A stretch of 64,000 bases of DNA from Pezizomycotina sp. ARF18 (Eukaryota; Ascomycota). The position numbers and the translations under genes were made by a program. Location of the stretch: NCBI GenBank assembly GCA_002224055.1, contig AZLU01000072.1, positions 112,707 to 176,706 on the forward strand, written 5' to 3'. Below are positions 1 to 64,000 of this stretch, one piece after another; the stretch's first letter is position 1, and each line of letters starts with the position of its first letter. Below the pieces are notes generated by a model. The model did no database searches and was not told the origin of the DNA. It was given only the letters and a program-made list of their open reading frames with translations.

Positions 1-1243
1 ATCTCACGGTCCACGACATGACAGGGTTGCGTTCGATGACAGTTTAGCGGCCGCAATGCGACACTAATACCGCTGACGAGAGTCCCGATCTCAGCAGCCG
101 CTGAACACCAAGGCGTGAAATTCGGTGGCGTTTCAACATCCGGTCTGTGACGTTGGGGATAAAGAGGATTGGCTGAGCGGCGATAAGTAATCTGCTGCTG
201 CGGGAAGAACTGTATTGACAACCAAGTTCATGGAATTCTCGAACACGGGAGGGTGGGACCGGTCAAAAAAAGTGCAAACGCAGTATAGCGGTATAAGAGT
301 GTTGACTATGGAGTAATGCGGTGGCTCTTGCAAGAAGTGCTGGAGCAATTTGGTGGGCACTTGCGGTGGATTATGAGTACCTGGCTTTTATGACTTACAG
401 AAAGCCTCCACACTGCAGAAGTACTGCAGCATGCAAGGCATGGGTATTATTTTCTCAGGCAGAACTAAACCTGATCAATCCTCTCTACTTTGAAATACTG
501 AACAAACATATTAATTGGAGGGCAGAAAAGAAGTTCCAGGGATTTCCCAGTCATGAATAAAGGTCCAATTCACGAAGTTCCTTTTGTCATCGTATTAACG
601 GAAGTGTAGAAGCGCAGACTATTTGAGTATTTATCTCTCTAATGTGACATGGTTATAACCTAATACGAACTATTATCTTACACTAAGTGCAAAGTGACGC
701 GATAGATATTAAAGATGCAGCTTTGTGATATGGATATCTGTAAGTGATGGAAAAAGGCTACATCCACAAGCTCCAAGGGAGTATAAGACACCATGAAGCC
801 TGGTATTTATTGATCGTATGAGTCAAGAGCACTCATTGCTTTACCCTAGGGCGGTCGTACTAATCAGTAGCACTATTATTCAGACATTTGCAATCGACAA
901 AAAGCGTATATCAGTTGACTACGTAGATGGCTCCTGAATGACCGATGGGAGCTTTACGAGACATCATATAAATTTTTCCCTCAAATTTTGAACGAAACTA
1001 CTAATAGTAGAGTATATAACATGCCTAGAAGAAAGTAAAATCGTATATATAACAGCAATGAAAAGTTCCAAATAATTATCAAGAATAAGATCCCTCTCGA
1101 GCTCTGGCATACTACTTAAAAACGGAATTAGATTTTTTTCAGACCGCCTCACATAGTGTTTAAAAGAAAAAAAGGCCATTACATCAATACTAGTTTAGTC
1201 TCCCGTCCGAAGTAGTCTCCCTCCGAAGGAGCATCAATGCACA
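1..1243. other. AT-rich stretch without a recognisable gene
   Basis: The short open frames here are not supported by composition, by intron signals or by any motif I know. The stretch ends at the left target-site copy of the small inverted-repeat element. Confidence 0.5.
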
Positions 1244-1251
1244 GGAAAATA

Positions 1252-1347
1252 TTGTCTCGTACCCAGCCTCAGTAATTAATTTTGGCCCTGCGGGAAAATA
1301 ATAGAGACCGTGGTGGGAAAAAAAAAAAAGGTCTGGGTACGAGACAA
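1252..1347. mobile_element. 96-bp MITE with 15-bp TIRs and 8-bp TSD
   Basis: The left end reads TTGTCTCGTACCCAG and the right end is its exact reverse complement, CTGGGTACGAGACAA. The element is flanked by perfect 8-bp direct repeats GGAAAATA at 1244-1251 and 1348-1355, which I read as the target-site duplication. The interior is AT-rich with a run of A and codes for nothing, so the element would be non-autonomous. An 8-bp duplication is typical of the hAT superfamily, but the terminal sequence is not a textbook hAT end, so the superfamily is an inference. Perfect TIRs and TSDs suggest a fairly recent insertion. Confidence 0.85.
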
Positions 1348-1499
1348 GGAAAATAGTACATTTGTTATACTATTAATCGAATTATATTAAAATCCACCCA
1401 ACCGTACCAGCTACAAACTTCCGTAGTAATAACTACCATGTTAATAGTTAAACACAACCATGTCGTTCAAATTCTGATATCTTCTTTGTTATTGGAGGG

Positions 1500-2590
1500 T
1501 GATGAGATTTTCAAAGACAAGGAGCAAAGCATCAAGATGAAGATCTCCGTCGAGAGCGATACCGTTACAATTAAGAGCAGCACCGTGGAGAACGCAAGTA
1601 CGTCTGGAGCACCCTAAACTCGACGCCATAAAGCTAGAACTCGGCCGGTTAAGTGATAAATCGGCTTTTTCCCCAGCTCAGACAAGTTTCTCATCTCCCG
1701 CCCGGACGGTAAGCCGCTGCCTACAGAGAAAAGTACGGCAGAACTGCACTGGAAATGCAAAGCAACTGAAGTTTGCAGGCTACGCTTCGACAAGCTCGAC
1801 ATCGCTAGTTCGTCTATGAGCATCTCTGCATGAAGGACCCTGTCGATGTCCGTGTTGGTAGGTGCCAGACCATTACAAGCGGGTTGAAGTGGAACGTTCA
1901 TCTGCTGGCCGCCTGAACCAGAAAATCGACGCTGCAAAGAGCAGCTCTCAACGCCTATACCGTCTGGCCAAGGTCAACTTCCCGGAAACCGCGACTCTTC
2001 GCACACCAGAGAGGCCACCGTCGTGTCCTAGGGGAAGAAGGGTCAGGCGAGCGCGTTAGGCTGCTCGCCGGTCAAAAGTTCGAGCTCACGCCGACAAATC
2101 CTTCCCACAGCTCCTACGTCCTGGAGGGAATACTATCCGATGCCAGGTCTAAGACTTCGAGCACTGTATGGAACTCACAATGTTCGTCAAGCTCGCAAAG
2201 GACGCCGACAAGATCACACGACGACCGGATCTATAGCGTCGTGCCGTGTTCAACGACGTTGCCTTTTTTTTTTAAACGCCATCAGGGCCAAGTAGAGTGC
2301 CATGGAGATGGACTGACAGGAGATAGAGCTCCCATTCGACGGGATCATCCGCGGTGACGCCAGCGGCCTCCGCGATGTCAGGCCGACCGTTCTGGATCCA
2401 CTATACGAAAAGATCCCCGTGCACCACCTCTCTTCGTGGACCAGCAGCAGGCCATCCGCGAGATTTTCGGCGATACAAACTACAGACTGAGGATCCTCAT
2501 TGGCCCCCGGGAACGCGAAATACGGCGAGGTAGTTTGGGCAATCATCATCGAGCTGTTCGCGCGGCGAGGAGACGGCATGGGGCATGAAG
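1500..2590 (+). pseudogene. Decayed, unidentified coding region
   Basis: This GC-balanced block in AT-rich DNA has coding character on the plus strand, but the frame changes several times. An acceptable reading begins near 1502 (DEIFKDKEQSIKMKIS), meets a donor GTACGT near 1589 and an acceptor CCCCAG near 1678, and goes on with SDKFLISRPDGKPLPTEKS. Later pieces near 2080 and 2410-2570 read in other frames, one ending in VWAIIIELFARRGDG. I recognise no family. It may be a dead gene or a gene with many sequencing indels; being isolated in AT-rich DNA favours decay. Confidence 0.4.
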
Positions 2591-2599
2591 CGCATCAAA

Positions 2600-3198
2600 T
2601 GAATATCAAAACAATGTACCGCTTAAAGTATATCATTATTGATTTGTTTCGCCTGCCGTCATCGGATGCTTTACCATGAAAGGGCGTTAATTTAACATTG
2701 CAATCTAAGAACTAAATAATGTAACCTTTTGTTCGCTATTGGATCTACCAACTAAAGATCTATCACTTATACTGCTTCTGAAGCTCTTTATTCTATGAAA
2801 TATACAGCGTACTATATCCCTGCTTAAGGTCTAGATTACGACATCCATTGGACAAGCTCTAAGCGATCGCTCAATGGGAATTAGCACTCGAGACCAAGTG
2901 CTATCGAGCAGCGTGCTAGATTCATCGCTGTTCCATCGCAGACACTCCTGAGCCGCAGCAAGAAATTGAGGCCCCATGGATCGCAAGAGCGTGTTTTGTT
3001 CTCTATCCACGATTCAGGTCTGGGTAAAATATCTCCATTGTCCACCAGCTTGCAGCAACCGATTTCATGGAGTAAAATACCCACCTTCTCATAAAGGCAT
3101 TTATTTGACTAGGCCCTTCGCCTAGATTTCGACGAAACGCCGCTGCTGAATTTCTGTGTTGCCTACGGGTAACGTCGCAGTCACATCAATGTAAGGCG
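2600..3198. other. Non-coding AT-rich spacer
   Basis: I see nothing that supports a gene here. A 67-residue open frame on the minus strand (2881-3084) has no motif and no splice signals. Confidence 0.4.
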
Positions 3199-4881
3199 CT
3201 ATACGAGCTTCTCGATCCGGTGTCTCGTCTGTAACAGATAATAGTGAAGAGCGGAAGCAAGGTCGTCTACTCGTAGGGCCGAGTCAAAAGAGTGCACGAA
3301 AGATGTGACTATAAGTTTCCCTAAGCGTATTCTATACCGCAGACTCAATTTTTCCCATATCGGCATCTTTGTCACTCGCAATAACATCCTTGAGAGTGCT
3401 TTCTCGCACGTATGGAGCTCGGTCATGAATCAATTTAAGTCGCGATCGCGATTCAGAGTTGAGAGCTCTCCCACGTAGTGACATAAGCCTTCGTTTTCCT
3501 TTAGGGAGTTTTCCGTTGAATGTATCTGATATATCTCCTGCAGTGGTAACTGCGCAAAAAATCTTACGAGATAGAAGATCCAACTTCAGCATGGAGGCCA
3601 ATTCCTCTAGAGCCCGTAGAAATAGCTGCTGGTCATGCATTTGAAGCGTGAAAACGCAGGATTCTTCTTCTACATTGGTTTGGCTCTCCGCCTCACTATT
3701 AAAATGCTCGTAAAATCCCGCGAGCATCCGTTAAGCCAGAGGAAATATGAGAAATTGCCAGTTATGTCAGCCGCCACAAAGCTTTTTCGCAACTCCTTGA
3801 AGGCGTCTCTTGCTCGGACTGAAGCTTTGGGAGCCCTTTCGTCGGGAATGTCCTGAGTTTCTTCTTTCGGCTTGTAAAGTTGCAAGAATACGCGGAGCAG
3901 AGAATCAAAAAGTCATTATGCTTCGTCATACTCTCGAGGCGGGCAATAAATTCCTTCCTGTCCTCTAGCAGCCATTTCGCTTGAACGGCTCTAATTCGCA
4001 ATGGGATCTCATAAGCTTGTCTTGCTCTGTTTCCATTTGGTGCCTTATGCCAGCGGCCTCTTCGGCATTTCCAAGTACATCGACTTTCTCCGTTGCTGCT
4101 TCGTCTTTAGCTGTATCCAATTCATGCTTCGCGGCTTCTTGCTTTTGGTCCCCTTCTGAGGTATCCTTTTGTTGACTTTTACCCCAGCGAAGTCGAGAAG
4201 GCACGAAGTTTGAAATATACTTTGCGCTTGCCTTTCATGGAACAAGCAGCAGGCAAGGTGATATTATGCTGTGATTCTACCGAGGCAGACTGGTGGGCAG
4301 AAGTTTCTGAGACGCTTGACGGCGTGTAGCCTCTGTTGAGGCGTTTGACGCACACAGCGATACTGCACTACTAGACGAGATATCGAGCTCAGTAGAGCCC
4401 CTAGTAGGGCTATTGTCAACACCATTTCCTGCGGCCGTGACTTTAACCCTCCGCCTAGTTACTTTTGCGATTCGAACCGCTTCGGCTTCGCCCGATGCAG
4501 TGGCGCTGCTTTCCCCAATGATTACATCGTTGATCTTCCACGCAGTTCTACTTCTTCATCAAATCCTCGCACTTTTTGATATCCCGAAACATCAATTCCA
4601 TTCGTTCTCTGAGTGGTCCGCTCATTTGAGTGTCGCGCAACTCAGCCGAAGATACCGCCCGAGAGCTTTGAGAGATCGACCAGCCCGATATTCCTCAGCC
4701 TCGCTAACTCACAATCGTGATAAATGCGGTAGCTTTGGAAATCCTCTCCGAACCGTTTATCTAACCGATAAGAACCGTAGAACTCAATTACAAGCCTAAG
4801 CCCGCGATCCAGGAGTGCAATGGCTTCCATGGTGCCGCTAATAGGTTCGAAGACCATTTTTGAGGGGTTCTGCTCGATCAA
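3199..4881 (-). pseudogene. Broken HeLo-domain-like gene
   Basis: Read on the minus strand, the start (near 4850) resembles the N-terminal HeLo (prion-inhibition and propagation) domain of fungal signalling and incompatibility proteins: a short hydrophobic helix, then the pattern RFGEDFQ and ELARLRN, comparable to the family pattern FG.DFQ...LARLRL. The middle (about 3990-4240) is a charged coiled-coil region rich in K, E and A. It is followed by WLLEDRKEFIARLES, like the WAL.DKKKF...I segment found after HeLo domains. The copy is broken, with several frame interruptions. HeLo domains act at membranes in cell-death responses; this copy should be inert. Family assignment is by eye. Confidence 0.45.
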
Positions 4882-5363
4882 TGGTGAAGTGTACTAGGTA
4901 TTTCGGGGCTGAAAATTCCAAGTGTCAGGGAAAATGCACTGTTTATATACATTAGAAGAGTGAAGTGAGGATTGTGAAAATGTAGTGAAGAAAACAGAAT
5001 AAATAGTAGCTAAGATTAGGGACGGAGGGCCAATATGCCCAAACCTTCAACACGCCTCAGCCTTGCGGACCTTACACGCTGGTTTAGCCAATGAAACCGT
5101 AACGCGTTAACTTCGTAATGCTCAACGCACACTTCATGCTATTTATATTCCTCCAAGGCACAGCTAACTATATACGTTTACCCAGCCTCGTGAGTGTGGT
5201 GAAACTGAAAGATATAAAGAAGATTGAATTCCATTACAGTTCTTGTGAGGCTGGTGAACAACGATTCAAACTTTGAACATAGTGACGCCAGAGCACTCTG
5301 TTTCTATAACAGTAAGTAGATTCATATAAATTCTAACTGGCTTCACGCTTTCTACTGGGAATC

Positions 5364-6838
5364 ATGGATTCCGCACTTTGCTTTTGGATTTTTGGATCGG
5401 CCCGGATGATACTGGAAAGGCCTGGATGGATAAAAAGAAGGGACGATTATTTGAAAATCGAATATCGTCGTTCTCTCGTCACCAGTTTAACTGCATTCAG
5501 CCACATACAAACAACGCTTCGGTCTCTTCACTCCAACGGGGCCCTTGATGAAATCTCTAGTTACAAGAAACCAGTATCATCGAAATATTGCATAGCTGCA
5601 GTGCGGACTTAGCCCTCGCGTACGATGACCTTCAAAGTTGGACAAGAAAGTCTTCCTGCGCGCAGACCGTACACTTCTAAACCATTTATATACCAGCATC
5701 GCCTAGAGCAAACGCTGGAAGATGTTCGAGCGCAATTAGGGCAACTATTTGGACCAGTCACGTCACTGGGATTTAGAGAGCTTGGGTCATCCAGTTGCCC
5801 GTGACAAAATGCTCATGAAAGCCCCGGTTCCGGATCCGAGCACCGATGATGCAATAATAATACTAAAAGCGTTGCAAGCCAACTGTTTAGATTTGGTAGT
5901 GGGACTGCAATCCTTATCGGAGGGAGATGCCGCCAACAATCCCTTCTTTGAAGCTGGAGTGAAATTAAAACTATGGGGAAATTCAATATTCTCGGGTCCG
6001 AACCTAGATCATGTTCTTTTACCTACTATTCTGGATTATATATTGGAGATTTTCGGTAACATTGCTTAGACTTTGAGTTGAGTAACCTCGAAACAATAAT
6101 TATTCAGGCCATAGGTATAAGCAACAGTGTACTAACCTAAAAGTTTCAAATATTAAGAGGAAATCCTACCCTACCTCAATCTCTCTCAGCCAGTAGAAAG
6201 AGAACCAACGGAGTCGTACGGAAGTTGCAAATTTTGCTAGGCAATAAACCATTGAAGGATAGAGATTATCTGAATCTAGAGGAACTGGAATCTCTACGCG
6301 ACGAAGAAGGGGTACTGTTAGCCACGGAATGTTGTAGATTTGGCGCCCGGAGATAGACAGGCTCGTTCAGGTGCTATTCAACATCTATCGGACTGTTCTG
6401 CGAACTAGCATCTCTATCCGACATGATCCTGCAGCTTTTGCAGCTTCGCGGTCCTTTACGATCAAAACACCCTCTACTCGTCTGATGCACTATCATTCTC
6501 GACTGTTGTATAAACCTTTCTAGAAATATTGGATTAACTTGACGTCTGTAAAATTGGAGGGCTACGAAGAGAGTTTACCTCTGGCAACTGAAGTCAGCAA
6601 AAGCGTTGCTGAACAGTCATTGCTATTGAAAAGATGGAAAGAGGAATATGGCCAGAGCTTGAAGGATCAGTTGACGCCTAGAAATAAAGCAACCCTGGGG
6701 CGTAATTTAGTCGAGATGACGGGGACATTGAGTAAGGATCCTAATCGTAAAAAAGACGAGAGGCCTGAGAGCTTCTGGAATGTATACGAAAAAGGTTGTG
6801 CATTAACATATCTTTTGAAATTTGCTATGGCAAGTTAG
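5364..6838 (+). pseudogene. Broken gene, possibly of a fungal signalling N-terminal family
   Basis: Plus-strand pieces with coding character lie in series: about 5625-5755, 5749-6069, 6150-6355 and 6539-6838, in different frames. The second contains VKLKLWGNSIFSG and then ILDYILEIFGNI. This recalls the F..WG.N.G...LD..L segment seen near the N-terminus of fungal ankyrin, NACHT or C2H2 signalling proteins, but the match is weak. It is transcribed away from the HeLo-like remnant, with the two 5' ends about 500 bp apart. It is broken several times and I assign no function. Confidence 0.3.
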
Positions 6839-6839
6839 C

Positions 6840-8300
6840 ATAGGAAAGAACACTATCGGGAGCTCAGATCATCTCATCAGGGAGACAGAGCATGCAGAGA
6901 AGTTAATAAATGAACCAGGCTCATTAAGACTAACGGCTGGTCAGCAGCAGCTTAAACTTGAAGCGCCGAAGAATTTGATCTGACGCTCGCAATAGCGGAC
7001 TTGAAACGTTACGTCGGACGAGTGAAAGATCTCGGCGAACTCTTGCGCAAATCTCATTGCCGTAGAATTTATATACTTCGGCGGATACTTCTATAAAGTA
7101 CCTTATTCCCAACAGAAACGATATACCTCCTGTTAGCATTCACTTCGGGAACACCATCACCTAGGCTCTGGCGTTCTTACAGACATTCTAAGTTGTTCCC
7201 CAAGATATTTCACAGAAGCTACTTAAGTAATGAATGCTTCTCACGGACATAAATTTTATATCAAGGAGTATCACCTATAAAGTAGTATGGAATGCACATT
7301 TTGGTATATTGGCTGTCAAGAATGTACGTAAGCACTTAAGTAGTTGTAGTTAAAAATTATTCTAGTTGTGGGCATTGGCTATATTGGGGCCCCTTTTTTT
7401 CAAAATACTATAAACAATTTATCCAAGTTATTTCAAGGAAACACCTCATTCAGTTCTTGAATTCGTACATCAATTTTCTCCTTAACAAAGCTTTCGCATA
7501 ATTGCAACTTCAAACCCCAGCCCTCCAATCCAAGAAGCGGATCAGGACGGCGTTTTAACCCCTCTATTATCTCACCTTAAATAATATAGGTTTTGAGAGT
7601 ATAATGAAAAGAATCTGGTTGCGGCAGCAGAAGCCTCGAAGGCAGAACGAAATTCTAGAATCTATTAAACAAACTATAGATCTCCACAACGGCTCAAGAT
7701 TCTTCAGAGCGGTAAACCGAAGCTTCTTTGAAGGTCTTGTTCGCTATATCGAGACCAAAAAAGTAAGAAACGAAAGTAACACCATTCAAATACATAGATA
7801 CACGAATTTTGAATAAAAAAGATGGTGAGGTAACTTGAGAATCCTTGAGCAAGCTATTGATAAGAAGTTGACATCTATGGTGTCTCGTCTTACCAGAGGA
7901 GACTTTTCGTTACTACATACAGCCTTGTAGTGCATTCATTCCACTTCTATAATCAGAAAGGCTTCATTCTAATAGTATTGCCGAATAAAGTGAGTACGTC
8001 ATTGAGCTCAAGCAGCAGCTATATACATGCTCAAGCACATCGTCCTATTGGAGTATCGAGGCTATATGTGTGTGTGTATAGAGCAGAAATGAAAAATTAC
8101 AATAATCTTGATAATAAATTAAATTATTTTTTTTTTTTTTTTGGTGGGGTGTTTATTCAGAGCGACTCCTTCCACCCCAAAATCCTTCCTTCCTTTCCTC
8201 AACATCTAACAACCAGCTACAATAAACAAATCTACTGCCATATATATATTACTATCTATTATCATATATATTTATCTCTCTCCGTTCTCTCCACTCTTTT
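6840..8300. other. AT-rich stretch with one coding-like fragment
   Basis: Only 7604-7816 on the plus strand (70 residues, charged, starting MKRIWLRQQKPRRQNE) looks like a possible remnant. A T17 run lies near 8125. Nothing else is supported. Confidence 0.35.
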
Positions 8301-9125
8301 CGAGTCACTCATTGGCAATGCGTCCAGCGAGCATTTAATCGATGGCCTCCATCTTCCTTCCTTCCGTTAGCAGTGCGCTAGCGACTTTATAAAACTCCTC
8401 CTCTCCCATATTACTTCTAATATCTACTTAGCTTAGTACTCAGACTGGTTTCAACTGACCCTGCTACGGTTCCTAGGAGGGGTAAATAGCAGGGTTTAGT
8501 CGACATCAGACTGAGTACTCCTCAATTCCACCTGCAATGCGCTCGTGGCCGTTTTCCAACACCTTCTTTCTTTAACTTTCTCTCTTCCTCTCGCAGCGCG
8601 CGTTAGGCTCCCATCAACATCCTTCATCAACTTCAATTCTTAGGCAATGCGCCTTGAGAGCATTTATCAACCACAACAACCCAAAAATCTTCTTCGGCGG
8701 TCTACAATGTCTCCAACCGGCAGCGCAAATCTTTCGGCGTCATCTGAAACGATCTCGTTGACGGCTTCGCGTCCGGCTTCCACTGGCAATGCGCCACGCG
8801 GCAATTTCGACAAAAACAAGTCTTCGAGCCATGCGTCGACGACTCTCAGTTGGTCAAAGGCTGCGCGGGACGACTGAGAGGCACCGCAACCGGGACGTCC
8901 CAAGCGGGGCGGTGGAGGCAGCGCGGGTGGTGGGTGAGAAATTCCTGTCGCTCTGGGTTAACGGGCCTCGGATTGCAGTGTGTGATTACCGCCATGAAAG
9001 CTTGCGTGAGCGAGTGAGGTTGCCTAGGTTCGCAGTGCGCGATACCGTCCGTCGCAGCTTCGGCGGGTGGATGGGTGGGTGACGGGTGGGTTCCCCGTCG
9101 CTCCGGGTCAACGGGCCTGTAGCTT
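8300..9125. repeat. Degenerate repeat block with recurring GCAATGCG motif
   Basis: The motif GGCAATGCG recurs near 8314, 8645 and 8784, with a related TGCAATGCG near 8535. The first two copies also share GAGCATTTA about 15 bases downstream. Further right, two imperfect direct copies spaced about 147 bp apart contain GTCGCTCYGGGTYAACGGGCCT (near 8948 and 9093). Open frames overlap on both strands but none shows family motifs. It looks like an old satellite or composite repeat, not a gene. Confidence 0.4.
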
Positions 9126-9241
9126 CTGTGAGGAAATATTGAGCGGTATTCGAAGTAATTTGAACGCTCTTAAGGTGCGACTTGGGTAGACCCGAGAACC
9201 GCAACCAGTCTCAAGTCCTCAATAACAATGTTTCCGAGCTC

Positions 9242-9932
9242 TCAAAATCCGAATCTCTCTCCATATATGGTTTCGATGGTCGCAGCCTGAACTTTTGTAG
9301 CCTCAACCGCTGCGGTCTCTATTGGCATATTTTCGATCGCTGCGGTCTCTACAACGGGACTTCTTGCTGAATCTACCATTTTAGAAGATATCGGTCTCTT
9401 TTCCAGAGACAAAGCTTCGTTTTCCACTTCTATCGTAGCCGAAAAATCAGCGGGGGGTTGATCAGTTGCAGAATTCTCCTGCAGGATTGTTGTCCTTCGC
9501 CTTTTTTTTAAGACATCTCGTTATCCCAAACCCCATTAGAATCGAAGTTATCAGGCCAATTCCTGTGCCGAATACGATTCCGGCTATTTCGCCGGAACTC
9601 AGCCTTCCACCAGAATTCGCAGAGTTTGATTGCGCTGATTGTATCGCCGGAGCAGGAAGCGAAGTCGCGGATGATGAAATATGTCCGGGAGACGGAGTAG
9701 AAGTTATGGCTTGAGAACTACTCACGGGCGAAGGAGTTGTTGGGTGTGAGCTAGATGTACCTGAGAGTAAAGGCGCCGAAGACTGGAAGGCCGATTCTTG
9801 GAGAGACATCCAGGAGGAAACAGTGGAGACGACGGTGCTCGTCGCCTCTCCTTCGTTAATATAAAAAGTGGTCGTATACACGACGATGAGGGAGCTACTG
9901 GGAGGGTCATCTATGCAGTTGAAACCGCTCAC
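9242..9932 (-). CDS. Ser/Thr-rich single-pass membrane protein (WSC/Mid2-like architecture)
   Basis: The minus-strand product has a Ser/Thr/Pro-rich stalk of about 85 residues. One membrane segment follows (GEIAGIVFGTGIGLITSIL), then a basic stop-transfer patch RCLKKKAK and a cytosolic tail of about 75 residues rich in E and A. This order is that of fungal wall-stress sensors such as Wsc and Mid2 and of many mucin-like surface proteins; the stalk would be O-mannosylated outside the cell. I see no WSC cysteine domain. The true N-terminus and signal peptide lie to the right of 9932 and could not be fixed. One frame shift near 9470 separates the membrane segment from the tail. Confidence 0.6.
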
Positions 9933-10166
9933 GACGCTTGTTTATACTCGGCAAAGCTGCCAATGGAGAAACATCAATCGACTTGGGCGAAATGGTTACA
10001 AGGCTTAAGATTGACGAAAGATAAATCGATCTTGAGTATCAAGAGAACGTCATCACAATGCTAATAGAATAAGGGTATATTTTTGGCTGTATATCTTATA
10101 AACCCGCGAATATTTTCAATAACACTCCAGAATATCTCGCGGCATGCACTTTATAGCGGAGGAAAG

Positions 10167-10250
10167 GTAGCTGTAGCGCAGCGGAAGGCGTCGAGCCCTT
10201 GTCTCGTACCAGCCTCTCCCTTTGGGAGAGGCTTCGAGCCCGTGCTAATG
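10167..10250 (+). other. tRNA-like relic or SINE head
   Basis: TAGCGCAGCGG fits a Pol III A box and GCTTCGAGCCC is one base from a B box, about 60 bases apart. Between them CGAG/CTCG can close a seven-base anticodon-type loop, and GCCTCTCCC/GGGAGAGGC forms a nine-pair hairpin like the long variable arm of a type II tRNA. The T stem does not pair, so it is not a working tRNA. The part TTGTCTCGTACC-AGCCTC almost repeats the left end of the MITE at 1252. Confidence 0.3.
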
Positions 10251-10254
10251 GCAT

Positions 10255-11620
10255 ATCCTATATTCTAGTGCTCAACATCGTCAGTTTTTCTCTTATGATT
10301 TGAACCTGAATGAATTACGAAATTCGTAGAGAATAATCTAAAAAATGATGCCTCTCAATAGTTGAGTGTCATAAAACCGCGCCCCCTATATTTGAAGTAT
10401 CTGCTTCCGGTAGTCATTATCATACTCGATATCATCTCTCTAGTCAATTCCTCTTGTTTATATTGGGGTTCATTATTGCTTTTTTTTTTTTTTTCCTGGA
10501 TATTAATTTCCTAGCGATATTTTCATTTTTCGGCATGTATCCTATCTGTTCCATCCGTGACCTCCCAATCGCCAACGGCCAAACAATTATACACTCACCT
10601 CTTCGCAATCCAGCGTCCATAGTAGCCGTCGAGTCGCCTCGCGGCTTTATAATTACGCAGAATATTAGTATTAACTACTTGGTATACATTATAAATTAGA
10701 GGGACCTAGTTTCAACTTTCTGCTAGAACTCAAGGCTAGGATTAAACACAATACAGTGGCGGCGCATATCTCAGTACGAGAATACTTTGATGATGTTTAC
10801 ATAAAGGCCTTCTGATGTAGCAAGACGTTGTAATCAGGATCTAGGGCATCTACTAAAAGTCTTCCCTAAACAAAGCAGGGCACAGGCGTCGATATATAAC
10901 GCTTACATTGCATGAACAGACCTGTTCTCTCGCTTGAAGGGGTGGTAATTTCCCGAGATTACGAGTTTTATATACCTCTATGAGACATATTTTTATAAAA
11001 TCTTCATATATGCCAGCCTGCTTGATGCCCTTTCTATCATAGTACTCGTAACTTGTAAATAGGCGATATGACGTAAAAGTCTAAGTTATTATAAGTATCG
11101 TGTCAACAGATTTTTGCAAAAGTAGTGAAACTACTCGTAGCATCGAAGAGTCTTCTCTCCATTGCTCTATGGCATTTATAATGTTTATACACCCTTACAC
11201 AGTCTGGAGTTTACTATCGCAAGCGTCGAATTATTTTTTATTTCAGAGGTTGGACGTTTATTTATGAAGGAACAAGAATTCAAGAGCTTTTAGCTATCGA
11301 CATTTCTCGCTAAGATCTTAAGGCAAGATTAACTTCAAAGATCAACATTCACTCGTGGAAGCAACGTATCACCGGAAATGTTAACATGCCATTAGAGTTC
11401 GACTACAGTACATCAGTGCCGATCAAGTTTAAGAATCGCGATCATCGAATAAGATAACAAATCTCTCGAAATGATAAACTCGGTGTCTTTTCGTCAAGGC
11501 GAGAAATTGCCACGCTTGAACCGGTTCGCGAACTTTCACACGTAATTAGTATCGCTTTAGCGTCTACCATCGCCACGCAGCCTTACAGACCTAAAGCTAG
11601 TTAACAATATCGATCCTCAG
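10255..11620. other. AT-rich stretch without a recognisable gene
   Basis: No coding frame, RNA gene or repeat could be supported. It forms the upstream region of the cysteine-rich gene that starts at 11623. Confidence 0.4.
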
Positions 11621-11622
11621 GT

Positions 11623-12725
11623 ATGAAGCAGTCAAAGGTGGTGAGGTGGTCTCTGTTTGCAGCAATAGCGATCTGGATACCCACAGCAGTCGCGCAGCTT
11701 GGACTAAATGCCAACGATCACGGATTCGGCTTGGACTCTCTCGAACGAGAGATACGTTCTGTCCCCTGAAGAGGAACGGACAGACTTGTTTCCTTCCTCT
11801 GAGTGCTGCTCAAATTATTGTGGCTCGTCGGGCAGCGGCCCCAATACTGTAGCTGCTCGTTGGCGGCCGGTCTTTCTTGTTTGTACTCGGATGCCTGTGC
11901 GCAGGAACAACATGCAGTGCCACTAAAAGATGCTGCTGGTCTCCCCGTCTACTTCAACCTGTTCATCGGACAATTTTTGTTGCGCAGGTAGCTGGTGCGA
12001 CACTAGCGGCAGCAAAACCTGCAAGACCAGCCTGAAGGCGGGAGACATGTGCAGCTCGGCTACCAGTAACCAATGTTGTAGCAAGAGCTGCACTTCGAAT
12101 TTATGCGATTGCACATCTATGGATCTACATCGGCATACTGCCTGACTTCGAGCGACTGTTGCCATGGAACCTGCACGAATAATCTATGCGTTTGCTCCCA
12201 AGCACGCGGAAGTGCAGCACCACGGAAGATTGTTGTAATCTGAGGAGGGGATCAGGTGTGCCAGCAGGGACATGTTGCCGCACTAATGGTCAACAGTGCA
12301 ACGCAGACTTCGGCGATGCGGAGTGTTGTTTTGGGATGTATTGTAGCGACAAACCCACTATCCGAACTATTGCGTTGCCTGGCAGTCCGCGCACACCAAT
12401 TGTTCAGTGATTACGTGTGCAGCAGCCAGAACTGCACGTCAGGTCAATGTACTTGCACACCTGTTGACTCAACAACTGGTTCTGTATCTTGGATGGCGAT
12501 TGTTGTGAAAGCGGCAAGTGTGTCGATAATCTCTGCGTAAGCGCACCGGCGCCAGACACTTCTACTACCATCAGCTCAGCTGTTGTCAGTTCTAGCGTTA
12601 CCGGTTCTAGTGTTACCAGTTCTAGCGTTACCAGTTCTAGCGTTACCAGTTCTAGCGTTACCAGTTCTAGCGTTACCAGTTCTTCTTCCAGTTCGACAAC
12701 TTCTAAAAAGCCAATACCATGTTAA
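11623..12725 (+). CDS. Secreted multi-module cysteine-rich protein
   Basis: The start ATG opens a clear signal peptide: basic MKQSKVVRW, a hydrophobic core, then a probable cleavage site AVAQ. About seven small modules follow, each with a double cysteine: SECCSNYC, DNFCCAGSWC, NQCCSKSC, SDCCHGTC, EDCCNLRRG, AECCFGMYC and GDCCESGKC, often followed by LCxC. The spacing recalls disulfide-rich knottin or Dickkopf-like folds, but I cannot name the family. The C-terminus is a Ser/Thr/Val stalk encoded by a 15-bp minisatellite, probably O-glycosylated and perhaps wall-linked. The modules fall in different frames, so the gene has several interruptions as written. Conserved cysteine spacing on both sides of these argues that the protein is, or recently was, functional. 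An extracellular role is inferred. Confidence 0.6.
12587..12690 (+). repeat. 15-bp coding minisatellite (GTTACCAGTTCTAGC)n
   Basis: About six tandem copies of GTTACCAGTTCTAGC with few substitutions, in frame, encode the repeated pentapeptide SSVTS in the C-terminal stalk of the cysteine-rich protein. A 15-bp unit keeps the frame when copy number changes, so stalk length could vary between strains. Confidence 0.9.
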
Positions 12726-12789
12726 TTCAAGGGCAATAAAATGCGTTGGGAGGCTGTCACTACCAGAATTATCGAGTGGGGTCTAAAAT

Positions 12790-13797
12790 TCGTTGTGGAG
12801 GTAGTCGTTGCTTATAATTTTTAGCTGTCTAGGAACCGGAGTCCGCATGTTATCCGGGCTGTATTTTATATATAGACCATAAGTATACTGGTAATAATCT
12901 TTACATTTCAATCAAACGCGCTATCCGTATGTTCATTCTTTTCAATGTGGCAAATACTTATGCAAGGCCTGGGGTATTGATAGAGTAACTAAAAGCGATG
13001 TTGTTCGTCTATATTCTCACACAGTAAACGGGCCTTAGTTTCATATATAGCTCTTGGCGCTCACCCATATAATTCCTGTCGGATAGTGGGAAATAAATCA
13101 AAGAGATAGCATTCAGTCCACTTTTAGAGCTTGGAGGACAGAATATCAGAGAGGGGTTTTGTTGAGCCAAGCTCCGAATTAATTTACCGCATTTTAGAGG
13201 CGAATGAATAGAATGCTCCAAGACGCAAAGCTAAGATTGATTAATTGACAAAGTATCAGTTTTAGATTGTTATTGGAAGCCAAGTAGTCATTGTATCATG
13301 GAATACTCTATATTCGTAAGTTATACTTATATCTTGCATCGTGCCTTTTGCGTTTACTCCTATAATGACCTATTTAACTGTATCCCTGTTATGGATATCA
13401 GATCTTAACCAAGCTCCGAGTATGACTACGGAATAAACTGATATCCTTTATCCCAAAGTATCCATGATCTAATCACAGCGAGAGCATCAAAGCGACCATC
13501 GTCGGTTTGTTTATCAGATGTTCTCAGATTGTTAGCCTCAGACTCAAGAAAACGCTATATACAACTGTTAGATTCGATGATCCTGGATTACAGTTAGAGT
13601 TAGCTTGGCGCCTCGGCTGTTGACGGTATACCGATATCGGAGAGTTTCCATGCCAAGAACCTCTCTAACCCAAACCTAAACTAACCTAATTTCAGGCAAT
13701 CCATCCCACACATCCTTATATATGATAAAATCACCTCAAGTCTTCAACCGTCCCAAGTGGCTCAGTCAACAGACAACCACCTCCGGATTAAAAATAA
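12790..13797. other. AT-rich spacer upstream of tRNA-Glu
   Basis: I see no gene here. The open frame at 13009-13221 on the minus strand has no support. Confidence 0.4.
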
Positions 13798-13928
13798 TCC
13801 GATGTAGTCCAACGTAGCTAAGCCCGCTCCGTGTTATTTCTACTTATAGAACTCCCACTAACAATCTAATAGGGCTAGGATATATGTCTTTCACACATAG
13901 GATCCGGGTTCGATTCCCGGCATCGGAA
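13798..13928 (+). tRNA. tRNA-Glu(UUC) split in its D-loop
   Basis: The acceptor strands TCCGATG (13798-13804) and CATCGGA (13921-13927) pair perfectly. The T arm CCGGG-TTCGATT-CCCGG is perfect. The anticodon arm TATGT-CTTTCAC-ACATA gives anticodon TTC (Glu). The D stem GTCC/GGAT pairs with one G-U, but its two strands are separated by about 67 bases. Removing 13814-13872 leaves the loop AACGGCTA, the same as in yeast tRNA-Glu, and a 72-nt tRNA including the discriminator A. A T9 Pol III terminator follows. The insert splits the A box (TAGTCCAAC|GG), which could weaken transcription; the B box is intact. Either a tRNA with a non-canonical intron or one broken by a clean insertion. Confidence 0.85.
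13814..13872 (+). other. 59-bp spliceosomal-intron-like insert in tRNA-Glu
   Basis: The insert starts GTAGCT, contains the branch-type motif CACTAAC and ends TAATAG, with the branch A about 11 bases before the end. It sits in the D-loop, not at position 37/38 where eukaryotic tRNA introns lie. The alternative boundary 13815-13873 gives the same product. I see no target-site duplication and no inverted repeats at its ends. Confidence 0.6.
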
Positions 13929-13942
13929 ACAACAATAGCTTC

Positions 13943-13951
13943 TTTTTTTTT
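13943..13951 (+). terminator. Pol III T-run terminator of tRNA-Glu
   Basis: Nine T's begin 15 bases after the tRNA 3' end, the usual distance for RNA polymerase III termination. Confidence 0.8.
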
Positions 13952-13954
13952 GCA

Positions 13955-14674
13955 CTTTTTTGGTATGTCTCTCTATAAAGCGTTAGAATGGACCCTAGGC
14001 TTTAGTTTAATACCGCTATTGTGTTTGCGACCGCTATTGTGTTTGCGCAGTTGTTTTTTTGGAATTCAGAAGCATTGTGTTTCATGGTTGCGAAATTTGC
14101 GCTTGGAGGCTATTGCACCCTATTAACTTAGTATAAGCCGTGTGTAACGCATGAAATGGGATTCAGAGAGATCGTAGAGGTGAGGGCTACATGTTCGAAT
14201 AGTGCGTAAGGGTTGCACGGCTGATTATAGATATATTGCACTCGAGTGCACAGTAAACATTCATTGTATTACGGGTTACTTTTCTCCGTTTACTCACGGA
14301 AAAAAAAAAAGTTTTCCGTTTACTTTGGAACTTCAAATCATTTTAGGATAAGGTTACACTAGAGGCCAATATGGGCTCAAGGAAAGAACTCTTACAGGAC
14401 GAGTCCACAACAGTCTCACATTATCGGATTCAGATTCCAACGGAAAATCCCTATAATAGGTATGTAACATAATATAGGCATGCAACACAACCTCTTCTCA
14501 AATCCATCATCTGAAGCCATGGGTACGAAATAATATAATTATACGTTTATATTTATTTAACAACGAAGATATATAGGCATCCTGGTTCTTGAATGACTAT
14601 TTCGATTATACTGGTTTTAAAAGCCAAAACATATCATTAAATATATATATATAATATAATCAAAAATAGACCAA
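13955..14674. other. AT-rich spacer
   Basis: Nothing supported. It holds an A11 run near 14300 and a TA microsatellite near 14640 at the 3' side of the next minus-strand gene. Confidence 0.4.
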
Positions 14675-15346
14675 TTACAAATTATTCCAAAGTATTTTCA
14701 TCGCTTTTTTTTTTATCAGTTTCTCGTTATTTCTCTTCCTTCTCCCCTTGTACACTCTTTGAGCGGTGCTCTGAGTAGAAGAGGGATGCTCCTTTATGGA
14801 TTTTTTTACAATCTTATAAGCATTATACAGATGCTCGCCTCGTGTGCAGCAGTCCGGGGAGTTAATAAACCATGTGCCCAAGATACCATTGCGATCGCCT
14901 TTGTGTATGTAGCCGTCCCCGTGGTCCAACTCCGAAAAGTCGCAGGTGCTCTTCGGATCCCCCTTAGATGAAGGTTCCCCGAGCTCCAGTTGCCACCTGG
15001 CCATGGCTTTGTTCTCGGAGTTGCGTTCGTACACGGCGAAGCCTATGGACTTAATGCTGACCCTTAGGGGGAAGATTTCGGCAGTCGCGCGCCTTGGTGT
15101 CGTATTCGGAGGATACTTGCATGTAGCCCGTGTATGTTTTCACCCACCAGCCCCTGTCGCCTGTAAAATGAGAAGCGAAGTGAGTGGAGGTTCAGAGATA
15201 CACTCTTCTTTTTTCTCTTTCTCACTTACACGGAGTTCAACTTACTCTTCAAGAGGATGCCAGTCGCTCCATCGCACGGAATTAGAGTTTGTGATGACAG
15301 CGATCACAGAAAGGATTGCAAGGGCTGTAATATTGGTGAGTCTCAT
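14675..15346 (-). CDS. Small secreted protein with few cysteines
   Basis: The ATG at 15346 opens a signal peptide (MRLTNITALAILSVIAVIT, with likely cleavage after NSNS). An intron at 15161-15245 has donor GTAAGT and acceptor TTTTACAG. The second exon reads RGWWVKTYTGYMQVSSEYD, then after a frame change SIGFAVYERNSENKAMARW, and ends in a lysine-rich tail. Cysteines occur in DCRN, STCDF and SPDCCTRG. The mature protein would be about 165 residues. I recognise no family; the features fit small secreted effector-like proteins. At least one frame shift lies near the start of exon 2 and another near 15075. Confidence 0.6.
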
Positions 15347-15349
15347 GCT

Positions 15350-17040
15350 TGTAAGGAATGGGGAGAAGGTGCAAAAAATGGTTTTGATGTCAATAAGAAG
15401 CTAATAGTTCAGGTAATTATGCGAAATATCCGAACCAGTGACGAATTGAATGGTGATTGTTCTATACTTTAAGGATTGATATGATATTTATCACTAGAAA
15501 AGCCTTCGGGACCGTGAGAGGGAACCTTCGTAATTTGTAGATCACAGTTACGTGTAAAAGCTCTTAAAATAGTTTACGTCCTTGAGCCCAGTATGAGAGC
15601 CCTGTTCATTGTGGACATATTGCCATCAATTCGCACAAAGGAGAGCATTAAGTGAACCGCGGAAGATCTCCATTCTCTTCTATATTGACCGAAACTTTGA
15701 GGTATGGTTGCGCAAAGAATCCGATATCAGGTTGAAGGTGCGTCCGATTCTCCATAGTGGCACTCTTGATTAGAAAACCAGGACCCCGCTAATTGATCGA
15801 ATATTAACGGACTCGAGAGATTCACCCAATGAAACAACGGACGAGATCTGTTCCTAGAAGTTGTTTTCTTAGAATTTTGCTATTACTAAGTTACACAAAC
15901 TGAAAACCGCTTTCCACGCTTGCTGGGGTGGCCCCGCGCATGCCGGCTAATATTCAGTTGACATGGCAAAGAAGCTAAAAGTCTTGAATGCCCCCCGATT
16001 GCGCACTCCAGTTATATTGCCAATCATCGCGTTCATTGAGAGAAGAACTCCTCTCCGTTAATTCTTCCGCGTTTGAGAATCCACTCGCATTAAAGTAACG
16101 GAGACCTCAAAGCATTGTAATTTGAGATGGACTAAGGAATTGGACCTCCATCTCGTCTTAACTTTGGTCTGCTTGCGTGGTGATTTATATCATCCCCATA
16201 TATACTCTCTACTTTAAGGAACCTACGATCTCACAGCTCTCTCCACTGGTTATTTCTATTACTCTAATTATCAATTACCATAATATACGTTCTGGTTAAT
16301 CATGGGAGATTCTTTTTGCTACGACTGAAACTAAAAAGAAGGCCATTAAACTCAGAGCTTTTGAACAATGCTGAAGGTGATTTCAAGGAATATACCTTTA
16401 GGCTTTACCGAAATGTTGGTGACAGATAACCGACTCTCAGTGCCGCTAGTGAATCCTGAGATTCAAGAATATTCCGATACCAACATCAAAAAACAATGGT
16501 TAACTGAGTAGTTTTAACGAATCCAATACGGTTAGGATAAGGTGTGAGTTAGCTCATTCACAATACTTATAATCCTGTTTCTGATAACCATTTGGATGTT
16601 CTTTCCTCGAGAGTGTTCTCTCCGGGATATACCGGCCAATGTTGACAGCGTCGCCATTTCTTTGAATCGACGCGAGATCTCAAAGTTGCCTTTGACTTCG
16701 ATCGAGTCCTTTCCCATGCCCCTACCGGGCGTTTCCCGAAGATGATCTAGATATGCAAAGAGGCGCAGAGTCCCGCACTTAAGTCTTGTCATTGAGAGAT
16801 CGATCTTCGCCCGATAAGAGTAAGTTTATTGCGAGCTTATTCGTATTGATCATGAGGAGCGTTGCAAAATCCTCGCATGGAAGAACATTTGGAGAAACCA
16901 TCTATACCGATCCTCAAAGCCGATCTAAAGAATCGCGAGATTTAGAGATGTAGAATGTTCTAAAAACACTGTTCATCACAACGGACTTCAACTCAATTCA
17001 TAACTTCTAAACAGCGCCAAACTTGTTCTCTAAAAGATAC
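15350..17040. other. AT-rich region, possibly one remnant
   Basis: The only coding-like piece is 16532-16792 on the minus strand (LRLFAYLDHLRETPGRGMGK and on), which has no family I know. The rest shows no gene. Confidence 0.35.
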
Positions 17041-17041
17041 G

Positions 17042-18557
17042 TCAAAGCTCGTCCTTCACCTTCTTCTCCTTCTCCTTCTCGTTCGCCCTTTTGATCTTTT
17101 CCTTATCGATCACGACCTCCCCTTTCCTCTTCGGGCTAACGACCTGCCTGCCGTCCTTAATATAGCTACCCCTCCTCCCCCGCCCGCCTTCCATCCCCTT
17201 TCTGTGATCCTCGTGGCCCCTCTTAACCAGACTCGTAACAATCTCATACACAACCTCGCCCCCGCCAGCGCCGTGACCTCGCCAACAGAGTCATACGCCG
17301 GCGCAACTTCAACCACATCCGCCCCAACAACATTCAACCCTTCAATCCCCTCAATATCCTAATAAGCTCCCGCGTACTCCACCCTCCCGGTTCCGGCGTC
17401 CCCGTCCCCGGCGCGAACGCGGGTCTAAAAACGTCTATGTCGACGCTGAGGTATACCGGAATATCCGGGGGTATTAAATCGAGTATCATGCTCGCGATGC
17501 CGTCGGGCCGAGCGTGCCGCCGTACGGAGGATGGTGTCGTCGATTACGTCTGACTCGATGCGAACCAGCCGCCGAGGTCGTCGTCGGGGTCTACGGCGGA
17601 TTCGTGAGGTAGTCGCCGAAGTCGGTGCCGGATAGGCGGGTACGTAGGCCGGCGTGGACGGAGGCGTTGGGGAGGATATTGGCGGGTCGGAGGTTGCGGC
17701 GAGGTGGAAGAACGTGCCGTGGGTGAAGGCGGAATGCTCGGACGTCCAGTGGGATGGGTAGGCGGAGGGTGACCATGTGTCGAGATCTGTTGTATAGAAT
17801 GTTAGCAAAATACTCCTCGTAAAGACTTTAACCATAAAGCGATGTAACGTACGAGCGTCGAAATGGAGCACGGCCAGCGGCCCGTAGACCTTATACAAAG
17901 CCCTCAGTGCCGCTAACGCGACGCTATGGTCGCCACCGAGCGTAACTAACTTCGGAATCCTCCTCTCATTCTCGATCGCTTCCTGCAGTGTTAAGTCTCT
18001 TTATCATTAAACTTTGTACCCGCGTGTTCCTCTACCCAGCTTGTGCCTCTAGCTAGCAGTTCATCGAAAGCCTCCGTCATCATATCCAGGGCGAGCTTAT
18101 TATCAAAGGGCGTAACTGGTATATCCCCGCAATCAATGACTTTAGCCCATGATTGATACGGGTTGAGTCCTGCGCGGTGGTTAAACGCCCGACCGATCCG
18201 CTGGCGCTGGCTAGCGGCGCGGATCGCCCGGGGACCGAAGCGGGCGCCTGTGCGGTAGGAGACGGCGGTGTCAAAGGGTGCGCCGATTATCGCGATGTCG
18301 TAGGACGCGGAAGGATCCGCCAGGCAGCGGGAGTATGGGAGGTGCGCGAAAGTGGGGATGCCTTGGAAAGTGTACTTGGGAGTATGGTCAGCAATGTATT
18401 GTCAGATAATACGATAAGCTGAATAGGAGCTTACTTCCGCCGTCCATTTTTCATTGACTTTGGGCTTCTCCGCCGATGATGACGAGGTTATCGGTATAAG
18501 GGTTAATAGTAGGAAAGTCGACAGAGATGTCGCGATGCTGAAGCTCTTCATCGCCAT
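17042..18557 (-). CDS. Agmatinase-type ureohydrolase with signal peptide and KDEL tail
   Basis: Arginase/agmatinase superfamily enzyme: hydrolysis of a guanidino substrate (probably agmatine to putrescine and urea) at a Mn2+ pair. In order: N-terminal signal peptide ([17 protein letters not shown] and on), [59 protein letters not shown] and [13 protein letters not shown]. Metal ligands in the His and Asp motifs are present. The HFDAHLD motif is restored by an intron at 17787-17852 (donor GTACGT, branch TGCTAAC, acceptor ACAG). An earlier intron starts GTAAGC at 18434. After the catalytic domain comes a Lys/Glu-rich tail ending in KDEL and the stop. Signal peptide plus KDEL predicts an ER-resident enzyme. 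There are several single-base frame shifts; in SVDIDV.RP two nearby indels compensate (the usual sequence is VLDP). Confidence 0.85.
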
Positions 18558-18913
18558 TGTGCGTCGCTCTATCTCATGACAATTGCCGGAATCGTAAGAA
18601 AATATGGGGAAGGAAACGGAGATGAAAAGGATCGTAGGTAGTAGAATTACACTATCCGTAGCTATCCAAGTCCAGCCTTACAGCCCGTTGGGCTTCAAAT
18701 CCACATGCAGTAGTATCTACGCACAAGCTCGTATCAATTCCGGCACGCAGTTTGCAGCTACAGGCAAGACAAGCGCTTGAAAAGTACAAAACGGAAGCCA
18801 CGTCAAAAGTAAGCGAGGATTGAAATCGTCCTACTAGGTATAGATCACCGCCACGTCGTGAGACTCAATTTTTAACTTTAACTACAGCTGGAGAAAGCCT
18901 TCTTGGGGAGCTT

Positions 18914-19345
18914 AATTTGAAGCTGTGGGGTCAATTAGTCGAGTTCCAAAGTGGTGCATGTATTGGAAAGCTAAACCGTCTTTGGAGCTAGCCCGAGCTG
19001 CCGCAACATCCTTGTCTGCGAATGCTTGCGCGTTCTTGCCTAACATGTATTAAGGCCCGAATTTCTGGCCATTGGCGGATCCACCCATGGCGAGAATTTG
19101 GTGATCCGGATGCACCGCGGTCTTCCCCGGAGCTCCAGCGTTTGTGATCGCAGCAGTGTTTGGTCGACGGAGCGAGCTAGCTAAAAAGCTTTCAGAGGAT
19201 TACAAATTTGGGTCACTGCACGCCGGAATTTCATGTAGTTGGTAATTGGTATGATCGTCTGAACGGTCCGCCGGAGAATCATAACCGCAGGCGTGGTTGA
19301 GATCCTCTACAAGCCTGACGCCAGCTGGCTTAAGCATGGCATTGC
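18914..19345 (-). pseudogene. Decayed, unidentified gene
   Basis: One minus-strand frame stays coding-like for about 140 codons (FKCNAMLKPAGVRLVEDL, LHEIPACSDPNL, NAGAPGKTAVHPDHQILAMG, YMLGKNAQAFADKD) with only two internal stops, both TAA. Each stop could come from CAA by a C-to-T change, as RIP would make. I do not recognise the family. It is GC-balanced and lies between the agmatinase and the DUF1349 gene, on the same strand as both. Confidence 0.45.
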
Positions 19346-19349
19346 ATTT

Positions 19350-19940
19350 GAAGGTGAGGGGAAAAAAAACTTTCACTTGAAGACTGAGTAGAATTTTTTC
19401 TCTTTTCCTAAAAAAAATCGTTCAGGCTTAGAAAGATATGCTTTTTGGCCCTGGTCTATCTACAGGAAAGAATGGTATGGAGAGGGGATACAACTTCTAG
19501 GAACAAGTCTCTCGAAGACCAAAAAAAAAAAAAAAAAAAAGGAATCGCAACCTCTAGAAATGGAGATGTTACTATACTGTAAGTGTTATTAATGTTTCAT
19601 TTTTTTATCGCGCAAAAAGTAGCAAGGAAATGGTCTGCTGAAAAAGAGGAAGAAAAAGGCATACTGGAACGCTTCAAAATTCCTAACCATAAAAATCAAA
19701 TTGATATGGAAAAGTACAACACTAGAATACAAAAAAAAAAAAAAAAAAAAGCAAGCATGGCACCATAAAAGCGGATAGAAAATAATGGAAGATAGTAGTA
19801 TATTGATGATTAGATATCGTGAAGAGCATCGATTCGGAGCTGACATGTCGTGAGGTTTGTTTTCGCAAAGTTGACATTCGATATGTTTTGAGTGCCGGTA
19901 GCCAGACGAATTATTAGAGTTGTCGGCCGAAGTCGGAGCC
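19350..19940. other. Spacer with long A runs
   Basis: Contains A20 near 19520 and A19 near 19732. The overlapping lysine-rich and phenylalanine-rich open frames follow from these runs and are not counted as genes. Confidence 0.5.
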
Positions 19941-19943
19941 AGT

Positions 19944-20636
19944 CTAGTAGATCTCGAGACCCTCGAACTCGACCACCAGCTCTTCCGTTTGGCGGCTTAG
20001 ATACGTCGCGGGTCTGCTCACATAAGTTCCAACCCTGATCATCTTGTCGTCGATGCCGTAAAAGAACCAAGTGACCTCACGGAGCTTCTTCCACTCGGTC
20101 CCATCGTCGAACCATATCCATAAACCTTCGTTGAACTTTTCGAACCGGACCGGAGTTCGGTCACGCCTCGAGGGAGTTCGGAAATCTGCCAGTCACAACC
20201 GTCGGCGGAAGCGACAAACGGAGGAGGCGTTGCAAAGGCCGTCGTACTACAAGGCCAAAGTCAATTACCTAGCTACCCTATCGTGGGGATTAATTGGATT
20301 TACCATTTCAATGCCAGCCTTGACCCATTTATTGCCGGCGAAGATGACCAAACCGCCCTGGTCGCATTCGTGGTGCCAGTTGGCGGCGATAAGAACCTCT
20401 GCACGGAAGAACGTCGAAGACGGGGAAGTGTAAAGCACAGGAGCGGTGGACGTGTCGGCATCGGGTTTGCGCCAGAGATCGGTTCCGGCCCTTGCTATTG
20501 TTCAGTTTTCAAACCACATATATGAAAATTTGGATCTGGCTTACCTTGCTTTCATCGTGTAATTACCCATCCAATGCGGAATCTCGGTCTCCGCAGGCAT
20601 ATTGAGAAACTGGAAACTTGACGAATCCGGAGGCAT
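19944..20636 (-). CDS. DUF1349 (concanavalin-A-like) protein
   Basis: The start ATG at 20636 gives MPPDSSSFQFLNMPAETE. An intron begins GTAAGCC at 20544. The next exon carries DLWRKPDADTSTAPVLY, then ECDQGGLVIFAGNKWVKAGIE, the DQGGL..F....WIKAGIE core of DUF1349. A second intron lies about 20230-20290. Then follow ATPPPFVASADGCDW, EGLWIWFDDG.EWKKLREVTW and a terminal EELVVEFEGLEIY with stop TAG at 19944-19946. Length is about 215 residues, normal for this family (beta-sandwich, Ree1-like, thought to bind carbohydrate or act in sugar metabolism). Three or so frame shifts are present. The family assignment is firm by motif; its function is not known in detail. Confidence 0.8.
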
Positions 20637-20754
20637 TTTGTCTCGAGAATAATCTTGATGTTGAGAAAAGGTCCGGCCGATGTTCGAATCAAGAAAAGTT
20701 CATTCGATTGTCTGGGGAATATCTTTGATCCTATCGATACGATACGATTTGTCC

Positions 20755-21210
20755 CTATCGGCAGATGGTGTTGGGTGTGTTCAGGCGAATGGGCTCGAAG
20801 CTTAGGGGGGTTTTAAAAAAGAAACTGGGAGGAGAAGGAACAAATCGCTGGGCGCTAAAGCAATTTTCATGGAATGAAAATATAGCCACCCTGGCAGGCT
20901 TTGGACGTTTGCGCATAGGCTTCCCTCGTGATTGAGGCCTCTTGTGCTGATTTATTCCCGCCAAAATAATGTCGTCGTGGGAATTATCGCCGGGTTTCGG
21001 ACGCCTTTGTCGGGTTTCGGTGGACTCGTCGAGAAGGTATTCTGCGATAGCAAAAACTATGTGAGCTCTGTGAGTCAGCCATACAGGTCTCCATGCATCG
21101 AGTTCCATGATGTCGACGGAAGGGGTATCTTTTGAAATTGAGAAGGAAGATGTTAATGGCAGTAGGGTAATCGAAAGCATGTTGTAGTGTTCGGCATCCT
21201 GGCAAGCCAT
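20755..21210 (-). CDS. Doubtful 151-codon open frame
   Basis: An uninterrupted minus-strand frame lies directly upstream of the DUF1349 gene. It has no motif, no clear intron and no domain, and its C-terminal third is low in complexity. It may be a chance open frame in the GC-balanced promoter region. I list it because most real genes here are broken while this one is open. Confidence 0.2.
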   Translation of the reverse strand: MACQDAEHYNMLSITLLPLTSSFSISKDTPSVDIMELDAWRPVWLTHRAHIVFAIAEYLLDESTETRQRRPKPGDNSHDDIILAGINQHKRPQSRGKPMRKRPKPARVAIFSFHENCFSAQRFVPSPPSFFFKTPLSFEPIRLNTPNTICR

Positions 21211-21214
21211 CCCC

Positions 21215-24200
21215 CATGACAGCCTCGTCCACCTAACATCTCAGGCGAATAGTAAAGTACGATAAGGTGGATGCACCCATATGAGGGGCAACTGAGGGGC
21301 AAATGTTATGTCTTGAAAGCCTTGAGGGCTGCAGAACAGACCCCGGGGGGTCCACAGCCGGATTTGCAAACAAAGTGCTCCTCCGATCGACAGAAGGCAA
21401 AACAAACAGAAGGAAGCAGACCGCGGGGGAGCAGCGAAGAGGGAAAGACTATACAAACCTACCTAAGTCTAATGACTGTAGAGGAATAAAGCTGGATCTG
21501 GAGAGAGGCAGTGTTGTTGGTGATGGAGTAGAGGATTGAGGATCGTTAGGTGTTCTTAAGAAGGGATATCGGTAGAAATATTTTTTTTTTTTTCTTTAAA
21601 AAAAAAAAAAAAATTAAAAAAAAAATTAAAAAAAAAAGGTAGGAAAAGGAATTTAAGAAATTCAGGGCGAAGGAGAAGGTAAAAAAAAAAAAGGAAAAAG
21701 AGAAACTAATTAGCTCTTCCCCCCCAAACTTGGCAGTGACCGGCTAAACACAAAAAGTTTTTATTTCCTGCCAGAATTCTTCCGAGACTCAGCATTTATA
21801 TCCCGTCAAACCACCTTGATACAAGAGGTATCGTGAACCTGTTAACACGATATATTCCCCCTCTTTATATCGGTATAATTTGCTATCTTGCTATTATATA
21901 TTGTAGTTACCTGCTATTATTCCATTTGATTCCATTGATTTCTTACTATTATGTTACGCCCCCAGTCAAACCGTCATTGGAAGAAAGAGACGAATGAAAA
22001 TGTCCCCGAGTAGTCCTTCTATCGGAAACACCTTTCAATGCTTTCAATCGAGAGCAGCTGTTACATCCGAGGATTCATGTTAATTTTGACTCTCTGTTCC
22101 ATGTCTACCGCTCTACGCTTAAAGGTCACGAAAGGAATAACCGCCTGAAATGAAGGCATCCTCTCCCGATTAGCTCTTCTGCATCCCGAGAACACGTCAC
22201 TCTTGCTTTCGTTCAAAGCATTTTGAGCATCTCAACACTCGATAAATACTCGCTAGTCAGAGAATCCCACGATTGGTCTGTACACGAAATTGAACAAGTG
22301 AAAAAATTTTCGTTTCCACTTTACATTCGGAAGTGACTGCTTATCCAAGTCCAAGTCCTTTTCATCGCTTTCTGGCCGATTTCAATACTACTGAGCAGCT
22401 ATAGTAATATGTACGACATCGCGCTTTATTTTCCCTAAGCTGACACGTCATACCATTTAGGCATAGAGAAAGCAAAACGAGAATCTGAACACACTTGCAT
22501 GGCATCCTGCAAGCGCAGATGCAGATTCGTTTAGATGCCTTTCATCCAAACTTTTATAGAGCTGCATTGCCAAGAGAGATGATCTGTGCTCATGGTTTTT
22601 CTTGCGACTGCTCAGCAGCAAAACATCAGTGTTTTTTTTTAAAGGTCAATTCTATGAAAATACGCTCATATACCCCAAAATATATAAATTGAATATACTG
22701 AATTGGATACATCGAAAGCACAAGACCTGAGTGGATATGTTTCTCTACCTTAATTCGTTGTCAATATTTCCTTAAGAGCTATATTGCATGGGAGCTGCGG
22801 GTTAGCGGGGTCTAGAGCAGAAGATTAGGTTTTCAAGCAAGATATCTCTAGGGGAGGGGCCGTGAACCATCAAGTGTACTATACTTCGTTAACCACCCTG
22901 CTTACCGCGGTTATTACAAATGTTTCATTATTCTGCCGTTCACTGAATAGTCAAAATTCAGGTTTGACAAAGAAGACGGCTGACATTCGTGCACGTATGA
23001 CAACACCTGGGGGGTTTTTTTTTTTTTGCTATGTAGAACTTATTATTCCAAAATACCTTGAGATGCCTTAGGGAAGCTTGCCGTGAGAGAGAGCGTTACC
23101 GGTTCTTTGTCCTTCTATAGCTATTAGCACTTTCAGCGTCGATGTAGTTCCAAGGTTCTAGTTATATCATCACGTGGAATGAAACTTACTACTTTTTTTT
23201 TATTGCCTTGTTTCTCTTTGACAATAATGATATCTTTTACATATGGTTTGCAAATTGCCTAGCAATGAGCTCACTCTTACTCTCGAAGTCTAGAGAGCTC
23301 TTACTCGTCTGGTATTGCGCAAGGCAGAATTAGGACTTGCTGCAGTGAGAGATACCTATCTTCTTTTTATTGTACGATGCTCGAACGGTCAGTGCTACCT
23401 ACCGAGTCTTAAAATCTGGTATACAATATACCTATGAACGAGTGACCAAATTCTGAGCGCAATGACCTAAACAATGCGGCTTTATAAAAGGAAAATTGAA
23501 AACATCAGGATGACAATTTCGCAATAAACTAAGGTATATTATAGTATAATGCAAATCAGCCTTGATTCCATGATCAGATAAATCATAAGTTTAAACCGGA
23601 GAGTTTCAGACATCTTGGATGGCTGGTTCTCAATTGGAACAAATTCCATCTTAACAAAAAAAAAAAAAAAAAAAAGTTGCTGCGGGGTATTGGGCTGAAA
23701 ATATATCGGAAATCGGGCCGCATATGCATATGCGACCGCCATTCTCGATCACGAATTTCATGCTTGTAGTGTCTTTTGAGACTGGTTATCCTCGTGCATT
23801 ATTTATAAAGCTTCACCTTGCCTATAGACACGAAAGAGCTACGAAAGTAGGCCCGTAGGTCTAAGGGAATAACCGCAACGAGAAATCTATTAAAGCATTC
23901 CACAAAAATCGTGATAAATGTCGAAAATACGCTCTCTTACTAAACGAGAAAACAGAGAGCCCTTGGCGAGGAACAAATAATAAATTGCACACTTTTCCCC
24001 CAAGGTTTGTGTAAACACGAGATTATAATGCCGCACATATGTTCACGGCTGAGTAGATGCAATACAACCTATTTCGAATTTCGCGAAGGCGATTATATAG
24101 TAGATGCGGCCTATATATTTAGCGTTTGTTTCTAGCTTTGCAGTAGTGTTTGCTGTGGTTGCATCAGTAGCTGAACTAAAAACAAAGGTCGTATGCATTC

Positions 24201-24650
24201 TCTTGAACGTCATAGCCGATACTTGGCAAACGCGAGATATTGATCGGCTAGGCAATGTTCAATATACAAAGGAATGGAACAAATGTTGGATATTTTCAGT
24301 AGCCTAATGAAACAAACCGGAAGAAGGACAAATTGAAAAGCCGCTCTACGCCACAGATCGTGTTAGTATTATACAGTCCTAAATGTAGAGAAAACCGGTT
24401 GACTCAACAATATATAAGAACCGTTTTATTTCGCATTTCCAAATCCCTAAGAAAAAAAGCTCAATAAGCAGAACAGCTTCTGACTGTCCTTTCACAGTCT
24501 ACTCCAGCCAGAAACCTCTTTACATATTTTTTACCTCTAGAACCTAGCATTCCGAGTATATTGTCGTGCATTCCTTCCTAAGCCACTGCATTTCTGATAT
24601 TGTCATATAAACCTCGCAAAAATGAATACTGAAAAATCGTCAGTTTCGGC
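21215..24650. other. Gene-poor AT-rich region with A and T runs
   Basis: Long A/T runs occur near 21590-21640 and 23657. Short open frames (for example 22495-22692, 24104-24307) have no motif and no intron signals. I see no RNA gene and no transposon ends. Confidence 0.5.
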
Positions 24651-24652
24651 GC

Positions 24653-25774
24653 ATGGCTCGAGGAAGCAATATCAAGTCCTCCATGACGTTCAAGCCGGAT
24701 CAGCCTGAGAGAGCTGGGGCGTCCGTCGGAAACTCGAAACCTCTAATGTCTTCGAGGTTTTGCCTGAAGCAGGTATAGACATACGTCCGAGTCGCAGTTC
24801 CTGTCCGTGCAGCGGAAGTCATAACGTAAATCTTACAATATAAAATGATAAATAGATCACCAACGGTCTCGGTCAAGGTGTATACATCGGCAACCCATTC
24901 TACGAGGTCCCCATCAACATCAGCGGCATAAACAAGCCCGGTTTCAACGGACCGGAAAACGAAAAAGCCGTAACCGATTACCTCAACACGAGCGAAGCTT
25001 TCCACAACGCGTTCAAAGAGCATGGGTTCTCTACGCCTGGAAAAATGGACCTTCTCCAGACCCCAGGCATCGAGGACACGCCCGAGGGGACGTACCTGAA
25101 AGCTCTCAGGATCGTAGGTTTGCTACAAGATCCAGACGTAGACCCCGTTAAAACCCGGAAAATTACCTCAAATGGGGTTCCAAATACATGTCTAGGAAAT
25201 GGCTCGCGGCAGGTCTCGCCGAGAAACAGAAACCTTTGGCGTAAGCAAACGAGGATAGCGCCGGAAACGAAAAGCGAACATATATCGGATTTCTACGGCC
25301 TGTGCGACAACTTTACCTGCTGCACGGTAGCCATGGCGGTAAACACCAACACCTATTTTCTCAAAAGAAGATCAGGTCTTAAACAAAATCGCTGCTGGCA
25401 CCTTGGTAGAAGTGATTAGCTGTAAGGTCGGTCCGAAGTAAGATTTTTCCGTTCCAGTGCACTCCCCAAATGAAGAGAAGGAGAAGACAGTACTGCTTTA
25501 GTATTTCGTTTTGCTAATAGAATTTTGAATTCTTTCCATTTAGAAACCAAAAACACGTTTTCTGTGCGGTAAATCGTAAAGCAGGCAGCGATCTCGCAGA
25601 CCCTACTTCCTGGGGCGGGCGTGCGTAGCCCTCGATATCTGGTATGGCTTGCAAAGGTTTACTCCTGATAAGGAGCGTCCGAAGGCAGCATACTTTGTAA
25701 AGGATGCGGGCGATCTTAACGCTCCTGCGATACCAAACCCGAAAATCACTACTTCGCTCCCTCAAGGCAGCTAA
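24653..25774 (+). CDS. Unrecognised protein gene with introns and frame shifts
   Basis: The ATG at 24653 gives MARGSNIKSSMTFKPDQPER. An intron at 24773-24855 (donor GTATAG, acceptor AATAG) leads to ITNGLGQGVYIGNPFYEV and NTSEAFHNAFKEHGF, then TPEGTYLKALRIVGLLQ. A second intron runs about 25439-25542 (donor GTAAGA, CTAAT-type branch, acceptor TTTAG) before HVFCAVNRKAGSDLADPT and, in another frame, ALDIWYGLQRFTPDKERP, ending near a TAA at 25772. The order of pieces and the splice sites suggest one gene of about 300 residues. I know no family; no signal peptide or membrane segment is evident. Confidence 0.45.
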
Positions 25775-26026
25775 AAGCTTAAAGGTTGAAAAGGAATTCT
25801 TCGCAGGCCCTTAGATGGCATCAACCCGGAGTATTTAAATGTTGGTGCTCATAATGGACATTAAATTTCAATTGCAGGAATACAGCCCTCAGCAGGAGGA
25901 GCAATCATACGTTTGAATGAATGCCTTTTTTAAGAGTATCTTATAAGAATCACGTATTGAGTTACTCTATTATCTTATTCTATAGTGTGTTTAGTTATTT
26001 ATCCCACGAAGATATATTATATATAA

Positions 26027-26251
26027 TTATCCTTCCTGAAACCCTCGCAGTTCTTCGCTCAACCAAATAGTAGCATCTGCTTTTGACTCAAAGCTCTTTC
26101 GGTCAGTTACAACGGTTGATGTTTGATACATCCAAAACTCCTGGAGGCGACGCTTAAGAGTGTTTTCTGTGACATCACCCCAGGGATCTTTTAAAATCAA
26201 AGCGACGGTCTTTTTGTCTTTCATTTTCCATTTATTTAATCGATTTCTCAT
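26027..26251 (-). pseudogene. Short remnant, perhaps a Clr5-domain tail
   Basis: The piece starts MRNRLNKWKMKDKK, similar to the end of Clr5 domains (QYKNRLKKWGLRK), and continues 60 residues without a further motif. Upstream bases could hold an intron (donor GTATGT near 26323). No complete Clr5 domain is visible, so this is a fragment or a chance match. Confidence 0.25.
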
Positions 26252-26259
26252 AATGTATT

Positions 26260-27495
26260 ATCGCCAGTGCAGTCACGATCCTTAAAACCGTAATGATTCC
26301 CACATTCCTAGGGTTACATACCTGCTGTCTCATTTTTCGCGGCTGCAAAGGTTTCCTTGCTCGAATGCGCCTATTTAATAATAAATAATAGCAAACTTCT
26401 TCGTCTTTTTTTTTTTTTTTTTGGTGATGCAAATTCATTAAACCTTGGGTGCTGTGAATTTGTATATATAATATTGAGTCTACCGATCGCGAGTATTAAT
26501 TATAATAGGCACCTATTTGACAACAGGTCACTATAACAGGCCAGTCTATCAATCTAGCGCTAGCAAAAATCTCAAGCACGTTTTTCAAAGATATGAGTTT
26601 ATTGGAAGGCTCTGAGAAAGCAGGTGAACAAGCACCAGCAAACCCTTTCGATTCTGCGTTCAAAAAGGGTGGAAGTATTTTGGTGGTGCCTGCAGGGTAG
26701 GCTGCGCCTCTTCCGCTGAGCCTCCTGCACTGAGTTGCCCTTGCATCTTCTGTTTGTCCTTTAAAAAGGATCTCCAAAACGTTGGCACCAAGCGAAAGAT
26801 AAACTAGCCATGAGCTAAACAAATGCGATTATTGGCAAGGATAAAGTGATCTGTTCATGGATTTCAAATTCTTATAAGGCAGAAATCCGTGTCAAATTTA
26901 GCGATCGTTGGATCCACTTGGTTAAGGATAAAAAAATCTGGAGCGGTATCTCACGATGATTCAGGTTCAAGATCGTGTTGACTGGAGCAGTTGCCGAGCT
27001 TTTACAATCTTCTTGAACTTTTCGGATCCTTCCGGTGTTCTAATTTCAATCATTCGACTACCATTACAGAGAGTCAGGTATTCCAAGGCGGTTTTCCCAG
27101 GTCACTGCCCATGTTTTCCCAAACTTTGTGATTTTTCCCCATGTCTTATCAACCTTTGTGGTTGCCTGCAAATCGAACTAGGGTCCGCGAATATAGCGTC
27201 AGACCGCTAGAATTGCGAGGTCTTCGGCTGCGGCCTACACTAATAAATCAGAAGCTGGCTCTGTCATACCATTTGATACGAGAATCAGCAGCTTAATTCG
27301 ATCGTATTGTGCATCATAATCCTTGTTCATGAATTTAATATATAAAGAAGCTCGCGCTCCGTTCATGAACGACACATCCAAACTCAAGACAAAGAAAGTC
27401 AATATATTAAGTATCCCTTCAACCACAACTCCTATCGCCTAATCACCGGAATCTCTATCTTTTTTTTTTTTTTTTTTTAAAAAAAAGAAAATACG
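26260..27495. other. AT-rich spacer with T runs
   Basis: T18 runs lie near 26408 and 27460. Open frames at 26496-26822 and 26956-27210 show no motif. Confidence 0.4.
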
Positions 27496-27501
27496 CTGAA
27501 A

Positions 27502-28028
27502 ATGCATCTACCAAACTTCTTCTCCCGCAAGAGGAAGTCCTCTAAGGCCACACCAAAGAAGAAACCAGTTGCTATTCCCAATCCGACACCCGTCGCGAAT
27601 ACTGCAATAGACGGGTTCAAGCAACCAGCAACGTAACTCGCGTCACCGGCACCGGTAGTTCCCCTTCCTCCAACAACGACGTTGACGTTGACACGGCCGC
27701 CACGCAGAATCTCGTAGCGTTCAACGCCCTCGTTAGCCCTCTGTTTACTAGCGACACAAACGAGCACCACAACAACGATAATCATCTCACCCCGGTGACC
27801 GCGCATCCCACATACCTGTCGCCGCCGTCGCATTCGTATTCTAGTCATTCTCATTCTTCTCACGATCACGGTAGCGGCTCTAGCTACTCCTATAGCAGCA
27901 GCGGAAGTCATAGCTACAGCCATTCGAGCAGCCATGACCATGGCAGCAGTTCTTACAGTGGTGGAAGTGATTCTGGCGGTGGCTCCAGTTCCAGCGGCTG
28001 CGACTCTGGCAGCGGAAGCAGCTGGTAA
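27502..28028 (+). CDS. Small His/Ser/Gly-rich protein
   Basis: The start MHLPNFFSRKRKSSKATPKK is basic. A Pro/Asn-rich part follows, then, after one missing base near 27633, TRVTGTGSSPSSNNDVDVD, ATQNLVAFNALVSPLF, HLTPVTAHPTYLSPP. The C-terminal 65 residues are a His/Ser/Gly repeat with two SSHDHGS copies and a single Cys close to the end (SSSGCDSGSGSSW). Short fungal proteins with a Ser/Gly/Cys-rich end are common and mostly uncharacterised. The HDH clusters could bind metal, which is speculation. A T/A homopolymer block lies just upstream. Length is about 175 residues. Confidence 0.55.
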
Positions 28029-28034
28029 AGTAAA

Positions 28035-28805
28035 GGGGTAACGGGTTCAGATGGCAAAGGTATATGAATTCATTCGTTATTTTGATATGAAAATGTAGAG
28101 AAATTTCTCCAGGTCTTTCTTTTGTTTTTGATCTACCAGATCGTATATTTCACACTTTTTCCTACGCCGTTTTATTTTCTCGTTTCTTTTCTCGTATACA
28201 GGTTTATGGTCGTTTAGATATTGTTTTGCAGTTAAGGGATAGCAAGGGGCGTTTAGAGTATATGCACATAATGTATATTTTTCACCTATAGGTAGCGAGT
28301 TATACATGCTGTTCATCAATTATATGAAGGATATGTAACATTAATATACACTATAGATCAATGGAATTTAAAAAGCCTAAGGATACGGCGGGGTTATACG
28401 AGCGTTCAAGCGGTAATTCCCTTTCTTACTACACAATCTCACCTCACGTCAAGTATTCATAGCTCGCAATTGAACGCATTCTCTCAAAAGATATGACGTC
28501 TACTAAAACTCAGCCTATGAGAATTACGGGCAATTAAATCTAAGCCCTAGATTACACGGAGCCTTGAACTGAAGCTCAAATATCTCATGTATTACATAAT
28601 GACCGTTCGTAGAGTAGTATATCTTCCATCGGAGGCCGTAGGCTCACATCCCATCTGCCATAGATCCCCTTTGCTGGAAACCCAGCTTTGAACTGTTTCT
28701 TCCAAAGAATACCTACCAGCACTCTTGCGTGTCCTGGCTCAAAACCGTGCGCAAAATTATCATAGCTTCCCGTATGCCGATAGAATCAACATTAAATTAT
28801 AACAG
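28035..28805. other. Spacer
   Basis: No gene, RNA or repeat recognised. Confidence 0.4.
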
Positions 28806-28809
28806 CGTA

Positions 28810-29147
28810 TTATTCTCTCGCCTTTACGGTTGAATCGGAACGTTCATCGCTGTCTCCCGAATCATCATCGCTATCTTCTAGCGGACCGACCTCCACCTCC
28901 CTCGCGATGTACTGACGACGTATCTCCGCTTGTTGCTCCTTAAGCTTCGACTCAGATACCTGGTTCTCCCTCTGACTTCCCTAATGTCGCCTTCTAGTTT
29001 CGTGCATCGTTTGTTCAGGCGTAACATCTCAAACGTGATTCCTGCTACTAGTCCGACCATAAAATAAATCGACGCGGTTGCGAAGGATGGTAGTTTGCTG
29101 GCAGCTTCATGGTTATTATTGCTCTCGCTAAATTCGAAATAGTGATC
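28810..29147 (-). CDS. Small single-pass membrane protein with coiled coil and acidic tail
   Basis: On the minus strand an exon probably starts near 29147 after a CATAAG acceptor: EFSESNNNHEAASKLPSFA, then a membrane helix ASIYFMVGLVAGITFEML. A basic flank LRLNKRC leads into a charged helix (ESKLKEQQAEIRRQYIARE) and an acidic end EDSDDDSGDSDERSD with stop TAA at 28810-28812. One base is lost or gained near 28980, between helix and tail. The product is about 110 residues without its first exon, which I could not place. Family unknown. Confidence 0.5.
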
Positions 29148-29149
29148 TT

Positions 29150-29945
29150 ATGACAACTAAGGATCTATATCCCTCGATGTATGTGATTTATAGCTTTCGA
29201 GATCTAGGTAGTAATTGTGGGTAAGGATCCGATTGATAGGCTTATAAGCTTTTTGAGTTGCGAGAATCCCATGACTGGGTTCTCGAAGCTAAACTTATGC
29301 GATTGTTCAGGCTCGTGGGCTAGAATTTCATCCCATAACTTTCACGCACACGACGAAGTCAAATTTGAGTCTATACACTTACAGAATATTTCTCACTAGA
29401 CCCTAGTCTCATATTTCGACAGTAGCTGCGGAAAAGATTATATGAGCCAAAAGTCCGCGTGTATAACCTTTCAGAGCAATGTTCCTCAGCAATCTGGTGG
29501 CCTAGTCCTTTTTGATGCTCTCTACCACTAGTTCGATGCTTTATAAGGCAACTTTATACAATTGGCCTCTATCTATACTGCTCTTTACAATTCAAGTGAT
29601 TATCCGTTCGTAAAGCATTTTCATAACTTACAAGCCCACTCATACTTTGAAAGCTGCTAGTATGCCTTACTAGAAAATCGAAAGGCAGTGGGGTTTATAA
29701 ACTGCAAGATAAATCCTGGGATATGTTTGCGAAAGCTTGCCTCGAGATAAAGCCAGCTCCGCATGAAAGCTAGGAAAGGAAGTTACTCGCGGTGTCGTAT
29801 TTGATACTCCGGAGAATTAATAGTCCGTGAAGAGCCGCTTTTTCTTTGAAAAAGGAATTATTCTCGACTCCTGGAAAAGCCCACATCCTCCGAGTGGTAA
29901 ACATCTGTAATTATCCCGTGATCAAAAATTGTAATCACAGCCTGC
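29150..29945. other. Spacer
   Basis: Nothing beyond weak short open frames (29217-29399). Confidence 0.4.
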
Positions 29946-29949
29946 AACC

Positions 29950-30411
29950 ATGCCGCCCATCCATGAGCTATTTGCAATATCGAACAGGGCCTTGCTTCGC
30001 CCTGCGACGGCATCTGCCCGTCGGCCTATTCTCTTCCGGATCCGGCGTCTTGAACACACCTCATCCAGGCTACCAGCCGGTTCGTCGTCCCCTCTTCGGC
30101 GGTTTAAAAATCCCATAAAACCAGTCCACGTCTTCCTCGCACTCTCCATATACATGGCCTACGACATCCACATGATCCTCTCCTCCGTCAAAAATAACAT
30201 CGCCTGCATGACCGCCGACCTCCGAAAGGCCTCGTCCGCCTTTGACTCCGCCAGCGGGAATAAAGATGCGATGAAGGAAAGCATGGAACCAATACGGATG
30301 AGTGTGGAATCGATGAGGTGGAGCGTCGATTCGGCGAAAACGACCATGGACCGGACGCAGAGGACGCTAGATTCGGAGCTGAGGGAGTTGAACAGAACGC
30401 TCGCTATTTAA
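29950..30411 (+). CDS. Small, probably mitochondrial, membrane protein
   Basis: This is one of the few uninterrupted genes here: 153 codons from ATG to TAA with no intron. The first 50 residues are rich in Arg, Ser and Ala and lack acid residues after position 10, like a mitochondrial presequence (RALLRPATASARRPILFR). A membrane segment follows (VHVFLALSIYMAYDIHMIL), then an amphipathic helical region with heptad-like repeats (MEPIRMSVESMRWSVDSAK, RTQRTLDSELRELNRTL). The arrangement suggests an inner-membrane protein with a coiled-coil domain. I recognise no family. Location is inferred from composition only. Confidence 0.6.
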   Translation: MPPIHELFAISNRALLRPATASARRPILFRIRRLEHTSSRLPAGSSSPLRRFKNPIKPVHVFLALSIYMAYDIHMILSSVKNNIACMTADLRKASSAFDSASGNKDAMKESMEPIRMSVESMRWSVDSAKTTMDRTQRTLDSELRELNRTLAI

Positions 30412-30414
30412 CAC

Positions 30415-31350
30415 GGAAGCTGGATAACTGGCAACGGAACTCTGGGAGCGGGACTTGAAAAGCATGGAAACTGGATAACTCGGCGGGCTCGTCTTATCAA
30501 TAAGGTTAAACCAACGGCAGTTTATGTCTATCAGCCCAATTCGTTTCTCACATGTGGTGCTACGCCAGTAACACACAGCGAATGGGTATATCTTACATAT
30601 ATAGAGCGAATCTCCAAATCTTCATCTCCACTCTAATGGTCTCGGGAGTGAATGGAGGAGCCAGATCTTTCAATCATATAGGAAACACCGAAATTGTCTT
30701 TTGTAGAATATCTGAAAATAAGTCTAGAGGCTGGACAGATACTATAATGCTAAGATCTATTATCAATCTGTAACGGTACCATAAAATAAAGCCGATGACA
30801 ATATCGGAACACGAACGGTATAATGAGACCCCGGCATTAAAAAGTAAATTATGGAAAAAAAAAAAAAAAAAAACAAAAAAAAAAGTAGTGATCGACTACA
30901 GAAAAGTGAGAGCAAATCTACAAAGCCGTTATAGCGGTAAGCATGCTGTCGGTCCGCCCGCTTTTCTTTCAAACACTAGCAATGTTGGTGATATAAAGCC
31001 AGAAAACTTTGTAATACTGCTATCTAGTTCGATCAAGGATCGGCTGAGATCTCATTTATTGTCGTACTAACTACGTGGTAATTGCACACTGTCTACTATA
31101 AACGTCAATGAATCCAAGATTTTAGAGCCAGTGACTTCGGTTGACCATTCCGCGCCTTCAAACGAGGTATATAACTGGCTCCCGATATCATAATTCCCCA
31201 TTCACAGGAATACTCAACTCGAAGATATAGCAACGGACTAATTAGAACCCCGAGAATCTTACATTGGTAGCTATTGAAATAACAAATTCGGAAGCACGAG
31301 TTCGTCGAGCTAGCTAGCTCTACTACCAACGCCATCAGCCGTCAAACTCT
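30415..31350. other. Spacer with A-rich run
   Basis: Contains an A18 run and a second A run around 30856-30884. No gene seen. Confidence 0.4.
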
Positions 31351-31356
31351 AGCAAG

Positions 31357-31996
31357 ATGTACCACATTATGGGCAACGACCTCCACCTGTCTAAGGAGGA
31401 TCGTGAGCGCGTCCTACGAGCGCAAGCTTGCGCCGACGCCCCCGGACCTTGCACTTTGTCAAGCCAAGCTCTGACCCTTGCTTTCGTCGGCTGCGGGTTT
31501 CTCCAAAGTCACGGCTTTGTTAAAATAAATGAGCGTCCCTGGAAAATTGATTCTATAAAGTTCTCCCCGGCGAGAGTCCTCCAGCCGCGCCACGTACGCA
31601 TTGTTGGCACCGACATCGTAACTGGGGAGAAGGTCGAAGCGCAGTTACTCTCGACGGACAAGGTGGAAGTTTCGATGTCAAGAAAGCTGAATACAGTCTC
31701 GTCGACATCAACGAGAATCTACTGACGCTCGTAGATGACAAGGAACAAAGGAAGAACATTGTTGAGGTTCCTGAAGGGGAACTTGGTGAAAACCTGAGAA
31801 CATTATTATTCGGAAGGGAAAGGACGTGGTTGTTCTGTTACGTCGACTCTGGGCAAGGAGCGGGTCACCGGGTATAAGCAAAGGTGAATGGAGATATAAA
31901 AAGCCAATGTTCAACCCCAAACACACAGCCCTCGACATGATAGTGTCGCGGCCTGATGGAGGTTTTTTTTCTTTTCCTTTTTCTTTTTTGGGTTGA
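31357..31996 (+). CDS. eIF5A-like protein without the hypusine lysine
   Basis: Several eIF5A segments are recognisable in order: HGFVKINERPWKI (family NGFVVIKGRPCKI), VRIVGTDIVTGEKVE (VHLVGIDIFTGKKYE), AEYSLVDINENLLTLVDD (NDYQLIGI.DGYLSLL.D), VPEGELGENL (LPEGDLGKEI) and KGKDVVVLL. The hypusine loop, normally STSKTGKHGHAK, reads KFSPARVLQPRH here, with Val where the modified Lys should be. It therefore cannot be hypusinated and is unlikely to replace eIF5A. Two frame changes lie in the second half. The extra N-terminus (LSKEDRERVLRAQA) is unusual. The Woronin-body protein HEX-1 is another eIF5A relative, but the C-terminal half fits eIF5A better and I see no PTS1 end. A decaying or diverged paralogue. 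Confidence 0.65.
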
Positions 31997-31999
31997 TCC

Positions 32000-32955
32000 T
32001 ACTGAGTGCGTTGCTGCACAGTGCATCCTAAAACATTGACTTGATAAAGATATACGCCTTGAAGTATAAAGAAATCCCCAAATTTTGGAATAAACGTATA
32101 TATAATAAACAAATAGTAATAAATTGATGGCTTTAGTGACATCCTCGAAGTTTCGCGCTCAACTTTCGTCGAAGGCGATATTGTTGTGTCCACTTTAGGA
32201 TTTTATGATACGGCCACGGGGCTTGGTTGGTAAAATAGGACCGACAATCTATCTATATATTAGGGGAAGTGCCTGAAGATGTATATAATGGTCATGCGGT
32301 GTTAGCAATCTTAACCGCGAGTTGTCATTCCTTCTATTGGATGAAATTCATGAGAGTCAAACTGACACCATTTGAGGATAAGGAACCAGGTAAATAAAAC
32401 GAATATAGGATTAAAAAGCTGTATTAGGCACCCTCGGCGGGTATCGGTACCGCACGTCTCCTTGCATGGCTTTTCTAATTCTATTTTAACTGAAGAAAAG
32501 AAAAAACGGTGGAGAGTGCACCAAAAAAATTTTTTTCGCGCGATTTGCGGGTGGGGCAAGAAGGCTGTGGTTTATCCGGATTCGAGAAGTATTATAGTGG
32601 TTCATTTTGGGTGGTTTTCTGGATTGGCACCACCCGGACAAAATTGCAAAAAGGGCTTTGTAGGAGCGAGCACAAGGCATCCTCAGCCCTCCCCTTCATC
32701 TTTTCTCCTCCTCTCCTCCATCTACGAAAAATCGAATCTGCCTTGCAACGTCAAACGGTTTTTATGATAACACTGGATATATATTCACTCAGTCCCAAAG
32801 AAGCTTCATTCTTTCTGATACTACTTATTATCATTTTGCACGTATATAACTGCTTGCCCGTCACATAGCTAGCTAGACCTAGCAATTTCAAAAGCCGCGA
32901 TCCAACATTTCCAATACGATGCGTCCAACAACGACATCAGTATCTCTAGATATAG
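32000..32955. other. Spacer
   Basis: The overlapping open frames at 32311-32868 on both strands lack motifs. No gene supported. Confidence 0.35.
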
Positions 32956-32962
32956 CATCGAT

Positions 32963-33560
32963 ATGGTAACATATCTGACGATACTGCCTCCTCAGCTTAT
33001 ATTAGACGCTGGGAGAATAAACTTGGATTCCGAATATAAGAATAGCCTGTCAGATAGTAATTACTGGAGAAAGGTGAGATATATTTTCCCCTCATTTTAA
33101 AAAGCAGAACCCCTTTTTACAGGTGTAAAAGTATCATGGCCAGGTAAAGATCGTGGAACCCAAATGCTAATTATCTTAACGTATCCTTTCTCTTTTAATC
33201 AACACAGGCTTTAGAATACCTAAATAACCATTTTCTGAAGAAATTTTAAAACTATCGCGGTCGCCTATCGCCATTACCGCTTTGGTCCTCGCTTCCTCTA
33301 TAATATTCAACTACAACACCCTACGCATACTTTCTAGCCGGAGAGATCTTCTCGTAACGACGAACGGCTGGAGGCTAGTCCGCTCTATAGCATCGCTGCT
33401 CATCGGATGCGTATTATTGACCGCTGATATCGTGGACTATATGATGATTATGGTACCGTTATCTATCGCTCTCGGCATATGCGTCGTCATCCTCGTTTCG
33501 CCAAAACAGACGGAAGCCATAGAAATTACAGCGAAAGTTGAGAACATAGACAAATACTGA
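32963..33560 (+). CDS. Small multi-pass membrane protein
   Basis: Exon 1 (MVTYLTILPPQLILDAGRIN) ends at WRK, followed by an intron at 33074-33207 (donor GTGAGA, acceptor AACACAG). Exon 2 starts ALEYLNNHF and, after one homopolymer shift near 33234, gives three hydrophobic stretches: PIAITALVLASSIIF, IASLLIGCVLLTADIV and MIMVPLSIALGICVVILV. The tail is EAIEITAKVENIDKY. Length is about 155 residues. The reading may begin further upstream, because the frame is open before the ATG. Family unknown. It is the first of three very small membrane-protein genes within 2.3 kb. Confidence 0.5.
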
Positions 33561-33574
33561 GGCTCAAATTCCTT

Positions 33575-34550
33575 TCTCTTTTTTTTTTTTTTTTTTTTTT
33601 TCAAGGGATATATTAGGTAGATCTTTGTTATTAGCTGGTAAAGATCTCTAGTTAAGAGATCTTATTAGATACTCTTACAAATAGCTAGAATACTAGGTCA
33701 CCAGCTGCATGAGAAATGTTGGCCTGGGAAAATAAAGAAATCTCGCTATATTCACCAGTTCTTGACACCCCCCTACCGCTTCGCTGCATTGCCTTACTTT
33801 TTCTTACTCCTATATTTCTATGGTTATTTTATTTATCTATTTTTCCAATATTGTCTATATTCAACCAAGCACGCCCCAAGTCTGCACGCGAAGTAGCGTT
33901 TTAATAGCAATCGAACTATAATTCACACCTTCCAATCTTTTACCAAAACTAGCACATATAGGGACTACTATTGGTCTCCAGAGCAGGAAAAATAGGTATC
34001 TTCGTACAAGTGTTATTATTATACATATAATAATAAATTTGTACGAGAAGAAAGTAAACGTCCAGTTCGCCTCGCTGATGCAAAATCAGAGACGGGTATC
34101 TAACAGAAATTTTCCAGATTCCATGCAACCTCGCAAACTGCAGACATAAACTTGAAAAAGTTAGAGAAGAAAAAAAAAAAGACGTCAACTCCCCACTAAG
34201 AAGTTGTTGCCCCCTGGATGACATCGTATAATTCCTGGTTAATGCGACTTTAGACCCAAAAACGTACCCTGCCTATCATCCTACTAAGAAAGGGTATGGC
34301 AGTAATGGAGTTCGCGAAAAGATTTGAAAAAAAAAAAAAAAAAAAAAAAAAGAACCCAAACAGAAAGCAGAAACGAATAAATACTCAGTACATATACAAG
34401 TAACTACGACATAAGTAATTGATAGATAGGTAGGTAGGTAAAAATTACAAAATATAAGAAATACTATATATAAAGGAAACTTTTAAAAAAAAAATGCAAC
34501 GCCAAAATTACATAAAACACGTTTTTCAAACCGGATAAGGTGCTCCTACG
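33575..34550. other. Spacer with T22 and A25 runs
   Basis: T22 near 33579 and A25 near 34327, plus a short GATA/GTAG microsatellite near 34420. No gene supported. Confidence 0.4.
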
Positions 34551-34554
34551 AGTC

Positions 34555-34800
34555 CTAAGCTTGGTATGGGCCCTGTGATGTGGGTTCGAGATTATGAGAA
34601 ACTCGGGCCAAGTAGGTGAACTCGCATAGAAGGCTAAATGCGAGAGGGAGGAAGTAAGGGGGGAAAGGCCAGAAGACTCGGAGTACATGGAGGGCGGTAG
34701 AGGCCGTTAACATATCATATAGTACGGCGAGTATGACGATCGCTGTGATAAATCCTACGGCGTAGACGAAGATCCACCCCAAGAACTCGAAAAGGTTCAT
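34555..34800 (-). CDS. 81-residue two-helix membrane protein
   Basis: The uninterrupted minus-strand frame starts at ATG 34800. Two hydrophobic segments are clear: FEFLGWIFVYAVGFITAIVI and, after a short loop, FWPFPPYFLPLAFSLLCEF. The C-terminus is polar (RVSHNLEPTSQGPYQA). No homologue comes to mind. It lies 131 bp downstream of another tiny membrane-protein gene on the same strand, so the two may be related copies or exons of one transcript. Confidence 0.45.
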   Translation of the reverse strand: MNLFEFLGWIFVYAVGFITAIVILAVLYDMLTASTALHVLRVFWPFPPYFLPLAFSLLCEFTYLARVSHNLEPTSQGPYQA

Positions 34801-34930
34801 ACAAAGACCAGAAGATCTCCTAAAGGACTATTCGAGAATAATATTGGTATTAATTGGAGTGGCGTTACATGTAATGTACATGTATGCATACTCAGGATAC
34901 GGAAGGTGTAAGTGGTTGTAGTAGGTTAAC

Positions 34931-35185
34931 TTACAATTTTCTATGATAGTATGCTACCCATAAAAGAGGGAAAAGAAAAGCAGACCATGCGACAAGCAAG
35001 CTATCGTGAAAGAAAGAAAGAAAGTAAGCATGTTAGTATTCCTCCATAGATGTATAATATAAAGAAGCCACAATTAAAATTCTAAATACTACTTACATGA
35101 TCTCGGGTAGGATAGAGCCAGTAGATGGGATGAGACGCCCAGCGAGCAAGCCATAGGCCAGTGCCAACGCGTTTGTCATCGTCAT
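34931..35185 (-). CDS. 52-residue two-helix membrane protein with intron
   Basis: Exon 1 from ATG 35185 gives MTMTNALALAYGLLAGRLIP and on. A 96-bp intron (35001-35096) has donor GTAAGT, branch TACTAAC and acceptor CGATAG. The join keeps the frame and exon 2 gives a second hydrophobic segment (ILLVAWSAFLFPLLWVAYY) and the end HRKL with stop TAA at 34931-34933. Near-consensus splice sites with an exact frame join make chance unlikely. The protein is small enough to be missed by standard annotation. Function unknown. Confidence 0.55.
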
Positions 35186-35189
35186 CAGG

Positions 35190-35448
35190 AATAATGGATG
35201 TTTGAGCTTTCCGAATACGAATATGAATTTAGAGAGGAGTAAAAGCCGGTATCTCGAGAGTCTGTTGGCTGGGCGTTTGCCCGCATCGGATCAGACGTGG
35301 AAGAGATAACAGGGTTTTCCAGCGATACAACGCTCATTTGTAGGAACGTGCCGGTGGGCTGAGAGAATATTCGGCCATTTTGACGAGGTGAAGAACGGGG
35401 CCGTTTGAACTGGAGACAATGTTTTCCTAAGCTGTGGCAGTAATTGTT

Positions 35449-35479
<31 letters not shown>

Positions 35480-38160
35480 CCAAACGATCGCGATGATATA
35501 TAGAGATAGGAACCACCAAGAAAAGAATGAACCATTCAAAAAAAAAAAAAAAAAAAAAAAAAATACCCGCCCAAAAAAAAGAACCTCTTGAAGTGAGAAC
35601 AGAGAGAAAGAGGATTTATAATAATAGTAATCCTCTGAGAAACTTACAAAGAATTGATGAAATTCCTCAAAATATTAACCTTGCCAGAAGTAGGTCGTTG
35701 TTCAAAGTCTAGGAGGAGGAAGAACGAAGATAAAGATGAGGGTAGCTTAGGAACGCGAGGTGGGCAAGAGGGAGGATAGTAGCTTTATAGTAAAGCCTTC
35801 AAGAAAATAAGAACACGGCCACAAAAAAAAAAGAAAAAAGAAAAAGAAAAGAAAGAAGATGGGAGACTTATGGGGATTAGAAACGACCGTGAAATGTCGA
35901 AGAAAGGAAAATATTCTTATTATTAAAGGAAATAAATATAAGTAGCATGTACGTTAAGTAGTGTAGTAAGTGTTCCGGTAAATGTAGTAAATGTATAATA
36001 TACTTTATTTCCTGCTCTCCACAGCAAAAGAAAAATACTAGCAAGGGAAAAAAAAAAAACACCAGAAAAAAAATTTTCTAGTGAGTAAGAAAAAATCCCA
36101 GAAGAAAAAAAAATCTGGGAAGGGAAAAAAACCAACTGGGAAGGATAAAAAAATACTGAGAAAAAAATACAAGAAGAAGAAATAGGAGAAGGAAAAAAAA
36201 ACTAATTATATAAAAAAAAAAAAAAAAAAATACTAGTTAAAAAAATACTAGGAAAAAAAAAAAAGGGAACGAAAGGCCCTGGAAGAGGAAGAGGAAATAT
36301 TTCGAAAGAGAAAGTGAAGGCTTTGCTCCTTGGGTGGTTTATTAAACGACGAGAACCTTTTAGGACGCTTGAAGTGCGTAGGCAAAAAGTGCGTGGGAAA
36401 AAAAATATTATAACCATGAACTTCGTATACACTGCACACCGAACGGTCTTTCTGATTAAAAAAAGAAATGGTGGGGGGATGACGGTGGGAGAAGGTAAGG
36501 GATGGAAGGGGGGGAGTAGTAGGTAGAGAGAGAGAGAGAGAAGGAGGAAAAGAAAAGAAAGAATACTCAAGTCCTTCACACCCTTTTTGTAATAGTTGGT
36601 GGGGTGGGTGCGAACTTGAGGGGAAAAGGGTTTTTTTTTCCCTCCCTTTTTTCAAGTAATGCGATTAATTACGTGAATTGCGGATCTAGCTAGGTGTGCT
36701 TGACCTGATAGAGGAAGAGGGGAAATCGGCCATCCACTGTTCAGATTTATATTTATTTATTAACAATGCGCAAAGGATATTCTGCAAATAGCAAGTAGAA
36801 CTATCTCGGACACGCAGTACATGATGTATTTTTCTTTGTCGGGTTTGTAAGGAGAATACAATTGCTATGACACCCGTACATCAAAGGCAAATGAAGTTTA
36901 AACGCATAGCAGAGATAGCAAAATGCACCGTCATTCAAAGAAGAGAACGAAATTGAAGAAAGTACTTTTTTTCAGATGGCGGTGCTCAATGCGTCTTTCA
37001 CCGCCCTCATCCCAGTCCTTAAGGTTACTACGGCCTTGTATTCGTCGTTTGCCATTTGCAGTAGTGCATGTTCTCTCTATTAAGCTTGCCAAAGTGGAAC
37101 AATCTCTTTATTCGGTTCTCAGTAGAAGTCTAAGACGTCCCTCTGTTTTCCGAGGCGTTAACTATAACTTAAAATAACAAAGAATTCAGTACTGTAGTAT
37201 ATTATTGACAAGATCTCATTTGAATACTTTTCCGGCAGAGTGCGTGCATGGTTGGAGTCCAAGTTGAGAATCGTCTTAACAGAGCCTCGTTTCCTTCACC
37301 GAATCCTTTCCCCTTTTCCTAGTTTCTTCAATTATACATTTGTAGAGAATGTCATGAGCTCAGGAGGGCTATCTTAAATGCCCCTTGATCTGTTCTTCGT
37401 CAGTGATAGGTGGTTGTAAAAAGTAAAAGAGTGATACTACTCGGCGTGGCTGCAGCACTTTTGATGAAAGGGCAAACTTTCAGATGAAGTGAGCTGTGAA
37501 AAACCCTACACTTACGTTGGAATATATTTGATTTTTTTTTTTTTTATAGGTCTTTAGAGCGTTCAACAAAAAAAAAAAAAAAAAAAAAAAAAACACAGAG
37601 AGAAAATAAGAGCTAATGAGTTGTTATGAACGGTATAGAAGAATTTTCGAGCAACTTTGAGGCAAGGAATAGCATTGATCATCAGGCGTTTCGTGAAACA
37701 AACTGTAGCGGAGGTTCATCACCAGAAATAACTTCGACAGCTGGACAATACTATTTACACCCTCGATTTTCTTTATGTATTTATCATAAAAACGGCCCTT
37801 CCCGCTGCGAAGTCTACACATTTCAGCAATAAGACTGGATCGTCTGTCTCCAAAAAAAAAATTTTTTTTTCTTTTCTTCTTTATATAAATAAGTAGGTTA
37901 AAGTAAAAGGAGGACAAGAGCATAGGACAGAGGAACGGAAAGGAAAAATCCGGCTAGGGAAAATTACCCTGCTTTCTCTCTTTTCTTCCCTCCCTCTCTG
38001 TTTTGTTCAGCTCGTTTGCTTCCAATCCTACGCTGTTAGTTCCTGCCCTCGGGTTCACTGCCTAAATTCCTTCACTTTCTTCCTAAGCAATTTTCACGGT
38101 TTGGGGCCTCAGGGGTTCAAATAGAGGCAAAGGTTTCTAAGCTTTCATTTCGTATTTCTT
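35190..38160. other. Low-complexity, purine-rich region without a gene
   Basis: Holds T28 near 35452, A25 near 35539, A-rich DNA from 35820 and A31 near 37568. From about 36000 to 36570 the plus strand is almost pure A/G with recurring CTGGGAAGG and ATACTAG-type pieces. The long Phe/Leu/Ser-rich minus-strand frames there are products of this composition. Confidence 0.5.
36000..36570. repeat. Polypurine/A-rich low-complexity tract
   Basis: The plus strand is strongly biased to A and G for about 550 bp, including A18 and a GAGAGAGAGA stretch near 36527. Such tracts can exclude nucleosomes or form triplex DNA; neither can be shown here. Confidence 0.6.
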
Positions 38161-38166
38161 GAAAAG

Positions 38167-39520
38167 ATGGATAGATACCTCTCGCGGGCAGACACAATAG
38201 ATCGGACGACGAAGCTACTCACCGAAGATCTTCAACAGACATTACAGCATCCAGGACGACGGTATCCACTAGCACTAATCGAACAGGATATCGATACCAG
38301 TACCGACCATGACGAGATTTTGAACTCCAGTAAATCCTCCAAGGAAAGGCAGGATTTCAAGCTAATCGCATCGTTGTCGGATATTTCCACTCGCGTCTCT
38401 CATAGCGGCTCAGATGAGGTTGTCGTAGATCCTCAAGGCAAAAAACTTCCGCAATACTACTATCAAACCTCCCAACCGAAATCTCAAGGCCGGAAAAATC
38501 ACAGAACACGTCCATGTCCCGATAAGAACAATCCCAGCGGCAAAGAGTTATCGGGCCAAACATTTAAGAAGAATAATGCAGAAAAAGAACAAAAGAAAAT
38601 TCTGAGAGATTACTTCTGTGATGGTGTAGCTTTCATTTGCCCGCTCTTTACCTTGGAATGTGAAAAAGCATATAAGATTGCAAGAAAAAAATCACCTGTT
38701 TTTATAAACAGCAAAAATCCTAGCTATGTATGCTCCCTCACCTTGTTTCTTAATCGAATTCCGGGACGACGTCTTCTTATTCCTAACTTAAGTATATCTA
38801 GGACGATGAATTAGACTTCATTCAAAAGCACCTAAGGGTCTTTCATTATAAGGAACAAAGAGCAGATCTTTGCACGACCCGACTGTGCCGACGCCAATCC
38901 TGGCATCAATATTCGAGGCAGTCAGAGAGCAGACTATGCTGAGATACAGAATTAATAAAACTTCTACAGTTTCTTAGCACTCCTAACACCTCTACAACCT
39001 CCCAAGCCCCTCCGTTGGATTCTCAGCATGTTCTGGACGTTTTGTATGCTGGGGCAGAAGAATCTAATGTGAGTTTAGGTTGACATTTACATAATAAAAA
39101 TGCGCCCCAACGTTAGGCTCTTCTATGACAACGGGATCTTTGCTAATTTCATCCTTGTCTATGGCTCATATATTAGATGATCCAACAATGTACAAACGTG
39201 GCGCGATATTTTCACTCAAAGGGTCAAACCAAGCAAATCATCAATCTCCTTGTTGAATCACAGACGATTCCGACCGAAGAACACTCGCCGAGCACCTCCA
39301 CTACCTCTAAATCTCCCAGCGTCTTTCTTGATAGCTCTAAAGAACTTCGAGTTTCACGGCTTCGGACATGAACGAGGACTGGAATATCCTGAAAATTTTG
39401 AAAGCCTATACGTTCCCTTGGAAACATGGAGTGGACCCAGCTTCGTATGACATTGAGTTAGATGGCGATATCAGGACTTACTTTCGAACATATGGAGCAT
39501 CAAGAAGAAAATATCCTTGA
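38167..39520 (+). CDS. Putative C2H2-like zinc-finger protein
   Basis: The ATG at 38167 opens 187 uninterrupted codons (MDRYLSRADTIDRTTKLL). An intron at 38728-38801 has donor GTATGC, branch CCTAAC and acceptor TCTAG and joins in frame. A second intron at 39069-39176 has donor GTGAGT, branch GCTAAT and acceptor ATTAG. Across the first junction FICPLF...C.KAY...KHLRVFH matches, loosely, the FACP..K....C......HL.R.H finger of many fungal regulators, with CTTRLC following. The end reads MNEDWNILKILKAYTFPWK with stop TGA at 39518. One or two frame shifts lie in exons 2 and 3. Length is about 380 residues. A DNA-binding role is an inference from one imperfect finger. Confidence 0.5.
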
Positions 39521-39524
39521 GATC

Positions 39525-40585
39525 CCCAGAGATAACGTGTAATAGAAGTACTTTCCTTCTTCTTTTTTTTTTTTGGGGGGGGGAAAGGTATCCATATACA
39601 AGGTGGGATTTTGAGGAATGCTTTCTTTCTTTTCTGGTTTGTTTTTTTTTTATAATTTTTTTGGAAGCTGCGAACGTGATCTCTGACACGAGAATCTTGA
39701 AATCCGGCGGCTGGGCTTCTTAAAGGCAACTTTGGCATCGGAACCACGCTTCATTATCGAGATGTATCTTATAAGGCATATTTTGGCGTTTTGCTGGTAT
39801 AGCATGGGTGTTCGTAATATTAACAGGCGCCGGAGTATCCAAACTGGTTACTACATAGATTGAATATTTAAACACACTATTTATTGAGGCTTCTTGCACT
39901 AAAGCAATCCGTCAAGATTTATGAACCTTCTATCATGAGCCTTTATGAGCCTTGAGTCTTTATTTATGGGGCTTCTATCTTCACTTTCTCCCGAATGTTC
40001 CCGAGAATACAGAACGATCTATTTTCACTTGAAGAGAATACTATAAAGAAATACACGCGTTCGGTGCTGTGATATCCGGGGCTAATTAGGCCACTAGCGC
40101 CGAATGTTCCCAGTCCAATTTGGAATCGGCTTTCCTATCGTCGGTTAGATGAACTTGGATCCTCTTGGAAAATCGTCACCACTAGTATCAGCAAAGCGAT
40201 AGGAAAAGTATATAAAATGCGGTTCCAAAGAACTCCCTAAATTCGCCCCTTCATAAGCTTTCGAACGGAGGCTTAGTGTAGCTGCATCACTCAAAACATT
40301 ATACTCACTTTTTTAATGGTAAGAGCTGCCGCTAGTTTCGCACGAACAGTTCTTCGCGAAGACTTCGTGCAGCATTTCTCGCTTATATTCCCGATTGGGG
40401 TTTGTCGTTTCGATGCCTGCCAATTGGCGCTCTATATAAAGGAAGCACGTTCAACAGGCTTGTCCGCCGTGAGAACCGCCGCAACACATCCTGGCTCACC
40501 TTCAGTTATTGAAGAGTGGATCGATTATCATTACTTCTTATAAAAATTCCCTGGGTTTCCCATCATATCCTAGTCACGCTAAAGA
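39525..40585. other. Spacer and upstream region of the Clr5 gene
   Basis: Short T and G runs near 39565. The 75-codon frame at 40316-40543 has no motif and may be untranslated leader. Confidence 0.4.
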
Positions 40586-40589
40586 AACA

Positions 40590-42818
40590 ATGCCAAAAGC
40601 CAAAGCGTTAGTGTGGAAGGAGACTGTCACTGTGACTGCGCAGGGGCCTTCGTATACCAAGCGCCGCCGGGATACACCCAAAGAACACAAACATAGCAGT
40701 AGGGAATGGCGGGACCGCCGCAAAACGATCGAAGAACTTTACGACAGGCATGAACTAGCCGAGGTAGTTAGGATCATGGGTGAAGATCATGACTTCCATG
40801 CTAGGTATGATTTAGAAATGCGCCCACGTTTTAAAGGGTTATAAGGTATTGGGATCCGCTTAGAATTTGAACCAACTGAACTGCCGAACCGTAGTGAAGC
40901 TCAGTATCGTCATCATCTAAAAAGCTGGGGAAGATGGAGATACGTCAAGCTCTCCATCAAACAGGTAGCATACATAAAAGAGAAAGTTTTGGAACGCGCA
41001 CAAGAGCGCAAAACTACCTTCGCTGCGAGGCTTAATGGGAAGAAGATGGCTTCTGTGAGATTTGCAAATATTCTCAAGACGATTTTTAAGGATGCAGCCT
41101 ACGGTAGTATCACATTTTCAATTTGTAACTGAAGGGAGCAGTACTTAACTATAGGAATTGTTTACTAATACGTGGATTGTAATTTCCTCGCACTAGACCC
41201 CCTGGATGCTCTTGAAGAATGTCTTGAGACTTCCGCTAAATATAACTCTGTACCCTCCCCGTGTGGTATTACAATCTATACTCCAAGCACTTTCGGAGTA
41301 CCTACTCCCTTTGTGGGTACTCCATCGGAGCGTGTCAAGAACCCTGGAGCGCTTGATAATAATCCTGAAATATCTGTCAGCATTATCACTTCCCAGGCTC
41401 TTGATAGCGATGAATACTCACGGCCGGGGTTTTCGATTTCAAGATCTCTCGCAGTATCATTCTGGTATAGTTATTGGACTATCTCGTCCGAAAGTCAGTT
41501 CGCGACCATTGATCCCAGCTCGGATGCGCCAGACACGTCAAAGTACTACGAGAATGTGCGCCGTTATGGAGTTGTGGCCCAAGGATACAACTTACTGGAA
41601 ACGAGGAGATTGAACCTCGTCGGCTGTCAAACCTCTGGATATTAGAATTGTCGGCAGTGTTCAATAAAGCATCCAAAGCGGATTGCCAAAATTTGGACTC
41701 TTTCGAAAACACGATATGTCTAATCGATTATTATAATATTGGATTCGCTAAGTTTGGTCAGGATTCAGGATGCCGGCATATTGAAGATTGGATACTCTGG
41801 AGGTTCCGAATCTTGAAATCAATGCCACCGTATATCTTGTACCCCGATGCGTTCGCAATGACTGACTTACGGCTTCAGTTGCTCATACTGAAGCAGGAGA
41901 GGCTTGTTGAAATGGAAAAGTTCTACCACAAACAATGGGATGATTTGTGGAGGAAGAGTAACGTCAATGTTTTGAATTCGTATATACATAAAATTAAAAA
42001 GGAGGGCGATACTTACCAGCTGATAATATTCGAACGAGAGTCGCTTGGAACTGATTTAGTACTATCGGCCATTATAGATAGTAAAGCGGAAAAAGTGGCA
42101 TCAACGTCATATCTATGATTTCCGAGCTAAGGTTTGCCTTGGCGATACCACTCCCATACCGCTAACGTCCTCTCAATGGGCGGTCCAATGCGCTGGCCAG
42201 GAATGCAAATCACTGCTCTTCGTACTACGTCCGTTAACCTTAGATGTTGACGCCGTGACTTTCCCTGTCATTAAGAGAATTACTTTCTACAATATCGAGG
42301 AGAAAGACTCTTTAAATCGACAAATACTTGTACGACCTAGCAGTCGATATACCGAACCACTCGAAAACATGGTGCCAGATGAGCGCCCGTTTTGCACATG
42401 CCCTTGCTATTGGTATGCGGCAGGCTGTCCGGAACCCAAGCCTACATACCATACAGCTTTTACGGCGGCCCGAAATACCACTATAGTGGATAAACCAGAA
42501 ATTGTTCCCGTCGTTACTTCCCAAGTCTCACGGGATCTAGAGACTGTTTCCGTCATTAGTTCTGAAGTTTCGCAGGATGATGGAGCTTTAGGTTCTCGCC
42601 ACGAACATGAGCGGTCGGACCACACTATGAACGTAGATCAAGATCCCAACGCCGATTCTTCCTCAAGGTGCGAGGTTTCCGATCGAGATTTCGCCACTAC
42701 ATTCGATGCCTCAATCGACGACGATGTCGATATGCTTTCGGTGGGAGATATCCTCGACGAGCGGCTCTGGAGAGGAAATAGCGTGTCTCCTCCTGCTGCC
42801 TCACTGGCTGAGTCATAA
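40590..42818 (+). CDS. Clr5-domain protein
   Basis: The start MPKAKALVWKETVTVT is followed by a Clr5 domain: REWRDRRKTIEELYDRHEL, EVVRIMGEDHDFHA, then across an intron SEAQYRHHLKSWGRW. The intron (40805-40894; donor GTATGA, acceptor CGTAG) restores the family pattern ASE.QYR..LK.WG exactly. A second intron at 41104-41196 has branch TACTAAT and acceptor CACTAG. The remaining 500 residues (DPLDALEECLETSAKYN, LDSFENTICLIDYYNIGF, HKQWDDLWRKSNVNVLN, SSQWAVQCAGQECKSLLFVL) have no domain I know; the C-terminus is acidic and Ser-rich. Frame shifts occur near 41600 and, at an A run, near 42090. Clr5 is a fungal N-terminal domain of unknown biochemical role, often fused to ankyrin or TPR regions, not seen here. 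Confidence 0.75.
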
Positions 42819-42821
42819 GAA

Positions 42822-43370
42822 ACTTCAGACTCTGGGGCGTCCCTTCTTTTTATTTTGTTTTTTCTACTTATTTACCGTCTAAATGAACCCCTTCTAAACA
42901 TGTAGTAAATTAGCCTCGGAGTTTGAATCACTCGAACAAACAGTATCAGTAATATATATAGTTGTAATTTACAAACTACTAAGTAGGTACTAGTTAACTT
43001 ATCAGCTCAACATACTGCTATTATTATGATATAGGACAGAGCACTTATAAGCCGTTTGAAAAGGAAAATTTATTGTGATTTAAGATGAATAATTTCTCTA
43101 TTTTACAGAGAATTTGGATTACATTCAGCCGGTAAAAGACCCAGAGCACGACGATCGGGAAAACCTCCATTAAACGGAAGATGTGATGGAAAGGAAAACA
43201 GAGGACTCCATTGCAATAGTAAAACTAGCAAAAACAATGACAAAGTAAACTTACAAAATGAATAGCCAAACCCAACATGGGAAAATGAAAAAGGAATAAA
43301 AACAATGTGAAAGAGGAATTGGAGGGAAGCAAGGAAAAAGTTGTAAAATGAGCGCCTTGTGATTTAATGA
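42822..43370. other. Convergent intergenic region
   Basis: The 3' ends of the Clr5 gene (plus) and BTB gene (minus) face each other. AT-rich, no gene seen. Confidence 0.5.
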
Positions 43371-43375
43371 CTCCA

Positions 43376-44985
43376 TTACAAAGGCACAGCAACTTTTGCA
43401 GCACCGGTTGCACCGGCGACATTACCAACGGCAGAAGTAGCCGCATCCCCGAAAACAAAACGCATGACGCTCTCGTAACAGTCCTCAGCGTGCTTCAGCT
43501 TTATCGCCTTGGACACTTCCTTTTCCGCCTTCTTCCGCTCCCTTTCGATCATCCTGATCTCCACTTCTCCTCCTTCATTAATAACTTCTCCTCCTTCGCT
43601 AACAGTTTCTCCCTCTTTTTTAAAAGCTCCGCTCTTTCTTCAGCATCTTCTTCTTACTCTTACTGTCGTCTTTCTGTTTTTGTGGATTTTGTTTTTGTTG
43701 TTGTGTTGGCCTTTTCTTCTTCGCGTTATATTTACATTTCGGTTTCTTCTTTGTAGTAGTAGTAGTAGTAGGGTACCGTCGACGTCCAGTTTTGCGGCGT
43801 CGCCGGCTTCGGTAGTTTCGGATTTTTGCGGGTGTGGTGTTTCGATTTTGATTTTTGACGACCTGCTTGTCGTTCTTTCGAGCTTTGGGGCGTAAGGATC
43901 CTATACCATGCTGACACGCTGGCGCTTCCGGCCCGGTCCTGCTGCGGCGGCCCTTCCGGGTTCCTTCTCCTTGGCGTCGAGGAGGAGCGAGAGGACGTCG
44001 AAGCCGAACTGCGGGTAGTCGATGACCATTTTCTTGAACTCCTCTTCGGCTTCGTGGCGGAGGATGTATCCTGCATATCACGAAAAAGCAGCCATGCATT
44101 AGTAAATATCCTCCGAACGATATCTCCCCATGATACCGGAAGCTCGAAAAACTTTTAACAGGAGAATTAAACGTACCTTTATGGCTCCAGAACGCAGCGA
44201 CGGGACTGCGGATCGTCCGGTCGTCGTTCGGCGTGTTACCGTAGACGTACCTAGCGTACGCGATCTCGCCCCTGGCGCTGCCGTTGACCTTGTGGATCTT
44301 CTTGTGCGCCAGCGTCTTGAGCTCCCTCACACCGAACTTCTGCGCGAGCGTGTACACCCTCGCGTGCTTGAGCAGGTGCGTGCCGTCGTCGTCCATCTTC
44401 GGCCTGTTCGGGTCGTCCTCGAGCGACTCCTCGCCGTTCACTTTTTAGCAGGCGGGGAAGTAGTCGCCCGTGTACAGGTACTGCACGAAGCAACCGACGG
44501 CGTCGAGGTCATCGGAGGGAGGTCGACGGTAAGGCGGGCCGGGTCGTCCGGGATGGTGAAGGATTTGAAGTGCGAGCGGAAGTATGGGGATTTCTTGAGG
44601 AGCGACATGTGCGCTGTCATCTTGGCCGGTGTGCCTCCCGTAGACCGACGTTCAGTGTGACTGTTGGTGTTTGGAGATGGCTGGAAAAATGATCAGCATG
44701 GCAGCGAGCTTCGACGGAAGCAACACTAGAGTAAAGTAATGGCTTACTCAAGGAAGGTCATCGCAAACGGGCTCGGCGACTCCGAACGCTCTTCCTGCTC
44801 TTCCTCCTCGGGCTTATCCTCCTCCTGTGGAGGGTCGCCTTGCCGTTGTCATCACCGGCGGCGCCGCTCTCTAGCGCGGCCGAATCGAGCACGTCCTCCA
44901 TGGTCTCATCGCCTTCAGGGATTGTCGGCGGGACGCTAGCGTCGCCGGCTTCCGACGCCGGTATGTCGACGAAGAGATCAGACAT
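43376..44985 (-). CDS. BTB/POZ-domain protein with Lys-rich C-terminus
   Basis: The ATG at 44985 gives an acidic N-terminus (MSDLFVDIPASEAGDASVP). An intron at 44681-44747 (GTAAGC...TTTTTCCAG) precedes the BTB domain: TPTVTLNVG, KMTAHMSLLKKSPYFRSHF, DLDAVGCFVQYLYTGDYFP, LLKHARVYTLAQKFGVREL, LKTLAHKKIHKVN. A second intron, 44071-44176 (donor GTACGT, acceptor ATGCAG), joins SHK and GYILRHEAEEEFKKMV. The last 150 residues are a Lys/Arg/Gln-rich region and a helix near the end (ERERKKAEKEVSKAIKLKH). BTB domains dimerise and often recruit cullin-3 or serve as scaffolds; the partner is unknown. Frame shifts lie near 44650, 44500 and 43950. Transcription is divergent from the six-module gene. Confidence 0.8.
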
Positions 44986-45664
44986 GAGGCAAGGTTAGGT
45001 AGGTATGAGAAGGGATCTGGGTGGATGCTTTCGGCAGCCAGGCTCTGAAGAAAGGCTAGATGAACCTGACAACAAGAACAACACCACCAATAGGCAAAAG
45101 GTAATAGCACAAGATATATGGATAGACAGCAATTGGGTGAATGGTAAAAAGGAAGCGATTGACTGGAATGAAGATGATATAGTAGGAGGCAAGGCGTTAA
45201 TTAGCAAATTAAAAAAAAAAAAAAAAAAGAGGTTATTATAAAAAAAAGTTGGGATGAAAAAAAATTCTATATTAGGAGGTTTTTCTTTTTTCTTTATCCG
45301 TAGGGGAATTTGATGGAGTAAACAAATTGCGCTATTTAGAATAGCGGGGAGGCTGGTTGCGAGGCAACGGAATTCAAAAAAATAATTCGGCCACACCCTG
45401 TCAAAAAGAAAAAAAAGAAAAGAAACGAATAAAAGCACGTGACCCAATTATCCCTGACTTGGCGCTTTGGCGTTTTTAAGTTTCCCTCTTTCTCTCTCCT
45501 CCATCCCATCGCCAGGAAAAGGCAATTAACCGAACTCTTCCTTCCTTATCTATCACGCGATATCCGCGAACAACGTTTCATCAAGTTCGAAACACGCAAG
45601 GTTACACACACTATTTATCTTACTCTAATTTTCTATCTTCTTCTCTAGTGCTTTCCCGGATGAA
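44986..45664. promoter_or_regulatory. Divergent intergenic region (BTB / six-module gene)
   Basis: About 680 bp between two start codons pointing apart. It contains an A18 run near 45213 and further A/T runs near 45240-45420, which usually disfavour nucleosomes. A shared promoter region is an inference. Confidence 0.5.
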
Positions 45665-48600
45665 ATGGGCTCGTCGGACGCGGACCTACAAGGTTTCGCC
45701 GGCGGGGAGGTCCAAAGACGGGTATGGTTCAGGCGTGGCATGGTGACGGACCGTGCCGTGCGGATGATCGGGAACCTGGCGTTTCTAGAAGCATGGGCCC
45801 CTAACGGAGCCGTATCCATGAATGCGTTTGCCGAGGTGCTCAAAGCTTGGATCAACGAGGAACGCCTACGTCTCCTCCGCGGCTCTGAAGCCGATGTCGA
45901 GAACGTGGTGGCGATCACACGGTGGCAGAGCATCACCCTGATCCTTCTGATTCCGACGAAACGGAATGGTATCAAGATTGGAACGAAGGCGTCCACGCTC
46001 GAAGGTCCTCGAGGGATCTCGGGCGGCAAGGGGTGCCTCCGGACGCTCTTGTCCCGAGTTGATTGGGCCATCGCGATGCCAGTCTCAGGCTAATAGCACG
46101 CGAGCGCGTGCTGAAAGGCTATTTCCACACGGAAGGGCAAAATTGCCGCCTGCTCCACCTTTGTCTCTGGAGCTAAGAATCGCTGCATCGCAGGACCTAA
46201 CAACTGCCGGTGAAGAGACGCGAAGTGGGCCCGTGGATAGTCACAGCAGTCCTGGACCCATAGTTCAGCATTTTCCCCGCTCCTCCAAAGAGCCCGAGAG
46301 TAATATTACTACCGAGTTCTACCCATCATCCACTTCTCAAATGAGCTATCAGTTGAAGAACACTCACGCAGTGCCTTGCCTCAAGACCTCCGGCAGCGGC
46401 GTGAATCATGGTTCGATCGGGGCATGATCAGCAAATCAGCCGATTCGATGGTCCAGTCCCTTGCCATGGCTGAAGGCTGCCGTGAGACTCTAATATGGGA
46501 CTGGATTGAAACCCACCGCAAGCTGCTTAGGCACGGAAGCATCGAGGACCAGAAGCACCTCGATGATTTGATTTTGTGGAGGTACGATAACAAGAATCCG
46601 CTCAATCACGACGCGGAAAGCTGGTACGGCTCGAAAAGACCGACCGTACCTCAGCGGAAGATACCTTCGGTGAGGTTTCAGTTCGATGAGACCATGGAAG
46701 GTATTATGGTGCCCATGGATACTTGGAAAGACATTGTGAAAATGGACGACATAACGGCACTAGCGATTGAAGACGATCAGAACATGTCTGTAGATGATCC
46801 GCCACCCACGGGAAATCTACAGAAACTTATCGAAGAGTTGATATCAATAGCAAAGGACACGGTTCCTGCACCGGCGACTTTAACCTCAACAGCGAGACAC
46901 ACCGACCACGACACTTCGAAATCAGAAACAACACTAGAACTGTGCTCACAGTCAGCAATAAATTTTACCGATACCCTGGAGGAGCGGCGGCGGACCTGGC
47001 TTTTCCGGGGTATGATACGAGAATCCGCGAAGTCGATGATCAACCACCTTGCGGATATCGAGAAGAACGAAACGGGCGGCGGTGAACACCTGCCGAACCC
47101 TGTAGGAATTATTTTGGAATGGATGCAAAAGGAGCGATGGAGACTTTTGCATGGGACGAAGGAGGAGAAGAAGGAATTCAGGAAGCTTTTCGAGTGGAGT
47201 TGCACCAATGGAAACCCAAGACCGGATGACGAGAGTACTTGGTATAGGGCCGAGCGGAGCGATGTGGATTGCCTTCGAAATGAAAGCCCGTTTCTGATGG
47301 AAGTCGGCGAGGCCAAGGTGCCGCTGGAACTATCCAGCTCTTTGGGGCCGTGCGGTTGAAGAGGTTAAAGCCTCGAACGATGCTAACGCAACAGCCTCGG
47401 TTGAGGGTAATCGGCAATGTTCGGGCGGTGCTGTTGTACCGGTCCCGGTCACCACGGCGAAAGGCCTGCTCTGGAAACGGCGGAGACAAGTAGTTCAGCC
47501 GCACGGGTGTCCACACCTCCAAGCTCCACCAGAAGGGCATCACACCTACGCCGCAAGTTCCACCCACTGGGTCTTCTCGAAAACAAATCAAGGCCGTTAC
47601 TAGAAAAGTCACCAAGCAGCGCCGCCGCACATGGTTTCGCAGAGCCAGGATCAGCAAGTCTGCAACGTCGATGGTACAAAACGTCGTGAAAATTAGAAGG
47701 TTGCAACCCGCAAGTCATCCACGAGTGGATTGGAAACGAAAGGCGGCGGTTGCGTCTAGGAAGTAAGGAAGACCGTAAGAACTTGCAAGCCGTCATCGCG
47801 TGGTATTCTAATAATAGGAATCCCGATCCGGAGGATGAGTCTACTTGGTCTCGGGGTGGGGAAGTGTTGGATGGTGGTACGGAGTCGTGATGCGGCGCCT
47901 CTGGATATGCCCGTTAAAGCCTTCGCGAGGGCTAGGAAGGTAGGTGGGACAGGCTCGTTGTGGAGGACAATGATGCGCAAGTAGCCGCAGCAGTGCCTAC
48001 GGAGTCTGTGGCGCAAATCGCGGCCCACCCATCGACAGCATCCAAGCCCTTAGCGTCCGATTGCGCCGTTTCCGAGCTTCCTGCACCTGAGCCCACGGCT
48101 ATAGAGCCTATGGGAACAATTACAAAGGAAACGCCACTATCAGAGTCCGCTACAGAGATACCTGGTCCTTTGACCGTTGATACTTCCGTGAAATCGAGCG
48201 TAGTAGATCCTGAACCTCCAGAGCGCATCGAAGTAAGGCGGCAAATGTGGTTCACCGCGGCATGATCAGCGCCTCCGCAACCTTAATGATAAATACCTGC
48301 GCCGAAGCAGACGGCTGTAGTTCCGCGGACGTGATCGCCTGGATCACCGCGTTCAAACAGCGACTTAGAAAGAGCACACCCGGCGACCAGGGAAACTTTT
48401 GGGAGATCTGCCAGTGGCACGCTAAGAACCAGAATCCCGATGCTAAAGATAATAGCACCTGGTACCGCGGTTGGAAGTGGAGCGAAGGGTCGCTTCTTTC
48501 GAAGGGAGTCGTGGAGTGGGTCAAAAGGAAGAGCTTTAAGGGGCGGATGTACCTGTTATTTCGCCGATGAAGAAGCGGAGGAGGGTGTCGTTTTGTATTG

Positions 48601-49139
48601 CTCCAGATGCTTCGGCGACAAGGAGGGATAGCGATGCGACTACAGCCGTAAGCGACTCAAACACTTCAATCAAAAAATTAGTACCGCCCGCACCGCCTCA
48701 AAGAGAAGCTCCAACCGGCACGATACCGTAACACCCGCCACCCATCTATATCGTGGGACTGCCCGCGCGATAAAGAACACCTCCGCCGCCTCTGGTTCCG
48801 GTACGGCATGGTAACCGAAGCCGCGAAATCCATGATACGCAAACTCGTAAACATCCAACAGACAACCGAGGAAGATATTTTGCAGTGGATCGCGCGCGAG
48901 AGGAAAAGACTCAGCGAAGGGACAGCAGTCGATAAAGAGAATTTGTGCGCGGTTATGTTTTGGGCGTGCTCGAATCCTAATCCAGACTTTAGGATACGGG
49001 GGAGTGGTTTAGAGGGTGGAAGGAGGAGGATGTACGGGGTGAAACCGCATACGCGCAGAAGCAATGGCAAAATATATTGCCCGCGGCGGCGGGCAGCACT
49101 GGCAATGTCCTAGTGGGGCCGCTAGAGCTAGTAATGTAA
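45665..49139 (+). CDS. Large protein with six diverged copies of an unknown ~80-residue module
   Basis: The ATG at 45665 (MGSSDADLQGFAGGEVQ) leads at once into module 1; stop TAA at 49137-49139. Modules begin near 45707, 46388, 46974, 47612, 48233 and 48770. Shared pattern: RR.WF.RGMI, SA.SMI, then W(I/M)..ER.RLL.GS.ED...L....W, N.NP...DESTWYR. Examples: WFRRGMVTDRAVRMIGNL, WFDRGMISKSADSMVQSL, WLFRGMIRESAKSMINHL, WFRYGMVTEAAKSMIRKL. Linkers of 100-140 residues are acidic and Ser/Pro/Thr-rich. Length would be near 1,150 residues. No signal peptide or membrane helix. Copies differ strongly in DNA but keep the same residues, so the fold has been held by selection. At least five frame shifts are present, yet each module reads through on both sides of them. 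I know no named domain that fits. Confidence 0.75.
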
Positions 49140-49144
49140 GGGCC

Positions 49145-50660
49145 CTGTCTACAGGGAAATTGGGTAATAGGAGGAGGAGGAGCGGGGAGGAAGTACAAGA
49201 ACGTCCGTCGAAGCGCCGCTGCTGATAAAACAAAGCAGCGGTTTGGAAAAATGAAGTAATACTCGTAGGGAGTATTGCGAATTTTTTTTTTTTATTATTC
49301 CTGTGAGGACCGTAGGAGGACCTCTCTTTTGACAGCATATATGAGCCGTCAATACTGGTAGTATTCCGGCTATTCTTACATTTAACGATTTTCCTTTTTT
49401 TTCTGAAGGGGTTTCCTCGACTTTTAAGAGGGAGCAACTGCCTCGAGTCAAGTCGAGTTCCGTACAAGTCGCGATCTATTCGCATGCTCTTTGCATTTTG
49501 CCTTTTTTTTTTTTTTTTTTTTTTTTGATAATGTTCGATGTAGGAGAGCAAGTACATACTATTCTTCCCCACTCGTCAAACGACCGTTCTTCTACTTGTA
49601 TGAAGTAAGAGGTTCGTTTGCCGGTTGTAGCTAAGCATATAATCGGCCTATATGTCGATAATGAACATATCTGCTCTTCAAATAAATACCAATATTAACC
49701 CTTTAGCTTTCTCGATATATGTGCTAGTCGTAACTATTTTGAAAGCGAGCGAAAAGGATCCAGATGAGACTTCCCCCGAATTAAGACTTCAAAGGTGGGT
49801 GGAGAGGTGTAGATGAAGTGTAATGAAAAGTGATCCAAGCAATTTCGAGCGGAAGCTGAAGGGGATATCTTGAAATATGTGACCTTCTCGTAGTAGTATC
49901 ACGACGGAGACTACGAGGCTGGCCAATTCGCAGCAATCCTAGAGCGGGGGAGGAGGGGGGGGGGTGTTGTGTTATAGGTTGCGACGTGAATCCTTCTTCT
50001 TCTCTTTCAGCCTCGTTCACTTCAATACTTGCGCACCGCAGCCGAGAAGAAAAGAGCGGTTTGTGTTCTGGGTATACTTTATATTTGTATATGGTACGAA
50101 TTACATAGAAATTGAGCAATATTTGGTGAGATTGAGGCTGGCTGGCCATTTTAAGTTGTATGTATACTCGTGCACAACGATTCGCGCTTAGGAGTTGTAG
50201 GACTTTTAAAGGGTCGCCAGCCGTGATAGAATACCAATTGTATAACATAACTTAACGGTCTTTTTTTTTTTTTTTTTGATTCCTATTACTACTACTATAG
50301 TCTGATTACATTTAGAAATCTTTTTCTCTTCTTTTAATCCTTTAGTACTGAATCAGCGTCCCGAGACTGGTACCGAATACTAATATTATTAATTACTACC
50401 TGATTAATTTAAAAATGATTTTTAAAAACGATTGTCTTTTCTGTTAATGCTTTTTTTTTTAGAAGAAACGTAATGAGTGTGCTTTTTTTTTTGAAAACAA
50501 CAACACACAAAACGCACGAACTTTTTTCCCACCCCGCAATTTGTACAAGTGCCTCCTCCTCTATTAGTCTCCTCAACTATTCCTTCTTCCTTCTTTGGAA
50601 TTATTGTCTGCGTTTTTCCTTTCATTTGCTATCGAGATGTAGCTTTTTCAAAATCAAGCA
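49145..50660. other. Intergenic region with T runs
   Basis: T23 near 49504 and T17 near 50262. The 155-codon minus-strand frame at 49781-50248 has no motif. The stretch lies between the 3' ends of the six-module gene and the transporter gene. Confidence 0.45.
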
Positions 50661-50667
50661 AGTTCAT

Positions 50668-52706
50668 CTACGCCGCCGTAACAGTAGTATTCTCCGGAGC
50701 CCCCTCGACATCCGAGCTCTTAGCCCTTTGCAAACCGCTATCCCCCTCACCCTCGCCGATCTTCCGACTACCACTCCCAATAACAACTCCCTTAACCCGC
50801 TGATCCATCATATCAAGCTTAAACTCCTTCATAAACGCCGCGAAAAAACAGCATAGGGACGCACGAACACGTCGCGACGATCAGTAGCGTCTTCATAACC
50901 TCGCTGTACGCTCTGTTAATCGCTATCCTCTCCGGAGTTCCCTCCAGGAATGTTTGAGCGGTGACGAAGCTGCCGAAGATCGCCGTCGCGTTACCCTTGG
51001 CTTCTTCGGGGAGGTATGCGATTAGCTTTGACTTTAGGTTCGGTCCCCAGATTGCGCCGGAGACCGCCGCACCGACGGCGGCGCCGACGGATAGGACTGT
51101 TAGGAAGAGCGCCGTTGCGGCGCCGACGTCGGCGTGCGGAACCGCGGCTTGTACGCCGAGTTGCGCGGGACGTTTAGCAGACCGCCGCCGAGGCCGATTA
51201 TTACTTGTCCCATGATTATCTGCGCCATGTTGCTGGATTCGGTGCGGTAGCGGATCATGAGGCCCATGCCGAGGATGTAGATGAGTATACCGACGAATAT
51301 GAAAATTCGGTAGCGGTGGAGCGCGTACTTTATAAGTAGGGAAACGATTATGGAGGATACGGTAGAGCAGAAGGAGAATGTCTGTACTACGTGTCCCGCG
51401 GCCGTAGCGGAGTAGTTTTTCACGACGCAGAGGTATGAGAAGAAGTATGGGTATATGGAAAGGTAGAACGCCATAAAGTAGAAGAACGCGATTCCGCAGC
51501 CGCCGATGACCGTCCTGTTTTTTTAGGAGGCGGAGGGAGAGGAGGGGTTTCGGGGCTAGCTTTTTGGAAGTTTCGAACCAGGGGAGGATGAGGATACAGA
51601 CGCCTCCGACACCATCATGGCGATCAGGCTAGGATTCTTCCACTTGGAGGAGGCGCCCGCGGCTAACGTCAGCGGATAAGCAGCAGCGTTAAGCCTGCGG
51701 TGAAGATTAAAATCCCCATGACGTCCAATTCCCAGAATAGCTCCTTCGCGACTTTCCACACCGTGCCGACTCTCCCCATCTTCGAATCCTCGGGTACCCA
51801 CCGTTCCCTCCACACCGGTTTCGGGAGTATACCCATCTTCTTCGCCTTCCGCTGGTTGTAATACAGCGAGAACAGCAGCGGTAAACAAGCGACGGGTAAA
51901 ACGAAGCACCAGATAGCATACCCCCACCTCCACGTCGTCTTCTTCAGTAAATCGCCCGAAATGACGGGACCGATCCACACCGTCGCTAAAAACGGGTATC
52001 GGGTAAACTACTCAGCAACGCACGGTTTAATAAATCCGTCGTATCGGCGACGAATACCTGCTGCAGGAGTTGCAGACCGGTGCTACCGGCCGAGTAGAAG
52101 ATCTGCGCGGCGGCGTAGGTGCGGACGTTATTTGATGCGGCGAGCTGGATGTAGCCCGCGAGGTAGATGACGATGGAGATTGTGAAGGCTTCGGGACGGC
52201 CGAAGGTGTCTGCGATTTAGCCATGGGGGGTTTCACGACGGCCATTAGGACGGCTTGGACGATGGAGACGGTCGAGAGGAGGGAATGCAGGTGGAAGGAG
52301 GAGGTGGCGTAGGCGGCGAGGAGGCTGGTGGTTTGCACCTCGAGGGAGGTCGCGAAGGCCATCAGGAAGACACTGACAGGTTATCATTAGCAAAAATGTC
52401 TCGTTGAATTTGAAGATTTTCGGATTAAGTGAGTGATGATTCTTACCCCGCGTAAGCAACGTATAACGCCCTCTTCGTCCACGCCAGCGATATGGCCTCG
52501 ACTTTCTTCACGCCGGCCTGCACTTCATTGCTGGACTCCGAAGAGGCGTCGGCGTTTTCCTGGATGGAGTCGGAGGATTGTTCGTCCTTGAGGTCTATGT
52601 TGCTGTTGCTGTTCGGCTGAGCTGCAGCGGCAGAAGTAGTAGCACCGGTGGTGGTAATTGGGGAATCACCGTTGTCCTCAGCTTTCTTCCTGTTGAAGAG
52701 GCCCAT
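50668..52706 (-). CDS. Siderophore-iron transporter, MFS (SIT/ARN type)
   Basis: Plasma-membrane importer of ferric siderophores by proton symport, from family knowledge. The ATG at 52706 starts MGLFNRKKAEDNGDSP with an acidic cytosolic head. The family hallmark VEAISLAWTKRALYVAYAGVFL spans an intron at 52373-52446 (GTAAGA...TGTCAG). Then come SLEVQTTSLLAAYATSSFH, PPMAK, EAFTISIVIYLAGYIQ, QQVFVADTTDLLNRA, WIGPVISGDLLKKTTWRWGY (loop and motif typical of SIT proteins), GAAFMAFYLSIYPYFFSYL-like helices, IIMGQVIIGLGGGLLNVP and a C-terminal EGTPERIAINRAY.EVMKTLL with stop at 50668-50670. About 600 residues and 12-14 helices, normal for SIT. Frame shifts near 52218 (A run), 52010, 51660, 51520 and 51150. 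GATA sites lie upstream. Confidence 0.88.
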
Positions 52707-53180
52707 TGTAGCTTTATCCCGGTTCCGTGGCACTGGTAGGTATTGGCGATACGAGATGCGACAAGGAAGGAGAAAAGAATGAAGGGAAAAGAATAAAAGA
52801 AGGGAGAAAAAGAAGAGGAAGGGGAGAAGAGGAAAGACATGGTAGAGTTATTATATGCGAAATAATAATATAACCTTTTTTTCCTTCTCAATTAAAAAAA
52901 TTAAAAAAATAAAAATAAAATAAATTCTGTAGCAAGTAGGTGTGTGAGCTTGGTGAGGAGAGTGGGAGAGAGAGTTGAGGTGATTTTCGGTGTGTGGGAC
53001 AAAGAACTCGAAGTGTAAATGCTCATGTGGGTCCTTATCAGATCCTGAGGAAGTTTGATCTTGGCAAATAGAAAAAAAGTGAAATTTTTTATCAGATCAT
53101 CTCCGGTTTTACCTTTCCTAGCTCCCCCATCCAACCACTCAAACCACTCAAACTGCCTTTTTGCTTCAATCAATCGATCG

Positions 53181-53190
53181 GATAAGATAA
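53181..53190 (-). promoter_or_regulatory. Paired GATA sites upstream of the transporter
   Basis: GATAAGATAA, two overlapping GATAA cores about 480 bp before the transporter start. GATA factors of the SreA/Fep1 type control siderophore uptake genes in fungi; binding here is predicted only. Confidence 0.4.
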
Positions 53191-53619
53191 TCTCTCACCT
53201 ATTGAAATTAAAGGTGTGGATGCAACGTCGAATGTTAACCTTTGGTTCTTACAGGGAAACATTTCTATCACCTAGGATAATCGTTGACGGTAGCCAAGGG
53301 CTCCTTCGGTGGATGCCCGTTTTTTTTTTTTTTTTTTTTTTTTTTTTGCCTTGCCGAAGGAAAGAAACGTTCCGATATCGCGGTATTATCCTTGGATTTT
53401 ACTAATCTCATGCTCCACTTGCGCTGATGAGCTAATTACCGAACTTGAGCTTGCCAATGTGCTCACGTTCGCTTCCAAGGCCCGCTTCTTGTTCTTCTTC
53501 GGAGAAGAATTAGATTTTTTAGAACTCAATTCCGCGTCTATCACTTGCCATTGCTATCGGACGTCCCGAGACAAGAAGGGAAGATAAATCACGGGAGCAG
53601 AGTATTAAGATCTAATCTT

Positions 53620-53628
53620 ATCTGATAA
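53620..53628 (-). promoter_or_regulatory. ATCTGATAA, SreA-type consensus site
   Basis: ATCTGATAA is an exact match to ATCWGATAA, the extended site reported for iron-sensing GATA repressors of filamentous ascomycetes. It lies about 910 bp upstream of the transporter start. GATA cores are frequent, so only the nine-base match and the neighbouring gene make it notable. Confidence 0.4.
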
Positions 53629-53634
53629 TCGAAT

Positions 53635-53651
53635 CACCCTCCTGGCATCAC

Positions 53652-53684
<33 letters not shown>

Positions 53685-53905
53685 TTTGCCCATGTGCTGG
53701 AAAGGAAAGTTTGTTTCCACGCGAAAGCCAAAACTTAAAAGGCAACCCGAAACATTTTACACTTTCCCGCTTGCTTCTCTCGCGAACCAACGGAACATCC
53801 GAACTAAATCCACCCTCTGCAACATTGCAATAACATATCACATTTAAACCCACACTACCTCGCGTCGAGCTCCTTCCCACAAACCCTCACTACTAGTCCA
53901 AATCA
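53635..53905. other. Spacer with a T31 run
   Basis: About 31 consecutive T's from 53652; another T26 run lies at 53320. No gene. Confidence 0.5.
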
Positions 53906-53910
53906 CAGTT

Positions 53911-54350
53911 ATGGACAACGACAGCGACGAATTCTCACACCTCTCTCCAATACTCGAACGAGATACGTCTCCCCCCCCCCCATACCTCCTCTGCCACCCT
54001 TTGCAGCTAACATCTTGCGAAGTATTTACTGCAGCGCCTCCAACTATCCATGGACTCCCTCCGCTCCTCGCACTCGACGCTGAAGCAGCAGAACGACCGC
54101 GTGCTGCGGCTCAGCATATCGATGGATAGCGCTTTACGGCCCGTGGAGGACGGGATGCAGATTAAGAAGGAGAGGGACGAAGGGGAGCGGCAGGAGAAGA
54201 TCGCGGGGGAGTTGAAGGAGCAGAGGGGGGTGGGTTGGGGTTGGGGAGTGGTGGTGGGAGGAGGGGGAGCGCGAGGTCGTAGGTGGTGGAAGGGTGGAGG
54301 AGAAAGGATAGGTGTGATGAGAGTGGTTAAGAGTGGTGAGTGGTGAGGGT
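53911..54350 (+). CDS. Doubtful small coiled-coil gene
   Basis: The ATG at 53911 gives MDNDSDEFSHLSPILERDTS, then a C11 run that is a likely length-error site. In other frames after it come PPLPPFAANILRSIYC and a helical piece SLRSSHSTLKQQNDRVLRL, IKKERDEGERQEKIAGELK with heptad character. The 3' part runs into a G-rich stretch with no sensible protein. It may be a small real gene with indels; family unknown. Confidence 0.35.
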
Positions 54351-54360
54351 GGTGAGGATT
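54224..54360 (+). repeat. G-rich tract with G-quadruplex potential
   Basis: The plus strand reads GGGGGGTGGGTTGGGGTTGGGG and then GGTGGTGGGAGGAGGGGG, followed by imperfect GGTGAGTGGTGAGGGT repeats. Several G3-4 runs with loops of one to three bases meet the usual G4 pattern. Confidence 0.6.
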
Positions 54361-54399
54361 GGGATGTTATGCCGCGCCTCATGATTTTTTTGTCTAGAA

Positions 54400-57140
54400 C
54401 ACTGGAAATGGAAATTGATACCCAGCACGGATTCTTGTTCACGTTCGTGAAGCTCCGCGGCGGTTACGGACGATCATGAAAAGATATCGAATGTAGCACG
54501 TGACTGTGAAAATGCTCAGCTCTCGAATGAAGAGGAGGATTTATCGTGAAATCGATATGCTCGCGTGTCCAAGCGGATATGTCTTTGCAACTTGGTCGTG
54601 GAAGGCACGTGGATCAATTCGGAGGTCATCCTAAAAGAATGTTTTGCATGAAAAAATAGTTTGTCTCGCTGCTTCGCCGCTCGTATCCTTCCTTGCATGG
54701 GTATTTTTTTTTTTTTTCTGGATCACCGAAACAACGCGGGTTTGTGTAACCCTTTTCAGCTCCGCCCAAAAAGGAATGACCAGCTAAAAACAGGCAAAAG
54801 CATTTTTAAAATAAAGAATGCATCTGGATAAAAAAGGTAAAGGCCGCTGACTTTTTGGAAAAGAACGTGATTATCATGATGACCGTGCTATCGAAATTGG
54901 GCGTGTCTGCGATTGTGATTGCCAGTTAAGCTTACGAACTATTGGTTTCAAGAAACGAACCAAAGGGGAAGTCTTCATTCGGTGATGACGCTCCAATTGA
55001 ACAACTCATTTTGTTGCCTGGCATCCCTGAGGGGCGGAATCCGGCAAAGGCGTTCGTCGTAGTTTTTATTTTAAGGGTGTTTGTTGGTGGCTCCTTCGTT
55101 TAACAAAAAGGTGCGATATCCTATGGCGTCATAGGCCCCACCCTCCAAGAACCCTTTCAGTGGAAGAAGGTATTAGAAACCAGAAAGAAAAGAAAGAAGG
55201 ATCCACACGGAAATTTCCCACATGGTAGATAGCGAAATCTTGGTTCACTGCAAGAAGCACAAGCAGGAGAAGCTTTTTTTTTTTTTCTTTTCTTTTTTTC
55301 TTTTTTTCTTTGTTTCTTTTTTTTTTCTTTTTTTTCTTTTTTTTTTTTTTTTTTTTCTTCCACCCGTGCCCGTGTATCTTGCTTCGGGTGCAGGTCGGGT
55401 CGATGACGAAAAGGTGGACCGGCCGTCATGAGGAACGAGGTTTTTACGGCGGGTGAGCTACTACCAAGTTTCGTTCTCAGCTTTTGCCGATTAGACCCGT
55501 GAGCTATAAAACGTCAGCAAATTCTGAAATGAATAGCTTTTAGGAACCTTGATGGGAAGTTCGATCGCAAACAAAATGTCGATTGTCGGCCAGCTGGCAG
55601 CTAGCGAACTAGCCATGCTGGCAGGCCCTAAGGAATGGAATGCTGGATCTAACCTGAAGGAATAGGGAGAATGGGGAAAAAAAAAAGGGTCCACACCTCT
55701 CTGTGGAGTAAGTAAGGTATTCTGCAAGACGATAAGGGTAAGTAAATAATCACGCACTTTTCTCCCTTTAACGTTAACCTCAAAAGCTCGACACACCTAA
55801 GGAAAAATTTTGACGAATTTTTTTTTATTTTTTTTTTTATTTTTTTTTTTTTTTTTTTTTTTTTTAGACGAGGAGGAAAAGTCGGTCGGTACCCTCTTTT
55901 TAATTCTGCCACTCAAAAAAAGCTAGCTTGCTGCTACCGCTAACTTCTACTACTGCTACTACAGTAAGTAAGTGGTATCTTAATTTATTACTTTTATTTT
56001 CCCCATCGTGGAATTCCCATATTGGATTTCACTTCACGTCCGCACTGGCATTCTCTCTCTTTACTCTCTTCACGACTTTTTCATCTTTTGACAGAGTGAA
56101 CCCTTTCCTCATCCTCTTTCTTTTCCTGTCAATCTGTTGTTGGACCTGTACTTCTTCATCTGCTTTCATAGCGGTCTTTCTTATTAACCAAATAATAATA
56201 TTTTTTTTTTAGTCTTAGTGTATATTTATTTATTACATCTACTTATTCCAGAAAGACATTTCTTACCGCCACCTGCAGTGCAGTATTTCAGCTCTCAGCA
56301 TCCGTGAAGAGAGATCGCCATACATTTTACCCTCTTTCTGGAAGAATCCCCATTTCTATTCCTATTTTTGGTCCTCCCTTCAAAAAAGCCTAGGGAGCCA
56401 ATTAGAGGTCAGAGTTCACCGGAAGGGGAGGCGGGAATGAAAAAAAAAAATTTACGAAAAAAAAAAAAAAAAAGAAATAATATGGAGACCGTTGAGAGGT
56501 AGAAAAATCCACACATCGCACACAGCAAAAGTAAAAAAAAAAAATCAATATACGTTGCGAAAAGGTTCTAAACAAATAGCTTCTCTCTTCTCCAACGACG
56601 AAACGCATACACATTAACCATTTCTTTGACGATCAACGACTCCTTTTCGCTTCTTTCTTCCCCCCACGTTCCACGCTCGAGACGATCCCTCCACGGAGGT
56701 TATCGCAGGAGGGGGCTATATCAGCGGCGTATTATAGGACCCTGTCTTGTCACAATCCAGATAAGCACCAAACGGGAAAAATCAGACCACCACCACCCCC
56801 CATTCCTATCAAAGCAAGCCACGAACCGTTTCTTTTCCCTTGCAGCTGCCTTTCGGCGATAGAGAAGAGGAAGGAGAAGACGACTTATTGCCTGTCGACT
56901 GTTTGTTTACCTTCCCTTCGAGCCGTTCCCGAAGATTCCCAACTTCTACTGCTTTTTTTTTTTTTTTTTTTTTTTTTTCGTTAAATATTACATGCGAACA
57001 TCACATCTGCAGCCAGGAACCGAAAGCGTGGTGAACTTGACGGTGATTAGAACGAAGCAGGACTCGCGACCACCTCCGTAGATAGACAGCTATCGACCTA
57101 TCGAATCTACCAACGTATCAACTACGTATACGTACCTACC
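54400..57140. other. Long intergenic region upstream of the histidine kinase
   Basis: Rich in T/C runs on the plus strand (55274-55356, 55818-55865, T25 near 56952) and A runs near 56460. Lys- or Phe-rich open frames there follow the composition. A CT-rich leader just before the kinase start is typical of fungal promoters. Confidence 0.5.
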
Positions 57141-57145
57141 CCATC

Positions 57146-60100
57146 ATGACGCCTCCGTCCGAACAAAGCGCCACCGCAAAGGCCCTCTGGGACAACCACA
57201 ACAGCAGCAAGAAAAACAGAAACAGCACCACAACAACCACAGCAACAACCTCAGCAGCCACAACAGCTATCTTCGCCCAGGTTACAGTATTTACAGAGGC
57301 AGCACCCGGATTCGTTCCACTTGGACAGGAGGGATACCAAGGAAGAGTCACCGTCACGGCCGAACAACAGCTTCAACCTCAACAGTCCGCACCCGCGTAA
57401 CAAGCAGCACTACCACCAGCACCTGCACCATCACCACCACCAACAGCAGCTTCCACAGCTGCTACAGGGAGAGCAGGAGATGTCGAACATGACGACAGCT
57501 ACGTCGCAGAACACGCCTACGGACCCCGTAATGCGTCCAGCAGCTACCTCCTACGGTACGGATCCTGGCCGGCGCAGATGCCCGCGTCGCAGTTCTCCGT
57601 CAGACCCACTACAGCAGCCTCCGGGAATCCACGAACCCCGTCGCGGACCTGTCAGCACACTCCAGTTCGCCACCCCACCCGACGACGGGGTACTTCTCCT
57701 CGCTCATGAGCGGCAAGCCCTCCCCGCTTCCCGAACAGCACCGGCCGCAATTCTTCGATACGGGTGGATCCTCGACATCGCTGGCGTCTTCGTACTTTTC
57801 CCGCGGGATGATGGGACTAGTCCTCTCAGCATGACCGAGCAGATTATGGGCGGCGAACGGTCGGGCCCGACGACGCCGGCTATCAACGAAGAGCGAGATG
57901 TCCGGTTTCAGCTGCCCGTAAGCCCGGGCGTGCTGTCCGGTGGATCTCACGAAGAACCTGCCTCTGAGGGTTACATAGATTTGCAATGGGTGTACAGCAT
58001 AGTAAGTATCAAGATTCCTTCACAGGCAAAAGACTTTGTCAGAGTGCTGAAATTTTTGAATGGCGCAGAGTAACCTTCACGTCTTCCGAGCAATATCGAA
58101 AGCCGCCATGTCACCCGTACAGCTTAAAGTCGCCGACGAAAACAACAACGAGTCCGTCGCAAGGCTGCGCAACGAATGGCGACTCTTCTCAGGCGCGGAA
58201 CTGGACATCTTTCAAATGCATCCGTTTTATCGCCTATGGCAAACCAACCGAACATATCTGCCGTCACGTCACCTTCTGGAAAAACTGGGGCGAGCGCGTC
58301 TATTATACCAGGCCAGTCTTCGATGTCTTCCAGTTCCTACTTGGCTTCGAATTTCGGGCAACACCCGAGCGTCGTTGCTCCCATGCTCATCGATTACCTC
58401 CCCGAAGGACCCGTGGCGCTCGTGTACGACGACAAAAGAGGGTACAAAACTGCAAAGAATGGTTCCTGCCAGAGCTACCAGAGTTTGATTCGAGAGCTCC
58501 GTCGCCGCCGCTCGTAGATCCACTAGACGTCAACACACCGCAACCGCAAATACAACCTTCGCACTCATCACAGCCCTCCGTCGAAAAGCTACTCCCGCCA
58601 TCTTCAACCAGCAGCCCGAGCTCAGGACTACCGACTGACTCTTCTGGCCCATACAAGTCATTGACTACACCGAAGCCGAGGACGCAAAGCGACCTAATAG
58701 CAATACTAACGGTTATCTCTGACGTCGTTGACGTCCTCGCGGTATCGCACAGACTTGGCATAATCCACAACAACATCAATCCTTTCACTGTTCTCGTAAG
58801 TCAGAGCCAACCTCCGCGGGGTTACTTAAGCGGATGGCATCATGCTACCCGGCACGAGCGCGATCCAGTCGGCGGCCACGGGACTGTGCCTTTGCAATTC
58901 AAGGAGAACCTGATGCCGCTGCAGTACGCTGCTCCCGAATGTACTGGAAGGATGAACAGGACCGTCGACCTCCGCGCGGACTTCTACTCGCTAGGCGTAA
59001 CGGCGTACGAGCTCTGCGTAGGGTTTCTGCCGTTTAGATCGCTGGATGCGCTGGAGCTGATACACCAACACATCGCGAAAGCTCCCGACCCGCCGTGCGA
59101 GGTGAACTTGTCGATCCCGCCGAGCATATCCAACGTTATCATGAAAATGCTACAGAAGAACGCGGAGGATAGGTATCAGACTGCTAACGGGCTGAAAGTC
59201 GACCTGGACGTTTTGATCGAGAGAATATCAAAGGGCACCAGTCTGGATGATTACGTCGTCGGTGAGGCGGACGCGACCAGTCAGTTCATCATCTCAAATC
59301 GGTTGTACGGCAGGGAGAAGCAACTGGCAGATTTGCTGGGACAGTACGACCAGATCAGGACGAATAAAGAGAGCGCTATCGTGCTCATCGGCGGATCTTC
59401 GGGACCGGGAAGAGCCGTCTGGTGCAGGAAATCCAGAAGAATGTAATCAGGAGCAAAGGTTACTTCACGAGCGGGAAATTCGACCAGTACAAGAGGAGTT
59501 CGTCATTTTTCAGCCTCGTACAGATTCTGCGGGATTTAGTGCGGCAGGTACTATCGAGAGCACGCAAAACCTAGCAAAATGGAGAGTTGATACGATACGC
59601 GCCCTCGACGGCGAAGGGGCTGCGCTCATTGAGGTTGTGCCGAGCTTAGGATGCTGCTGGCGCAGATTTCCACGTCGAGCAGCTGCCGACTTTAGGCCCC
59701 GCGGAGCGAGAGCAGCGGTTTCGAAACGTTTTCATACGGTTCCTTTCGATCTTCGCACGCAAGAACCTTGTCGTGTTTTTGGACGATCTGCAGCGGTGCT
59801 CCCACGCGGAATTTACATCGATTGCTAACCTCATCGAAATAAGCGCGGGGACGCCAAACCAGAGTACGCTCCTCGTCGGCACCTATAGGAGCGGTGAAGT
59901 CGGACAGGATCACCCACTAAACACATTCTCGCGAAAGCGAACGCTAAAGTGATACACATCGAGCTCGGACCGTTGGATATGGCGAGCGTGGAGGCCATGG
60001 TTTCGGATACGCTGCACAGGCCGCGAGCGAGGTCGGGCAGCATCGGCTCGTTGGATAGTAGGGCGGACACTACTACCATTACAACGGAGTCGCCTGGTAG

Positions 60101-63100
60101 CAGCGCCGGTACGCCCGTCCGATCTAGCCACGACTCCGAGCTGAAGACGCTGACGGAACTCGTGTATGCGAAAACGGACGGGAACGCTTTCTTCGTCACG
60201 CAGCTGCTGAAGAGTTTATTCCGGGGTGGGCACATCTACTACGACTTCTCGGAGCGGATATGGAGGTTCAGCCTCACGACTCTGGAAGCGGAGGAGCTAC
60301 CGCCGACCGTCGTGGATTTGCTGGTGGGACAGATGATGGATCTCGACAAGAACGCGAGGGATATGATGATGCTCGCGTCGTGCCTGGGATCCGACCACCG
60401 CCTCACGCTCGAGATGCTCGCCATGGCCAGCGGGAAAAGCGAGGAGGCGGTCGCGAAGGATATCTGGGGCGCCGTCGATGCTGGATTACTGCTGCCATAA
60501 CGGGGCAGTACTACGTGAGCATGGCGCACGAAGGTTCTCGCAGCCGGATTCGAACAGGTATCCCGCTACGCCCGCGGGGAAGCTACGGAGAATGTAGCGT
60601 ACAGGTTCCTTCACGACCGCGTGCAGCAGGCCGCATACAGCCTCATACCGCCGGATAAAGTCGAAGACGCGCACCGGAAAATTGGGAAGAGGTTATTAGC
60701 AGCGTCGACGGAAGACAACTTTGGGAGCATGATATACGAGATCACCAACCAGCTGAACTTTTGGTCGGTCCGATGACGGTGGAGGAGACGGAAGAACTCA
60801 TGTGTCTCAACTACCAAGCGGGGAAGAAGGCGCTCGACGCGACGGCGTTCATCGCTGCTCTGGGTTACTTCAAGCACGCTAAGAGGTTGCTGGACAGCTT
60901 ACCGCCGCAAAGCCAGCGGGGCAGCAGCAGGAACGGAGGCTGTCGCCGAGTAAGCTGAGTATCGCCACTGAAATACCTCCCGCGTGGATATACACCTCGC
61001 GCTTGCGGATGGTCACTACGCGCAGGGAAATTTCGAAGAGGCGATTGCGGTCGTCGATGCGTTAAAGGTTTCTTCGTCGTCCGTGGTGGAGAAGAGCCGG
61101 TGTTACCTCGTCAAGATGAAGTGTTATTGGGATTGGGGAATTTACTGGAGACCGTGGATACGGGATTGGAAGCGATCAAATTGCTCGGCACTACATCCCT
61201 CGGACGACGACGCGGCGCTGGCGCACTCTAAGAAATTACGCCAGAGTAAGAGGATGGATACCGTCGACGTCCGCACGCTCAGGATCATGGAAGACCGAAA
61301 AACACATGAGGGGATATACTACCCACGAAATCGCGACGGTGGTGTTATTACCTGTATATATGGCACGTCCGCGCTCCTCGTTCGCTGTGCATGACGAGCT
61401 TCATTACGACGATGGAAAGCGGGCTGTGCATCGAGAGCGCGTATCCGATCCTCATGCTGGCCGTCCTCATGGCGTCCGAAGGCGGGCAGAATAACCTCGC
61501 TAGGGCGTGGCACTTTGGAAATCTCGCTGTTAGCTTGGTGGAGAAGGAGATCGAGGAGAATACGACTCCCGTGAACGCGTCGGGGATATACCAGGTCTTT
61601 CGCGGGTCACATTGCGGTGTTTCACAGGCCAATGTCGGACGTTATCGGGTATTTGAATTCGGCGATCACGACGGGGCAGGCGGTTTTCGATGTGGATTAT
61701 ACCGTTTTTGCGATGTAAGTTTTTTACTCTCCATCACGATCTATAGAGAGAGAGTGTGTGTGTGTGTGTGAATTTAACTGATATATTTCTTATTTTAGCG
61801 TCGAAGTACCTGTCTACGGCATGTTCGCTGGCGAACGCCTCGAAAGCGTCGCGCTCAAGATGAACACCGCAAAAATCAGCGTCGACAACCTCAATCAGAA
61901 ACTCGGCACGCTGTGGTACCTTATCCCCAGCCAATTCCTGCGAAACCTCCGCGGCGTCGGTAACTCCGACCCCCTCAAACTTTGTCGGCGAAGACATGAC
62001 GGCCGAAGCGACGGAAGACCTCCTGGCTTCGGAGAGCATCAGCCACTGCTACATCTTCTACATGTGGCAGATCATCATGGCCGTGCTGTTCGACAAGGCC
62101 GACTTTGCGATACGGATGTACATGCGCGAGTGCCTCGGCCGCGAGTCCGCGATGAAGAGCACGATCTACGTGTCCGTCGCTTACTTCTACCTCGCCATCG
62201 CGCTCATAGACCGCCGCGAGAACATCAGCAGCGAGGAGATGGATTTATTGCAGCTCTGCATAAAGAGCACGAAGGAGTGCGCGATCTTCAACAAGCAGAC
62301 GTACCAGCAAAAGCCGTGTTTTTGGAAGCGGAGTACTACAAGGACCAAGAAAACCCGCTGATAACACTGGATAAATTCGAAGAAGCCATCAGCCTCGCGA
62401 ACGCGGCGCAGTTCTTCCACGACAGCGCTTTCATCAACGAGCGGTGCGCGCGGTGGATGATGCCGCTGAGTAAACGGCGGGGGATGACGTACCTGACCGA
62501 AGCGTACAGGCTGTATACGTGGTGGGGCGCGGCGGCGAAGATATCAGCGCTCAGGAGCAGCTATGCGGACGACCTGGGCTTCCGGAACCGGCCGCCGCTG
62601 TCTAGGAACGCGAGCGAGGCTAATATCCCGCCGAGAGCCATGAGCAGTTTATCGTTGAGTCCGCGGATTAGCAGGCTGATACTACGGACGAAGGCGACAT
62701 GCTCGAAGAGATCCGGTCGTTACCGGGGAGCTGCATGGACGACGCTGCGGCCGTCGCTGCTGCTGCTGGATTAGGAGCCGCGGACGATTACAAGACGTTT
62801 TATGAAGGCTTCGCTGTACATATCTGAGGGGTGAAGATGGACGAGGTCGTCGTGAAACTCATGAGGAGCGTATTACAGACTGCCGGAGCGGATTACGGAG
62901 TCTTGATTATGGAGGAGGATGGGAATCTTTTTGCGGAGACGATACTGTTTATGGAGGAAGTTACGATATTGGACCATCAGCCGCTGCACGAAAGGCCGGA
63001 CCTCATGCCGGTTAGCGTGGCGAACGTGGTTAGTAAGCTTGGAGAAACGGTCGTGAAGAACGGTAACGACCAGAAGTTCGAGGGGACGTATGGCCGCGAT

Positions 63101-64000
63101 CCGTACTTTACGACGAGCAATAATCCGAGGAGCGTGCTCTGCATGCCGATTCGGAATCAGATTAAGATCGTAAGTCCCTCCCCCCCTGGCTCTTATAGTC
63201 CCTCTTTTTGTGGGTGGTGAAGGGGGATGTGAGACTGATATAGGGTAATGTGTGCAGATGGGGGTACTCTACCTCGAAAACAAGCACGTCAACCATGCCT
63301 TCACCTCCCAGCGCCTCGAGCTTCTCAACCTGCTCTGCACGCAGGCGGCCGTAACGATCGATAAAGCTCGCCTCTACAGGGCCATGGAACTCGCCAAGAA
63401 AGCCGCCGAAGAAGCGACGGAAGAGAAATCCAGCTTTTTGGCAAACATGTCGCACGAAATCCGCACGCCGTTCAACGCGCTGCTGTCGTGTTCCATTTTC
63501 TTACTGGACACGACGCTATCGGAGCAGCAGCGGGATTACGTCGAGACCATCCGCTCGTCCGCGAACATGATCCTCAGCGTCATCGACGGCATTCTGGACT
63601 TTAGCAAGATGGAACACGGTCCGATAGACTTACAGAAATCGCCGTTCTCATTGAGGGATTGCATAGAGTCGTCGCTACAGCTCATCGCCGAACCCGCCGC
63701 GACGAAAGATCTCGAGCTTGCGTTCTCGAATAAATGCCGAACGTGGATACGCTGTACGGCGACGTGACGCGGTATAGGCAGATTATTATAAACTTATTGG
63801 GTAACGCTGTGAAGTTTACGGAGAAGGGGTTTATACTGGTAACTTCGTGGGCTGAGAGGCTACCTGGTGACGATGAAGGGAAATACCGTATTTTTGTTAG
63901 CGTGGAGGATACGGGTATTGGTATTCCGCCGAACGCTAGGGATAAGCTGTTCCGGGCGTTTAGTCAGGTCGATTCGTCTACTCGCCGCAGGTTCGGCGGT
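57146..64000 (+). CDS. Hybrid histidine kinase, group X type (3' end outside the window)
   Basis: Domain order is that of fungal group X kinases (S. pombe Mak2/Mak3, Candida Chk1), which sense stress and feed the Ypd1 phosphorelay. A Gln/His/Ser/Pro-rich head leads to a Ser/Thr-kinase-like domain (about 58050-59200: VQLKVA, IIHNNINPF, MNRTVDLRADFYSLGVTAYE). Then AAA-type ATPase (59300-60500: LYGREKQLADLL, Walker A near 59395 reading G.GKSRLVQE, TDGNAFFVTQLLKSLF), a long helical middle, GAF (62830-63330: GVLYLENKHVNHAFTSQRLE), HisKA (H-box FLANMSHEIRTPFNALL near 63440) and HATPase (NLLGNAVKFTEKG, VEDTGIGIPP, LFRAFSQVDSSTRR). The receiver domain would lie beyond 64000. Introns: 61715-61798 (GTAAGT...TTTTAG) and 63170-63257 (GTAAGT...TGCAG). 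Ten or so frame shifts; the first codon is uncertain. Confidence 0.9.

Follow-up and report, generated by a model that had tools for sequence, protein, structure and literature searches.

Six tandem copies of a predicted helical, possibly homeodomain-derived module in a fungal gene

Homeodomains are defined by Asn 51 and Arg 53 of the recognition helix. The homeodomain core signature is given as L16, F20, W48 and F49, with I and M as allowed variants at position 49 (PMC4901127). Animal ZF-class homeodomain proteins carry 1 to 6 homeodomains, with 4 in ZFHX3 (PMC4901127). Here we describe an array of six related modules in a 64,000-nucleotide stretch of fungal DNA (hereafter the window). Our best explanation, to which we assign a probability of roughly 35%, is a protein-coding gene whose product strings divergent homeodomain-like domains, six in tandem, along acidic linkers and may act as a multivalent binder in the nucleus.

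The array occupied positions 45701-49040 of the + strand and consisted of six module copies, each of ~80 residues. Their start-to-start spacing, computed from the positions of the RR.W motif, was 548-684 bp. The motifs seen in the alignments were RR.W(F/L), RGMI..SA.SM, LA..EG, W(I/M)..ER.RL, N.NP and DESTWYR. The six copies and the spacing of 540-690 bp described in the initial annotation were recovered. Module 1 (M1, 45701..46008) was read in two frames (45701-45937 and 45943-46008). M2 (46397..46669) had a single open frame, in common with M3 (46973..47266). Two frames were again needed for M4 (47590..47871; 47590-47694 and 47693-47871), M5 (48221..48492; 48221-48262 and 48250-48492) and M6 (48769..49040; 48769-49002 and 48993-49040), all on the + strand. 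In M1 and M3, the loop joining predicted helices 2 and 3 was longer by ~10 residues. The longest open frame of the gene (46304..47356, + strand, 351 codons from stop to stop) held M2 and M3, the only modules to share one, and the single continuous protein of the initial annotation was not confirmed.

Three linker stretches were readable in frame and all were acidic: the M2-M3 linker (46670..46972, + strand; 101 aa, net charge -13), one of 86 aa (net -11) and one of 30 aa (net -3). The acidic linkers claimed earlier hold for these three stretches, the ones that could be read safely. Most module pieces had a near-neutral charge.

Against the shuffled controls that had been set beforehand as a test of the repeat, the segments did better in 19 of 20 pairwise piece comparisons, each outscoring all 300 shuffles; the weakest pair, M4a-M5b, was equalled by 9 of 300. 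Leave-one-out profiles recovered all modules with E-values from 6.9e-8 to 1.1e-24 (M1 5e-11, M2 1.1e-24, M3 9.8e-23, M4a 6.9e-8, M4b 3.6e-19, M5 2.5e-21, M6 4.7e-22), the best background match being 0.13. Chance likeness of the modules was ruled out by these two results. In a protein-guided alignment the residue identity among pieces was 33%. Identity at codon positions 1, 2 and 3 was 0.490, 0.556 and 0.338, as compared with 0.266, 0.258 and 0.274 expected from composition only, and at the third position it was 0.28 in columns whose residues differ. Positions 1 and 2 were held and position 3 was nearly free, therefore the modules diverged as protein, as the initial annotation had proposed for their strongly diverged DNA. 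At the level of sequence comparison, the modules are shown to be homologous and to have diverged under protein-level constraint, a result that dates from the divergence of the modules and is silent on the present state of the gene.

The repeat had been called unrecognised, and the family libraries agreed. For the 7 module pieces and for M4 and M5 joined, no convincing Pfam family was found, in a scan whose filters removed most matches above about 0.1; the homeodomain families PF00046 and PF05920 were absent at E up to 10 for the same queries. NUFIP1 (0.019 with one piece, and again at 0.1) and DUF4819 (0.13 with one piece) were below cut-off or had no support from other copies, and were rejected. 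Six PHROGs families, at 0.033 or worse and each matched via one member, were not convincing either. NCBIfam gave zero matches to the modules. By sequence, the PDB gave none for the 327-aa frame, E-values of 0.68 and 3 for the module profile, and 3 for the joined M4. The viral structure library returned 52 matches, none at 0.001; two of the matches listed were homeobox proteins. A significant match to a described family, which had been named in advance as the result that would speak against the claim, was found in none of the libraries searched.

In a protein database of 5.8 billion sequences, the 327-aa query had no relative at E 1 among 722 candidates, and a 1158-aa single-frame query had none at E 10 among 7991 scored. 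These null results are weak, because the search requires shared five-residue words, which are rare even between the modules (6 of 20 between-module piece pairs share one). An agmatinase query indicated that the database holds many fungi, including Orbiliomycetes. Module-sequence searches of the organism's own genome found only this array among the best candidates scored. Among the papers listed by literature searches, no title or abstract opening concerned such a module.

The structure model of M2 had four helices, and its PDB matches were mostly homeodomains with non-significant E-values. No homeodomain was among the matches of the M3 model. Both models predicted a compact helical unit, in line with the independent fold suggested by the initial annotation, and four helices per module are predicted. 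With the fold matches known, we picked a profile comparison with homeodomains. Using hhalign, the module profile matched a set of 13 homeodomains with a score of 19.33, an E-value of 0.0028 and a probability of 10.8%. The 25 matched columns took in the end of helix 2 and helix 3, in register, with helix 1 outside. As high a score was obtained by 1/400 column-shuffled module profiles with the full set, by 3/400 with TALE and 4/400 with typical homeodomains, and by 0/80 reversed and rotated profiles. The c-Myb repeats, used as a control, scored 8.44 (E 0.5).

In the hhalign register, W48 was present in all six modules, and position 49 was I in all but one, which had M. Position 53 was R except in M5, where it was K. 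Position 51 read E, T, K, N, A and R from M1 to M6, M4 being the sole copy with Asn. Judged from the aligned ranges, position 20 would be F in all modules but one, which has L; at position 16 there would be R, with Leu in 0/6. The pair of Asn 51 and Arg 53 was thus not a feature of the modules as a group. Because neither the curated models nor N51 identified them, we have not filed the modules as homeodomains. Helices 1-3 may tentatively be seen as a divergent homeodomain-like helix-turn-helix, followed by a fourth helix and the conserved tail DESTWYR.

Under our best explanation, the gene would encode a mainly helical domain of ~80 residues six times in tandem, with long linkers between the copies, acidic where readable. 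Helices 1-3 would be an altered homeodomain-like helix-turn-helix, with the fourth helix and tail added. The protein would be nuclear; its six domains, each a weak binder and tethered by flexible, acidic linkers, would rely on avidity to bind DNA, chromatin or another protein. Such binding would not be that of a classical sequence-reading homeodomain, the classical DNA-reading contact being mostly lost. A nuclear multivalent binding role is our best guess. A more specific version, which we consider unlikely, is a fungal poly-homeodomain protein with six homeodomain-derived domains. These would have retained the fold and the W..R recognition helix, given up most of the N51 contact, acquired a fourth helix and become, within a single isolated lineage of fungi, a chromatin or scaffold protein that binds multivalently. 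If the homeodomain link is true, the array would be an unusual instance of homeodomains that were multiplied inside one fungal protein while drifting from DNA reading. If it is false, the array represents a helical domain family absent from all libraries searched here.

The latter case, a new helical domain of another fold, not derived from homeodomains and forming a scaffold that binds proteins or peptides multivalently, is a serious contender; the initial annotation had guessed at ligand or peptide binding. We regard it as about as likely as the homeodomain-derived binder; its odds are not lower because it is a broad class and our best explanation is more specific. It would account for modules that match no family, for the M3 model without a homeodomain match and for the near-neutral charge of most pieces, and helix 4, N.NP and DESTWYR all fall outside any homeodomain. 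It would, however, leave both the excess of homeodomains among the M2 matches and the in-register profile match to coincidence, and a peptide-binding relative was not found. The third possibility, that the array is a true pseudogene, with frameshifts and stops in the organism's DNA and a constraint that is a remnant from before the decay, depends on the state of the reading frame.

Frame integrity had been missed in the initial annotation, and the frame was broken throughout. No intact six-module frame was present: a path keeping the module frames and avoiding stops had to switch frame a minimum of 12 times over 3446 bp, 4 times within modules and 8 in linkers. The in-module changes were in M1, M4, M5 and M6, where the pieces abut or overlap and so leave no space for an intron; introns were thereby ruled out at these sites. 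Some of the 8 linker switches could be introns. This density of switches favors a pseudogene, and the module comparison, dating from their divergence, cannot establish that the gene is still functional. Against it, conserved genes of the same assembly were equally dense in frame breaks. The agmatinase/arginase-family gene of the window (17114-18374, - strand, one or two introns) had 7 or 6 frameshifts, depending on the orthologue, over a coding length of ~1.1 kb, 6 of them at shared sites; 239/350 and 241/357 residues matched the two named orthologues. A genome search for HSP70 listed 38 matches, of which two loci, on contigs C49 and C70, were analysed in detail. On C49, HSP70 was in 7 pieces and 6/6 junctions shifted frame, with gaps of ≤31 bp. 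On C70, 7/7 junctions shifted frame; one was a long overlap of alignments, and another, with a gap of 91 bp, may hold an intron. The CHK1-like hybrid kinase gene of the window (58-64 kb), judged by eye, also changed frame repeatedly across its conserved domains. Since conserved genes of the assembly are broken as densely, the frame breaks of the array are likely assembly indels and its broken frame likely an assembly artefact. We therefore consider a pseudogene quite improbable; we take the array gene as real, and as probably intact in the organism.

The frequent frameshifts in conserved genes suggest uncorrected indel errors throughout the genome assembly, and care is consequently needed with gene predictions and claims of orphan genes that rely on it.

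Divergent from the array gene, a frame-broken gene was found at 43904..44994 on the - strand. Its orientation was as the initial annotation had stated; its identity as a BTB gene was weakly supported. Scanned apart, its five pieces gave no Pfam family. Joined with X, they matched PF00651 with E 0.012 and 16.2 bits, below the cut-off of 20.5, a score that a true BTB gene could also obtain with a broken frame. The sequence reads like a fungal BTB protein. Of the 76 places in the genome that were listed for BTB at E up to 1, none lay on the contig of the array.

Elsewhere in the window, the CHK1-like hybrid histidine kinase gene (57968-64000, + strand) had protein kinase, TPR_CHK1, GAF and HisKA domains above the Pfam cut-offs. 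It runs past the window end and, by eye, has at least one likely intron and many frame changes. Inside it, ARAGORN called a tRNA-Arg (60533-60624, - strand), perhaps falsely; a different tRNA was called by Rfam at 13863-13920 (+ strand) and was not listed by ARAGORN. A major facilitator transporter in pieces (51103-51980, - strand) reached 23.4 and 19.4 bits against a Pfam cut-off of 33.4. A frame at 31318-31722 (+ strand) had a sub-threshold match to an IF5A-like N-terminal domain (23.9 bits vs 27.1). A tandem repeat at 12587-12683 had 6.5 copies of a 15-bp unit with 95% matches. Strong + strand purine bias was observed at 34001-38000 (GC skew 0.194 and 0.136, AT skew 0.246 and 0.138). The best named matches of the agmatinase were from Orbiliomycetes, with 76% to Orbilia oligospora. 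A tree was built from the window's 136-aa agmatinase piece together with 34 proteins out of the 120 listed; the piece was outside Orbiliomycetes, with no well-supported set around it, and we accordingly assign the organism to the fungi, probably the ascomycetes.

Among known systems, the modules resemble the TALE and typical homeodomains (PF05920, PF00046) in the predicted helix order of M2, in an LA-to-W spacing of 14, and in W48, I/M at 49 and R/K at 53. Helix 1 of the modules closes with W and then L or F, as in MEIS and TGIF. Unlike homeodomains, the modules have Arg instead of Leu at position 16, N51 in 1/6 copies and no Pfam match; they add a fourth helix and a tail, loop 2 of M1 and M3 is ~10 residues longer, and the M3 model does not match. 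HNF1A, likened here by description, shares with M1 and M3 an insert that separates helices 2 and 3, but it is a recognised DNA-binding homeodomain. In contrast to the animal ZF class, the array domains are not recognised homeodomains, Pfam listed no zinc finger for the array pieces scanned, and the host is an ascomycete-like fungus, not an animal. What the array gene shares with that class is the presence of several domains of the same kind in one protein.
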